Shown piece after piece: positions 1 to 64,000 of a stretch of DNA of 64,000 nucleotides. This DNA is from Polytrichum commune (taxonomy: Eukaryota > Streptophyta > Polytrichopsida > Polytrichales > Polytrichaceae). A program made the translations under genes and the position numbers. Position 1 is the stretch's first letter. Each line of letters starts with the position of its first letter. The notes beneath the pieces were generated by a model. The model was not told the origin of the DNA. It was given only the letters and a program-made list of their open reading frames with translations, and searched no databases. Location: assembly GCA_950295325.1 (NCBI GenBank), contig OX485809.1:20336001-20400000 (forward strand), in the 5' to 3' direction.

Positions 1-1900
1 CGAACCAACCCGTACACTGGTTTCTTGGAGGCAAGGGTTTAGACATCCAACAAGGAACGAGTGTATGGGTTGGTTCCCCCAAATCGTATGAATGCATGGT
101 ATTGATACACGATATACAAGTTAATGGTATCAAAGAATCGACCGAGTTGGTATCAAAGTTGTAGCACCAGTCGAATATTGAGGGCCACTTTGCACACGAG
201 CCAAGAGCCGTGACCGTGAGATGGTGGGAGCCCCAAAGAAAGTGTCCAAAGGCCGTCCCAAGACACGTCCAATATCATGTGATGTGGTGTGGTTACGGGC
301 CCTCGAGTGTAGTGTGATGTCATATGTGACTGGGCATTTGATGAAATGCTATTTCGATGAATTTTTATTCATGTGGGTCCTTACACATGATGAAATAGAA
401 TGAATTGACGGTTGTGAGCGTTTGGAGTGCCATGGTCTCTTGGTTTTGTGTTGGGCTTGCCTTCAAGAGGTGGTTTTTGAAAATAGTCCAAGTGACCATG
501 AAACGTGATCCATTGGATGCCATGTAAGAAGGAAGCCATGTAGACTTTACATCCATCTTGCATTCACATGCTCTGTTGGTCCCTCGAGCGTAATGTGAAG
601 TGAGCTTGGACCGACTCCACCTTTTCCACCAACGAGAGTGCTTGAAGTGTAGTGGTCACGGGTTCTCAGTCTCGTGTGTGAAGTGGCCATGATATCTGGT
701 GGGTATCTCAAGATAAGAGAATCTTTGCATACATGAGATATTGTTCGGGTCGGCACCGTTCTAATTTATATTGATACTAGAGTGATTTTACCCATGTAAT
801 ATGAAGGTTCTTGGATGATATATAACTTTGAATGGTAACAACAATATCCTTAAAAACCCATACCATACTGGCGTCAAAAAATGTAAAATCCGGTGTACAA
901 AAAAACACAATATTGGTCCAACACTAGGCCAACATTGGCCACCGCACCTAATACCAAAAAATAAAAATAAAAATAAAAATAACAATTCTTTCTTTCTTTC
1001 GTTAAGGTAGTTAGTGAGTCTCTTACAAGTTGACAATGGTTCTAAGTCATTGAGAAACACATCATTTGGATACTGTATATAAGAGTTATAAAGGTTTGAG
1101 TTTTATTTGTAGGTAACTTGAAACCACTACCTATGCTAGTTATTAAGGTATTGTACATCCTCATGATCAATATGTACCTACTTCAAATCCCTCAGTGCCC
1201 TTCAATTCCTTCTATTCCTACAATAAGCAATTATTTTCTCTTCATGTTTTTCCACTTGTCATTTCTACATTAGTTGAGAATTCTTGTATTCCTCATGCAA
1301 ACTACATTTCAACATTAATAAAGTTGAAATAGAGTTCCGTTAAAAGTGTTTGATCATTCATACCCCTTGATGAACATAAAGTGGGTAACACAATTGGCTC
1401 GTATGTATACAACCTAGCCAATAATCTCCAAATTGTTGAAAGATTCTCATGCCTACAAAACATCCTCTAGGTAGATCTAAATGTCTTAGTAATACCAAGC
1501 AATAGCCACCACACAAAGCAATCCCCAAGATACCTTCATCCTAATGGACAACCTCGATAGTAACTACCTAATAAACAACCACATACAACGCCCATCATCC
1601 CAACACAATCACCATGACAAATCCTATATATTAACAGGGGTAGTCGAGGCAAGCTCACAAGGTTAGGCAAAGTCACACATGTCGCAAACCATTGCAAAAC
1701 ATTCTGCATTGTTGGTGTTGAGGTTGAGGTTGTTTGAAAAAGATGTTCAATGGTCATCTTGGATAACTCAACTTGATAGTTATGACATTTATGGTCCCAG
1801 TTAATATAATTGACACATGACATATACTTTCAAATTTGGTTGAAGACTTACTACTTCATAGTCGATTCCACTAATATATATTGGATTCAAATCTTGATGG
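1..1900. other. Gene-free AT-rich stretch
   Basis: I see no supportable gene here. The short open frames have no recognisable domain and no consistent splice sites. An A-rich tract lies near 957-980. The far 3' part may belong to the decayed LINE that becomes recognisable after 1900, because translations around 1600-1850 hint at retroelement sequence, but this is too degraded to claim. Confidence 0.5.
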
Positions 1901-2690
1901 CATAAAGGAATTCAAGTTGCAACGCAACAAGCCACAATGTTAGTTACTCAATTAGCCATAGTTAATCAAATCATATGGTCCACACACAAAATTGCAATCC
2001 AAAAGTCAAAGCATAACCAACATAATAGGGAACGAAATTGCCAACCAACTTGTGAATATATTAAAACCTCCCTAGTTACACCCAGTATTACACCTCAAAT
2101 ACATGTAGCCCTTAATACACTGTACTGGCTCAATGGGGTCCCAACTGGCACACACATAGGCACCATCCACAACTTACAAGCATACATCAACAAGATGACC
2201 AACAAAAAGAACTAAGATTGGCTCAGTCAAAATTCACATTCGTAGACAAATGGATATCCAACGAACAAATCAACCTTAAACTCTCCAACCACTTCTGGAA
2301 AGTCCATGGAATCACAAACACTCAAATCACACAATCACTCAAATTTTGCTACGCCCATGGGCAACCATTGCAAGAGCATTTTTTGGCCAATCACACTACC
2401 AAACCTGAATTGCACATTGTGCCCCAACAATGCCATAGATACATGGCACAACTACTCTCTACATGCTCAAATCCTCACATAAAAGGATTCTACATAGCCC
2501 ATCATAACAACGCCATACACCAAATAGCACACGCACTCCAATCAACAAATATACAAGATCCTACACCCTTGTAGATGCAGGAAACCAAAGCTCTTGATGT
2601 CATAGTCCCGTACTGGCTAGGACGATGTACATGCACCAAATAGCTATCAAGTACCTCACCTAAATCCTAAATAGAAAGGAGCTCAACAAC
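1900..2690 (+). pseudogene. Decayed LINE ORF2 tail with RNase H remnant
   Basis: Pieces of a non-LTR retrotransposon ORF2 C-terminus can be read in successive frames. Around 2005-2060 the sequence gives KVKA and then, after a small indel, IIGNEIANQL, which matches the conserved KxxAHxxxxGNExAD/NxLA signature of plant LINE RNase H domains. This is followed by LNGVPTGTHIGTIHNL near 2125-2175, a segment around 2218-2545 with an AHHNNAIHQIAHALQ-like block, and after another shift TRSYTLVDAGNQ near 2550-2592, then VPYWLGRCTC near 2605-2640. At least three frame changes and several stops separate the pieces, so nothing functional can be made. The order of blocks fits an RNase H domain followed by the zinc-knuckle-like tail found in some plant LINEs. 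Attribution to LINE is by motif recognition, not by a search. Confidence 0.65.
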
Positions 2691-2719
2691 AAACAAGCTC
2701 CCATGGACCCACCTTTGGA

Positions 2720-2757
2720 AAACAACCCCCCCCCGGGCCCACACACACACACACGTA
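2720..2757. repeat. C-run followed by (CA)n microsatellite
   Basis: A short poly-C tract followed by GGGCC and six CA units. Simple sequence only; it makes an open frame on the minus strand that should not be taken for a gene. Confidence 0.8.
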
Positions 2758-2759
2758 CT

Positions 2760-5700
2760 ACGCAAAGGAGTCCAAATTTTGAAAGGAAATAAATACTCCT
2801 ACCATGTAGCTTGGTAAAACATGACCATGGTAGAGAAGAACGGGCTCCCATTCACGTTAGTGCTAAAATGCACTGATGTGATTCTTATGTTATTTTATAC
2901 TTAGATTGAAAGACATTGTCAAGTTAAGGTATGCGAGCCTTTTTGTGGACCTAATGTGATCACTCTTCTTAATCACACAAGGAGCAAGCAAGGTCAAGTA
3001 TACAAAAATATGCTCCGGTGTACTAAAACCATAAATGTTTTGGTCAAATGCCTAAAAGTAGTAGCAAAGTGTTGTTTAAATTGGACTCACCAATTTAAAC
3101 AAAACCATGTTACCAGTTGTGAATCACATTATAAATCAATACAAGTTTCAGACAAAGGTTGAGATATAGAAGTTTAAATAGCTAAAATTTCAAAAAATGA
3201 AGTTCTCACATTCTAGGTCCTCCCAATAGTGTTAACAATCATATATGGATTGATTTCTAGAATTTTAATGTAGAGTTCAATCCCATGATAACATGAGTAG
3301 TTCAATTTTCATTTGAAATATGGGTGTGAGGTGCAAACACAGTCAAGTACGACAACTCCATTACCCTACATAGGCTCACTACTTATTATGTTAAATTTGG
3401 GTATACTTAGGATTTTACTAATACCCCCTCGGCAGGCATTAGGAAAACAAATCACCAAATGAAGAGGAGTTTGATGACGCCACAATAAGGGCCGGTTTAG
3501 ATCATGAACCTTGAAGTCGGACCATGAAAGATGGCCTTTTTCCATGGTCCAATTTCTTAAAAATCAATTTAGAAAGCCTTGGGCCCCTTGCTAGGAGTAA
3601 AGCAAGTGTGGACCAAGAAGAATGTTCATGCACCAAAAAATGAATGTGCTGATTTGTTTTAATATATGTCCAAAAAGGGCTTTTATAAAAAAATCAAGTT
3701 TTTCTCATTCTCTTGTCTTGTCTTGGGCTTTACTTGTCTTCGCTTCTTGTTAAATGTGTTGAAGATGTGGCTTGCAAATCTTCTAACAACCATTTTTACA
3801 AAAATAAAATAAAAAAATAAAAAATTGTACATGTTCAATGTAATTTAAATGTGACATGTACCTTGTGTTGTACATTGAGCATTATTTGCAACCCACTTCA
3901 CCATGTATACTCAAATTCTCGAGTTCTAGATGTCCCACATTGTTTGATGAAACATGTGAGAGCAAGTTTAAGGGGTAGGGCATGGAAGAAATGGTATGTC
4001 TCATGGACTATGATATGATTTAGGCACATAGAGGGCGGACTTGCTTCTCAAGATTCATTACATCATATAGATGTTGAAAAGTGTGCCTTGTGAGCCCTTA
4101 CCTAGTGGGAGGAGTTGTACATAAAGCCCCCCAAAACAAATTCATAAAAAATATTATAACGGCATTCCTTTGCCATGGGCCCCTGCCTTTTCCTACCGGA
4201 CCACCTCTGTTGCCCCTCTCACCGCACAAGCCGTTGGACCAATGTCAGTGTATTAATCAGGCCTTAAAACATGTCTTTTGGGGACCTCGACCTTCATGGT
4301 CACTCTGCCATTTTTTCCTTGGTGTAAACTGAAGCGGTCTCCGGACGAGTTCAACAGCCAATCAACGCTCTTACAACGCCCTGGGACGATCTCCTGGCCC
4401 TTGGTGTAAACCGGCCCTAAGTTGCAAGCAACATCACCGTGAGGTCCGGTCCGGTCCGGGCATGCCCGGGGAAATACAACACACATAGGTTATATACATA
4501 GGCAAGGCAATTCGTGGAGGGAGGGGGGGGGGCTTGGGGAATTAGGGCAGAGATTGGAATTTATGGTCTGACCGAGCCAGGCCTTTATGGTCCCAACTGC
4601 CTCCAGCCATGTAGATTTCGCAGTTCTTCGATCTATGTTAATTAACGTGGCCTCGACATTGAAGTGTCAGAGAGATTACACTTATATAGCTCACCAATAC
4701 TTGTGGGGTGGCAGCAAAATTCTCAATGTCCGTGTTTGAATCGTTGTTGGCCCATCGTCTCTGCTCCTAAGCTAGAAAAAAAAAAATGGAATTCTTTGGT
4801 GAAAATAAAATTGGTTTTGGCCAGAAAGAGTGGCTTGAAGATTGTGCAATGTTTTTCCCGGAGAGATGGAGTAGAGGAATTGATGAGGAATGCAAGTTGT
4901 TTCGTAATCTTACTCCTTGTAAATAGTTAGTTATATTGTTATTCAAATAGGCAAGTACGTCTAATCACCTGTTTGTATTGTAGTGTTTGTCTAATTTGAG
5001 CATTCAAATATTTCACTTTTCATGCGAATGCATACAAAATGGTGAATTCAATGGCACCCAAATGTGATCGCAAGTGGTGTGAAACATGACCTATCCAACC
5101 AATCAATGCATCCAGCCTCTCATTGCATCCTTTTCGGGCCACCACTTTTATAAATAACCATTTTGGATCCACACAAGAATCATTGTCTCCTAGTATGGTG
5201 CACCAGTAGAGGCCATTTAACACTTTTTATTTTTTCTTCCTTAATACATGTGGATTTACATTAGAGGCCGGGTCCAAGAAACTTTTAGGGTAGCATGCAA
5301 ACCAAATCAAACAACTAATAGTGGCCATTATTTACCTATGTAGAAAAAAATAAAGATTTTGTGAAATGTTTGTCAAAGTCGTTCATAATAAGCAATGCGG
5401 TTTAAGATCGTTGCTCCCTAGGACACCTACTTTTGAGATGTTGATTAATACACATAGAAAGGTTGGGCACATGGCTTGGGCTTCCATAGCCAGGGTGACC
5501 CTTGAAGGACTTGGGTTGAAACAATAAAAAGTAAAAAACTAGCACAATAGCAAATAGATTTGGTTCATTTACTGTTGGGTAAAACACAAATAATGTGTTT
5601 ATTGTGTTGGGGTAAAATGCAGTTTGTGTTTCTTATTGTATTTTGCAGCCTATGCGGTGGCTTGCCTTGGCAATAGCCAATTTTTTTGTTGTGTTGTAAA

Positions 5701-7640
5701 ACTACTTGCCCAATGGCTAAAAATAAACACATGGTAGCAAAGCTAGGCCATCTACCCCAACCCAAGAATCTTTTGTTTCATGCCATCTACCATTAGGGGC
5801 GCAATCAAACTTCCCCTTATAAAGTTATGATTAATTCGTGGTTAATTTATCTCAATTGGATCTTATTAAATTCAACAACTCTCTATGAATTCAAGAATGG
5901 TGTCAAAACATGTAATTACTCTGATTTGTGTGTGGCATTAAGTGCCCTGTGTATTCTCAAAATGAATTTCCTATACCCTAAAATTAACCTCCTACTTTTA
6001 TAGTTTTTACTTTAAATTTTTTTAAACAACACCCTACATTGTATGGTACCGTTTTTTTTAATGGAGTGCTGATAATAACATATACACTTTCACAAAATTG
6101 CAGTAAAACCTGGCGACTTCCTCCTTGCTGGAAGTGTTGATTTGGCAATTACTCACACTTTGTGGGGGGGTTGAACCCTGCACTTGTTAAACACATGCCC
6201 AACCACAACAAAGGGAGTAACAAAGGGAAGCCAACAATTACTTATCTAAACCCACAAGCATAACCGTGAAAAGGAAGAGACAATAACTTGATATAGAATA
6301 ACAATGTCAGCCGATGGCCCACATCCCCACACAAGAGCAAACAAAAGGGGCCGACATCATGGAAACCAACCCAACTTCAATAGCCGTCCACACAACGTGC
6401 CAAAATGTGAGATGACAACACAAAAAAGAAATACCTCCATAATAAGAAACTAAGGAAGTTTACGTGAAGAACCGCAACTCACACTAGCGATGTCCTACAG
6501 TCTCCACATATCCTTGGAATTGTCTCTACAACGCTACATTGCACTAAGGTGTCTGTGGTAGTTGGAATGGCCTTTATCTTAGAAATTGAAGGATACAAAG
6601 AAACCTGAAAACACTCTCAAGGCATTTGAAATTGTTGTCAAGCCAATATTGGATACTTGTCTTTCATGTTTCTCAACCTCCCATGAGCTTGTGCAAAAGG
6701 AAATGTGTCGATGTGTCAGAATGGTTGGCAAAATGTTCTCATAGTCATATCTAAATGTTCTTTTAAGTTGTTGCATAGCCTTGTCTTCATGAATGTTGAA
6801 GTAGATATGGGAGCATGCTTATCCACCTAGTCTTCACATTGCGAAGGATACGGACTCCCCTTGTTTCCACAATGTTGGCAACCTCCGATAGCTCTTAACA
6901 ACGCTTGGGTGAGTCATTGGAAACAAATACGAAAATTGGAAAGCTTATTCCATTTTCTTGACAATGCATGTCATGTAATTGCTAGTAAGCTCTTCCCTAG
7001 CTAGACACCCAATTTCCAACATGTACTATAGGACCTCCTGTTTCAGGTTGTCCAAAGTAGCTTCATGAGTGACCCTCATTAAAACAATATGAGGTGGCAA
7101 CTTTTGCCCATCAAGCATTATACAACATTGGAAGAAATATCCACACTTGCGAGACACTTGTAGTGACTTTGTCACATGACAAGTAAATGTAGTGGGCATG
7201 CTGGATTAGTTGTTGAGTTTTAGATGATATCATATGGTTGCTCACACATTCTCCAACTTGTGTTTATAGACTAGTGCTTTCGTGGGTAATACGGTACTTG
7301 CAAATATGTACCATAAGTCCTTCATACCAATAAAATCAAAAAATTGGGTGCCCATATTTCAAGAGGAGGATGAACAAACACACAGACCCTAAGGGTGCAC
7401 CTCCCATTAATACCAAGAATTATGTGTGTTTGTGACATACTCTAAATACCTCCTTTATGCAAGTTTTTTTGTGTGTAAAATTTAGCAATACATGTACGAT
7501 TTCAATGCTAAAAATACAAGTGACTACACGTACACATTAAAAAATAACACACACACACATATCCCACATACTATATATATATGCATTAACATAAGTATTA
7601 AAAATACTTTTGAATAACAATCAACCCCTATCATACCCCC
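2760..7640. other. Gene-free intergenic stretch
   Basis: About 4.9 kb without a supportable gene. Base composition is AT-rich apart from 4100-4560, which is richer in GC and contains a direct repeat of CCTTGGTGTAAAC (near 4317 and 4399), a CCGG-rich tract near 4440 and a G-run near 4523. I see no domains, terminal repeats or RNA genes. Confidence 0.5.
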
Positions 7641-7649
7641 AATGACACT

Positions 7650-8580
7650 CATAAGTATCTAGGCCTGCAATATATGTCATAGAAGCTAATGCAATGATCA
7701 GTGTGAATGTATATTTACTTGTTGTTGGTTCATTCTTGATACCAACGTAAGCCAATCTACATCCATAGGTGGTCCATCAAGTCAATTAGCTCCCTACACT
7801 CCAACACAACAATTACCAAACTTTCTATGCATCCTATAAACCCTTTTGGCACACCAAAGTTAAATTGTAGCTTATTTTCTTGCTCTACCTTGTTTTTTTT
7901 TTAAACAAAAAACATCAAGTGTGTTAAAATGCGCACACACCATAATCACAACCAAGATTTAATAGAGTATCATAGTTTGCAGCAGTAAGGAGTTTAGGTT
8001 TCATATATAAATTGCCAGCCTTAATCCAAGTCAAATGACCTTTAGATATTGTTGGGTTGCCATTCAATCAACCAACACACATTATTTTGAATATTTTAGA
8101 ATCCCCTACCCCTACATAAGCCATAATGAAGTTCACATTAAAAACACTTATGCTTTGAAATCTAGTGACACTACCGTACAAGTACAAAATGTTGTACATG
8201 CTTAAAAGGTCCCCCATACATGTACATAACTATGATTTTCAATTTGTGTAGCGTATGTATACGTAGTACAACAAAGTTCATATTGATACCCCTTTTGTGC
8301 ACTTATGTATAGTTGTACGTATTTTGCATAGTGCACCACCCAAGACACACGGACTAGACAACCTTCTTCTTTTCCGAGGTACCAACGTAATTAAGCTGCT
8401 CCACCATAGTGACTTGCTCCACCATACATGTCTCAAAAGGCCCCCCCCTATACATGTACATAACCACGAGTTTTAATTTGTGTAGCATATGTATATGTAG
8501 TACGACAAAGTTCAAATTAACACCCCTGTTGTGCACTTATGTATAGTCATACATGTTTGACATAGTGCACCGCCTAGCAT
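7650..8580 (+). repeat. Dispersed repeat family R1, copy A
   Basis: About 900 bp of non-coding sequence present again in inverted orientation at 27480-28610. Matching blocks include the segment around 7690-7870, the stretch with cataatcacaaccaagattt (7940 on), and the block with acactaccgtacaagtac (8168 on). The 3' part is itself duplicated: 8215-8345 and 8445-8580 share tgtacataac, a TTTAATTTGTGTAGC-like block and a conserved end tagtgcaccrcc. The repeated gtgcactatg/catagtgcac ends suggest an old transposable element, but I could not identify a family or coding part. Confidence 0.75.
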
Positions 8581-9049
8581 ACCATAGCTCTCTAGCAACT
8601 CGGGCACCTTTTCTACCTGAAAATTCATTAAAGTGTCAAAGTAAGTTAGGCAGCCCACAAAATAATATTCTAAATGGGGAAAAATCAAAGAGTAATTCAA
8701 AATAAGTTCGACATTCATCCAAGTCATTTCTATAATTCATGGATGGTCTTCCTAATTTAATCTATGGCAACTACAATTAACCTAAACACTTCTCTTAACC
8801 AACATTCCTTACCCTAAAGTTTGTCTTTGACTTGCATGTCAAGAAATTTTTCTTTGTGTGGGAGTTATACACAGTGGTCTTTGTGAAAGACTATGTTGCT
8901 ATGATGTTTGTGAGAGATTATTATGAATGCTATTTTTTATTTATTTTTGGACACTCAACAAAATGAATTTCCCAGAAATTTAGGCACCTTCAAAATTGAT
9001 ATTTTTCTGCCCAAGCTGCTAGAGAGCTAGAGTACAGATTAAAAAACCT

Positions 9050-10060
9050 TCTTGACTTTTCCGAGGTACCAGCTTTTAAGGGCGGGCCAAGAAAAATGCT
9101 TCGATTTTTACAGGCACTTGAAAAATTCCTTTGAAACGAAGAATTTCGCATTCATTGACACTCTTGGCACTCTCATCTTCGCCTTTCCTCTTATCCGCAT
9201 GTTTCCACAGACGATCCAGCTTAGGCACAAGTAACTTTGTGGCTTCCTTCAATCTTTGGTGCAGATCTAGAGAAGACATCTCACTTGGATGCACCTAGCT
9301 TGCGATCGATTCGGGCCACGGTGATTCGGTAGGCCGACGATCATTGAATTGTCTTGGCTAACTCATACCTCATCGTTCGGACAACTTGCTCAACTTGCGC
9401 AACCGCATGGTCAAGCGGCACTGGAGGTCGAGGCTTTGGAGGAGGGCTACGAGGGCGGTGAGTTACATGCGGGGAGAAAACAAACCCGAAACTTGCAATT
9501 CCGAGGTACAATCAGGGGAGCCGTTGAGGCAAATAGACCTAGTAACCACCATCCGATCGCTGACCTTGAGAACTAGGTCCACATAATCGAGCACACAGTC
9601 GACAACACCGTGGGCAATTGAGATCGCGCGTGACAGAGAAGGGTGGCGGGAAATGCAATCGGACATCCCAGCGGAGCTAGAGGGGGCATAGTTGCGGAGT
9701 AGCGGGAGAGATGAGTGCAGATGAGTGCATGCAGGTGAGACTGAGTGCAACAAGATGAAGAATCGCAAGAGAGAGACGGTGAGGATGTGTACCCGAATTG
9801 AAGACAACCAGATCAGACTGGACCTCGAAACCGTACCTGAGCGGGCACGGCAACGGCCTCATGAATGCCCATCCAATCTTCAATGCGTCCATCCAAGCTT
9901 CCTAAACGTGCACCCACACACAATCGCGGTTAGTCCAACGATCAAAGCAACCAAAACCCATTGCAAATTAGAAACCGTAGGCTCTCAACCAAGAATGCAA
10001 GCCTAAAAGAAACAGGCGAATGCGCGCGGAGTCTGCCAGATCGTGCAGGCGAGACAGTTC
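9050..10060. other. GC-rich island, possible gene fragment
   Basis: This kilobase is clearly richer in GC and CpG than its surroundings and has open frames on both strands. The most protein-like are a minus-strand frame at 9076-9294, rich in charged residues (with KLDRLWKHADKRKGEDES), and a minus-strand frame at 9463-9807. Attempts to join these through plausible GT-AG sites gave no consistent frame. It may be a host gene fragment or remnant of a captured exon. No function is assigned. Confidence 0.3.
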
Positions 10061-10074
10061 CCCAAGATAATAGA

Positions 10075-10468
10075 GCTAAAGTGTCTGGGTGTTATTTGGT
10101 TCTTTTTTCCATGTTCTGCAACTTCTACCGATTAGATTTACACACAGGAAAAAAATAAAAATTTGTTGCATTAGGAAATCTATGATGAAACCTTTGCAAA
10201 AACTGGAGGGAAAATCGGACCTCCCTTGATTTAATTGTGGTCATTGGAAGTGCATGTTTGTCGATTTCTTAACTAGATGCATAGATCCTCTCAAATTGTG
10301 TTCACTATTGAGTGTACAATAGTTAAATATCAATATTTGAAGATGTAGTCCAATCTATTTGAAACATGTGCCTTTATGATGTTTGCTCTTTGATCCTCAT
10401 CAAACCACATACCAATCAAATATAAGAGTCTGATTAAGAAAAAGAACCACTCAAGACCCATCTACCTT
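10075..10468 (+). repeat. Dispersed repeat family R2, copy 1
   Basis: About 390 bp that recurs with good similarity at 55853-56246, in inverted partial form at 15150-15330, and much diverged around 12075-12540. Landmarks are the 5' gtgttatttgg block, a middle block ttgctctttgatcctca, and the 3' end aagacccatctaccttat. Its two ends are roughly inverted relative to each other (gggtgttatttggttc against gaaccactcaagaccca), which suggests a non-autonomous element with weak terminal inverted repeats. Confidence 0.7.
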
Positions 10469-10469
10469 A

Positions 10470-11430
10470 TGCCAACAGAGAGCTCGGTGAGAGCAATAAA
10501 GACATGCTATGTACGGTGTCTGAGGAGATTTGTGGGCATAATCGGTCCAAATCCTGATGTTTCCAAGTCCAACCAGTTTCACGTCCTTGTGATCTTTCGA
10601 TTTTTCTTTACGAAGTTGAGGTATATTCCATGGATTCCTCCAAAACGATCTGTAATTTCTTTGAGATCTCGAACTTCAACCAAATATTTCTCAAACTCAA
10701 CCACTGCATCTGTAACTAGGGTTCTCCCTGTGCATTGGGTATGTAATCATGAACACTATCAGATCAACTGACAATCTTTGCTGAATAGACAGAAGGTTGT
10801 GAAAAATGCCGCCGCATTCAAGGGAAGAGATGGCAATACCCTAACAGCCAGTATCATCGCCATTTGATGATACCCTTGGAATTTGGCCCCCGGATATGGA
10901 AAATTTCAAAACCAATCTACATAGTTTTCAACTTACAGGTGTCACTAGCCGGTTATCAACATAAGTTGCTTGCAAGATCATGCCAAATAACCTTACACTG
11001 TGAAGGCATGCTTATGAAAGTGCACCCTAATCTCTTGATTGTCTATACAGATTTGACTGAAGAATGTTATGTGTTTAACTCTTCAATATACCAATTATTC
11101 ATAAGTATCAAATCAATCCATAAATGACTCACATGACATGAAGTAAGTATACTAGGTGGCAATATGCTGCTGATAAGAAAGTGACGATCATGTACTTCAT
11201 TTGAATTCCTTACAAGCATGGCCTGTAATGATTTTGCACCACCATTAATTTAATAATGGTGGCTAATACGAAGTGACTTATGCACCAACTTGCCCACTAT
11301 AAGGACGCCATGAGATGTGAGGACATACGGGCTCCGTTGCCTCTATGTTACTTGTAGGTCCTCTTAGTTAGAGGGGTCTTCAATGGTTACTTTTTCCAAC
11401 TACTCCACTTCTCCTAGGATATGAAAACTC
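10470..11430. other. Gene-free stretch
   Basis: No supportable gene. The small open frames at 10469-10771 and 10864-11127 show no domain and have no usable splice context. Confidence 0.45.
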
Positions 11431-11433
11431 CTA

Positions 11434-12032
11434 CTCCCTCCGTTTCATATCAAAAGTTATGTTTCACTATATATGTGGGATTAAGGTCATTTTTCGCATT
11501 TTTAGCACAAAATTGTGTGCGTTGTATAGCTCTCACTAAGCACTTTCCGGTGAGCTAGGGGTGTCCAAAAAAATCAAAATTTTTTTAACGCCAATTTCAT
11601 TGGAAGCCCGTCATTTTGGGCGGATGGCACCAAAGCTCATTTGCTAATGAGTAGTGAGGTTGAGACTCGTGCTCCTTAAGGTTTGTGTTTAGGGTTAGGG
11701 TTTTTGAGAAGAAACTTTGCGTTGTTTGGCAGAAATCGTTAGGAATGCTCGTGAATTTGTTGAAGGCAACACGCCCGTTCATCACCATTGACGAATGATA
11801 CACATAAAACCGTGTTGATGTTTGGGTTTAGGTTGAGTTCAAATATCAATTGTTAAATAAGTGTAAATTGTTAGTTGATTGACTTGGTAGTTCATCAACA
11901 ACAACATTTACATTGTTTATAGCAACATTCCAATTCGTTTGACGAAGTTTGAAAGAAATTTCACCAAACGTATCTTTTGTTTCGTAACGCAAATTATGTC
12001 CAAACGTAACTTTTGATATGAAACGCAGGGAG
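11434..12032. mobile_element. Stowaway-like MITE (Tc1/mariner type), 599 bp
   Basis: The element begins CTCCCTCCGTTTCATATC at 11434 and ends with the inverted counterpart GATATGAAACGCAGGGAG at 12032. Over 27 bp the two ends match at about 25 positions. Both sides are flanked by TA (11432-11433 and 12033-12034), the target duplication of Tc1/mariner elements. The CTCCCTCCGT end is the classical plant Stowaway terminal signature. The interior codes for nothing recognisable and includes two telomere-like TTTAGGG units near 11685-11700. At about 600 bp it is longer than most Stowaway MITEs. Confidence 0.85.
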
Positions 12033-12074
12033 TAACTATTGAACCTAGAACGGTTTACTACACACCTAGCACGT

Positions 12075-12540
12075 AGTCCAATCTCATTCAAATATGTGTC
12101 TTTTGGTTGTCAAATTTTGGAGGCAGACCAAATCACGTACACACTCAAAAATAACAAAGTAACAAAATAAGGGTTATCCACCTTATAACAAAATAACCAA
12201 ATAAGGGTTATTCACCGTAAGGTCCAGGTCCCAAAAACTTGGGGTCATAATTTTTGGAGCTCATGATATGAATATTTTACTTATCATCAAAATGAAGGTT
12301 TATGTGTTGAACATTAAAATGGTCATATAAGCCCCCCCACCCCCCCAATTATGTTGATTATTAAATAATTATCACATTTTGAACGTGCAATCTGATCTCT
12401 TTTAAACACACGTCTTTATGATATCCATTCTTGGAGCCACACCGAACCACGTACCACTTAGGCACACCCGACAACCGAAAAGTAACCGAATAAGGTTCGA
12501 ATAAGGTTCGAATAAGGGTTGTCTACCTAAGCGGACGATT
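12075..12540. repeat. Diverged R2-related repeat fragments
   Basis: Blocks resembling the R2 family are visible near 12068-12150 (gtagtccaatctcattcaaa) and again near 12385-12470 (aatctgatctcttttaaac, atgatatccattctt). An imperfect direct repeat, taaggttcgaataaggttcg, sits near 12500. C-runs near 12332-12348 interrupt the copy. Confidence 0.45.
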
Positions 12541-15150
12541 GGGATAGGGTGTCACACTTGAATGTGAGAGGGCCACTCTAAGCCTCTTTGGCACTTGGAA
12601 AGCAACAGGCTTTGGTACACGATTGGTTTGACATGGGGAAAGTGCCGCTATCACTCGATATTACGGCCGAATCAATGGGTAAATATGTTGCTCTCAAAGT
12701 GGACCCCCCACCCAACAATTGGTGAGTGTTCACTCAACGTCACTTGTGTCAAGGGCTTGGGCTTGGTAGTGTCAAAGTACATGAGCTCATCCATTGTAGA
12801 TGAATAGGTTCTAGCTAAAAACAAGCCACCTATACTTTGAGGGTTGATTTGTTTCAATTAGGTCTCACAAAACTACATTGGGATTTTTAATGTTATTATT
12901 TGGAGTTAATTTTAACTTCAATTATAAATTAATGTGTGTTTTGACCTGCCCAATGGATGAGTTTACATAGATGTCACAAAGTTCTAATTGGTGTTTAGGG
13001 CTGACAACAACGACGAAGTTCATCCATTCTGGGCGGGAAGGAACTATTTATCAAAAATGTAAGGATGGAAAGATTACATTGATGTCGCGAGGGTTTTAGG
13101 ATTTGTGGCAACTATGTAAGGATGTCTGATAGAAACCTACCTCCCACATGTTTATGGCATCCCATCTTACTCTCACTAAACTAAATTGAGGTCTCTGATG
13201 TTAATTTTGAGTCAAATCATCGAAAAGAAATAACATTTTGAGTGATAAAGGGGATTTGACGTTTTTGCCTTCAACTTATGTGTCTGCCACAAATCCTTGG
13301 CCATGTCATGAGGTCATCGTACATTAAAACATATTGTGTACACCTTACATTGTTAGTAATCCATGTTGCACTAATTTTAGATTTGTGACAAATGTTGAGT
13401 TTGGGAAAGAGAATTGGTGTAGAATACTCTACATATTTTTACTTAGAACTAGGGTGTTGCACCCCTAATGCCAGGCCCATGCCATGATTGTTGGGCATTT
13501 TAAGAGAACAATGTTGTGCTAATGCCGGGGCTAATGCTAGGCCTATTTCACAATCTGAACAATACTCAATTTGAGTATTGTTCATTGTGTGAAGGTAAAC
13601 CAATAGTTGGGCCTATCTCAGAAATAACATACCGCAATAAACATCAACATATTGTTATAAAAACCGGTGTGGGGCCAAACCTATTGGGAGTACTTTGTAT
13701 ACATGTTCAAAGCCATTTTTAAAGATTTTGATATGGGCTCAATATGACAATTTTTGTTGTGAAAGAAAAATAAGGTGGAGGCCAAGCCTGCTAGTGCCTT
13801 GAAAACCTATATCATATTCCATGTTGGCTTTAGGGTAGGATCATAGGCAACCCCTTTTAGAAAAAGGAAGCAAGGCCCTTTGCCTCAATATTGTTATGCA
13901 ACTTCCATGTATGTGTAGAATGATCTCCCATAATTGGATATGTTGCAATCTAGAATGAGTGAAAACTCAATAGTAAGCCATCCTAATTTTTAACTTACAC
14001 ACATAATATAGTGAACCACATTATTTTTTACCCACACTAACTTTCAACCCATAATAATAAGTACTGAAGGTGGGCACAAGTACACAAACTTCATTACAAT
14101 TTGCATAAGTTTCAATGAAAGTGATTCAAAACTATATACTAACTTTGAATTTTGTGAAAGAAAAAATCATAAACATTAAAAAATAACACATTGATCTACA
14201 AAGCCAAGCAATTTATGTTGATAAAAACAAATTCAAGAAAAATCCACATACTTTAGAAGACAGTGCAAGTAGTGTGCAAGTAGGTATATTGAACACATAG
14301 TTGTCTAAAATTTGTTTAGAGAATGATTAAATTACATTCAATTGACGTTTTCTACAACTTTTTGTAATGATGTCCTCAAGTTTATAATAAATTCAAGGAA
14401 TATGAAAAAAATGGTAACATCAAAATATCTAAGGTCATGAAATCTGCGTCCAAAATCATATTTAACCATCACCTCTAGAGCAATGCTTTTGATGATAACT
14501 TCTGAAGATCTCATCTTGATATTGTATATTTGAATACCTAACACAACAACAGAGGGCATCATGAGAAAAACTCCAATTCAAATAACATTTTGTTATTATT
14601 TTAAGGTGTTTGACCCCCCAAAAAATTGGGTTTAGTACACCAACGCACTTTTTCTGTATACTTGACCATGCTTGCTCCCAGGTGTGGTCTTAAGACCACT
14701 TCCAAAAATATTACAAGCTCTCATAGACCGAGTTTTCAAACACAATACCTGCTTGTGTGATTGGAGCAGAGTTTTGTTCGGCCTGCCCTCCGAATGCACC
14801 CCTGCCCGTTCATCCGGGCAGGAGGAAAAGAATCCAGAATTACAAACTAAAGCACGACTCCGAGCCTGCGAATGAAGTCAAGGGTGTTTTTAAGTTAACT
14901 CTCGAGACGTGGTTAATAAAATTTGTCTTAAACGACTTGCCTAATAACTCCCCTGTAAGTTAATGCAAATGGCGGCCCACTCAGCTCCAATTAATAATTT
15001 ACTCTCCACATTAAGGAGGGCGAGGCCGCTACTTAAATGCCAAATGTACAACTGGAGCAAATAGTTAGGTGCCCGTCGGGCAGGGGTAAAATTTTGGCAT
15101 TTAATGCCCAAGGATTGGTGACCAATTTCGAGTTCATCCGAAAACGTTAG
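12540..15150. other. Gene-free stretch
   Basis: No supportable gene over about 2.6 kb. The only structured item is the short perfect hairpin at 13557-13583, listed separately. The stretch 14670-15120 is somewhat richer in GC but has no coding signal I trust. Confidence 0.45.
13557..13583. repeat. 27-bp palindrome
   Basis: GAACAATACTCAA at 13557-13569 is followed by one base and then by its exact reverse complement at 13571-13583. The symmetry extends with small interruptions into flanking cacaat/ttgtgtg. It could be the centre of an old inverted-repeat element. Confidence 0.8.
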
Positions 15151-15327
15151 GATGATAAGTAAGGGATGTGGGTGTTATTCGGTTACTTTCCTTAATCGGA
15201 CGTCCGTATCTGATTGGTGTGTGTTTGGAACTTCGGAGCGGATCAAAGAATAAACACATTCAAAGACACATGTTTTAAAGAAAATTGGACTCCGTATTCA
15301 AATTTTGTTAACTACTAGTCAGGATGA

Positions 15328-15330
<3 letters not shown>
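15150..15330 (-). repeat. R2 repeat, partial inverted copy
   Basis: Read on the minus strand this matches the 3' half of R2: the blocks corresponding to ggatcaaagaataaacac, gacacatgttttaaag and attggactccgtattcaaa are the reverse complements of conserved R2 blocks. It contains CGGACGTCCG at 15197-15206, a contracted form of the palindromic core described for 41-53 kb, probably by chance. Confidence 0.6.

Positions 15331-15376
<46 letters not shown>
15324..15376. repeat. (TG)n(GA)n microsatellite
   Basis: About 12 TG units followed directly by about 13 GA units. It creates an open frame that is not a gene. Confidence 0.9.
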
Positions 15377-15377
<1 letters not shown>

Positions 15378-15454
15378 CGACACCAACCTCTGGGGCTGGG
15401 GATGCTTCATCTTAAATTTTGGAAAAACTCAAAAGCCAGTAATTTTGAAGGAAA

Positions 15455-15515
15455 GGGTGACTGCGAGAATCGAACTCGTGACCTCTCGCACCCTACTAGT
15501 CAAGCTGGAACTTAT
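15455..15515 (-). repeat. tRNA-derived SINE-like fragment
   Basis: On the minus strand the sequence reads GCGAGAGGTCACGAGTTCGA followed by TTCTCGCAGTCACC. This resembles a pol III B box (GGTTCGANTCC) within a T-arm-like hairpin, as seen in tRNA-derived SINEs of plants. I found no convincing A box, no acceptor stem and no CCA-proximal pairing, so it is not a tRNA gene. Confidence 0.45.
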
Positions 15516-15744
15516 GTGGGTGCACATACCTTGGGCCTTCCCCCTCAATCTTCCTTGAAATTTCCAACCAACATATTACATAATTTCAATTAGTCGTCTT
15601 ACATCAAAAGTAACATAATGGACACCAATATCAAAATTCTAGGAAATTATTAAATATTGTGTCCACACTAATTTTAGGGTTTAGGGTTGGAATGGGTTGA
15701 AAACCCGCCCTAGGGGGAGGGGGTGGGGGGTAGAGTCTTTGTAC

Positions 15745-16110
15745 CATATACTACCTAGCGTGAGTGTAATAAGGGGTATTATTTGAGGCATTATTATACA
15801 TTATATTCATGAGGGAGAGGTATTGTTTTTCTCTTGTGTGTACATCCAACAAAGCCTTTTTTTTGGGAAGTAAATATAAATTCACAAAAGGGGCCCAAAG
15901 GTTTAGAGGAAAATTTGGTAATAGATGTGCTAGTTTCATCCAATTTATGTTTTCATTCATTGTAGCTATGGTAATAGTCCCCAATGACTTGTATATGTAA
16001 AAATTGCCTATTTGTGTCATGGTTTATATTTTGTGTATGTAGTGGAGGCATTTGTCACATTAAATTGAAAATCTCTGTATAAATACATGAGTGCATTTTC
16101 TAGCCTTCTA
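15745..16110. repeat. Diverged direct repeat, unit 1
   Basis: This unit and the one at 16685-17240 share ordered blocks: cgtgagtgtaa, ttgaggcatta, gagaggtattg, gtgtgtacat, ggtttagag, and acatgagtgcattttctag near the end. The second unit is longer because of internal additions including a (GT)n tract. This is a local duplication of non-coding sequence. Confidence 0.7.
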
Positions 16111-16684
16111 TTATGGGTGCGATATGGCAATTGTTGTTAAAAAGAATAATAACATTATTTGTCATGCATGTGTTGTTGAATTTGTTGTGTACTATCTACA
16201 ATACATTACACATGACAACATTATATTTTTCTACAGAATAAATAGAAATTGAAGTCCCGGGGGGCGCACCCTTCAATAAAACCTGGAAACATATGTCTTT
16301 GCTAACCCTTTCAAGCACCCATACTTATAATTAGTTTTGGTTGAAACTTAGTAGTATACGTACATCTTGAAGTGAGGCTATATAGGTGGAGATATGTATA
16401 CAAAAAATATCCTTTATGTGTTGAGGGTAGCAAAAGTATACAAGAGTTATTTGGCCCAAAAGAAGACCGTTGCCATATATGTATTGTAGAAGCTGTACAT
16501 TTTTTTGTGCACACAAGGTAGTTCTCTTTCAAGATAGTTGAGATTGTCTTTCCCATCTAAACCTAAATCTAATGGCCTCCCTCCTTGTGCATATGCCATG
16601 GATGGAAGTCTAATAAAAATCTCATTATATTCAATGATTCCTTACTTGTTTGCAGCTCAAGGGTTGGAGTCTTCATACCACTTA

Positions 16685-17240
16685 CAAATTAACGTGAGTG
16701 TAAAAAATGTATTAATTGAGGCATTAGCATACATAATATACACAGGGGAGAGGTATTGATTTCCACTAGTGTGTACATTTAAGAAGGATGATTAAGGAAT
16801 TTTAAATATTAAAGTTAGATGGGACCCTAAGGTTTAGAGAAATCAAATGACGAAAACGGTGCTAGTTTCATGCAATTTAAGTTTTCATCCATTTTTGTCA
16901 TACGACGATTACCTCCTGCATCTTTGTTACAATTTGCATTTGGGTTTTGATTTTATTTTCTGCCAAATTACAGGCTCCTGGAGCATTTGTCAGCTAGGTT
17001 ATTGTGCTCTTGTATTTTTTTGTTTGATTGGGCTTTGATCCAATAGTTGAGTTACATCCTATGATGAAAAAAAATTGGAAGTGAAAATGGATTGTATGTG
17101 TAACGAAGGCCTATCTATTTCATGATTTATAGCGCTTATGTGTGTGTGTGTGTGTGTGTGTGTGTAGTGGAGGCTTATTTTCATATCAGATTGAAAAAAA
17201 CTTAGTAAAAATACATGAGTCCATTTTCTAGCCTATCATT
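16685..17240. repeat. Diverged direct repeat, unit 2 with (GT)n
   Basis: Second copy of the unit at 15745-16110. It contains a (GT)n microsatellite at about 17140-17165 that the first copy lacks. Confidence 0.7.
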
Positions 17241-17442
17241 AGTATGTATATACTTGTTTAAATTTCTTTATATTTTTCCTGTATGTGGGGGTTTTAATCT
17301 CGTAATGACTCACGCACATCATTTAGGTTTCCAATCAAGAGTCCACCCCGTGGATTTACATTCATTTATGAATATTTGGAATTAAGGTCCTTAACCCCTG
17401 CCATATGGTTATCCTAGGCATATTAACCCTTAAAAGATGTTG

Positions 17443-19655
17443 CTCCGTGATTCTGGGTCGACGTAGAACCCTGTATTTCGGGTCAGAGGTGCATTTGGGT
17501 GCTCCTATAGACCGCCTCCTTACACCAAATTACATGCTACTTTTTTGGGCGGGTGGGCCCCGAAGTGTGGAGGACAGCGGTGAATGATTATCTTGAAATC
17601 CGCAATGCATAGATTTATGTGGGTATTTCTAAGTGCCAGGGGGTGCGGTGGGTTGTGGAAATGGTATACGTAGCCATACTCAACTTATACGGTGTTCGTT
17701 GGGGGTATGGACGTACGCTGGAGGCAAGGTGCTGCGTACTGAAGTGTCCTGTGTGGAGTGCGACAGAGAGTCACCCGGTCACTCTGGTAACCGGGTGTGC
17801 GGGTTTCCTCCTCCAACCTCCTTGTGAGGTGACTTCATGGGCAAGGTCTGTGTGCCACATGGACGAATGGGCAGCGGAATCTGACGTCTCCCGTGACAAC
17901 GGTCCGGATCCCACGACAGTGGCATCCCAACCGGAATACCCAACCGTGGACTGCGGCGCGGTCTGCCGCACTGCGATAATAGGCTTCTGCAAGAACACTG
18001 CGACCAGGGTTCTAAATTACTTGTCTGATGTGCGCAATGCATAGCTTTACACATATACAAACAAAATGAAGTTACATGTTCACAGGTTCATACATTCAAA
18101 GCCGGCAGACTGGGATCCACCACCATATGCCCTGCGGGAGTGCTGCGCTCAACAAAAGATCAACGCAGTCCCCACACAAAAATCTGCACTGATAACTATG
18201 TACAACCAACGTACTCTCTGTGTTCCGGAGAGCTACATGTCGGCGGTTGCGTCCAACTAGTTTTCCTGGTAAGGAGGCTGCTGCTACTTTTCTATGTGGA
18301 GAGACTTCCTCTGCACAATAAAATACAATAAATCAATGTATGAAAACCACAAATTGGATCCCCAATCACACAGCTTCAAGGTCAAGACATGTACATAACA
18401 TACAATGTAAGGAAGCGGAATTGCCCTGGATTCCAGATAACATCAAGCTGGAAAATCTAAGGATTGGTGAAACGGTCGGTGAAAGAAGATATTCGAAATT
18501 GCAATTTCATTGAGACAGACCAACACACCTGCAAGTGGTATAATGCTTCAATTTGGTTCAACAAAGGATGGCAGCAAACAAGTGGCCTAACCTCAGCCCG
18601 TGCAGTGGTGATGCTTGGAAGACTCCCAGCGGTTCGAAACTCCACTTCACCGAATGTGTGACGTGCCCGCACACAACCCTCACCTGCAACAAACACCACA
18701 AAAGGCAAATTGGTCCCCAGAAAAAACTAAACCTTGTGCACAACCTCCACTCCAATTATGCGCCGCTTGCAAACGTCCTGGAATAGTTTTGAGATGCTCT
18801 GCTGCTATCATATACACATCACCCGCTCCCGTCAATTTCAGCCTTCACATCCACGGTGCAACCATTTCGGGATTTTGAGGTCGTCGCCTACATGTATATT
18901 ACCTGCACATAAATTACGTGGCCACGAAATTAGTGATAGGGAGTTATTCAGCAGCCAGGAAGAGACCACTCAACCTAATAAATAGCGTGAGCCAATCCAG
19001 CATTTAGCACAAGGCTCATCCGGGAGATAGACTAGCATATAGCCCCCGTCGCCCTGTAGCCGAACACATCAAAGGTGCGCCACCAACTGGACAAAAGATG
19101 CGGCATTTACAATGTTTTGCATTTACAAACATTGATCCCGGCCTGTGTAATGGTCATGACAGAGGACGAGAGTCCGTCGGTGAGTTCCAAAATTGTATGA
19201 CATTTGAAGCTGGTGCTTCACAAAAATTACGGCCTGTGAGTCCACTATGCCCGCAACCAAGTCCTCCGAGTTGCCTAAGGGAGTCCTGAAACGCCACATC
19301 GACACTAAATGTTTATGCGTCTGATGCATGCATGATCACAAGTTCCTGTACTCATGCCAGTAGGCTAACGACAGAAAACGGCCTAACCCTGTGCCAACAC
19401 TACGGGGTTTTAACTGCCCAACAAAAAACAGCATGCAGACGACGCAACAGACTCCGGGCTTTCTTCATGCTGAGGATACTTAGAGCGAACGACGGCGGAA
19501 TCTAGGTGGAGAAGACTGTCCGCACTGGCTCTTTGCACTAGCCACGCGGAATGCGAGATCCACACGCTGTATCTTCCAGCTCCGCTGCGAAGCTCCTACC
19601 TGTGGCAACAACACACTTCTCAGACATGTTAGATGTGCCACAAACATCCCACAAA
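17443..19655. other. piggyBac left subterminal region
   Basis: About 2.2 kb between the left inverted repeat and the transposase stop codon. A plus-strand frame at 17619-18044 (141 codons) is open but has no recognisable domain. The 12-mer CGCAATGCATAG occurs twice, near 17600 and 18033. The part next to 19656 is expected to hold the transposase 3' UTR. I find no second gene. Confidence 0.5.
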
Positions 19656-22600
19656 CTATAACCTCTCGTGTTGTGCCTGGTAACATGCTTCTGGACACAT
19701 CCACTTGTTTGCACACGAGCCGCAGAACCACTTTTGCACCCGCCCGCATATGACGCATCGTCTCTTTAATTTGGAACGCCGTAGTGTGTGCACAGGGTGG
19801 GGGCGTCGAGCTCTACGCTCAAGAGGGACTTGGGTACTTTGGCGGACCTGTATTGCGGCGTCGGCAAGGTGCTTGCCGACAGCGATCTTGAAGGCAAGGT
19901 GAGAGGTCACGGGCAATCCGAGGTCCTCCATTTGCTTGGCCCAAACAACGTAGGCGTTCACCATTGTCTGGTCCACAATGAAGTGAAATATTTTCACCCA
20001 CCACTTGTGGCACCGAAGTTGTGATGAATAGTTGCCACGGAGCTGATCTGTCACATCGACACCGCGCATGTACTCGACGTACTGGCGGTGCATGGGTGAT
20101 GACGGAACCACCAACTGGCCGGTAAGTCCAGGTATTCGTCGAAGAACCTTACTGTTAGGCTCCCAGGGTGCGGCTGCAGTGCTCAGCAATGTCACCAACT
20201 TCTTGTCTTGCCAAGACACAACGCCCATCTGTCGGTGGACGTGATTCCAAATAATCATGGACCCCCTCACATTGTTGTCAGGCTCACGATAGAGTCCATA
20301 GGGCAGATTCTTGCTGGTGCGGCGCACGGTGCCCGTGGCCCACATCCCCTTGCACATGAGCTCATGGAAAAGGTTCACACTTGCGAAAAAATTATCGATC
20401 ACCAAACAGTGGCCCCGGTTTTCCAAACCCCTCACCATCCTTTCGACCACGTGGTAGCCTAAGCCGTTTGGTCCAGCCCCTGTGCCCTCCCCGAAATACA
20501 CCTCCATTTGCCAGACAAATCTGCTCTTCGAGCTTGCCAACAACCACACCTTAATCCCAAACCTTACCGGCTTGTCTGGCATGAATTGCCTAATGAAACA
20601 GTAACGCCCCTTGTAGGGGATGACACATTCATCCACAGTTATTTCCCTCTCCAGATTATAAATATCCTTCGAAACGTTTACAAACATTTCAACGAGCCAT
20701 CTTGTTTTCGCAATCCTGTCAAACAGCGGGTCAGTCACATCCCTCACTATAGTGGTGTTATCCACTAAATGCAAACATCGCATGATCTGCTCCCACCTCC
20801 CCAGCGTCATGATGGACGAGATAAGTGGACAATACAAGAAAGGTTGGCTACGCATCCAGTATTGGCGCACGCTTGGGAGACGTTTGCATCCCATGAGGAT
20901 ACAAATTCCCAGCCATCCCCGTATGTCGGAAGGATTCACATCCTTCCATAGCCGTCCACCCTTAGTGCGTGGCAACTCATTCTCCACAGGGGGCAGAACT
21001 GCCCTCGCATACCTGTTGGTCTCAACTACAATCCGATCCACACAGGCATCAGTCCAGTACAAATTAAAAACCGCATGTGGCTGAGGAATTCCTTCGGGCA
21101 TAGGGGCCTTCAAACCCGGCGTAGGGCCCGTGAAGTTGTCACGGCTTCTAACAAAGTCTACGCTGGCGGAATTCCATGACTCCTTCCGGTAGTAGTTTGC
21201 TAGCTGATCACTGTCCATGTGGACGGGTGTGAACGAATCAGGCGTCATGCACCAGCGTTCCAAGCCAGTTGCAAGAAATTCAGTTTCATCTAAATTATCG
21301 ACATCGAAGTCCAAGCCCGAGCTCTCTAAGGTATCACAGAATTCTGGTAGCCAATCCTCGCCACTAGAGTCCCCAGACATCATTTCCATTTCCATTTCCA
21401 TTTCCACCCCACCGGTTGAGTGCACAGATGTGTTAGAGCATAGCATATATTCTGGTAGCCCAACACTTACCTTCGGAAAAGTGTCTCTGGCTGTCGAGTC
21501 CTGCGTACCATCGACCCCCTCGGTATCGGAGGGGGCATCGTAATCCGCGATGGGGCGCCTAGCTGGTTGTCCCGGTGTGACCGGCACCTCAATGTTTTCA
21601 CTCACATGCTCCGTCATGCCTGGGCCGTTGCCACTCCCAACTCCACTTCCAAACCCCCCCAAAAGCCAGCTGTCACTTAGTCCGGCGACTGCCACTCCAT
21701 AAACTCCAACCGAATCAGGCACAGGGCTGAAGCTATGCTGCCTCTTCCACCATCCGTAGCCGTGACCCCCTTCGCTCCCATAGGCGCGTACAAGAGGCCC
21801 ATCTGCAACTCTGACATTTTCCTCGTCCAGGTGGCACTCCGCATCGTAACCCCCGATGTCGCACAACACCATCCTCTTCCCAGTCGCGGCGTGCACACCC
21901 TCACCGATGACATCCCCCTGCGTCCAAGATGGTGTATCGCCAGTGTGGAACGAGTGCTCAGACAGAAATCTATTGGGTACAAGAACTGCCCACCCAGCCC
22001 GCCTACAACTCCAATCCACATACAAGCCTTGGAAGCGGTCCGGCATAACACCGACCTCAAGAATCACCGGCTTCTCCAATGATCCGCCTGGATGTGTAGC
22101 TCCAAAGCCCGTGTGCTTTGAAATTGGCACCGATGTCCTCCAAGCGTCGTCACGGAACACAGACTCCCAAAGATTGACATTTACGGTATCCATGCTGCCA
22201 ATTGAATGCTGCCCTTCAGGCGCTACAAAGTCTTCCAGGCCCTCATACCCTGCATAATCGGCCAACACCTCGCAGATCACATGGTCGTCCACCATTTGCT
22301 GCTCATACTGTGCCACCTGCGCAGCCAATCCCCGGGTGCAAACTCCGTCGGTGATGTTAGGTTGTGGCGTCGGAGGCAACCATGCACGCGGCCGTCGCGT
22401 CTTGGAGCGCACCACCTTCCCTTTTTCCTCCCTTGTATGTCTTCCAGTTGGAGCCCGCTGCCCACCTGAGCAGCGACGGGAGTGGCAAGAATCAGCAAAT
22501 TACACATGCCACAACAAAGTGCACAGCCACTTCCAAACGACCACAACCATATACCACAGCTACAGACCACAGACAACACACACAGGGGGCAGAACGTTGG

Positions 22601-25600
22601 CGTACAGTGCTTACCACGTTGGCGTGCCGGCGTCGAATCAGGGGGTGGAGGACCGAAATCGTTTGCCACAACGCTCTCCGGCATGGGCATCTGCAGCATT
22701 GGCGTCAGATCCTCCAATCCGTTGTCCAATGTGGTAACCTTCTTCGATCTGCATGACCTTTGAGGTATTGCTCTCGAACCCTTCCCCTCGGCCAATCCCT
22801 TGCACTGCCGTTCCTTCCTTAGACGCTTCAATGCTGCTGGTGCATGCGGGAACGGGGGCTGCGTGCACTAGGCCACATCGAGGTCCTGCTTCACAATTGC
22901 TACGTGTGGCTGCAGCAACGTAGGCACAGGCAGTGAATAGGAGAACAGAAGAACGACCATAATTGCAGTGTCCGGTCCAACATCACCACGCCGCAGGCAC
23001 CTATCTGCACCAACACATTTACTCATTCCAAGCAAGATGGCACTTACCTTCTTCGCAGTGGGATCCCGATGAGGCTTTGGCGGGGGTGTTGGGTCGACGT
23101 TCTCCTTCCCACCCGACTGGCCCATCCCGCAGGCATCCAACCTCCCCTGCAAGAAGTTCCAAGCCAGCCATCATTTTTAGCGTCCCAGGTGGCCCACACA
23201 AATTCAGCGACAACTACATCAGCATATGACTGTCAAACCAATGTGCAAGATTGACTTAGGTGGAATTGATAGACAGTACCTTGGGTTGCAGAGGCACTCT
23301 CCGCTTCAATGCTGGTCCTCTGCTCTCTGGCGTCGTGAGAGGAAGGCTGACTTCCGGGTGGCATATCTCCTGTTCCACAATAACAATGGAGGGAAAGAGT
23401 TAGCTCCCCACCGGCACCCAACAACAACAACAAAAACACAACCGAGCCAATCTCAAGTCGCTTGGCGAAAGCAGCTAGCAATACCAGCAGTTGTTCCTAC
23501 TTCTTGCGACTGGACAGGGTTTGAAGAAGGAGCTCAGCTACTGGAAAACCGCATTGTCAACAATGGAGAGTAACACCGGTGACATAAAGAGTCCCTTCCA
23601 AGATAAAAAATCATCAAGAGCATCAAACCGTTCCACAACATTCCTGCAGTGACTACCAAGTGTGGGCTGCCATATCAGTCTGTGGCATCTTCCAAAGATA
23701 GGTGGAAGATGCTGTGAGGACGAATTGTGTGAAGGATTAGGCGTGGTCCAAATATTAGCAACACATACCAGGCTGCACAGTAACCATCCAAGACCCTGAA
23801 GGGCATACAAGCAGAATGTGACATGTATAATCGTGTTTTTGTGGGCGGTATACATGACGGCTGATATAAAACACGGTATGAAAATGAAATGGATGCTGAT
23901 CTGCATAAGAGGTAGGACCTGCTTCAATTTCGCCATGAAGTTCAGAGATTGTATGAAAAATCAATGTTGGCGTGCCATTGAGGACAATGGCACTCACTAG
24001 AGTACGACTCCCTCTCCCAGAATCATGTGCCAACACCATGTGATTTGCCTATCCACAAACCAGTAAAGAATGAACTCCAGAACGTAAAGTTCCCAACCAG
24101 ATTATCCCCTTCCCAGGTGGCCCACACAATTTCAGCTCCAACTGCCCAAGCATATGACTGTGAACCCAATGTGGAAGGCAGATGCAGGTGGAATTGAAAC
24201 GCAGTACCTTGGTTTGCCGTGTGCATCTCCGGCTCAATGTTGGACCTCTGCTCTCTGGCGCCGTGAGAGGAAGGCTCACTTCCGGGTGGCATATCTCCTG
24301 TGCAGCAATAACATGACGGGAAAGAGTTAGCTCCCCACCGACACCCAACAGAAAAAACAAAAACACAACCTCGCCAATCCCAAGTCGATTGGCGAATGTG
24401 GTAGCAAAACCAGGAGTTGTTCCTACTCATTGCGCTAGGGTGGGGCCTGAAAAGGGTGCTCCGGTACTGGAGCTCCGCGCTGTCGTCCATGGAGAGTTAC
24501 TCCGTCATCATAAAGAGTTCCGTCCAGGGTCGAAGATCACCAAGAACACTGTACTCATGACAACATTCCTGCACTAACTACCAACTATGGGCTGCCATAT
24601 CAGTCTACGGCATCTGCCAAAGAAAGTTGGATGATGTTGTGAGGATGAATTGTGTGTCTCTATAGGCGTGCTCCGAAGTTATTAGCAACACATAGCAGGC
24701 TGCATAGTAAGCATCTAAAACCCTGAAGGGCAATAAGGAGGATGTGCAATGGATGATACTGTATATCTGGGAGGTCTACATGTCGGCGGATATAAAACAC
24801 ACAATGAGATTGAAATGGACGGCAAATCTGCATAAGAGGTAGGACCTGACACATATTCGTGACTCATTTCAGAGCTTGTATGGAAAACTAATGCTGAGAC
24901 AGAAATTTCGGGCACTGGCATTCACCAAAGTACGATGCGCTCTCACACAATTGTGTTGGTACCCCAAAATGTCTGCCTATCCATAAACCATGAAAGCTTG
25001 ATGGCCACAGCGGTAAGTACCCTGGTTTACGCAACCACAGTGCGAATATATTTCACCCGTGTGGATGTGCAGGAGGCTCATGGGTGTTTCAGCCAGCACA
25101 CAGCGACACCAGATTGGAGGCACAGTAGCGAAAACCGTGACATTTGCTACGACGCAAATTGACCGGACTATTAAATGTGAGAGTTACATCCTGCGGCCAT
25201 CAACAGCAGCAAGGATGTGCGATCTACATGCAACAGAAATCCAGGAAAGTCACACCTTACACTTCGGGGAGGAATTACAGCACATAGCTAAGTATTCTGT
25301 ACTCCACAAACAAACGGGACATGACGCAAAGAGAAATCTGCATCTCCACATCCGATTCCTGCTGAACATCGTTCGACGCCCAAATGCCCAATAGGGTCTA
25401 ACACACCTCCCGGCTCACGCACAACGCCATACATTTCTCAAATAGTAAGTCAATGACGAGACCAGCAAGCCTAACCCACCAAATACATGCCACCGAAAAC
25501 ACCAAGCAACAACTTGCATTTTCCAGATCCGGGCATCTTCACAGAATCACAGGATGACTGACCTGCAGAGTGTTGGCGGGCGTCGATGGAGCTCGGTGCT

Positions 25601-25652
25601 GTATGGAGGTTGGCTGTGACCCTCCCCTCGCCATCCTCGCGAGTCGCTTCAT
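19656..25652 (-). CDS. piggyBac transposase (DDE_Tnp_1_7), six exons, 1140 aa
   Basis: Exons on the minus strand: 25652-25563, 24297-24208, 23369-23280, 23146-23048, 22858-22615, 22465-19656. All introns are GT-AG and the joined length is 3423 nt, exactly 1141 codons, with no internal stop; that internal consistency is the main support. The start ATG at 25652 follows an in-frame TGA 33-45 nt upstream. The last exon holds the transposase: catalytic Asp in ITVDECVIPYKGR (residue 816), LVIDNFFAS (895) and MRGVDVTDQLR (1008), then a C-terminal Cys/His cluster (C1108, C1111, C1119, C1122, C1128, C1132, H1137) of the kind that binds piggyBac end repeats. The first ~620 residues are family-atypical: a basic, proline-rich part with KRLRKERQ (possible nuclear signal) and an acidic stretch with an EMEMEMEMM run. 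piggyBac transposase excises and inserts DNA at TTAA without footprint. Exons 2 and 3 are duplicates. Confidence 0.88.
23150..24040. repeat. Tandem duplication in piggyBac, copy 1 (contains exon 3)
   Basis: This segment and 24080-24990 are direct repeats offset by about 928 bp. Shared blocks include ccaggtggcccacacaa, gcatatgactgt, gagaggaaggct, cttccgggtggcatatctcc, gttagctccccaccg, ctgccatatcagtct and ccctgaagggca. Each copy contains a 90-nt exon of the transposase gene with the same splice sites and phase. Confidence 0.9.
24080..24990. repeat. Tandem duplication in piggyBac, copy 2 (contains exon 2)
   Basis: Second copy of the unit at 23150-24040. The exon in this copy is 24297-24208 on the minus strand; it starts EICHPEVSLPLT like its partner and differs at 7 of 30 residues. 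Confidence 0.9.
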
Positions 25653-26585
25653 GCCTCGCACCTTGCGTGGGGAAAACGTGGGTACGCAGAATGGCCGTCA
25701 CCGTGTCGGGGAACCTCCTGCGCTCACACCAACCGAGAATGCGTGCAGCGTGCCTGTACCAGAGATAGCGGCACCGCTCCTGCACTCCAAATTGACCTCT
25801 CCGATTCCACCGGCTTGGGCGTGGCGTAGCCAAGAGTGTGCCCGCATCCAAGAGTAGCACCGCCCGTGCTGCGCCTTCCTGCCCTGCGAACCAGTGACGC
25901 AAGTCTGACTCCAAACAAATGCGCTCGCCGCTAGAGCAGGTGCTGCTCCTCTCCATGCGATCCACGCGCTGCAACGATCTCCGAACTGAAAACACGGCGA
26001 CGCTCCGCAGTTTGAAAAAGGGCAGAGCACAATTCGCAGCTTACAAAACATGGCGCTCCGAATCCGGGACTCCATTTCCCCCTCTCACAAAAACTAGTAC
26101 CACAGACGTGGTGGTCACAATCGCTGGGGCTACCTCTATCACATCCAAATCGCCGGCGCCACGACGTCCGGATGGCACTCAACAAAACATGATGATCTAC
26201 AAGAACCCTAAACCTGGAGTGGAGAAGGTGGAAAAAGCGGGGGAATGCCCTCGCGATTCACTTGCCACACGGGAGTGTCCTCCCAACAACCCCGACCGGG
26301 TGCTCCGGTCACCAACGGCCACATGAGGATACGCAGCGTCAACCATAGTACCGTACCCGCAAACCCTCTGCGACCACAGTATTCTATACGACATACGTAG
26401 AAATACTGCGAAGTCCTCACTTATCTCTTCCCCGACATCGCCAGACGGCTCCAAAAATTAGGTGGAAAATCCACCAAGTTTCCTCTGGGTGGTGCCCACA
26501 TCTCCGTAGTTCGGAGGCACCGCTGATTCTGGGAAGGTAGTTCGCCAGCAGGCTCATAAGGTGCACCGTAGGCCATATTGGCCTT
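25653..26585. promoter_or_regulatory. piggyBac right end and presumed transposase promoter region
   Basis: About 930 bp between the transposase ATG and the right inverted repeat. It must contain the promoter and 5' leader if the gene is expressed from its own element. No clear TATA box could be picked out. A second minus-strand frame starting at an ATG at 25995 enters exon 1 in another phase (see findings). Confidence 0.5.
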
Positions 26586-26855
26586 CAACCTCTTTTAAGG
26601 GTTAAGTCCTCCCATATACGCAAATCTCTACATCTCACAATATGCATAAACTAGGTAGCATATATTTATACAATATTATCTCCAGAGAACCCCCTCATGT
26701 GCACTCACAATAACCACATGCATGGAAGGGTGCATCCCTTGGGCTTGGAGTAGATCAAAGGAGTACTTCCCCACATAAGATTCCAATTTCGTCTGAGTTA
26801 ATTCAACTAATCTCTCCAAAATTTGGTCAATTCTACTTCATTGGTTACTCATTGA

Positions 26856-27465
26856 CTCGGGGGGGGGGGGGGGGTAGTCATTGGTTGGAGTAGCAATATA
26901 CGTGCGAACAAATGATAGGGTATTTTAAAAACATGGGGGCAAAATTTTATAAATGGACTTAAGAGTAATATAGGGTATCAAAAATGGCATTGGACATCTT
27001 TAAAGTACTACCGTAGTACCATAGCTGGTTCGTTCAAAAATAATTCTAAAAATAAAAAACGTAAAAATTATGAAATTATGAAGACAGAAAAACGAAAATA
27101 AAATAAATTAATTTTTGCAATCTTTTGGTGTTTCTAAGCCATTTAAGGTCATTTTTACTGATTTTTTTGCTAAAAATGAAAATTGAGAAATTCAGTTTTT
27201 TGAGAGGCAAACCTTATTTTTTCAAAATAAATAAATATTCGTTCGCCAGGGGATGAACCAGCTATTGTGTTACGGTATAGGGTATGAAACAATAGGTAAT
27301 TTGGAATTATAAGTAATGCAAGCCATTTTTCTATTAACACAAAGTAGAAAATTACATAATGATAGCATGTGCAAAAAAGAAGATAATTGAAAGTAATATC
27401 CCCCTATAAAATAGTGGTTGTTCACACCTATATCCTTAACTTTTTAACACACTGGCCCCCCCAAG
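26856..27465. mobile_element. Poly-G-ended MITE (8-bp TSD), copy 1, interrupted
   Basis: The element starts CTC followed by a long G-run and ends with a C-run and AAG, so its ends are inverted repeats of the form CTCGGGG/CCCCGAG. It is flanked by CTCATTGA (26848-26855) and CTCATGGA (27466-27473), an 8-bp duplication with one mismatch, as made by hAT-type transposases. The body is almost identical to copy 2 at 27735-28078 except for a 267-bp insertion (27011-27277). No coding capacity is seen. Confidence 0.85.
27011..27275. mobile_element. 265-bp MITE with TA duplication, nested in copy 1
   Basis: This segment is absent from copy 2, where the site reads gtactatagggtatg; here TA is duplicated at 27009-27010 and 27276-27277. 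The ends are inverted repeats: CCGTAGTACCATAGCTGGTT at the left, and aaccagctattgtgttacgg at the right. The interior is AT-rich and non-coding. TA duplication and short inverted ends fit a Tc1/mariner-derived MITE. Confidence 0.9.
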
Positions 27466-27479
27466 CTCATGGATTAATG

Positions 27480-28610
27480 TGGGTGACACTTTCACACCGA
27501 TTGTTCCCCTAGGGTGCACTATGCTAAACATATACGGCTATATGTGAGTGCACCAAAGGGATATTAATTTGAACGTTGTTGTACTGCGTATACATACATA
27601 TGCTGCATAAATTAAAACTCGTAATCATGTACATATTTGGAGGACCTTTAAAACATGTACAACATTTGTACTTGTATGGTAGTGTCACTTGACTTTAAAG
27701 CATAAGTTTTTTGTTAATGTGAATTTCATTGTGGCTTGGGGGGGGGGTAGTCATTGGTTGGAGTAGCAATATACGTGCGAACAAATGATAGGGTATTTTT
27801 AAAACATGGGGGCAAAAAATTATAAATGAACTTAAGAGTAATATAGGGTATCAAAAATGGCATTGGACATCTTTAAAGTACTATAGGGTATGGAATAATA
27901 GGTAATTTGGAATTATAAGTAATGCAAGCCATTTTTCTATTAACCCAAAGTAGAAATTTACATAATGATAGCATGTGAAAAAAAGAAGAGAATTGAAAGT
28001 AATACCCCCCTATAAAATAGTGGTTGTTCGCACCTATATCCTTAACTTTTTAACACACTGCCCCCCCCCCCCCCCGAGCATTGTGGCTATGTAGAGGTAG
28101 AGGATTCTAATGTTTTTAAAGTAAACTTGTTGGTCAATTGAATGGCAATCGATGTCATCTAAAGGTCAACTGAATTGGATTAAGGCTGGCAATTTCAATA
28201 TGAAATATAAACTCTATCCCGCAACAAATCATAATACTATGTTAAAATCTTGGTTGTGATTATGGTTGGTATTTTTTGAACCACCTATAGCTAAAATTAA
28301 TTAAAAAAACACGAGGAAGAGCAACCAACTAAGCTCCAATAAGGGTTTAATTTGTTGGGAGGGTTTATAAGATGCATAGAAAGTTCGGTAATTGTTGGAT
28401 GGACTGTAGGGATCCAATTGGCTTGATGGACTGCCCATCGAATTGTAGATTGGCTTATGTTGGTATCAAAATTGAACCAACAAGTAAACATATGATCTAG
28501 CTGATCATTTGATGGTAGATTTGGAAACATTAATTACATTAGCTTCTATGACATGTATTGCAAACCTAGATGGTTATGAGTGTCAGCGTGGGGATGAAAA
28601 AAACTTCGAT
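27480..28610 (-). repeat. R1 repeat, copy B (inverted), interrupted
   Basis: Reverse complement of copy A at 7650-8580, split by the poly-G MITE at 27735-28078. Matching blocks run from the gtgcactatg end near 27520 through tggaggacctttaaaacatg and ttggttgtgattatgg to gcttctatgacatgtattgc near 28545. An open frame at 28297-28530 on the minus strand lies in this repeat and has no recognisable product. Confidence 0.8.
27735..28078. mobile_element. Poly-G-ended MITE (8-bp TSD), copy 2, intact 344 bp
   Basis: Starts CTTGGGGGG and ends CCCCCGAG, flanked by CATTGTGG at 27727-27734 and 28079-28086. The empty site is preserved in the R1 fragment at 28742-28749, where CATTGTGG occurs once and the sequence runs on without the element. 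This fixes both the boundaries and the 8-bp duplication. Confidence 0.92.
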
Positions 28611-28611
28611 G

Positions 28612-28850
28612 ACTATGCTGCATGAATTAAAACTTGTAATCATGTACATATTTGGAGGACCTTTAAAACATGTACAACATTTGTACTTGTATGGTAGTGT
28701 CACTTGACTTTACAACATAAGTTTTTTGTTAATGTGAATTTCATTGTGGCTATGTAGAGGTAGAGGATTCTAATGTTTTTAAAGTACACTTGTTGGTCAA
28801 TTGAATGGCAATCGATGTCATCTAAAGGTCAACTGAATTGGATTAATCGC
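28612..28850 (-). repeat. R1 repeat, partial copy C
   Basis: Directly repeats 27600-27734 plus 28079-28190, from gctgcatgaattaaaactt to ctgaattggatta, without the MITE. It ends at a G-run followed by ctagtcattgg, which recalls the start of the poly-G MITE and may be a relic of a third copy. Confidence 0.85.
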
Positions 28851-28869
28851 AAGGGGGGGGGGGATCTGG

Positions 28870-29349
28870 CTAGTCATTGGTGATCATTTCATTAGGAAAA
28901 TTGCTTTTGATTAACTTTAAAATTGGCATTTGGAGGTGTAAACCTTTACTAATTTGTACAAAAATCATATGAATGTAATCCTCTCTAATTGTGTAATGGC
29001 AAGTGATGAATACATTGAAAGTATAATTAAGGTTGCTACATAAACAATTGTTCCAAAGGGGAGGCTTTTTACCCTGAGATATCTGCCTTCTTAGCCACAT
29101 GCAAGGTTCAGGTCCGATCGATATCTTCAGAGTCAATTGGTATTTGGTATTTACTCTCCTGCCATTGGGTTGAATCATGAATACTAAGAATGGCGTTTTT
29201 ATGTGTGGAAAACGTCGTTCGAGGGCATTCTTTGTTCTAAAATGTTCAAAAACATTGTCTCCGCTCACACATGGATTTTGAGGTTCATTGTTTATTGACT
29301 TTTTTTGTTCTAGAAAATTCCTGAACATGTCCCCATTCTTAGTGCTCAT
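28870..29349 (-). CDS. Unrecognised 159-codon open frame
   Basis: An uninterrupted minus-strand frame in AT-rich sequence. I do not recognise the product. It contains an SGDNVFEHFRTKNALERRFP segment and a weakly hydrophobic C-terminal half. There are no flanking splice sites or partner exons that I can support, and it abuts a repeat, so it may be a transposon remnant or chance frame. Confidence 0.25.
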   Translation of the reverse strand: MSTKNGDMFRNFLEQKKSINNEPQNPCVSGDNVFEHFRTKNALERRFPHIKTPFLVFMIQPNGRRVNTKYQLTLKISIGPEPCMWLRRQISQGKKPPLWNNCLCSNLNYTFNVFITCHYTIREDYIHMIFVQISKGLHLQMPILKLIKSNFPNEMITND

Positions 29350-29819
29350 GGACCTGATTCATATCCATGGTTCTTTCACATCCTTGGGACTTCTTTAGAT
29401 ATATCCCGCAATTAAAATTAGTCGACTCATGACAAGAACAAAATCAAATGAAAAACTAATTTTAACGATTTTAATGAATTCCTAGAAATGCATGCTCCCC
29501 CCTCCACCCACCTTTTCAAAAGAAGTATAGAGGTTTTATCATTTCAAGCTTCAAAACCGGAGTTTAGATGCACGATCCAAAAATTGAAGATTCTTCTTTC
29601 ACTCCAAAACTATCGACGCCTAGATGCACATTCAATCATAAACTTATGTTGAAGTGGCGATTTTCTCCTCACACATACACCTCTCACGCCTCGGCACATG
29701 CATGTCATAAATGATGTGAAGGCTTGCAAACAACTTAAGCTAATTCCACTAAATGGCGTCCACTAACTACAAACACACACAATGTCATACATAGATACAT
29801 ACATACCTAGTAGAAGAGG

Positions 29820-29910
29820 TAGTGGAGCGACTCGCGAGCCTCGTAACTCGCGGGGGGGCAATGCAGCGGCTGGCGACTGCGTGGGCCTGATTGCTGATGC
29901 TCGCCCCCGC

Positions 29911-29943
<33 letters not shown>

Positions 29944-30176
29944 TCGGCTGTGTGTAAGTATGTCTGAGCGATGTCGGAGCGGCGTAACGAGGATGGGAGG
30001 CATGGAAGCGCGGATACCGGGGGGCGGGAGCCGTGGCACGCGTGGAAGTGATGATGATGAACCAAGATAGGAAGGGGCGGGGCAGGGAAGGGAAGGCCAA
30101 GGGCAGCGGCAGCGCGAGTCTAAGAGAGCATTAACTTAACGTAGGCAAGGAGAGAGGGCGAGAGAGTGAGAGAAAC

Positions 30177-30260
<84 letters not shown>

Positions 30261-30447
30261 CTGGGGAGAGAGGACATGGGGCGCCAGCTGCTGCTGCTGC
30301 CGCTGTTGCAGGTGCAGGCACAGTGCAACCACAGTGCAGCGAGTCTAGGAGCACCAAAGTAGCTAGCTGGCCGGTCGCAGAGCAGAATTAGCAGCAGGGG
30401 CAGAAAGGGAGAGATAGAGGAGCTGGGTAGTCTGCTGCCTGCTGGGG
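29820..30447 (+). promoter_or_regulatory. GC-rich promoter/5' leader of the BTB gene with long (GA)n tract
   Basis: The sequence becomes GC- and purine-rich about 600 bp before the BTB start codon and contains a (GA)n tract of about 40 units (30177-30257). Long GA/CT tracts in 5' leaders are common in plant genes and can be bound by GAGA-binding BBR/BPC factors; whether this one is regulatory is an inference. The tract makes long Leu/Ser and Arg/Glu frames that are not genes. Confidence 0.6.
29905..29938. repeat. (GA)n microsatellite
   Basis: About 14 GA units in the GC-rich region upstream of the BTB gene. Confidence 0.9.
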
Positions 30448-33400
30448 ATGGCCGTAGTGGCGACCCGGGCGGCGGGAGCAGGAGCAGCAGGGAGGTCGAA
30501 GCCAGCGGGGGGCGCGGGGGGGCGGGAGACTCGAGCTGGGCTGCTGTATGGTGGAGTCGGGGGAGGTGGAGGTGGGGGTGATGGCGGGGATCAAAGTGAG
30601 AGTTGGCATAGAGGAGGGGGAGGTGGAGCAGCTGCGGGGAGGATGTCGCGGAGGGAGGCTCGGGAGCAGCGCGAGTCCAAGGAGTTGAGGAGTACTAGTA
30701 GCGTTGTAGCGGGTTCGGCAGCTGAGAGCGCAGTGGTGTACAGGGATGCAGCGGGCGGGTTCGCGAGCTCCTGGTGCGGGTGTATGAGCCGGTCGGGTGT
30801 GTTGTCACCGCCACCGGTGTCCAGGAACGGGCTGCAGCGGGGAGCTAAGAAGCTTTCGGGGTCGGGAGAGATTAAAGGCGGAGGGGACATTGGGGCGTTG
30901 GTGAAGAGTTTTAGTGGTGGGTTTGAGAGGGGCGGTGGGACACCGGGGGGGTCGCCGTTTCGGCCAAGGTTGTCGCCTGGGAAAGTTTCTCCTCTTGTGG
31001 AGGTTATACCTCCTGCGCAAGCTGCACCAGTTGCAGCAGCTATGGCGCCTGCGGTGTTCTCCATGTCTAACTACTTGTCGGCAGGGAAGCAGCCGGGGGG
31101 AGTGTCGAGTTCGCCCCCCGTCGACAAGATTAAAGCTTCCCCTACGTTGTTCGAGATGATGACCCACGAGCAGGAATTGCAGGGGCCGAAGCCCTTGCAC
31201 ACCATTTCCCTCAGCCAGCAGCTCACATTCCAGGAGAAAATGAAGACCATACTGGCAGGTATAAATTATAACATCATCATTATCCTCCTCCTCGTCATCA
31301 TCATCGTCGTCATCATAATTCGTCGTCGTCGTGCCCAATGCGCAGCGGGAGGTAGAGTGGGCGACTTTGTCCTCGAAAGGGCAACCTCGGAGCCAGTGTT
31401 ATATTAACATTGCTTCCAGCATTGCCCTGCCGGACTCACAACTGTGGTCTTTCGTGAGGAAGACAATGGTATCAGTCGTGGACCCAGCCTAAGTAAGCTC
31501 CGAGAAGTAGGTTGTATAAGAAGAAGCTTTCAATGTACTCGGCAAGCCCACTTGTCTTTAAGGATCTCAATGAGCGATGTCAATGACGGTCAGGGTCCCC
31601 CTTTCACAATTTTATGGCAGAAATCGAAATGTCATTGGAACGTGGGTTGCTCCAAGAGCGGGGGCCATAGCTCAATACCTATCCTACCTCGGAAGTATGT
31701 ATCTGTATCTAGGTTTGGGGCCAAGCTAAGGTTTCTGAAGGCAAGCGAAAGGTGAAAGAATCAATCCCAAGAGGATAATAGCTAATTATGTTATCACTTG
31801 CTCTACGTATAGTCTGACAGTGGTTGTGGCTACAATGGATAGGGAGCAGCCCGGGGAACCAGTTCAACGACACGGCAACGAGCGATCTGAAGCTGACCCT
31901 GAACAACAGGGAAGGGTACAGCGTGACGGTCAATGTGCATCGGCACATATTGGTCACACACAGCAGGTTCTTCGCAGCCAAGCTTTCGGATCGTTGGTCG
32001 AAACAGCAGCGGGCGAATCCAAATCTTATCGAAATTACCGACATTGACGACGTCGAGATATACTTGGAGACTCTGCGCCTGATGTACTGTCAAGACGTGA
32101 AGAGGAGTCTAATGAAGGAAAATGTGTGCCGAGTTCTTGGCATTCTGAAGGTGGGTTCTTGGTGTAGGCCACCCCGCATGAAACGTTAGTCTAGAAGATA
32201 ATCAAATTATAATGACCACGGTCAATAAAAAGTGACCTCGCCGGTTCAAATAGGAATAGGTTATTTTGTGACGAAGACAAACCAAAAACTCTGGGTTTTG
32301 GTGATGAGCTAAAGGAAAGTTGTTGTTCTTGATGGGCATGTGCAGCTTTCTGCCCACATCATGTTCGAAGGGGGCGTGTTTGCATGCCTGGAATATCTAG
32401 AGGCCGTGCCATGGGCTGAGGACGAAGAGGAAAAGGTGACAGCTCTTCTAGGGCAGTTGCAACTGGAGAGTGTGGGTGTTGCAGCGGATGTTATGAAGCG
32501 CTGCTCGGCACTTGAGAGCTCCAACTCGGAAGACGTTCTTGTTCGACTTTTGCACTCGGTTACCAAAGGTCTGTATGTCCACAGTGCTGCAGTAATTGAA
32601 CATCTGGTTTTCAAACTCGTCCACATGACGCCGTTTTCTGAACAGTTCTTCAAAAGGGCGGCTTACTGTTCAACTGTAGAGGTGGTGGTTTTGATGCCTC
32701 TGTGCTTGTCTTCCAGGAACCGATGACAAAGCCCGGAGAGAGATGAAAGCTCTGGTCTCCAGAATGCTGCGGGAGAATATGGCACAAAACAAAGAAACAG
32801 TTGATGTGAGCAAGGAGAGTTTGTACCGAGCTTGCCACGGATGTCTTGACTCCCTGCTCCATCTCTTCATGCAGGTCTGTGCTTCCAAGTTTTTGGTAGA
32901 CCTTGTACTCTAAACTAGTCGAAGTCCTAAGCTGGTTTGCAAATCTGGTTTACCAGGCAGTATGAGAGGTTAGGTGAGATTATTGTCGGACTTACCTTTC
33001 TGTTCACCCTTTACCAATCGACCGACGATAGCTGAGTCATGCTGCTTCCATGATGTGCTGCAGTCTAAAGGTGGGGACGACAGGGGAATGCTTGTTGAGA
33101 TATCACGACAGGCAGACAACCTTCACTGGCTGGTGGACATACTCATTGACCGCCGCATTGCTGATGATTTTGTTCGCATGTGGGCCCATCAAGCTGAGCT
33201 CGCTACCTTGCACATGCAGGTGCCTGTCATGTTCCGATATGAAGTCAGCCGTCTTACTGCACGCCTTTGCATTGCTATCGGGAAGGGCCAAGTACGATTC
33301 AAATCACTCTCTCTTGCATGCCCTTATCTACTTAGGCCATCCGCAGAGAGCAGAGAGAGTGGCATGGCAGTCAAAAATTTTACCTTCTGAAATGACCTAC

Positions 33401-34208
33401 CTCGACATGTTGTCCCCGGTGTGGCAACTCTCCCTTTTAGAACACTTGCTTCTAATACTTCTAATGGATACATGATTTTTCTCCCACAAAGTGAAGAAAC
33501 ATGCCTCCAAAGAGGGCATAGAAAGGGATCTATTCGTATGATTTTGAGTTCGAATTAGAGAAGGTGTGCATTTTCAATTGTCAGTTGTAAAACTAATTAG
33601 ACGCAACTTTTCTAAAACATGGGTCACCATCCAGACCCCCTAGATGTTGAATTTCACTTCTAAGAAAATCTATGAGATCTCTTAGAAATTCAAATCTTAA
33701 AACTGGTTATAAAGCAAAAGAATCTTCAGAAGAAAGCTTCTTAGAATGTTCAGCAGCTCCAAACCAAGTTCTAAAGACGGTGATTCCTGCGAGTGCTACG
33801 GATAGTTGCCACCCTGGGATGTTGTCAAGATATTACTAAATTAGGTGCATTAAAGAATCGTTCTCATGTCAAAAGCTGTGACTGTGATATTGTCAGGTGC
33901 TGTCTCCAAAAGATGTGCGGTTCTTGTTGCTACAGACATGGCTGCAGCCACTAGTGGACGACTTCGCATGGATGCAAAGATGTTGCCGGAACCTAGACAA
34001 AAAGGTTGTGGAGGAAGGCATTAGTCAAACCATCCTTACCCTCCCTTTGAAACAGCAGCAGACCATTCTTCTCTCCTGGTTTGATCGCTTCTCAAGCTCC
34101 GGCGATGACTGTCCGAATTTGCAGAAAGCCTTCGAGGTCTGGTGGCGAAGAACATTCACTCGTCCTAGTGTGGAAGAGGACAGTTGTGGTCCTCAACCCT
34201 CGTTCTGA
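30448..34208 (+). CDS. BTB/POZ domain protein, six exons, 679 aa
   Basis: Exons: 30448-31258, 31843-32150, 32346-32568, 32717-32874, 33064-33291, 33897-34208; all GT-AG, joined length 2040 nt, in frame to TGA. Residues 1-270 are a Gly/Ser-rich, probably disordered region ending in a conserved-looking [13 protein letters not shown]. The BTB/POZ domain follows (about 271-380: [55 protein letters not shown]). Exons 3-6 encode a helical region with WAEDEEEKV and end in [20 protein letters not shown] followed by [11 protein letters not shown]. This layout and C-terminus match plant BTB/POZ proteins of the At3g05675/At1g63850 type; such proteins are thought to be substrate adaptors for CUL3 E3 ligases, but targets are unknown. 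The start was chosen as the first ATG after the GA leader; a later in-frame Met near residue 65 is possible. No damage seen. Confidence 0.88.
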
Positions 34209-37200
34209 GCTCCAAAAGGTTTAGGGCATACGGAAAGGTGGATGCTACTGCACCAGGCTTGTATCCGAACAAGTCTGGAAAGGTGCATCTGCTGTTACAT
34301 GTGGAGCTGGGCCATCATTTGTTGAGAGGAGGACCTGAGGTTTGATCTATTGGCGAGAATCGAATTACCAAGCACTGAAATCATGTTGTGGCCACTGATT
34401 ATAAGCTGAGGTTAATTGGCAGTGGTGGAATAGCAAAATTGAATTCAGGGCAGCAGATTATTGAGCTCTTTCGCAGCAATGGGCATCTGCGATTGTCTAG
34501 CAGCTATTTTTATCCCTGCAGACGGCGTGCAGTGGGCATTGTGGGTTCTTCGAGGAAGTGTTGGTGGAAGAGTTCGAGCGAAAGTTGCCGAATCTAGGGG
34601 AGTGGGGTGTGTGGTCCGTTGGCAGGTCTGGTGGTTTCCAGGCTTGGGGTTGAGCTCTCGTGCACATCATAATTATTAGGGTGCTCGAAGTAAGATATCG
34701 AGACTGCTGGTAATTAATTCTGTCGAGTGCCGTTTGACACTGAGGATTATGAGTTACTTACTCAAGAGACTCAAAGTATGTCTTGATGCAGCAAAGGGAG
34801 GATGGGAGTCTGCATACTCGGCTGAATCTGCTGTTAGTGACAATAGCTTAGGAACACTATTAGGGTTACAGTAATCTATTACCGAATTAAGCTTAGTACT
34901 CAGGGTAACTTGAGCCTGTGACCGCGTACATCATGGGCCTGCATTGCCGGGAGCTCATGAACCCCAACAGGCGGATGGGAATTGCTGCAATTTGCAATGT
35001 TGCGTAGTGGTAGGGGCACTCAGCTGCCATGTAAAAATATTGGTAGATAGCCAAGAATCCAGTCAACCCTAGCGTGTGCAGTATAGGAGGAGGAGGTTCA
35101 CAGAATCTTGTGTATCCGATTGCATTTTTTTGACTATGCTTTGGACGCGGAGTCTGGCATTTCAGTTTTTGGATATACAGCAGGAAGGACAGGGGTTTGA
35201 CCCTCATCTGGCCGCCCTCAAGCTTTTTGCACACCCATATTCACAACTCTGTTTGTACCCAAACAATCATCTGATGATGCGATCTTGTAACACATGGAGT
35301 GTGTATCTTCAGCTTTAAATTCCTTTTCTAATTCGGCCACATTTTGTGTCGAAGGATTCCTCTCAACGCCCTGTTTCCAAGCATGTTTCTCCTCTTTGTG
35401 CAAGAACAGATCTTCAATTCAGTAAAAGTACCAAAAGTGATTCAGAAACAAATTAACATCCTAAAAGCGATAGTTGCCTCTCAGGGGCAGTGAATGGGGA
35501 GAACTGACAACCAGTTACAGATGAGCGGGTTGAGTTTGAGAAACAACCAACTGAAGTTCAAGACTTTGGAAAATTACCGATGACTTTGGAGAAGTTTAGA
35601 GATCACACCTCAAATTAGTGAAGAAAAACTGAAAGATGTCAACATCTAGTCAGTTGGACTCGGGAACAGTTTTGCCCAAAAATATTCACGGACACAGTTT
35701 TGCCCAAAAATCTTCCCGGACACTGCCTCGAGTGGAACTTTGGGAAAACGGAGATAGTCAGCAACAAAACATAGCAGAGGCACATTTTGTGCCATTTTCA
35801 TGGAGCAATTCTTCTTCTCCTTGATTACTCCAGCTACGTTTGTCAGCTGGAATCCTGCAGGTTTGATCCACATGACCTGACCTCAGTTTGCACACCAAAG
35901 GAGATGAAAAGGGAACTGGAAATGGTCCCATTCTGACAACTGAAAGGCCCGTGAAAGGGTCCGTGCCCCGTGAATTGTTACTGGAAAAGAGTTTGGACTT
36001 TCGATCATAGTACACTAGTATGTTGCTATCAAATCCAAGAGTCGCCACGTTTGTAAACTTAGTTACCTAGTACACTTTGACATACCATGATAATCTATCT
36101 TCACAAAGAGTTAGGGATGCCTCGAGAGCCCGGGTCTGTCTTGAAGTCAACAAGCTCAGGCTAGAACTTTGTAGTATCTGCACTAAGTAGGTTCTGAATT
36201 AGTGTGATCAATATTCAATTCCTGACAGTTTGTAAATATTCCAAAAATCTGACATTTTGAGTATATTTGGACAAGCCACTTGTTAATAAAAATAATGAGG
36301 GATGTGCACTTCATATGGGGACAAAAACATCAACCGACAACAACAAATGCAACACCACAACAACCACAACTACGAATGTTTGTATTTCATGTTTGTCAAA
36401 CATCGTATTTGTATAGTTTTGTGATCTAGTGTGTGTCGTGTTGGTAGTTGGAATCGTCCAAAATTCATGCATGAATCCAAATATACTTAAATCCTACTTA
36501 AAATATATGTATAGTAATAATAATTGTAGTTTTGAGCCAAACTTATTATAGATTAACAAATAATCTCCTTAAATAATTGTCGATTTGAATTAGCTTCTTA
36601 AGGTCTAATCTTTACAATAGCAAACACACAGTAATGAACACATAAATTGAATTCCAAATATCTACATGTGTCAAGTCTCAATAAGTGAAATTAACTTATC
36701 TCAAATTTCAATAACTTGGAATGGCATATCAATTTACATGAGGTCACACTAGTGAGCCAATTTAATACAAGTTATTTAAATTAGTGCATTGGGAAGGTGA
36801 AAACATAGTGACCTATTTTATGACATGCAATTATTATCCTTTTAATAATCAACATCAAAGTACGCAAATTAGTATGGCAAACTAACTTGGAATAAATCGG
36901 TTCTCAACCTAAAAGGGGAACTGGCCTTTACTTAGATCCCCCTCATCCATAATGAATTATTTTACATGCACGCTATGAAGCTCTAGCCCTTGGTGCACGT
37001 TGGGTATAGTAGTACACTACATTAGAGAATTTATTCCCTATTCATTTTTGAGTGTAGAATGTGTTTTGAGAATTATAGAAAGAGATCATATGTACCAATC
37101 TTTATAACATTGTTCAAGCTTATGTCTACTCAATGTTCACAACCTCCTAGAATTAGGAAAAGTAAGCGAGCATTAAAGTTTCGAGATTCAACTGAATTTT

Positions 37201-37900
37201 GGGGGCTTTGAGGCTTTAGTTGTTGGTTCTATGTTATGCTCAAGTCATTTGTTGATTTACTACCATTGACGACTGCAACATCATTGTATTTTATGTCCAT
37301 GAATGTGTCTTCTAACATGCCATGGCAAGTGAGTGAAGTCTATGATGGACATAGGGCCATAGACTTACTAATTTTACATGTAACACTATATTCGTTAATT
37401 GGAGACTTTGGAAAGTCTCAAAATAAATTGGATCCGTAGTTTCGGATGCGAATATTGTGAACGTATCGAACATGGGGAACAATGGCAACATAATCTTTTA
37501 AAGATCCATATGTGATGAATATATATGTTTCTAAATATAGTAATTATTTGGTTGATAATAAAAAACTATGGCAACACAATATTCCAATGACACAAATTCA
37601 CAATTATTTGTATTTTTTATTCTATATTGAACAAAATTAACGAATCTATAAATAGCCATCTAATTTTACAACTATGGACTCTTGGATGCGTATCCCAAAC
37701 ATAGAGATCTTAGCCTATTGTGGTTGAATTGAACGGCACATCCTAAACGCAACAATACTTAAAATAATTTGACAGTGTGCATAAGAGATTGCAAATTAGC
37801 ATCTGCAATATAATCATATAGTTTAGGGTCCACATCCGTAAAAATAAAAATATAAAAAACATTTGGATTCCACATCCGTAAATCAATGCATCCATGCACT
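34209..37900. other. BTB gene 3' flank and intergenic stretch
   Basis: About 3.7 kb without a gene I can support. The first part (to about 34700) probably includes the BTB 3' UTR. A minus-strand frame at 34893-35234 includes a hydrophobic segment, GLTGFLAIYQYFYMAAECPY, that looks protein-like but cannot be tied to exons. After 36200 the sequence is AT-rich with a CAA-rich tract near 36328-36375. Two half-copies of the palindrome family, CACATCCGTAAA, occur near 37828 and 37868. Confidence 0.4.
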
Positions 37901-38022
37901 ATAATTGTAATCTATAGAATTGCTATAAAATGTGTCTAATATAGTATTCGACCCCAATGTCATATATTTCATGAAAAACCAAGACACATTTCAAATATAT
38001 TTCGTCCAAACCTACGTCAATA

Positions 38023-40702
38023 TCATTCACCATCTTCATCTTCAGCTTCATTTCCATTCTCGACATCGTTTTCTGCAGCAGCAATACGTGCCAAGTTGTC
38101 TTTGGCAAAATCTATATGTTTTTGGGGGATGGTCATTGTCTCAGTTTTGGAACCTTTGCGTGGTTTCCAAGCACAAAGTATGGTATCCGTGTTTATCCAA
38201 ATTGGTTCGTATGCTGAGTCCATTGTCCATTTGAAACATTTTTTCGTGTCCCACCCTAAATATGTGCGGAGCACATTTTGATCTTTGGTGCTTGGACGGC
38301 AATATTCCACCTCAATTTGACGAAAATTTGGGCTAGTTGGAACAAAATTGGGTGATGACAATGCTTTCACCAACCAAACCGGTTTTGGATGCTCCTCATC
38401 TCCAGGACGTACGAGGACCATACAACCTTCGTAGCAATCAATAGCCACACGGAATGATGGAGCCGGACGATTACGAGCAGGGCCAACATAATGGTCGTCT
38501 GCCGCGAACTCTTCACGGACGTCCCCATTGTTGAAGAACATGGCCTCAGATTCCACGATTGTCACTCGGCTTTGTGGCCAAAAACCTTGTGTCAAACATG
38601 AGTGTCTATCGACATCGGGTGCTAGCAACGCTGAGCGGATGCGATCCCAATACGCAATCAATGGTTCGTGGGTATCCCGAACACGTCTTGTGATGTCTTC
38701 CTCGCACAAATCTTTCCAGTACTGGATGAATCCAGATATACCTTTGATGATTTCTGGCCCATTCCTCATGGGGTTGGGTTTGCAAGGCTTCGGCTCCCCA
38801 TCAGGTAGCATACATTTGCCATCTTCGTTTTGGCGCCAGACGAGTATTCCTTCCTCTGGACCCCAATTTGGGGAGGTATACAAAACTTTGAATTGCATGG
38901 CCGGCAGACCATCATCACGCATATAGAACCGGAATTGTTGAGCCTTGGTATGGCCCACTAAGCGATCACCTCTCTTAAGAATGAATGGTTTGATAAACGC
39001 TTTGAAATCGGACACTTCTTCAATCAAATGCGGGATAACTGGCACATTATCCAAATCCATGTACGATTTCATGAGAAGAGGAATTGTGGGAAAATCCTCC
39101 TCGTGCAACTTCATACTCCAACGTCCGAATGAAACATCAATGTCATCGTGCGTGTGGCCAACCATCAAAAAAGACACAAACACTTCTTTGAAAATGCCCT
39201 TGGCTACGAGCAATGACCAAAAACAAAATATGTATCGACATTTGTTGTCCTTGGCACAATTATCAAGTTGCACATGTAGAGTTGGAGGCAAAGGTTTGGC
39301 AAGAACGGGTTGTTCAGGCGGTTCTTGCAGTGAAGATAGGCAAACCTCCCTTCCCTCTAGTACAGCCTCATAAATCGGTGTTGTTCTACATCCAACAAAA
39401 AGAGCACGAGAGGATGATGTTGGCGGACTCTCAAGATCTCGTAGAAGTTTTGCAAAAGACCCTACGGTATGATTGGCGTCACCAGAATAAAAATCCAAGC
39501 CATAATGTGCATATTTCACGTCCACATGGTCATGTGCGATCATACCTGTATTTAGGGACACACATGAAATAGTCACTCTAAAATCATATATATGAATGAA
39601 ATTCAAAATTTCCGCAAGCAAGCCAAAAAATGTACACTTATGGACGTACATCCGTAAATCTTAACAATGAGTATGTGGGCACGCAAAAAATAAATGTGAA
39701 AACCAACAAACCTGTGACAGATATTGGAAGCTTGAAATATCCATCTGTAGCTTTTATTTTTCGTGCATAACAAGGGCACGCCGTCTTTGCATGGTCCATT
39801 TTGTCATGAATGATTGTCAAAACCTCATTCGGCCTCATTATCGATAATGCGCGATTCTTGTAGTAGTCTTGACGGTGTGCCTCCTGGTTGTTGACATGCT
39901 TAATGTATTTCAGTTGATGTCTGTTGTGCGACTCAGTACCTATGGGATGTGCATCTCGAAGGCCTTTATATTTCTCACAAGCAGAACACCTGGCAAACTT
40001 ATCCCTGGGTCTCTTTGTAATGTATTCTGCGAATTGTTGATTCTTAATCACACTCAATTTTGACAACGAAATCGGCCCACATCCAGCTTTTTCGCCAACT
40101 TCATTAACATCCATAAGTATGTTCTTCCATTTTGTCCCTGTAGGCAAAACCATCTGAACAACCTTTTCCCCCGACGGTAGAGTCCGCGTCTTGTGTGGCA
40201 TCGCATCTGCCAAAGGCATAATGATGGTTGATAGTGTTGCAGCCGCTTGGAGTGTTGCCTCCCTAGGTTTTTTTGTGCCAGAGTTACCATGGAACCGAGA
40301 ACGGCGTACTTGCATCGAATAGTTCCGGAACCTATAAAAAACTGCCTTTGAAACTGCATGTATAATGTACCATGCCTTGCAACATATCTCTACATTCTCC
40401 AAGGTCACAACCTTACGACCTTCGGCATCAAGGTGCATGTTGCGATGGACTTCAAGTTTCTTTGCAGATCGCATACGAAAGTCCGCGAGCCACATCTCTT
40501 GTCTCAAAGATTTGATTTTGTCACGGGGAAATAATTGGCAACATTTCTTTGCACAACAATCTTTTGTTGCTACAGACCTAATAGATGCGTCTCCCAATGT
40601 TTGATCTCGACGACGTTGCGTGGGTTCACGAGGCAAACGAACGGAATCATATTTACGGCGACCTATTCTAGGGCGCATTGTGGCGAACAAAGCCGATTGC
40701 AT
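38023..40702 (-). CDS. DUF7869-type transposon protein, two exons, 837 aa
   Basis: Exon 1 40702-39712 and exon 2 39545-38023 join through a GT-AG intron in phase 1, giving 838 codons including the stop. The N-terminal half has Cys-rich pieces (CCAKKCCQLF, ARCSACEKYKG, ACPCYARKI) that could bind zinc. The C-terminal half carries HDHVDVKYAHYG, then LHVQLDNCAKDNKCRYIF and, about 25 residues on, SFLMVGHTHDDIDVSFGR. The QLDN...NK...VGHTHxDID pattern is typical of DUF7869 proteins, which occur in high-copy transposons of plants and animals and look like an RNase H-fold transposase core with Asp residues in those motifs; activity has not been shown as far as I know. The 166-bp intron contains a degenerate copy of the palindrome (39637-39659). 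The upstream frame may belong to the same protein (next entry). Confidence 0.75.
39637..39659. repeat. Degenerate palindrome in DUF7869 intron
   Basis: TTATGGACGTACATCCGTAA, a decayed copy of the palindrome family with core ACGGACGCGCGTCCGT, lies inside the only intron of the DUF7869 gene. Confidence 0.6.
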
Positions 40703-40726
40703 TTGATCAAAACAGCAGGAATGATT

Positions 40727-41116
40727 CTACAAGCTAACACCATCATGAAAAACACTGCGCAACGGCCATCGACGAAGAGAGAATCTCCAACCAGTAGGCA
40801 CTTCCAACGGATGTAAGGAATTCAAAATGCACACCCCCACATCTTCTTCCCCAAGGGGATTTGCATCAATACAATCCGTAGGATTCGAGTTCCGACAAAC
40901 ACCATCCGCCACGGTGACGCCACATCCATTGAGTAGGACGACATCAAGATCAATCCATTGCTCCCGCGAATAACCCTCACATGGTGGAAGGAATTCATCC
41001 TCTACATTGGCGACACCAATTGTAGTATCTTGTTCCACGACAACTTCAAACTCGCTATCATAGCTTGACGCTTCCGAAGAAAAATCAACCCCACTATCAC
41101 CGACGTTGGAATCCAT
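40727..41116 (-). pseudogene. Upstream frame of the DUF7869 gene, split off by a TAG
   Basis: Starting from an ATG at 41116, 129 codons run to a TAG at 40729-40727. The same frame then continues without interruption into the ATG at 40702 of the DUF7869 exon. The product is acidic (EASSYDSEFEVVVEQDTT) and contains SLRRWPLRSVFHDG. Because frame is kept on both sides, this is best read as the original N-terminus cut off by a CAG-to-TAG change; alternatively the downstream ATG is the true start and this is an upstream open frame. Confidence 0.55.
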
Positions 41117-41260
41117 GGCCACTACAAGAAAGCCCAATGAAGAGTATGTCAAAATATCTCATTCAATAAATGTCATGAATAGCCCTAACGCTTATTATTG
41201 TCAATGAAACACAATGTGAACACTAGTGGCTTTCATGGCTTGGAAACAAAACTAGCATTG

Positions 41261-42110
41261 GTATACGAACGTGCGTCCGTATACCTCCATGTAACAACAT
41301 CAGCAACGCAAGCACACGTGCATACGGATACATTTATGTGTTCATAGGAGCGGAAAGGTGGAGGCAACAAAAACATCACTGGTTTATGGACGCGCATCCG
41401 TTAATCGGCTCGTGCACAAAGTTCAGTATCATGCTCAACCACAACATAGGTATACGGACGCGCGTCCATAAACATCCGTATGACAAACATCAATGTAGTC
41501 CTAGACACAGGTTCAAGGAAGCAAGACGCCCTCCAAAAACGGCCATGTGTACACAACCCTGACGACTCATGAAATTTGAAGAGGATTGAACACGGCCATA
41601 CGCGCTTCCTAAAATGTTTAATCAATGTCAAAATATTTTACTATGACATAGGATGATGTAGGCTAAGGGATGCGAGCTCCCAACCCTTCCTGACCGTACA
41701 GTCTCAGTGCAGTCTCAGTCTACATGGCACATGGTCAACATTATGGTAACAAAGGTTTCCAGGTTTACGGACGCGCGTCCGTAAACCTCTGTGGACCTCA
41801 TTCCTAGCATAAAGACAGTGCTCGATGGAATACACCTCTGTGGACATCATTAGTAGCCTAAATACAATGTCCAACGCGCCAAGGGGTTTACGGTTTACGG
41901 ACGCGCGTCCGTAAACTTCCATGGTAATATATTGTCGTTGTGGTACTCTACACGACAAGTGGTGTAGGTGACCTACAGAACTATGGCACCAAAGGTATGC
42001 AGGTTCACGGACGCGCGTCCGTAAACATCCACGTACATGAGTATTGGCTCAAACAAATAAAGGTTCAATGAACCAATATGTTTAAGGTTTACGGACGCGC
42101 GTTCGTAAAT
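41261..42110. repeat. Palindrome array 5' of the DUF7869 gene (seven copies)
   Basis: Copies at 41261-41284, 41381-41406, 41451-41472, 41761-41788, 41893-41916, 42003-42026 and 42087-42110. The copy at 41761-41788 is a perfect 28-bp palindrome and that at 41893-41916 a perfect 24-bp one; the core is TTACGGACGCGCGTCCGTAA. Others carry one to four changes, mostly C-to-T or G-to-A. The copies lie in otherwise unrelated sequence within 1 kb upstream of the minus-strand DUF7869 gene, spaced roughly 60-310 bp apart. Confidence 0.9.
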
Positions 42111-43157
42111 CTCCGTGATTTGCGGCGTTAAAATAGGATCATTGCACCAGAAATGATAACTGTCCGATTTTTTTTTTTAAATCAGCACACTACAAGGAGA
42201 GTGCAACCCAAATACAAATTGTCTACCCTAATGGGCTCAGGATTTGGGGTTTAGGGTATAACATGATCTTTACCTGCACAAAATCTGTAGCTGGAGCACA
42301 CTACAAGAGCGCAACCCACAGCTGAGATGCAAAAAAAGTCCCGATGGTGGGGGGTGTCCCCTTAAGTACTGATCGCTTTCCCTTGGATCCGTTTTCCAAC
42401 ATAGGATACCAGCCACCAACTATGTCCTATAAATACAAACCTAGCATTACTACATTCTGTGTGCCAGCCTTACAATGGAATGTGTATTCATGTGGACAAC
42501 ATGCATAGACCATGAGTCCACATGATGACAAAGAGAAAGGCATCTATGTATTTGTGGTATACAACAAAGTAAATTGGCTAATATTATATGAGCAATAAAC
42601 ATTGTTGAGGGGTGGTTTATAGGATTGGAGTACATAATATGAAGAATACATTTTAAAAAACGTAGACAAAAAATTATAGAATCTTGTGAAAAATCAACCA
42701 CCACAACAACAATAGTACATGGAGTATAAAAATACATGTAATCAAAATTAAATTAGCAACTACTTTATTGTTTTGCATACAATGTAATGGTATTGACCAT
42801 AATATCATGCCATCTCCTCTCATCTTGCATTTAATATTATAATTACATTGGCCACCGCCTTACCATCCAACATGTTTAATGTACCCAACTATACACACCT
42901 ATACATAATTGTATTGATATCTGATACACAAACTTTGATTACCGTAAGGCCATGATAGTAGCACATCTATTGTCCTAGGTAACATGGGTTGCATTCAATT
43001 CAATATTGTCAATTTGCTCTCTAAACCTTAGGGGCCCCTTCCGTACATCAACATTTACTTCAAAAAAACTAATTATACTAGCCTTCTTCATGTACTATAC
43101 ATGAGGAAAAACATTTTTTAGTACCTCATGTACATTACCTACATTAATTAATACTCA

Positions 43158-43330
43158 AACAATACCAATTGTTGCTCCAAGTAACATTATTAGCCCAAAA
43201 AAACATAATGGAGAGAAAGGAAGGGTAGGGTATCCACATAGTAATAAGGCAAGCAATATTAAGTTGGTGACGCAAGGGGGATACTCATATGCGTTCGTAC
43301 GTGGTACCCTAAACCCTAAACCCTATAACC
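43158..43330. repeat. Duplicated unit with telomere-type repeats, copy 1
   Basis: Shares with 43440-43612 an ordered series of blocks: accaattgttg, gtaacatta/cacta, agaaaggaagggtagggta, agtaataaggcaagcaatat, ggtgacrcaagggggata and a tract of about two to three CCCTAAA units. The telomere-type tract is too short to be a chromosome end. Confidence 0.85.
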
Positions 43331-43439
43331 ACCCAACCCTAAACAAGCATGTGGACATATAGGGGTGCAAGCATGGTTAACTGAACAACTCCTGATACAT
43401 GTCAAGGCTTAAATGGAAAGTAATTCAAAACAAGCAAGC

Positions 43440-43612
43440 AAACAATTATACCAATTGTTGTTCTACGTAACACTATTAACCCATAAAATATAATGGACAG
43501 AAAGGGAGGGTAGGGTAGGGTATCCAAATAGTAATAAGGCAAGCAATATTAAGTCGGTGACACAAGGGGGATACCCTAAACCCTAAACCCTAAACCCTAT
43601 AAACGACTCCCC
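43440..43612. repeat. Duplicated unit with telomere-type repeats, copy 2
   Basis: Second copy of the unit at 43158-43330, ending in about three to four CCCTAAA units near 43572-43600. The two copies differ by scattered substitutions and a short insertion in copy 1 before the CCCTAAA tract. Confidence 0.85.
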
Positions 43613-46600
43613 ACTCATGTCAAGGCCCAAAATTATCTAAAATAAAACCATAAATATTTCAAAAGTCAAGCAAATTTATGTTCACAAATTATACTTCAAG
43701 ACAGTAAGTGGTGAAAAAGTAGGTGACATAGAACAAAGATTTATCAAATTGTCAATGGCAATCCTAATTACCCTATATGCGTAACCTTACATTTCATTTT
43801 TTTAATCTTTATTTGGCTGGGTAAAATATACCCCTTAGAGGCAAGTACAAGATTTAGCCGGGACTTGTTATCCTTTGATGTGACCTCAAGTTTATAATGA
43901 AATGAAGGGATACAATATGAAAACAATTAAGCCTTCAAAACATTTAAGATCATCAAAGTTATGTTCTGAGTCATATTTATCCATTTGCTTTAAACCTTTA
44001 CTTTTGAAGATAGGTTTTGAACAACATTAACACAACCATACATGTCACCATCATGGAAACAAAACTCCAATATAAACAACAATTTGCTACTACTTATAGG
44101 CGATAATACAAGCTCTTGCCTAGGTTTGGAAGGATTGGATGAATCCTGAACGTTGTTTAATGTACAAGAGGGATGTAAATTCAACACCTACCCATGCCTT
44201 TTGTTTTAATGCAAGCTTAGACCTATGTGCAGAGGGATTGAATTAACCCCTAACATTGTTTAAGATTTTATAAGCATTTGATCTTAACCCATATTATCTC
44301 GATGTTTGGTTTTGTTTATTGTGTTTCAAATGTGCATAATTTAAATATCATTATTTATAATGATATTCGCATCAAAGCATCCCATGTGTCAAACTTCAAT
44401 AAAGTTTTCAAGTTGCTATTGATAGTATAATGTAGGGTTGAAAATCCCCTTACACAAATTATTGCGATAATTGAGGGATTCATAAGGGTGTAGGGGCAAC
44501 GTTTCATGAGAATTTGTGGCCAATGGGTAATGCAATTGTCCCAATTGCATTTGAATCCCACCTTTGTGAAAAAAAAAATTATACTTAACTTAATCAAGAA
44601 GACATCCTTTATATTCAATATTATTACTATTCTTAAAATATAAAGTCCCCTCCATACTTGCTACACTAGAAATGGTATAATTTAGTTTCACTCATTGTTT
44701 GGAGTTACAAAAGGCTTTATCTTTTTATTATTGATGTTATTTAATTGATGCCAATGACATAATATACAATGAATAGTTAATATAGCAATCCATAATTCTA
44801 AATATTAAGCAATACTACTTATAATAGTTAGTGTACTAGTAATTTAAAGCCCGCTTACCTTCATATTACAACAAGTCCACAAAGAAAATCTTACACTTGA
44901 GTTACTCAACCTCAACCTATACTTCAGAATTATGTTTACTATTGGGCCTAGATGGTTATTATACATTGAGCATTGAGATTCCTTTATTTTTGGTCAGCAA
45001 TTGTTTTTGGCATATGTTCTTGGACTCAAACAACATACAATCCATCCTCTATAAATGTTAGGCTCTAGAATATAATGTTCCTAACATTTATTGTGAGTTG
45101 ACATTGTAACAATTATAAAGGGAGCTTTTTGAATGCTTAACAAATTTCATTCATTACAATTATGAAGGGAGAGTTTTGCAAAATTATCAAACATAAAATA
45201 TGTGTATCAATCACAATATAACCCATATTAATAATTTGATCACAAATTTGGTGGCTTTTGCCACTTTGGAAGGTTGTGACTCAATGTAATGGATGTCATC
45301 TCACAATATTGGATGTAGTTCGTAGGTTAACATTTATAAGTGACAAACTAACAAAGAGGGGAATAAATTATTCTTAACATTTAACAAAGTTAACATTCTA
45401 GTTAGCAATATGAGAGGAGTACGAATTTGTTAACAAATACAATTATGAGTTAACATGTGGAAGTGTGACATTTATCGAGGGTGGACTCTAGCACTCTAAT
45501 ATAGACCAATAGACATATGCCACGTAAGGGGAACGCGTGGCCTTTGGGCGCGGGGTGATGGGACGTCTAGGTAGGGGCGTTTGGGAGGGAGTGGATGCAA
45601 CGTTTTGGGTTTAGGGTTTCGTGCATTCGCCCTTGCCCTTTTTGCTTTCACCCTTTCACCCTTTCCTCCTTTCGCTCCTTTCCTCCTCCTGCATTCCTTT
45701 GTTGCTCGCCCTTGCTCCTCTCGATCGCCCTTGCTGGTCCTCCTTCTCCTCCTCCTCATTCTCCTTCTCCTTCATTCTCCTCCTCAATCTCCTTCTACTT
45801 GCTGTTTCTCCTCATTCTCCTCCTCCTTCTACTTGTTGTTTTTCATCCTTCTCCTCTTACTTGCTGTTTCTCCTCTTTCTCCTTCTTGCTCTTGATTTGT
45901 TGCTTTGTGTCTTAGTTGCATAAGAGCGCCGGGAGCTCTAGCCAGGTGTTTTTTTCTTTCCTTCACTCCAAGATGTGCTGTTCCAGGTGCTTATTAGGTG
46001 ATTTCAGTGTATGTTTTGATGCACAAGAGGGGGATTGTAAGATTGTAAGATTGTAGCTGGTTTAGGGTTTCTAAGATAATGTATGTGAAGAAATCTGAGT
46101 ATGTTTGTGAAGAAATTGAGTAGTTTTTTGCTTGCAGTCTCATTAGGACATAATTGGAGTAGTTTCAGTTGGAAGGGTTTTAGGGTTGGAGTAGTTTTAG
46201 TTGTTTCAGATTGCTCTTCCCTTCATATTGTAATTGTCTTCACTTCACTTCAATTCACTTTGTCCAAGTTCTAAGAAGTTTTGCTTTGTTCACTTCAATC
46301 TGATGTCAATGTTGAATCCAGTTCAATCTTTGTAGTAGGGTTTTTTTGTGGGTTTGATGCATTTTAGGAGCAACACAAAGGTTAGTTGATTCTTGAATGT
46401 GCACATTGCATTTGCAGAGGTTTCTAACTTCAATTCTATTGTTAATTTGCAGTCTCTCCTAGCTGCAGCTGTGGTTTAGGAGCAAACATTGTACAAAGGT
46501 AAGTGTTTCATACAACATTGCAATTTTGAAATGATACATTCTTCTTAGTTTGGAGTGTAGAATATGCTATTGCAATGCAACACCTCATACATTCTAATCT

Positions 46601-46719
46601 GGAGTGCAAATCCATGTTGCATTCCAAGTTAAGATGAACATTGCACATGAATGTAATGCACAGAAAAAGTTCTTCTGAAAATTTCGGAACAATATCCAAA
46701 AATACATTAACAATAATTG

Positions 46720-47060
46720 TACAAAGTACTTAAATTCACAGTAATTAAAAAATGGTCTGAAGTTTACGGACGCGCGTCCGTAAACTTCAGGGAACCCTGG
46801 GAATAAGCATCGCAAATTGTGTGAAAACATTAACAATAATTGTGCGAAGTAATTAAATTCACAGTAATTAAAAAAATGGTCTGAAGTTTACGGACGCGCG
46901 TCCGTAAACTTCAGGGATCCCTGGGAATAAGCATCGCAAATTGTGTAAACACATTAACAATAATTGTGCAAAGTAATTAAAATCACAGTAATGCCTGAAG
47001 TTTACGGACGCGCGTCCGTAAACTTCATGGAACCCTGGGAATAAGCATCGCAAATTGTAG
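46720..47060. repeat. Three tandem ~118-bp units, each with a long palindrome
   Basis: Three direct repeats each contain ttaacaataattgt, aattcacagtaat, the palindrome, ccctgggaataagcatcg and caaattgt. The palindromes in these units are the longest in the window: perfect over 34 bp at 46757-46790 and 46881-46914, and 32 bp at 46996-47027, extending the core with CTGAAG/CTTCAG arms. Confidence 0.92.
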
Positions 47061-47547
47061 AGATATTTCAAAATAACTATTAATAAACTTGAGATATACA
47101 AAAATCTTGAGATATACTTGAAATCTAATACATGATACATGTGCAGAGTTTATGGACGCACGTCCATAAACCAAGCAGAGAAAACATGAGAATCTTATAA
47201 CATGATACATGCCATGGGTTTTCAAAATAAGTTCTACAATATATACAAGTTCTATACAACAAAAACAAACATATTTTCTAAAAATTTACAGACGCACGTC
47301 CGTAAATAAGGGCTACCTAAGAATAAAAAACCTATTATATTCCAAAATATAGAAATAAAGACTTTTGGATGATATATCCGCATGAGTTTACGGACGCGCG
47401 TCCGTAAACTCTGCACATATATCATGTATGAGATTCATTTTAATAAGATATCTCAAGTTTACGGACATAAACTATAACATAATACATGTGTAGAAACCAC
47501 ATTCTATATGAGAATGAACGCATAGGTTTACGACCGCGCGTTCGTAA
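46757..47547. repeat. Palindrome array in leader intron (eight copies)
   Basis: Copies at 46757-46790, 46881-46914, 46996-47027, 47148-47171, 47284-47307, 47385-47410, 47457-47472 and 47525-47547. The copy at 47385-47410 is a perfect 26-bp palindrome. The one at 47457-47472 (GTTTACGGACATAAAC) lacks the central part. Surrounding sequence outside the 118-bp units is unrelated between copies, so the palindrome itself is what recurs. Confidence 0.9.
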
Positions 47548-48907
47548 GATAGGCTCTGCATCCCTTGACCATAATACTGATTTATATATTTTACATTTGT
47601 AGATGGAATCTACAAAAAGACCAGCTATTGATATATTCGTAGAGCTTCTCCATCCTCCACTTCCAGACGCCATCAAAGATATCAACCACAACGACCATTA
47701 TAAGCCACGCGATGACATTGTAGATAACTGGATAGTTATTGTAGAAAAAGATGAAAAGGAAATATTTGTCCTTAGATTTGCCTATCAAATAAAAGCAGAT
47801 ATAGATGAAACCGAGAAGTGGATCAAGGTCAAAAGTTGGATAGTAGAGTGTGCGGTAGCTCAAGGTGATTATGTTGTCATTGACCTTGAAAAGAAAAATA
47901 ATAGGATCACATTCATTTTGCACGAGTTGTACCATCCGTTCAACAAAAATGAATGTGAGAATGCCAGTCCAGATGCGTCTTGCTTCAATCTACAGAATGA
48001 ATTCAAAGACTATGCATGTAATGCGCCCTGGACGGGTAAACGGCTTGGACGTCTTTTGAACAACGTGACAAGAATAAATGGGGCATTACTCGAAGCCAAG
48101 AAAGGAAAAGAGAAGAAAAAACCAATTCCTGAACGACCTAAACGTGTTCCTAAACACGTGCCAGAAGCCTCCAGACCCTCACAGAGTGGAGCATCAAGAG
48201 GGAGCAAGCAGGCCAGTAAACGCTCCCACTCACAGATGGAGTCGTCTGGGCTAACATAGGGTCCAGATGTGAGTTCCACTCTTACAGTCGCCCCACTTCT
48301 CAAGAAAGGACAACGCCCGGACGCCGAACTATCCACAAAGATTTTCCAAGAGTTCGACGAGAAGACAAAGGGCTGCTGGCCGATTGGCAGATATTTCACG
48401 TTTGATGTGGATGTCTATAAATGCCACAAGGGCACGGAGAGTATGAATACTCGTGCCAAAGAAGAGAGCGGGGTGTGGTGGCAAATGAATAACATTATAA
48501 ACAACCCCAAGTTTGATAGGCAAACAATATGTGTGACACCAAAGGATCCTGTGGTTGAAGTCACAGCGCAAAATTGGCCAATTCTCAAAGATGGAGAGTT
48601 CTACATAGTCGACGGCCAACATAGCGTGATGGCTGCAAAAGCTCTCCTCGAGGACGATGAGTGGAAGAGCCCTTTGAAAGAGACAATCTGATACTGGAAG
48701 GCATTTGTCGTCCATTCCAAAGATTCGAACCAGCTCATCGCAATATCTGCCTTCATGAACCAAGGGAATAAAGTGAGGCAGTTCGAGGCTTCATGGGCTG
48801 CCAACATCGTGGCTGGAAGGACCTTGTGGGTGGAGCACGATTGTCCCCCAAAAGAGAGGAAGAATGCAGTCATCAAGAATTCCAAATGGCATGTATGTCT
48901 CTGTATA

Positions 48908-48931
48908 TTTTCACGGATGCGCGTCCGTAAA
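48908..48931. repeat. Palindrome in intron 48893-49005
   Basis: TTCACGGATGCGCGTCCGTAA, shortened here to its recognisable core CACGGATGCGCGTCCGTAA, sits 15 bp into a 113-bp intron of the ParB-like gene. Two positions differ from the consensus. Confidence 0.85.
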
Positions 48932-50370
48932 CCTCTTCCTCCTTCCCATTCTTTAATTCCTTCAATTTAAACTCTGCTGACTTCTTGAAATGCATGGCTT
49001 TGCAGACATTCAGCAATGCCATCTTGACAAAGTTGTCCAGCATTGACATGAAGACGAGCGGCATGAAGACGGTGCAGGAGCTGAAGGGGGAACTTAAGCT
49101 CAACACTGCCACAGAAGAGACATGGGCAATTTGGTTGCGCCTATTCGATGCTCACAACAATGGAGACCTTATCAACCCGGATGCTGAAAACACGTACAAG
49201 AGCGACTCAAAGGTTAAAGTGCCACCTATCCTAAGAGAGTTCTTTCGTCCCTTCCAAAAATTGCTCGACTCCGAACTTTACAGAGCAGCACAACACATCC
49301 TGTTGGAGACTCCAAGGAGGACACTGCCCTACCCCAAAATCTTCCTGAAGAAGCCGAAGCACATGAAGCCTTCTACGTACCACATTAAGGAATGGTGCGA
49401 ATAAAAGAAGAAGAAGACCATGGCTATAAGGGAGATTAGCAAGTTGTTGCCCTCCCACAACCTCACTAATACAGATGGTGAGATAATGTGGGAAAACTGG
49501 AGGACGCTCAAGGAGGAATACCACATCAATGGGGTCTCCATGCGATCATTGATAAGACGCGCATCTCCCTTCCTAGCCCAAAGATCTAGGAGGAACGAGA
49601 AGAAAGGGTCTATTGATGAAAGAGAGACGGCGTTGTACGTGCATTTTCTTGACAGAAAAAACAAAGAAAAATTCGGAGGGGTCGCAAGATTCTGCACAGT
49701 GACATCGGCCTTGAAGTTTGGCACATGGGACACCCATGCTTCAAGAGCCTCTGTGAGAGATGACCCCCGGGGTTGTCCGTTCGCAATCTTTGATTTCCGT
49801 GCATTTCCTGGATCTTGGAGACAAAACGTTGGCGGGACCGCTTTCTATGACAACTTCTTCAAGGCCTTCAAGAGCTATCGGTCGCCTGCCCTCTTCGAGC
49901 CAAATGTGTGGCTCTGGATCGTAGATCAAGAGAGGTCCGCATCGATCGTCCAGCTGTACACATCGACGATGAACCTCCAATACGATTTTTACCACAACAC
50001 ATACATCCCCGCGAAGACTGAAGGGATCAGTGTTATTGAAGAGGCAAGATGAACGAAGCAGGCCGGGGCTGTGGCACTTTATTTCTTGACACACAAGTCT
50101 TCACCAAGTGGACGGATGCCTATCAAAGCGCAGAACGTGTTCAAGAAAGTATACTCGTTGTCACCACCACACCCCAAGGAGCTTGTCGCGGAGACTATGT
50201 ATGCACTCTACCCGGTGTACGAGCTCCGAATGGATTTTTATATTGGAGTCTTGAAGGCTGTGACTGTGATGAGTGAAACAATTTACAACGTCTTCGGAGG
50301 CACCAAATTTGTTTATGCGGCATTGGTAAGTACTTGTATGCACCTCTTTCCATGCTCCATCTGAATTGAA

Positions 50371-50491
50371 ATTTACGGACGCGCGTCCGTAACATTGCCC
50401 ACCATATATGCAGTGCAAATTTACGGCCGCGCGTCCGTAACATTGCCCACCATATATGCAGTGCAAATTTACGGCCGCGCGTCCGTAAATT
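50371..50491. repeat. Three palindromes in 48-bp tandem repeats, intron 50326-50569
   Basis: Palindromes begin at 50371, 50419 and 50467 with a period of 48 bp; between them the spacer cattgcccaccatatatgca is repeated. The second and third have GGCCGCGC in place of GGACGCGC, a shared change showing that the duplication copied an already altered site. Confidence 0.92.
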
Positions 50492-51901
50492 ACACTGCTT
50501 CATGTTAATATTTGTCCTCATACTTGCTCGCAACAATGGAATGACCATAATTTCCTTGTTTTGGTGCAGATGCTTGGGTTGCAGGTAAATTCGTTTGTGG
50601 AGGCTCGCGACATGGATGAGGCGAATACTCATAGAGTTCTTGCCTCCAAAATGGATATCGAAGACATCATCGATATCCTTACCCCCATCCTGTGGTGCCT
50701 CTTGCCTCAAGAGAAGAGGGAACTCCTGCGACGGAGTGGGATAGTGACGGAGACCAAGAGCCCGTGTCCCCAAGAGAGCAGCCCGCCAGACAAGATCACG
50801 TACCCGGCCTTGTTCGTGATCATGTTCATCCTCATCAATTTGTCTTGGGCGAAGACCGCATGGATACAGAGGAGGCGCATGAAGACTTCACTCCAATAAG
50901 GGTCCATCCTACCCCTATTCCCTCTCCTTTTGGGACTCCCACTTCTCGAGTTGGGTTTCCTTCCACTGCGGGTCCATCGCGTGCTGCTAGGCTTATGGCT
51001 TATGGCTTATGTGGACGTTGCGACAGAAGCCGGATGCACAGCCTCATCTGGAGGGGGCTCTGAACAGGCAGAGCTACCACCTATGGAGGGTAGGGACGTG
51101 CTAGAGTTGATTTTGAGGCCAGATATCGCCTCATACCATGAGAGTCGTCGACAGAGGAAGAAGACTCCTTACAACGAGTACCCTGAAGGCGCCGTCTTGG
51201 AACTCTCTGATGAAGACGAGGATGAGGTTAGGATGTACAATGCCCTCTCTGCGTTGCCTTCTGAACCTGGCAAGGTGAAGAAAGAGCCTATGTCTGTGGC
51301 CGAATTGGACGAGAAACTGGAGAAGAGAATGAAGGAAGAGCTTGACCAACGGCTTCGAGAAGCTAACGAGGAGCACGCCAAAAAGATGGCCGCCATCCAA
51401 GCTGAGATGGAGGAGGCTAGGTTGGAATCTGCTCGAAGGCACGCCGATCTCATGGCTCAAAATCAACACTTATTGGCCCAAAGCCAACAATTTATGAGCC
51501 TCATGCAGAGCTTGCAAGCAAGACCCCCGGTAATGTATGCAGCTCCCAAAGCCGGCATGTCGATGCCTCCCACTCTCATGCGGCCTCCGTCTAGTAGCCA
51601 TACGGTGTACATACCAGAGCATACCTATCTAACCCCCGCCTTGTATGTCCCGCCCTCACCCTAGGTTGCTGCCACCCCAGAGCCCTCCTCTCATACGGTA
51701 CGAGAAGAGGAGAGACTTGCAAGTTATACGGCAGGTGCTCACGAGAAAGGCGCCATTGAAGACAACACAACCATTGGCAGCCAAGAAGATGAACATATGT
51801 GGGGCAGCCAAGACGCCACAGATGAAGATCAACCTTATGTCGACACCCAGGGGTCGCAAGCGGTTGGAGGCACCTTGGTGGTGGAGGATAGCTCGCACAA
51901 A

Positions 51902-51922
51902 TTTCCGGACGCGCGTTCGGAA
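51902..51922. repeat. Palindrome copy in coding exon
   Basis: TTCCGGACGCGCGTTCGGAA lies inside the third coding exon of the ParB-like gene, where it would be read as FPDARSE. It is the only copy found in a presumed exon and has compensating changes that keep the symmetry (TTCCGGAC / GTTCGGAA, one mismatch). Confidence 0.8.
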
Positions 51923-52013
51923 CGTGTGCCCACGATGGGGCCTAGTGAGCCAGGCACTGCTGGCGAGGGCCTCGCCGCTGAAGAGGTAATCCACCTTTGA
52001 GCTTGCCTCCCAC

Positions 52014-52034
52014 ATTACGGACGCGCGTCCGAAA
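52014..52034. repeat. Palindrome in intron 51986-52326
   Basis: ATTACGGACGCGCGTCCGAA within the intron that separates the coiled-coil exon from the HAD exon. One arm position is changed. Confidence 0.85.
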
Positions 52035-52326
52035 CTTCCTTGTCTGCCAACTTCGTGGCGTGTGTATATTGTCGAGTTCGATGCTCGACTTCGCCCGGCG
52101 GGTGGATGCAATTTTGCCAGCATAGATTCAATTAGTTTTAGAGGAGACCTTTTGTGACAATGTAAATTATTCGCGAAATGTATTAAACCAAGCACATTAA
52201 TACAATTTTTTTGAACTGGGTAGTTCGTATTCTTTTTGCCTTATATTTGTTTGTTGAGTTTGTGCATGCTTGTCAATTGGTTTTCATGGGTAGTACCATT
52301 CACCTAGATAGTATGTTCCATCACAG

Positions 52327-53094
52327 GGTCCGTCGGAGATATGTCGCAACCCAACTGAAAGACCAAGCCGGCCCATGAGGAAACCGTTCATAATATTTGA
52401 CCTCAATGGCGTGCTTTGTCATTCCATGCATATCTCCAATAGTGCGTCGAAGGGTCCCTTCCGTAGTCCACAAGACATGGATTACGGCGGACAGTTCGAT
52501 ACTCCCATTAACAAGAAGGTTGTACGGGCCCGGCCCGGGTTGAGGTGCTTCCTTCGTGAGGTCCTTGGGTTGGCCCATGTCATCATCTGGAGCTCTATGC
52601 TCATGGACAACACGAAGGCCATCGTCGGTTTCCTTTTCCGAGAACTCGCAATGCCATGCTTGCTTCTCAGTCAAGAACACTGCGATGACCTTTATGACCG
52701 TAGCGGCAACATTGTACCCAAGGTCGGAGGAGGCCGAGGGCCTCAATTCCTAAAGGTACTGAGGAAGAACCTTTGGGTGGGCGTCCCTATGTTGGAGGGG
52801 GTGCCCCACGGTTGTTGGCCCACCCCGGAGAACACGCTCCTCATTGACGACAACCCGGCAAAGAGTATTCTCAATCCCCCGGGCAGTTGCATATTCCCGG
52901 ATCCTTGGGAGAGTGATAGAAATGACAACTTTCTAGAGAATGAACTAGGACCCTACATTAGGAGGCTTGCCTATCACCCCGGAAGTGTCCCGGATTTGGT
53001 CCTCTCCAACCCCATTGGCAATAGGCCTCTAGGCCCAAGAGATGAGGAATTTAGGAGGTTGTACGGCTATGCCAAACCCAATAAATTAATATGA
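52327..53094 (+). CDS. FCP1/NLI-interacting-factor-like HAD phosphatase domain
   Basis: Open for 255 codons from an acceptor at 52326 (ATG at 52375) to TGA at 53092. HAD motif I is IIFDLNGVLCHS, with DLN in place of the usual DxD, so the acid/base Asp is replaced by Asn. VRARPGLRCFLREVLGLAHV and IIWSSMLMDNTKAI match the FCP1-type motif II region, and TLLIDDNPAKS is motif IV. FCP1-type enzymes remove phosphate from RNA polymerase II CTD or other Ser sites; with Asn in motif I the activity here is doubtful. The preceding exon ends in phase 0 at 51985 and this one opens in phase 0, so it reads on from the ParB-like gene; it could instead be its own gene starting at 52375. Similar 'DLNGVL' proteins occur in plants. 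Confidence 0.72.
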   Translation, partial: GPSEICRNPTERPSRPMRKPFIIFDLNGVLCHSMHISNSASKGPFRSPQDMDYGGQFDTPINKKVVRARPGLRCFLREVLGLAHVIIWSSMLMDNTKAIVGFLFRELAMPCLLLSQEHCDDLYDRSGNIVPKVGGGRGPQFLKVLRKNLWVGVPMLEGVPHGCWPTPENTLLIDDNPAKSILNPPGSCIFPDPWESDRNDNFLENELGPYIRRLAYHPGSVPDLVLSNPIGNRPLGPRDEEFRRLYGYAKPNKLI

Positions 53095-53182
53095 GAACTG
53101 ATTTTTGGGTTTGTACTTGGACTCTCCATGTTTATATCTAACATTTCTCCCCTTATTTTGTAAATGTATTTTTGTGTCTTAG

Positions 53183-54067
53183 TTGCCTCACCAAGCATCC
53201 CAAAGTCTCGTCGATGGCATGTGTGCATCTAAACCGGGCCCCAGCTCCCCTTCCATTGGTGTGACCGACATTTCAATGCCTTCACTATTTCAATTTTCAG
53301 CCGTCGATGCCGCCTCTGCTGTTGATTACTCCAAAGACTCGGGGTTTGAAGACGGAGTTGTCGATAGCCCTCCTCCAAAGGTTGCAAAACACAATTACGC
53401 TCCATCTCCATCTCCATCTCTCCTCCGCAATGAGAAGCACGTTCAAAACCCGCGGTCGACCAGACGCCTTTGTATGGATGAACCCCAAATTGATGTCCCG
53501 GCGTTTATGAGCGTCCCTGTTGTGCTTGTGGCCCCCCTCGATGTCTCAGAAGGTCAAACCACTGCCCCGCAGGCCAAGGTGCCCAATTATTGGCATTATC
53601 AAGTTTTTCCTTCATGATTTCCGTGTATTAGTGCATTTCATATTCTTGGGTTTTTCGGACTTCCATCCGTAACTTATACTAACCCACGTCATTATATGTA
53701 TTTATGGTCATTGTTTCAGACCCCAATACACATGAATGTGGGCCGTTCATCCTCGACTTCGTCATTGGATAGGCGAACACTGAAGACTGCTTCTTGCGAG
53801 TCTGATCGTTGTTTGGCCCTACGGAAGAGTGAAAGACATTCGGTTTCCCAAACACATTCGTATTCCACTTATTCGGTAGGGGGTCAGCAAATATGGGCAA
53901 ATGGCACATATTCGGGGTCGACAAATAGACAAGGTTACAGCTGCGGACCCGAGATCTTTAGGGCCATGGAGGCCATGAAAGCAAAAGACCGTGAAACGGT
54001 TGTAAATGCTAATAATAGTATTGCAAAAACAAAAGTACTGAGTCGTAATCATGATCCGAACGTATAG
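53183..54067 (+). CDS. 3' exons, unrecognised Ser/Pro-rich protein end
   Basis: Two open blocks, 53183-53578 and 53720-54067, join in phase 0 across a 141-bp GT-AG intron and end at TAG 54065. The first starts right after an acceptor (tgtcttag) and has no ATG near its start. The product is Ser/Pro-rich with a short helical end (FRAMEAMKAKDRETVVNANN). It may be the C-terminus of the gene containing the HAD exon, if the TGA at 53092 is a nonsense change and a 70-bp intron starts at 53113, or the tail of a separate gene. An AATAAA lies near 54164. The intron holds a weak palindrome relative (53651-53675). Confidence 0.5.
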
Positions 54068-54189
54068 GCTATATTAACATACATGTAGTTGTGGAATTAT
54101 GTTTCTAGGACTTTCGCCTAATATTGGATATTCCACTTGCATTTTGTACTTCAACCCCTATTCAATAAATATGATATTGATTTTCCATA

Positions 54190-55405
54190 TGCAAATGTTT
54201 TCATATATCCCATTTTCTTATTTTTATGTGTAGTTCCATGCATTTGAGTCTCTTATTTGTTTCCAAAATTGGGAACATAGCATATTTTTAGTGTTTTCCT
54301 TCCTACAAATGTGAAAGCCACGTCCTTAAATAGTCTCAAAATTAACGAATATAGTGTTATGTCGATGAACTATATCATGGGGGAGTATAAGCAACTATGG
54401 TATGTCGACAGTGATTTCACATTCTCACAATCACGTGGTTTAAGCAAGACCATAATAGGTACCTCAATATCACATTTATTTGCACATACAAGTGACCTAT
54501 ACCAAGAACCAAAAGAAAAGGAAAACTTTCAAATAAAAGAATTTCATTGAAGAAATTTGGATGTCATCCAAATAGTGTGGCTTTGAAATTTTGTTCAAAA
54601 GGGCAATCCAATGAGCTAATTGGCATAAAAATCAAGATTGGGACACTCTAAATACCTAAACTTGTCAAAATGTCCGAAATACGTATGACTACTCCATTAT
54701 ATAACTTGAACAAGTTCAGAGTTAAGGCTAAACAAATCTTCTTACCGCAGTTTTAAACTTTCACTACACTATTAAGTGTTGTGTTTAGTGTCATATGGTA
54801 TTTTATGTCACTGTGGTAAGATCTCTAATGACACTTCTAAAAAATAGGTTTATAAGTATTGTCCTCCCAACTTACTTTCAGTTCATCCAAATACCAATTA
54901 TTGAAACAAGGTTTGATATATTTTTCTTGCTAACATTTTCGTACTGAAACATTGTCATGAATGATTGAGATTCTAATTAATGACATAATTAATGAATGAT
55001 AATAATTGCAAGATTTGTAATCTATAATGCCCAAATTTGTTTTCAAGGATGGACAAATAATGCCAACTTTACATTTAGTGTTGGTTTTCCACACGGGCAG
55101 TTTACAATTAGTATTGAGCAAATAGAATTGGTGACACAAAATACGATATGTAGTGTAGTAAGCATTGTTGTTTTTACATGATTATGGGTTTTGATGGAAT
55201 AGTCTAAGTCAATGTGGTGGAAGGGTCATTACAACCACAACCAATCAAGCAGAAGCTCTGTGTAAAAAGACCTCGAATCCCTTTTCATTGCATGTGGTTG
55301 GCTAGGTCTCAAATGATAAGGCAACGAAAACTTAACATACATATTTGATTTCTTATTCAAGCCGGTTAACACCAAATTAATGTTAAACACTGTAGTATGT
55401 AGTGC
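54190..55405. other. Gene-free AT-rich stretch
   Basis: I see no supportable gene. Small frames at 54311-54550 and 54996-55181 lack domains and splice context. Confidence 0.45.
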
Positions 55406-55415
55406 ATTCATTTGC

Positions 55416-55787
55416 CACGGGCTAAATCACATCTGTGTTCCTTTGGGCCCTGCCCCTCCCATGCCTCCTTCACTACCCAATCTTCCTACCTGCACTTGCA
55501 TGGGTACTCCTCTTCATTGGGAACCAATATGAAAATACCCAGACAAAATTACAAATATTCAAGTTGACATCACTTTCATAATTCCCAAGTTAATTGATGA
55601 AGCTCCTTCACAAGTTAATGAAAGTGATGTCAACTTGAATATTTGTAATTTTGACCAGGTATTGTCACATTGGTTCTCAACGAGGAGGAGTTCCCACGTA
55701 GGTGTAGGCAGGAAGACCGAGCAGTGAAAGGAGGCATGGGAGGGGCAAGGCCCAGCTTAACACATATGTGATTTAGCCCGGGGCCAA
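55416..55787. mobile_element. Foldback (long inverted repeat) element, 372 bp
   Basis: The two halves are inverted copies of each other over roughly 160-170 bp. The left half reads cgggctaaatcacat, cctgcccctcccatgcctcc, and acaaatattcaagttgacat; the right half is the reverse complement of these in reverse order. It is flanked by TCATTTGC at 55408-55415 and 55788-55795, an 8-bp target duplication. The element is non-coding and would form a long hairpin if transcribed. Exact outer ends are uncertain by a few bases because the terminal positions mismatch. Confidence 0.88.
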
Positions 55788-55852
55788 TCATTTGCACTAG
55801 ATTTGGAGCTAAGATAAATGTCAACTCACCACAAACTTAACAAATACAAATA

Positions 55853-56246
55853 AGGTATGTGGGTGTTATTTGGATCGTTTTTCATGCTCTCCAACTTCTA
55901 CCGAACATGTTTACATAACAAAACTCTTGTTGCGTTAGCAAATCTTTAATGAAACATTCAAAAAAAAAGAAAAAAAAAGGATTGGAAATCGGCCTTACCC
56001 TGATTTAGTTATGGTTAATGGAAGTGCATGTTTGTTGATTTCTTTAACTGGATACATAGGTCCTTCCAATCGTGTCCATTATTGAGTGTAGAGTAGTTAA
56101 TGATATGTGAAGACGCAGTCCAATCTCTTTTGAGCATGTACCTTTGTGATGTTTGCTCTTTGATCCTCACCAAACCAAGTAGTACCAATTAAATATAGGT
56201 GTCCAATTTAGAAAAACGAACCACTTAAGACCCATCTACCTTATCG
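55853..56246 (+). repeat. R2 repeat, copy 2
   Basis: Direct counterpart of 10075-10468, sharing ggtgttatttgg, ggaagtgcatgtttg, tgatgtttgctctttgatcc and aagacccatctaccttat. It has an added A-rich tract near 55958-55978. Confidence 0.85.
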
Positions 56247-56586
56247 GTATGCGTTCCTATTTTAGTGTTTATTTGTATGTCAACAAAGTCTACATAGCAA
56301 TCTGCTCACCACATTGCAAGCTTGAAAAGTGATTAGCAAATCATGAGAAAAACCAAGTCAAGGCCACACCAATAGCCTCATAATTATTCATTTTTGGAGC
56401 TCATATGAATATTTTATTCAATTATCAAGTGAAGATTCTCTCTCTTCTTGAATGAGTATATTTGGGTCTTCCCATGAGCTTAGGTACTTCACAAATTTCA
56501 AGCATGTGGTCGAGTCTAAGTATTTTAAACACATCATGATGCCTTTTAGGTGTCGTTCTTAAATCCACAATTAACCTCCAAAATGT

Positions 56587-56813
56587 ACACTAAATATTGT
56601 CTTCAGTGTCACTTATTATTTGGAGTTACACAATGTTATATCATTTTAATATTAATGTAAAATTTAACCAAGTAAAAATGTTAATGTTCTATAATGTCCA
56701 AATAATCAATTCGACCTTTGTTGGAAGAAAAGGAGACATATAATGAATATTTATAACATTGTGTAATTCCAATTAGTAAGTGACACCAAATACAATATCT
56801 AGTATAAGGTAGG
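56587..56813. mobile_element. Short inverted-repeat element (MITE-like), ~227 bp
   Basis: The left block CTAAATATTGTCTTCAGTGT continuing to tggagttacacaatgttat is mirrored on the right as ataacattgtgtaattcc to agtgacaccaaatacaatat. About 60 bp at each end can pair. A related end (cactcattgtttggagttac) appears near 44686. I could not fix a target duplication with certainty. Confidence 0.65.
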
Positions 56814-56819
56814 AGCAAC

Positions 56820-59230
56820 TTAAACTGTGAAGTTAAGGTATTTGGTATACATGTGATAGCCATACGAACCGGAAAAAAAATCATTCCCAGGTAGGAAAAA
56901 GAAGACCATGTGTATTGCAAGTTTTTTTAGATTATTATTTTCCCCCCAATATTGAAATGAATACTTTTGAAGTGCAAACTATGTTGGCACCCAAAATCGT
57001 TAGGTGGACTTGTTGTTCACATTATATACATTCTCAATTCCAAATGTACTTACTCCTTTGATGAGATGACTTCTCATAAGTGCAAACTCAATTTCATGAA
57101 GGTTCCAAGCTAGTTCATGAACCTTCCAACCAATGTTATCAAAGTGTTCTACCATGAGCCTTCCAAAATAATTCACGATTCTTCTAAACCAATTTGACAT
57201 GTAGCACACCTCACTTTCATGAGAGTGGACCTTTACCTCTAGCAACTTCATGAATCTTCCAAACCAATTTCATAGATATTTTCACACTTTGTGGTTTTCA
57301 TATTCCCAACTTCTCAGCTACTTGCCTCCTTGTTTCAAATTCTTTGCCTTCTCATTGTAGCATGGTTCCTCTTTGTTCTCTATTTACATGGAAGCCTCTA
57401 GCCTTGTTGTCAATTTTCCTCTGGTCTTCATTAAAATACCTCAAAGTTGGAAGCAAGTAGTGTTGGTTCTTGTATGGTTTTGATGACTATGCTTTGAAGC
57501 AAGCAACATAAACCCAATGTAGTTGGAGTGCACAATCTCATGAATTTGAGAGTGCAGTGTGGTTGTGAATTGGAGAGTGTCAGTCGCATGAGCAGAGTGC
57601 GGAATGTGTTTGGAATGAAGTGTCTGGTTGTTGCAGCATCTGGTTGTTGGTGAGAGCCTCCAAACAGTGTCTTCATACTAGGAGAATCTATACATGATGT
57701 ATCATTATTTGTGAAATGAAGTTATATAGTTCATGAAATTGATTTTTGTGAAGTTGTGAATGTGGATACTAAATCATGAAAGTGTTCACAACATGTAGTA
57801 AAATTGGTTGAAGGTTCAAGTTGAATTGGTTGTCTATATGTGAACTTGGTTCATGATTCCAATGAAATTGATATAATCTATTGCTAAATTGGTTTATTAA
57901 ATCATGAAAATTGAGTTTGCACTTTTGTGAATTCATCTTCCTAAAGGAGTATTATGCAAGATTTTGAGGGTGTTGGTTTTGGGAATTGTCTTGGTTTAAC
58001 GTGACAAACCTTAGTCCCCATACTCCGAGGAGTACCGTAGAGGGGGCTCCAGGTCTCAAATCCAAGGACCAAGAATTAAATCCCTTCAACATTTACCACC
58101 TGTCATTCATCCACTGGTTGAGAGCGTATTGTTCACGTGTGGAACTGCATTCTGCCATTTCTAAAGATGGAATTGAGCGTCGTCTACTCCAATTGAGGTC
58201 CTTGTCGAGGTCCCGAACAAGGTGACGATCATCTCCCGAAGAAAGCGGTTACCAGCAAAGCTCGTCCTGTTCTCTTCACTAGGAACGGAATTGCAAAATT
58301 CAATGCGACAGGAAAGGATCGCTGCACAGACGAGGCTAGCAAGCGGATTCGGATCATCGATCGAGGAAGACCTACTTACTGCTAAATGTCTACGGTCTGC
58401 AGACATTATTATTGTGAATCGAAATCGTCAAAGGGGGACCTTCTTTTAAGCTTCTCTGCTGGAGTTTTGGATGCAAGCGAAGGAAGAACAGTTTGTCGAT
58501 CCGGTGCGGAATTCTGGATAGATTTAGTGAGTAGCTCAAGCAGAAGGTATTGCGCGCATGGAATTGGAGCTTCGGTGAAAGCCATTAATGAACATCTCCC
58601 GGTGTTTCGCTGCACGTTTGGAGACCTGAAATGCGGGTGACGAAGGTTTCAAGCCTGTCGTGATAAATGTGGAAGTGCATGTGGAAAGGGAATAGAGAGA
58701 GCGAATATGTCAAGTGCACCTAGGTCGCCGATTTGGAATATTTCTTCTCTAAGTGGAGGACGAGGAGTCAAAGTTGGAGAGAGTCTTTGGAGCGGGAGCT
58801 TTGTAGGAGCAAGGATAAGAAGAGCAACCGGAAGTAATTTCAACAATCAATGGAAATCGTGAGAAGTAAGTAAGAAATCAAAGAGAAGAAAGAACAGATA
58901 ACTTGCTCTCCGTATTTTGCAACCACCACATGATATTCAAGCGCAACCGCTCTTCGGGAGTTGGTGCACTATTGTCTTTGCACCGAGGAATGCGAACTGC
59001 ATGGATTTTGGAGGAGGATAGCCTCACGATGCCACGGATATTAAGCTTGCTTTAAACATTTGGATCCCGGATTTTAAGTCAGAAGGTTGAGAGTGACGGA
59101 GTCTGTAGGAGGACAGAGTGCTATTAAATTGAAATCCATTCCTAAAGGTCTCTAGGCCGCTCAAACTCCACACGGGGTCGTAAAGAGCTCCTGGTCGTGC
59201 TCTTCCTCCATCCTACCTACACCAAACGGC
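56820..59230. other. Intergenic stretch and presumed 5' region of the coiled-coil gene
   Basis: No supportable gene from 56820 to about 57960. After about 57980 GC content rises and 58130-59230 probably forms the promoter and leader of the coiled-coil gene; small frames such as 58222-58449 cannot be linked to it in frame. An in-frame TGA at 59233 separates this region from the coding exon. Confidence 0.4.
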
Positions 59231-59331
59231 ACTGACAATTCTCGTTACATGAAGAATTCGTACGTTCCATCCTCAAATGCTTGCTCTGCTGCGATTTTCG
59301 TTACATTGAGCAGCGCCACGCTGCACCTTGC

Positions 59332-62300
59332 ATGCTCATGTTTACTTCCAATGGTAAAATATACTGCAAACGAGAGTCCAGCAGTATCGATAATAATGGC
59401 AGACAAAACGGCCGTGCTTCTATGGCGGGCATGTTTGTCGAAAATAGTCGAGCTTATGATGTGGATCTCTTAGAGAGAACAACTGGCGCCCTCCGCAACG
59501 AACCAAAAAGGAGTAACTACGATGAGGATCGTTTTGATCGAAGATTGCCGCCTCAGAGCAATAATAGCAACAGAGGGTTTGATGAAGATATGTCCGAACA
59601 CTGGCCAGGTGATCACCTCCGCAACGGCGGTGGCAAGCACATTTACAATCTCGACAATGTCCTGGATCGGAAATCTGGCGCCAGAAATGGAGGTAATAAC
59701 TGTAGTAATTTTGATGATGAAGAGAGCCTGATTGGCAATGATCATGGCTACTCTGTTCACCCGGAGTTTGCGAAGAAGAAGAGCCATTGTAGTCAGCAAA
59801 CGCACGGTAACCAGTTGTTGACTCTTAGGGCAGCTTTAAATGAGAAAGAACTACAACTCGTGGAACTCCGGGAGCAGCACATTAGTGTTGTAAATCGAGC
59901 TGCAGATGCACGTGTGAATTGGGAAGAGGCTCTGAAGTCGAAGGACCGCGTTATCTTGCAGCTACAGAAGGCATTGCAATACAAGAAGTCTGCGCTTGAA
60001 AGGTTAATAACTTTTATTCTTTAACCGACTGCTTGTTTCATTTCACTTTGCGTAGTGGATGTGTGCTCTATGCAATTTACACACAGATCATTTCACTAAG
60101 TACGTTGATCTCTCAGTGTGTCTGCCATCAATTCTCCATGAATTTCAACATATGCCCTTTTGTCCTTGCCTTTCTCTGTCTCTTGACGTGATGATGCCTT
60201 CGCTAAGAGTCGTAAACTTGTGTTGTGCAGCTAGTGTTATCTTTTTCACCTTATATTTTGGAATAAGTAAAAAGACATCAGAGCCTGTAGTTAATTGCCC
60301 TAATCGTGAACTTTTTGAACCGGATGTATCACGCAATCCAAGTCAACTCCTAGCCTAATTAAGTGGAGATCGTAGACTACCTGAAATTGACCTCATCGAG
60401 CATCCCCCTACTATGTGTAAATCCAAAAGTAGAAACAGCTGCAGAAATGGCAATCTAAGCTATGAGTTTCCTAGAATTCCACTCTGTTCACAGGCTGCAA
60501 AATACCTTAATTGCAAATATATGTGGTTCTCTTTGCCTGCAGGCAAGAGAGGGAGTTCCAAGAGAATGTGCGCAAAGCATTTCGACAAAGACAAAAGGAA
60601 GAGGTTAGCGTTACAAATTGAATCATGCCAAACAATTAGCAAATTCCTGTTCTGATCTCCTTGATAAGCTATTGCTAGCACTTTGGACCTTGGAACAGCA
60701 TTAACTCCTGTACAGAATATGTATTGTACTTCAATACATATCGCCCTCGGTAAAACGAATTTAATAACTGAGAGAAATATACTAATTTGATCGTCTTTAT
60801 CTTTGCGTGAATTCTTTTGCTCTACTTATATGCTATAATTGTGGTAAATTACTCTCAAAATCGTGCAGGCAGTGGCCTGTTTGTTTCTTTGTTTTGTTGT
60901 TAGATCAAAAAATTCATATCTTATTACTTCTGAATCCTCTACCGCCTTCTTTTGGTCTTAGCCACTCTAAAACTTTGCAGTCATGTATTTACTCCCTAAG
61001 GTACACTGGCGCTATTGACTTTGTTCGTTTTGTACTGAACTAATGACATCTAGCTTTTATCTCTATTTCAGAGTGCAGAAGTGGAGAAGAGAGAACTGAA
61101 AATTGCGCTCTTGGAGACAAAAAATGTACAATTTGTGCAGGAGTTGGTGGAGCAGCAGAAGCTCATCACTAAAATGAAACGACAGATTGAGGAGAAAGAG
61201 AAGTCCTGTGCAAGTCACCTTCATAAGGTAAGTCAACAGCAGTTCTAGTCCAGAACGTCCAAAATTGCTTCTACGTTCAAACATACAAACTATATGTTAT
61301 TCAATGTCTACATATTTTAAAGACTCCCTACAGTTTGTAATCGCAACGACTTACTAACGAATTCCAGAACAAGCTCGTGTTGGTGGGCTGAGAGAATGGC
61401 CTTGATCATGAATATCAAGACTTCCATGCAAGAAAACAAATCTGTTATTTGAAAAGCAATCAGAATTACGGAATTCCCTTCGTTCTGTTGCTTTACTGTT
61501 CCCAGGAAGAATGATGGAAAGGTGAGATTTGATCAAATTTCCACATTCTCCTACCACGCAGATGGAGATGATGTATGGCAGAGTGCAAGACTTGAAATCA
61601 GCTCTCCAAGACAAGGAAGAGGTTAGAATATTGGATTGATCTTTCGATCAAATTTGTACGCAATGTAAGTGGTCATAAGCTGTGTTTAACGGAGAGTTTG
61701 AGTGCCCAATGCTTTATTGGTGGAGCGGGCCTCGTTAAAGGTTTCATATTCATCAGTGAGTTTTTTCCATGTTGTTTATGAAACTACTGTAACTAAAAAT
61801 TGGACCATGCTTATTCTAACAGATTGCTGAGACGAAGTCGAAGTACTATAATGAATTGAAGGCGCTGCTGTGGAAGCGCGACTCCATGATAGCCCAGCTG
61901 CAACTTGCAGAACAACAATTGCAGTCCACTCTTGCAAAGTATGTACTCGTCTATTTGAATCCCTTAATTTGTGCGAACAACTCGTGGGTGGTCTGTGTTC
62001 ATTTTCCAATTGTGTAAGGGGGTTTTATACTGCAAATTCGAGTAAGTTGGGTTGCCATTAAGGTTCATTTGTGGAAATAATATGTCACGCGCCACCCTTT
62101 GTCTTCTCTAGCACCGATAACTTTGAGAATGAAATTGCATCTCGCAAGTAGCTCATAACTAAGACAAACTTATTTTGTGTGTCAATCGATGTTGCCTCTT
62201 ATGCAGACAAGAGGCAGCTCATGAGGTCCTCGTCGTGTCTCGGGACAAGCTGCAAGAGGAAAAACTCATCATTGAGAAGGTACAATTAAATCTCCATAGT

Positions 62301-63968
62301 AAGAAGTGCGGAATATCTTATTCTTGACTCTAGCAGTGCTGACATCTCTTTTCCCAGCCATTGGCAATTGTATTGCATTCCGTGAGTTCTGGCGAGGCTT
62401 ACATTCCGCTCAACTTGTAAACTTAAATTACTAAAGTAGATGTCTTTAGGACCAAACTAGATGGGACAAATGAGTAGTCGATGAACCTTTTCACTTCACC
62501 TTTGGCATATGGTAAGGGCCTCTACGCTGGCTTCTGGCAGTTTATTTGCTCAGTTAAACAATATAATATCAGTCTGATAAAATGTATCCTATTCGACTTT
62601 CATCAGAGCTTTTGATCCTGTCAAGCTGTTTCTTATGCCCTCAGAAATTGGTGGAGTTGAAAAACCAATTTACAGCTTTAGAGAACGTGGCTTCTCGTAG
62701 ACATCATCGAACTGAATACAGGGTATTTTGCCACTCTCATACGTGAAGTCCAGTGTCTTAATACTCTTCTTGAGGCGTGATAAGTATTTGGAGGACCGGG
62801 TACATGTGGTCCAGACATGCGCAAAGTAAAAAATGCTTACACCAAAAATGCAAGAGAAATGGGTGAAGTTAATAAATGTGTATTGTAATTTGATGTTGAA
62901 TAAGCAAGGTTGAGCTATAACATTCTACGTTTTGCTCTGATGCAAACAGAAACTGACTGAAATGAAAGATGACTTCAGTAACTCTCAAGAAGGCGAATTG
63001 AAAGTAAGAAGATAACTTCCTTAGTGGATCCAATCTATTCCAACTTTAATTTCTTGGCTTCAGGTTTTGAATGAAGATATTCATATGTCGAGGGACATAG
63101 AGAGGTTGAGAGATTCATGAGTAGTCACCGTTAAGGAGGATAGGAATGACGTACCAAGTGACGATTTTTGCAGTGAATTCTCGTTTCTGTACGCTCTCTT
63201 ACTCCACTAGAGTACTCACTAGAGGTGTGGAAATTGCGTGCATGCAACAGGACTTGGATGATCGCGAAGCTGTACTGCATAGGCTTCGAAAGAACATGCG
63301 GGAGTCACAACGGTCTTTGCGAGACAAAGATAACGCACTCAGTTCCAAGATTGCTGAACACCAAAAAGCTCTTCAGGAAAACCAAAGGTAAATATGTCAA
63401 CCGGTTGCAGTCCCACTAACTTGGGTGATACTGAACATTTCAGAAGCCTAGACACAATTTGTTCTCTTTCCATCAATCCTAGTGGGACCTAATGTCTCCA
63501 TTATATTGAGATTTATTTTCACTGTGGTGGAAGTTAGGAACTTCCTTCATCACAAGGGTTGAGTAAGAAGCTTGATCCTATTTTCTGATGTTGTAGGTTA
63601 ACAGAGGAGTTTGAGGCCTTGAAACACGAGTATGAGGATCTCAGCAAGAAGAATAATGAATTAGAATCCAATCTTGCGCGCATGCACGATCAAGTTGCTG
63701 ATGCACAAACGTAAGAATCTACTTCCGCAAACAAGATAAGATTTCTCTTTATCTTTGACTAAAATGCCTGAAAACTCAAATTAATATCTATGGAGGACTA
63801 TTAGAGATATTTGCATCAATATTTATAAGATATTTATTCGAGGTATCTCCTTATTGCAGGGGTGTCTCAACCTCCGAATGTTCAACACCTCCAATAGAGG
63901 TTTTACCCTATGATTTTTCACAAAATGGTTCGCTTGGCGAAGGTAATGAGAACTTTGAAACTTCATAG
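59332..63968 (+). CDS. Unrecognised coiled-coil protein, twelve exons, 565 aa
   Basis: Exons: 59332-60002, 60543-60603, 61072-61227, 61562-61621, 61823-61938, 62207-62279, 62645-62722, 62950-63003, 63064-63104, 63223-63387, 63597-63710, 63860-63968. All are GT-AG and total 1698 nt, in frame to TAG at 63966. ATG 59332 is the first after an in-frame TGA at 59233. Residues 1-165 are polar and Asn/Asp/Gly-rich. From LLTLRAALNEKELQLVELRE onward nearly every exon encodes heptad-type coiled coil (NWEEALKSKDRVILQLQKAL; ELKIALLETKNVQFVQELVE; DREAVLHRLRKNMRESQRSL). Such proteins are often cytoskeletal or centrosome/MTOC scaffolds; the 'ELREQH..VNRAADARxNWEEALxxKDRVI' segment is the best handle for a homology search, but I do not recognise the family. 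The 63104/63223 junction is the least certain. A donor at 63942/63943 would let the gene continue past the window. Confidence 0.7.
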
Positions 63969-64000
63969 TCTCTTAACCCCTCCTGGAAAACCAGAGATTG

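Follow-up and report, generated by a model that had tools for sequence, protein, structure and literature searches.

Family-specific palindromes in the non-coding DNA of a moss transposon lineage encoding a predicted ParB-type protein

A 64-kb stretch of Polytrichum commune DNA (hereafter the window) contains many copies of a palindrome around two divergent genes. What keeps such a motif in these positions, and is it read by a protein encoded beside it? We examined the copies in the window, the element that carries them, and related elements elsewhere in the genome.

A transposon with two divergent genes and its palindromes

The 16-bp core ACGGACGCGCGTCCGT was found in the window in 8 exact copies and in 20 copies at ≤3 mismatches, all confined to 41,265-52,032; the remainder of the window held none at this threshold. 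The mean for 100 dinucleotide shuffles was 0.05 copies, and 0/100 shuffles reached 20. The palindrome family is thus real, and the preliminary description of about twenty copies was borne out. The genes themselves had been described as two divergent transposon genes. They belong instead to a single transposon (Table 1), as evidenced by terminal inverted repeats (TIRs) and 4-bp target site duplications in 4/4 copies with both ends read. The homologous copies B6, C2, and D2 terminate in the same TIR, AACACTATATTCG, as the window copy, with the duplications CTCA, CTGG, and TAGA, respectively, and the outer 13 bp of the TIR in D2 are identical to those of the window copy. Of 20 further copies, 17 had a TIR where one was expected, 16 of them exact and 1 a variant. 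TIRs, a target site duplication, and many dispersed copies are what a DDE-type DNA transposon should show, and the element has these.

Table 1. Coordinates of the transposon, its genes, and its palindromes in the window
Feature	Position	Strand	Remark
Left target site duplication ATGT	37378..37381		equals 54359-54362
Whole DNA transposon, 16,977 bp	37382..54358		inverted AACACTATATTCGTTAATT at both ends; carries both genes
DUF7869 gene (PF25273), presumed DDE-type transposase	38023..41158	-	Pfam 2.1e-38
Decayed palindrome ATGGACGTACATCCGT, 4 mismatches	about 39641..39656		DUF7869 intron (about 39,546-39,711)
7-palindrome cluster	41265..42106		5' side of DUF7869 gene
7-palindrome cluster	46766..47545		5' of plus gene
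Plus gene, exons 1-3	47603..52326	+	splice-site words and homologous exons
Single palindrome	48913..48928		plus-gene intron 1 (48,893-49,005)
Three palindromes, spacing 48 bp	50375..50486		plus-gene intron 2 (50,326-50,569)
Palindrome, 3 mismatches	51905..51920		coding exon 3 of plus gene
Single palindrome	52017..52032		plus-gene intron 3 (51,986-52,326)
Exon 4, NIF-type (CTD phosphatase-like) domain	52327..53094	+	Pfam PF03031 3.3e-13
Right target site duplication ATGT	54359..54362		equals 37378-37381

Most copies lie in introns or upstream of the genes, as had been claimed, but one falls in coding exon 3. The three plus-gene introns hold 1, 3, and 1 copies, in agreement with the earlier placement. 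The leader intron had been credited with eight; the cluster is present, but the DUF7869 leader contains seven at ≤3 mismatches. The copy reported in the DUF7869 intron is also there, in decayed form. Its position is occupied in A2 (4445), B6 (3635), and C2 (3615) as well, and no site was seen at the matching place in D1 or D2. All three plus-gene introns carry sites in D2, E1, and B6, with three different motifs. Of 148 sites in six stretches examined, 9 fell in aligned coding DNA, which made up half of these stretches; the boundaries of D1 and E1 used for this count were approximate. Some palindrome arms reach 17 bp, and 23 bp in copy C2.

In the window copy, the DUF7869 gene is interrupted by an in-frame stop at about 40,727. 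The residues GHTH(D/E)D(I/V)D were present in 5/5 aligned DUF7869 sequences and DN in 4/5 (SN in L015), and the first D of the presumed catalytic triad was outside the coverage of two rows of this alignment.

Two readings of the palindromes in insertion were considered and rejected. B6 and D2 lie beside E-type palindromes, as if insertion were targeted to them. However, 0/17 further left flanks had such a site (3/20 copies without a recognisable TIR are omitted from this count), and the flanks of B6 and D2 are largely E-element sequence, which is nesting. D sites were found in 1/17 of these flanks. The TTTGGGTCG palindromes were also considered as terminal or subterminal transposition sites, but these sites belong to other elements, beyond the TIR.

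Family-specific motifs and half-site architecture

The exact family I core had 1,097 copies genome-wide, and two control palindromes had 0 each; one palindrome with the composition and CpG count of the core gave 0 copies. Among the 50 first-listed core sites, all on contig C1, 49 were <12 kb from a listed ParB-like exon, and the remaining site sat in a partial family copy. The association of the core with the ParB-like gene therefore extends past the window, and an even spread through the genome, the expectation set against it, did not hold for these 50 sites. Related elements with the same gene order carried other motifs, namely ACGAACG-NN-CGTTCGT (4,680 copies genome-wide), TTTGGGTCG-NN-CGACCCAAA (9,731 copies), and CACGGGTG-NN-CACCCGTG (953 copies), and the reversed controls of four family motifs gave 0 copies each. 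No E-protein match was found in the 4-6 kb read at three small E-motif clusters at C1:0.44-0.48 Mb, and the 9 kb read of H6, a more distant DUF7869 element, contained no repeated palindrome.

Each motif is an inverted pair of half-sites with 2 bp between them. The half-site is TTTACGGACG in family I, TTTACGAACG in D, GTTTGGGTCG in E, and CCCACGGGTG in F. The I and D motifs are one base pair apart per half-site, and no exact I-type arm pair was found among the repeats listed for five D loci. We compared the motif with the protein clade at 18 loci (8 A/B/C, 5 D, 5 E), hand-chosen to span the clades from 292 rows of two genome searches, and the two agreed at 18/18. This lineage of transposons is large in the genome, and each family has its own palindromic signature in introns and gene leaders. 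Family sizes are lower bounds, with the best candidates scored in each genome search (80 of 1,855, 150 of 871, 142 of 1,026, and 150 of 1,491). That the motif is family-specific within one transposon lineage is new relative to the preliminary description.

Sites for motif analysis were picked at ≤2 mismatches per arm and 3 in all, which inflates the conservation of the half-sites themselves; the spacer and the TTT/AAA flanks had no role in the picking. Distinct 36-40-mers alone were counted, which reduced the sites from 87 to 75 in I, 65 to 61 in D, 50 to 44 in E, and 61 to 41 in G; F had 11. In D and E the spacer had an information content of 0.3-0.5 bits per base, with 12 different dinucleotides in each family; it was restricted in I (CG in 54/75), F (AA, TT, or AT), and G (TA or CA in 40/41). 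The perfect symmetry claimed earlier is an incomplete description, since the two central bases vary in D and E. Because the centre of the palindrome is nearly free in two families, the sequences point to two half-sites read by a dimer, a reading that is supported but not proven.

The TTT/AAA just beyond the picked half-sites in I held 1.1-1.9 bits. Among mismatched sites, only one arm was affected in 23/28 (D), 13/14 (E), 2/2 (F), 25/33 (G), and 20/41 (I), and symmetric changes among sites mismatched on both arms numbered 0/5 in D, 0/1 in E, 0/8 in G, and 8/21 in I, so that arm independence rests on few informative sites. Symmetry past the arms in family I exceeded the prediction from between-site pairing. 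A simple dimer site leaves these symmetric changes and the excess flank symmetry of family I unexplained. Many sites are held in tandem arrays (64 bp in E1, 95 and 135 bp in B6, 61 bp in G3).

The plus-strand protein and other candidate readers

Exons 1-3 of the plus gene, which has in-frame stops in the window copy, encode a weakly PH/PTB-like N-terminal domain, a predicted ParB/sulfiredoxin-fold domain, a helical region, a possible degenerate methyltransferase-like region, and a low-complexity region. The junction of exons 3 and 4 is in phase 0 (splice phase from W, D2, and E1), which places the NIF domain in frame; PF03031 was also matched in D1 (1.2e-16) and E1 (1.3e-13). We searched with the predicted structure of a D-family copy. 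The top nine VIA matches were ParB, Noc, and KorB chains (Z 8.9-6.9), the following rows were mainly sulfiredoxins, and the first unrelated row was at 5.9. The ParB-like region covers residues about 254-394 of the model and has, by prediction, the ParB N-terminal (ParB/Srx) fold; the mean pLDDT of the model was 61, and a Z near 8 is middling by VIA's own note. Foldseek with this model gave no match at E≤0.001 (E 0.25 or worse), and library searches with the ParB-like and exon 2 regions gave nothing above the curated cut-off. Weak library matches were DUF6551 (0.083-0.15), phrog_27051 (0.017), GHBP (0.0012), and FecR_C (0.024). A GERR-type stretch is a CTP-binding motif of ParB; alignment A1 lacked a GERR-like stretch and had DGQHS at that place. 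Taken together, the plus protein is predicted to contain a ParB-type domain. The structure prediction for exon 2 was of low confidence (mean pLDDT 42) and decides nothing.

Searches of viral contigs with the DUF7869 exon and with the exon 1 alignment confirmed no relative. The same was true of the exon 2 alignment against prokaryotic genomes, the exon 1 protein against phages, and the exon 2 protein against plasmids; two of these searches turned up chance-level rows alone.

Comparing W and D1, identity was 79% in the DUF7869 exon, 59% in the NIF domain, 50% in the ParB-like domain, and 35% in the N-terminal domain of the plus protein. Judged by these identities, the plus gene diverges faster than the DUF7869 gene, and its product would be the likeliest binder. 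The palindrome signature changes together with this fast-evolving ParB-like protein, which suggests that the protein of each family reads its own DNA. The dimeric, element-encoded binder proposed earlier fits a motif that changes with the protein clade of the element, but the ParB-like protein is unproven in that role; the match with the clade alone cannot separate it from the DUF7869 protein because the genes of the element are co-inherited, and no mosaic element came to notice among the elements compared.

We favour, at somewhat better than even confidence, the following explanation. A dimeric protein encoded by the transposon, most likely the plus-gene product with its ParB-like and in-frame CTD-phosphatase-like domains, would bind the palindromes. 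The half-site of each family, as an inverted pair with a 2-bp spacer, would have multiplied in both gene leaders and the plus-gene introns. The bound protein may keep the transcription units of its own family open, either by counteracting silencing or by activating them, in the way that VANC acts on VANDALs, and families would diverge through joint change of protein and sites. A bolder version, which we think fairly unlikely to be right, is a ParB-parS-like system in eukaryotic transposons. Here the ParB-fold protein would load at the family palindromes and spread or bridge, and the CTD-phosphatase-like module would act on RNA polymerase II; each family would open its own copies only, and new families would arise via joint replacement of sites and reader domain.

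The DUF7869 protein, as presumed transposase, could itself bind the palindromes as internal transposition or autoregulation sites. Its leader holds sites, as does its intron in A, B, and C, and its N-terminal part diverges too (69% W to D1; 59-71% E1 to D1). However, DUF7869 exon 2 stays 79-84% identical between families I and D while the sites changed, and families with different motifs have the same outer TIR, where a transposase would be expected to bind. The palindromes are also internal, with just single decayed half-sites near the left end, and we consider this reading unlikely. Somewhat less likely still is a hijacked dimeric host transcription factor, a different one per family. Palindromes in leaders and introns are typical regulatory sites, and some arrays of the E motif fall in places without a recognised E element. 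Yet the motif tracks the element clade at every locus compared, all 50 checked family I sites are near or inside such elements, and the repeats listed for the five D loci include no exact I-type arm pair despite the single base-pair step between the two motifs.

RNA or DNA hairpins, acting in splicing, mRNA structure, or cruciforms, would account for long arms in introns and leaders and for the symmetric changes and excess flank symmetry of family I. We nevertheless give hairpins a low probability: each family conserves the actual sequence of its sites, mismatches in D, E, F, and G usually affect one arm only, the central dinucleotide of D and E sites is frequently not self-complementary, and copies also lie 5' of both genes. 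The tandem arrays of E1, B6, and G3 are what passive satellite growth, a functionless expansion of tandem units (32-135 bp) containing a palindrome, would produce. This seems very improbable for sites that occupy three different introns of a single gene as well as both leaders, that avoid coding DNA, and that in I, D, and E share little except half-sites when their flanks are unrelated. Equally improbable is an element-encoded DNA methyltransferase, in the region after the ParB-like domain, that marks the palindromes as self DNA. That region has a Motif-I-like GETVYN(I/V)FGGSKFMYAAM followed by MLGLxVN, and hhalign against ten methyltransferases (from E. coli yhdJ and nine phages, three named records having yielded no PF01555; three of the fourteen sequences in the comparison with exon 3 attached) aligned there weakly (P 0.036, probability 1.4%). 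Methyltransferases figured near the top of a VIA list for the exon 2 model, but that model is poor and unrelated folds tie; there was no convincing family match and no DPPY-type motif in the alignment.

Comparison with known systems

The element-encoded dimer that we favour would apparently be a further, independent example of transposons that encode a protein reading their own non-coding DNA, built from parts that differ from those of VANC. It would also give ParB-type and CTD-phosphatase-like domains a role in transposon biology. Since one genome contains at least four families that differ in half-site, with some 16,000 exact sites, it offers a natural series in which to study how binding specificity and sites coevolve, including the change of a single base pair in each half-site between I and D.

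TnpA of CACTA elements (Spm/En, Tgmt*) is, in the parts of the source consulted, likewise a transposon-encoded DNA-binding protein with repeated sites, and, within a single genome, both the binder and its motifs diverge from family to family (PMC2613891). TnpA sites are described there as subterminal and needed for transposition (PMC2613891), whereas the sites here are internal. The TIR here starts AACACTA once the duplication is assigned, not exactly CACTA, and the duplication is 4 bp rather than 3 bp. The bacterial ParB-parS system has in common with these elements the ParB N-domain fold, here a prediction, a two-fold site of 16 bp, and many sites per element; it differs in that the element here is a eukaryotic transposon with DGQHS in place of the GERR-type stretch.

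VANDALs are Mutator-like elements with longer duplications than the 4 bp of this transposon. VANC carries DUF1985/DUF287, for which the plus-gene exons scanned gave no Pfam match; the protein here instead combines a NIF domain with a predicted ParB-type fold. The VANC motif YAGTATTAY is non-palindromic in the consulted parts of the sources (PMC5735166, PMC10398659), whereas the sites here are palindromic. The plant MULE precedent invoked in the preliminary description is nevertheless apt, so far as the portions consulted go: VANC motifs occur both within introns and upstream of the gene for the transposase, multiply in tandem, and differ between related elements, and the transposase is more conserved than VANC (PMC5735166). 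The transposons described here resemble Arabidopsis VANDALs, as presented in those portions (PMC5735166, PMC10398659), in an element-encoded accessory protein that outpaces the transposase in evolution and in short, family-specific motifs, often tandem, concentrated in the element's own introns, intergenic DNA, and upstream DNA.

The element and its two genes

Comparison of four copies (W, the window copy, and B6, C2 and D2; letters denote families) placed AACACTATATTCG at both ends of each. All four copies with two ends read carried a private 4-bp flanking duplication (ATGT, CTCA, CTGG and TAGA, respectively). Among 20 further copies inspected, the terminal inverted repeat (TIR) lay at its expected place in exact form in 16 and as a variant in one, and was not recognised in three. 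The minus gene, which presumably encodes the transposase, contains the Pfam domain DUF7869 (2.1e-38). The plus, ParB-like gene is interrupted by three introns, which are bounded by GT..AG and placed alike in W, D2, E1 and B6; the exon after them encodes a NIF-type phosphatase domain. Since this exon is in phase with the preceding one in W, D2 and E1, the plus gene likely yields a single long protein. The usual first HAD motif is DxDx(T/V); the NIF domain has DLN(G/R)VL in its place, so its phosphatase activity is uncertain. Both genes of the window copy contain in-frame stops, and exon 2 of the plus gene is open across 400-500 codons in many other copies among the matches listed.

Coordinates of features in the window and, where a copy or contig is named, elsewhere
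Feature	Location	Size	Remark
DNA transposon, window copy W	37,382-54,358	16,977 bp	One element; ends set by comparison with other copies
NIF-type phosphatase domain	52327-53094; D1 13703-14473; E1 14235-15044		Seemingly one protein with the ParB-like domain
Site closest to plus-gene start, window	47530-47545		One arm D-like
Site closest to plus-gene start, B6	~11801-11818		Both arms D-like
Family I site with extended symmetry	46757-46790		Arms to 17 bp
Decayed single half-sites, paired, near left TIR in A, B and C	37833, 37873; A2 2632, 2671; B6 1798, 1856; C2 1504, 1565		
Small E-motif arrays, L056-L058	C1:436001-480000		Mostly 32-bp period
Inverted repeat	55469-55728	111 nt	84% complementary; 38 nt between arms; directly beyond the transposon's right end
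Open reading frame, minus strand	19659-22499	947 aa	

Palindromes in the window and the genome

We counted 20 sites with at most three mismatches in the window against 0.05 expected, in agreement with the roughly twenty copies claimed in the preliminary description. The exact 16-mer of family I (A, B and C, which have one motif in common) occurred 1,097 times in the 408-Mb genome; its reversed pattern and one control palindrome of equal composition and CpG number each occurred 0 times genome-wide. Among the first 50 sites listed, all on contig C1, 49 had a listed ParB-like exon no more than 12 kb away, and the 50th belonged to an incomplete family I element that carries nine more sites (at most two mismatches in the half-sites). 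The proposed association with ParB-like copies was borne out by these first listed sites. In six element stretches, coding DNA held 9 of 148 sites, with 49,616 of 99,587 bp aligned as coding; tandem sites are not independent, so no probability was attached to this count.

Family-specific motifs and a candidate protein partner

Identity of the ParB-like exon to the window roughly split the lineage, among the matches listed, into A (92-95%), B (78-83%), C (72-76%) and D (46-49%). Family E was found nested within copy A2, and families F and G were reached through DUF7869. The motif of A, B and C is ACGGACG-NN-CGTCCGT. Family D has ACGAACG-NN-CGTTCGT (4,680 exact copies of TACGAACGNNCGTTCGTA), E has TTTGGGTCG-NN-CGACCCAAA (9,731 copies) and F has CACGGGTG-NN-CACCCGTG (953 copies); the reversed controls of these three motifs each gave 0 occurrences genome-wide. 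The motif of G, GGTGAGGCA-NN-TGCCTCACC, lies in a 61-bp tandem array directly before a ParB-like reading frame and is a weaker case because the entire 61-bp unit repeats. No repeated palindrome was found in the 9 kb read of H6, a more distant element. D and the window copy have identical outer TIRs, identical gene order and DUF7869 exons of 79-84% identity, yet their motifs differ. In 18 of 18 loci hand-chosen across A to E (about 4 kb each), the repeated inverted pair was that of the locus's protein clade; one of them, the decayed copy L025, had one exact pair only.

The half-sites read outward from the gap, GCAGGCATTT (I), GCAAGCATTT (D), GCTGGGTTTG (E) and GTGGGCACCC (F), suggest that a single mode of recognition has been varied between families; one base pair per half-site separates I from D. 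The repeats listed for the five D loci included no exact I-type pair. One D-like site was present in loci L020 and L021 and absent from L019. The D-like sites near the plus-gene start are perhaps a relic of a motif switch.

Between W and D1, identity was 79% in the DUF7869 exon, 69% in the DUF7869 N-terminal part and 59% in the NIF domain; in the plus protein, the ParB-like and exon 2 regions stood at 50-53% and the N-terminal domain at 35%. Because the plus protein diverges more than DUF7869, it is the better candidate for a partner that changed with the sites. In a predicted model of exon 1 from a D copy (mean pLDDT 61), one domain had ParB, Noc and KorB as its nine best VIA matches (Z 8.9-6.9); most of the next rows were sulfiredoxins. 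Foldseek alone gave no significant match to this model, and the sequence libraries searched with the ParB-like and exon 2 regions gave weak matches only. The GERR stretch of ParB comprises residues linked to CTP binding; the ParB-like alignment reads DGQHS there, so CTP binding is not to be assumed. The predicted N-terminal domain showed a weak likeness to PH/PTB folds (VIA, Z about 4-5), and the end of exon 2 weakly matched DNA methyltransferase motif I. The ParB literature used for comparison included PMC8367383.

Site structure and the proposed role of the plus protein

The sites scored for conservation were picked by their half-sites, which inflates half-site scores; the spacer and outer flanks were not used in picking. 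Families D and E put almost no constraint on the central two bases (0.3-0.5 bits, with 12 different dinucleotides in each). The other families are restricted at this place: CG accounts for 54 of 75 sites in I, F has AA, TT or AT, and 40 of 41 sites in G have TA or CA. In family I the TTT/AAA beyond the picked 7-mers scored 1.1-1.9 bits, which extends its half-site to about 10 bp. Mismatches affected one arm only in 23 of 28 mismatched sites in D, 13 of 14 in E, 2 of 2 in F, 25 of 33 in G and about half (20/41) in family I. Among sites altered on both arms, symmetric changes numbered 0/5 in D, 0/1 in E, 0/8 in G and 8/21 in family I, where some of the changed sites share a common descent. For arms of 8 bp, inverted repeats numbered 84, 150 and 145 at spacers of 0, 2 and 4, and 2, 3 and 2 at spacers of 1, 3 and 5, an excess explained by one common centre, which requires even spacing. 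Taken together, spacer freedom, one-arm mismatches, even spacers and non-coding placement fit a hairpin less well than a symmetric protein dimer that reads two half-sites separated by 2 bp.

The dimeric binder of the preliminary description agrees with the site structure, but leaves the symmetry of family I partly unexplained. Palindromic symmetry past the half-sites is commoner there than between-site pairing predicts (for example, 0.72 vs 0.38 at the fifth base), and the arms reach 23 bp in C2, with flanking letters that differ between sites. In the 4-6 kb read around each of the three small E-motif arrays, no E-protein match was found, and similarity was confined to short stretches of array or repeat; some arrays adjoin a copy of an LTR-like repeat. 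These arrays are possibly non-autonomous users of the motif. The excess symmetry and the arrays may reflect a different route of palindrome copying, elements that have diverged, or non-autonomous elements that use the E protein.

In the mechanism that we propose for the dimer, the plus protein would return to the leaders and introns of its own family, and we favour an anti-silencing or activating role for this return, like that of VANC. The listed end of C1 carries TTTAGGG repeats of plant type, which makes silencing by DNA methylation in the host plausible. No element of this kind is described in the titles and abstract openings listed on transposons, ParB, methyltransferases and palindromes. 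DUF7869 was mentioned in none of the 5.39 million papers searched, which cover few subscription journals, and no paper among them combined three or more of the subjects transposon-encoded proteins, ParB, NLI interacting factor and CTD phosphatase. According to PMC5735166, VANC motifs have multiplied in tandem, and motif and VANC protein diverge between related elements; the system is also treated in PMC10398659. The VANC motifs occupy intronic, intergenic and terminal non-coding sequence (PMC5735166), and those described here lie mostly in the leaders and introns of the transposon. CACTA elements (PMC2613891) offer a second parallel to the palindrome transposon.

Follow-up and report, generated by a model that had tools for sequence, protein, structure and literature searches.

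The 64,000-base stretch analysed here (the window, C7:20336001-20400000 of a 408-Mb genome) holds a decayed DNA transposon of 16,977 bp with terminal inverted repeats, two divergent genes on opposite strands and a set of palindromic sites (Table 1). We propose, with a probability of roughly 0.45, that it represents a two-gene transposon whose accessory protein binds the element's own palindromes and keeps the element open against host silencing. The rightward gene would encode a modular accessory protein comprising a PH-like domain, a ParB/Srx-like DGQH region, a helical region, a methyltransferase-like fold, a disordered and coiled part and a CTD-phosphatase-like HAD domain. This protein would bind the 20-bp CG-rich palindromes between the divergent genes and in the introns, probably as a dimer and in a ParB-like manner, and binding may keep promoters and gene bodies open, as VANC does for VANDAL. 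Self-recognition is the best explanation because a ParB-like domain is combined with dyad-symmetric sites in the element's own promoters and introns and with a site type that tracks the protein; the right-gene protein probably recognises its own element's DNA. The anti-silencing function taken by itself, argued by analogy with VANC, we place somewhat short of even odds.

Table 1. Coordinates of the transposon and its features in the window
Feature	Position	Strand	Basis
Whole transposon copy	37382..54358	.	TIR AACACTATATTCG at both ends; flanking 4-bp duplication ATGT
Left terminal inverted repeat AACACTATATTCG	37382..37394	+	End comparison among copies
Right terminal inverted repeat	54346..54358	-	End comparison among copies
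Left gene, two exons (about 39711-41116 and 38023-39549)	38023..41116	-	Pfam PF25273; exon marks
Right gene, exon 1: N-terminal PH-like domain, then a linker and the ParB/Srx-like region bearing IVDGQHSVMAAKAL (48605-48646), as predicted	47603..48892	+	Models; sequence
Right gene, exon 2: helical part followed by the predicted methyltransferase-like fold (DFR 49792-49800, VFGG 50290-50301)	49006..50325	+	Models; sequence
Right gene, exon 3: where the methyltransferase-like fold is expected to finish (LGLQVNSFVEARD, outside the model), followed by a low-complexity, coiled-coil-like part	50570..51985	+	Sequence
Right gene, exon 4: HAD / NIF (CTD-phosphatase-like) domain, DLNGVLC	52327..53094	+	Pfam PF03031, E 3.3e-13
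Two additional open stretches (53183-53617, about 53720-54067), matched in A1, B1, D1	53183..54067	+	Open reading frames; copy comparison
Palindromic site, left-gene intron	39638..39657	.	
Seven palindromic sites upstream of left gene	41263..42109	.	
Seven palindromic sites upstream of right gene, three in a 124-bp tandem repeat (46700-47058)	46764..47548	.	
Palindromic site, right-gene intron 1	48911..48930	.	
Three palindromic sites, right-gene intron 2, 48-bp tandem repeat	50373..50488	.	
Palindromic site near exon 3 end, the sole coding one of 22	51903..51922	.	
Palindromic site, right-gene intron 3	52015..52034	.	
Decayed palindromic site between the two additional open stretches	53653..53672	.	

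The element is much larger than the feature at 47603..53094 given in the preliminary description; the transposon setting proposed there is borne out by the inverted repeats at both ends and by a 4-bp target duplication in all eight copies with both ends read (window ATGT, A1 TATA, A2 ATTT, A3 AGTT, A4 TTGT, B1 ACAT, D1 ACAT, D2 TTTG). Eleven copies, from the same genome as the window, were examined; B2, B3 and C1, for which the sequence read contained the right end only, are left out of this count. The duplication length is that of the Sola superfamily, which produces 4-bp target duplications. Alignment of the genomic copies gives sharp ends, and lengths range from 15.3 to 17.3 kb among the seven complete copies that were measured. 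The family moved recently, since the four copies of subfamily A are nearly identical (98.4-99.6% over the main blocks, A1 against A2-A4) and carry differing duplications. A genome search using the N-terminal 199 aa of the right-gene product yielded at least 150 scored matches from 755 candidates. The window copy is itself a relic, given six internal stops in the right gene (exon 1 aa 219 and 363; exon 2 aa 133 and 349; exon 3 aa 110 and 365) and one in-frame stop in the left gene.

The right gene runs rightward through four exons joined by phase-0 GT-AG junctions and has a product of about 1,600 aa. All of the motifs that had been placed in one polypeptide order are present, with IVDGQHSVMAAKAL followed by FDFRAFPGSW (49789-49818), NVFGGTKFVYAAL (50287-50325), MLGLQVNSFVEARD (50570-50611), DLNGVLC (52399-52419) and LLIDDNP (52837-52857), and the junctions hold, but in the window copy the frame is broken by the stops in exons 1-3. 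Exon marks were checked in seven other copies, six of which are spliced alike; in the remaining one, C1, the exon 2 start and the exon 4 marks were not found. Among the six spliced copies the four exons are free of internal stops in A1, A2, B1 and D2, while B3 has one internal stop and D1 a shifted frame in exon 2. The exon 1-2 splice agrees with the 863-aa database protein P0001, as this protein is continuous across the junction without the intron.

The right gene is under purifying selection, with dN/dS between A1 and B1 of 0.073 for exon 1, 0.090 for exon 2, 0.32 for exon 3 (whose sequence in the splicing and dN/dS work carried one intron codon at its end) and 0.18 for exon 4; against D2, synonymous sites in exons 1-3 are saturated. 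Together with the retention of DGQH and DFR among relatives described below, these low values for exons 1 and 2 show the motifs to be more than chance. The right gene and the left gene have been kept together in A1, B1 and D1, and also in C1 as judged by DNA alignment. The left-gene protein matches DUF7869 (Pfam PF25273, E 2.1e-38) and is likely the transposase, judging from its position and conservation; a literature search found no paper naming DUF7869, and a sequence search against solved structures gave no match to it below E 0.07.

Scans of the right gene against Pfam, PHROGs and NCBIfam returned nothing above curated cut-offs except NIF, and the identity of exon 1 was approached through predicted structure. 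The ParB/Srx-like superfamily has as a hallmark a nucleotide-site box, of DGQH(R)/GERR type, where a helix begins. Such a box is present in exon 1, where the model of relative P0011 places DGQH between a strand (334-338) and a helix (343-351). DGQH occurs in 31 of the 37 relatives carrying exon 1; five of the six exceptions are fragments no longer than 302 aa, and relative P0029 has GGQH in its place. When the AlphaFold model of the DGQH region was ranked by fold, ParB/Noc came first with a best E of 0.017 (no E below 0.001), and exon 1 had no sequence match below E 0.07 among solved structures. A ParB/Srx-like fold in exon 1 is supported by the models rather than proven: the ParB-like region first suggested retains its conserved motif and its top rank, but falls short of a significant score.

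The exon 2 model resembles DNA methyltransferases, which occupy 48 of the top 50 Foldseek rows (best E 0.059), and its order of strands and helices fits a permuted arrangement with the motif-IV strand ahead of the motif-I strand. DFR is found in 48 of the 52 relatives carrying exon 2, and G453, the glycine at the motif-I place, is nearly invariant. The catalytic motif of beta-class amino-methyltransferases, [DNS]PP[YFW], occurs in none of these 52 relatives. A local profile-profile alignment (hhalign) with phage beta-class methyltransferases gave a probability of 1.5%, which is not significant, with a score of 21.1 against at most 19.9 in 60 shuffled controls; the global alignment was weaker. 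Among solved structures exon 2 had no sequence match below E 0.07, and a Foldseek search of viral models gave a mixed list in which methyltransferases stood beside RNA polymerases and other proteins, with no E below 0.001. Exons 1 and 2 were modelled apart, and the models give no mutual arrangement of the two. We regard exon 2 as a methyltransferase-like fold without the standard catalytic motif, an assignment supported by the models but not proven. The beta-class enzyme of the preliminary description thus survives as a predicted permuted fold and not as a catalytic centre, and DFRAFPG, which had been taken for motif IV, is not that motif by sequence and merely sits at its place in the model. 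The preliminary description had asked for significant scores from profile and structure comparison for both domains; the predicted folds head the lists, but at E 0.017, E 0.059 and a profile probability of 1.5%.

The HAD domain proposed for exon 4 is firmly recovered as NIF/CTD-phosphatase-like, at 50.1 bits against a cut-off of 21.8 for PF03031. HAD phosphatases use a catalytic DxDx(T/V) motif. In exon 4 of the window, A1, B1, D1 and D2 this motif is absent, asparagine replacing the second aspartate (DLNGV), and a sequence search of the exon against solved structures gave no match up to E 0.01.

The palindromes belong to the element, as had been supposed: the window copy contains 22 sites within five mismatches of TTACGGACGCGCGTCCGTAA, and the remaining 47,023 bases contain none. 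Across the genome TTACGNNCGCGCGNNCGTAA occurs 1,609 times and a reversed control pattern 0 times; among the 1,609 places, the 50 listed, all on contig C1, include 39 within 10 kb of a scored right-gene match and 11 that are not (hand count). The sites avoid coding sequence, which makes up 45-50% of the element and holds 1 of 22 sites in the window copy, 1 of 22 in A1, 1 of 22 in B1 and 2 of 28 in D2, while introns, at 4.8-6.6% of the length, yet hold 6, 5 and 8 sites in A1, B1 and D2, respectively. In C1 and D1, site clusters were judged by spacing alone. The tandem arrays that bear sites have different repeat units, which measure 124 and 48 bp in the window copy but 95 and 135 bp in A1. CCCTAAA repeats in the window, together with the preliminary description, are the grounds for calling the genome plant-like. 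Ten sites from clusters and introns, hand-picked in a way that favoured good sites, are 90-100% identical over the 20-mer and 15-47% over 80 flanking bases, with the five bases adjoining each side closer in some pairs (20-90%); it is thus the 20-mer and not its surroundings that has been kept. Some palindromes show symmetrical double changes. The idea that past CG methylation has left its trace as CpG decay found weak support.

Half-site type follows the protein clade, with few exceptions. ACGGAC occupies both halves of 19 of 22 sites in A1, 19 of 22 in B1, 18 of 22 in the window and 25 of 26 in C1, whereas the half-site is ACGAAC in 25 of 25 sites in D1 and 28 of 28 in D2, whose exon 1 protein shares 46-47% identity with its A1 and B1 counterparts. 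The intron 1 site is GG in 15 of 17 A-clade copies (B1 is mixed and L045 AA) and AA in all nine D-clade copies having one, L034, L048 and L049 being the three of the 12 read that have no intron 1 site; L004 was left out, and L001 (the window copy) and L008 (B1) were not counted twice. Database ORFs that run past the exon end into the palindrome extend this pattern, TDARP/YGRASV corresponding to GG and TNARS/YERSFV to AA. Readable ORFs number 12 of 34 in the A clade, all GG, and 21 of 36 in the D clade, all AA, with two distant ones unreadable; this count drew on 36 of the 37 relatives with exon 1 and 36 of the 52 with exon 2, clades were set by identity to the query, and exon 1 and exon 2 ORFs may derive from one element. 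Between the two clades, the products of a single evolutionary split, the association is strong; within clade A it has exceptions. A strict pairing of clade and half-site is ruled out by the mixed A-clade copy L045, with 5 GG, 2 AG and 2 AA sites in 6.7 kb.

Other roles for the right gene and its sites have to be weighed against self-recognition. The main rival is that the protein is a transposition factor binding the palindromes to join the ends, a factor of the sort known as TNPA in En/Spm. Many binding-site-like repeats within one element and a right gene conserved beside the DUF7869 gene would suit such a role, but the sites lie mid-element and in introns; in the window copy 2.3 kb separate the left end from the nearest site and 0.7 kb the right end, and this distance weakens a reading that we rate as unlikely though deserving attention. 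Capture from the host, or a passenger status with no role for the element, is very improbable for the right gene: the HAD/NIF domain belongs to a widespread family and could have been captured, but the gene holds the same place in A1, B1 and D1 (and in C1 by DNA alignment) and has been under purifying selection between A1 and B1.

Hairpins of DNA or RNA acting in recombination, splicing or array formation, unrelated to the protein, could account for perfect inverted repeats in introns, for tandem-array expansion as a mutational process and for symmetrical double changes, which hairpin-templated repair could make. Against them stand the same 20-mer kept in clusters with differing flanks and a half-site that tracks the protein clade, with few exceptions, in genomic copies and database ORFs alike, and we consider hairpins an improbable source of the pattern. 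A further reading, the marking system of the preliminary description, has the protein as an active DNA methyltransferase writing N6-methyladenine or N4-methylcytosine on its own element; it draws on the predicted methyltransferase-like fold, on the near-invariant G453 and on the ParB plus N4C/N6A methyltransferase accessory gene of Ectocarpus Sola1-1, for which excerpts of the source make the same proposal (PMC12477816). An ordinary active amino-methyltransferase is unlikely because [DNS]PP[YFW] is absent from 52 of 52 exon 2 relatives, 48 of which carry DFR, and the profile match to phage beta-class enzymes is not significant, leaving this reading quite improbable. Self-recognition through the palindromes, our preferred reading, may be carried further, into a fuller scenario that we hold more tentatively and find somewhat doubtful. 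A bacterial-type ParB-methyltransferase fusion may have been turned into a plant-transposon self-recognition protein, in which the fold would no longer methylate amines but serve binding or other chemistry, and protein and palindrome (ACGGAC vs ACGAAC) would diverge together; such a system would parallel VANC anti-silencing by convergence and would work through a ParB-like clamp on palindromes inside a eukaryotic nucleus.

Four known systems bear comparison, each cited from excerpts of the papers named. ParB-methyltransferase accessory genes have already been reported from algal transposons: Sola1-1_Ec32 of the brown alga Ectocarpus encodes one of 1,104 aa on the strand opposite to the transposase, similar genes are cited for green and red algal transposons, and it has been suggested that the proteins bind the transposon encoding them and mark it, with no target sequence named in the excerpted text (PMC12477816). 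The present element is likewise a giant DNA transposon with predicted ParB-like and methyltransferase-like domains in a gene opposite to that of the likely transposase. It differs in its plant-like genome, its DUF7869 gene, the extra HAD and PH-like parts, a length of about 1,600 aa, the absence of the standard catalytic motif and the presence of candidate target palindromes. Sola1 itself has been recorded for Physcomitrella (excerpt of PMC9033089). In Arabidopsis, the VANDAL21 protein VANC21 binds to short motifs located in introns and in intergenic and terminal non-coding sequence, and VANC targets are often tandem repeats with fast turnover whose motif types differ between related subfamilies (excerpts of PMC5735166 and PMC10398659). 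Motifs in non-coding parts, tandemly repeated and varying in type by subfamily or clade, are common to both, whereas the protein domains, transposase and motif are different; the VANC domains DUF1985 and DUF287 have no match in the right gene in Pfam scans, and the present case is known from sequence alone. Fungal DNA transposons that carry TET/JBP dioxygenases (excerpt of PMC12730594) share a gene related to DNA modification, but theirs are demethylating dioxygenases and the gene described here is ParB/methyltransferase-like.

The preliminary description knew of no plant transposon of this architecture, and among the literature matches listed we found no plant case of ParB in a transposon, although the algal genes had already been reported (excerpt of PMC12477816). 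As far as the literature searched shows, what is new is a plant-type member with HAD and PH-like parts, a missing catalytic motif and matched palindromes. A likely target is visible here in two versions that match two protein clades, which makes the self-binding proposal directly testable. If true, a second sequence-specific anti-silencing system, unrelated to the first, would come to light, and with it a ParB-like protein that reads palindromes in the nucleus.

The window also carries a second transposon's gene, an intact-looking transposase reading frame that we take to be of the piggyBac type, and an open stretch that probably belongs to a host gene. The pieces of the window that match the interior of A1, a genomic copy of the transposon family, represent either a smaller repeat held in common or fragments, and in the copy B2 an additional right end of the same transposon type, which lies some 14.5 kb further upstream than the first one, marks either an adjoining or a nested copy. 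Telomere-like CCCTAAA repeats lie within the transposon in both the window copy and A1.

Coordinates of additional features in the window and in related copies
Feature	Location	Strand	Match
Transposase ORF, single open frame, 947 aa	window 19656-22499	-	DDE_Tnp_1_7 domain, E 1.5e-70
Open stretch	window 32974-33387	+	BTB-POZ_ANK-like, E 8.3e-24
A1-like pieces	window 26864-28540 and 7393-8574		A1 interior (6385-7322, joined A1 stretch), ≤96.5% identity
Second right end	B2 (L019), joined position 2139		
CCCTAAA repeats	window copy 43305-43611; A1 (L009) 5550-5616		

One A-clade copy (L045, L050, L051) mixes palindrome half-sites and is possibly a lineage in transition. Synonymous divergence is uneven along the element, with dS between A1 and B1, a copy of another subfamily, amounting to 0.86, 0.84, 0.43 and 0.19 over exons 1-4 of the rightward gene, which suggests that the transposon subfamilies are recombinants.
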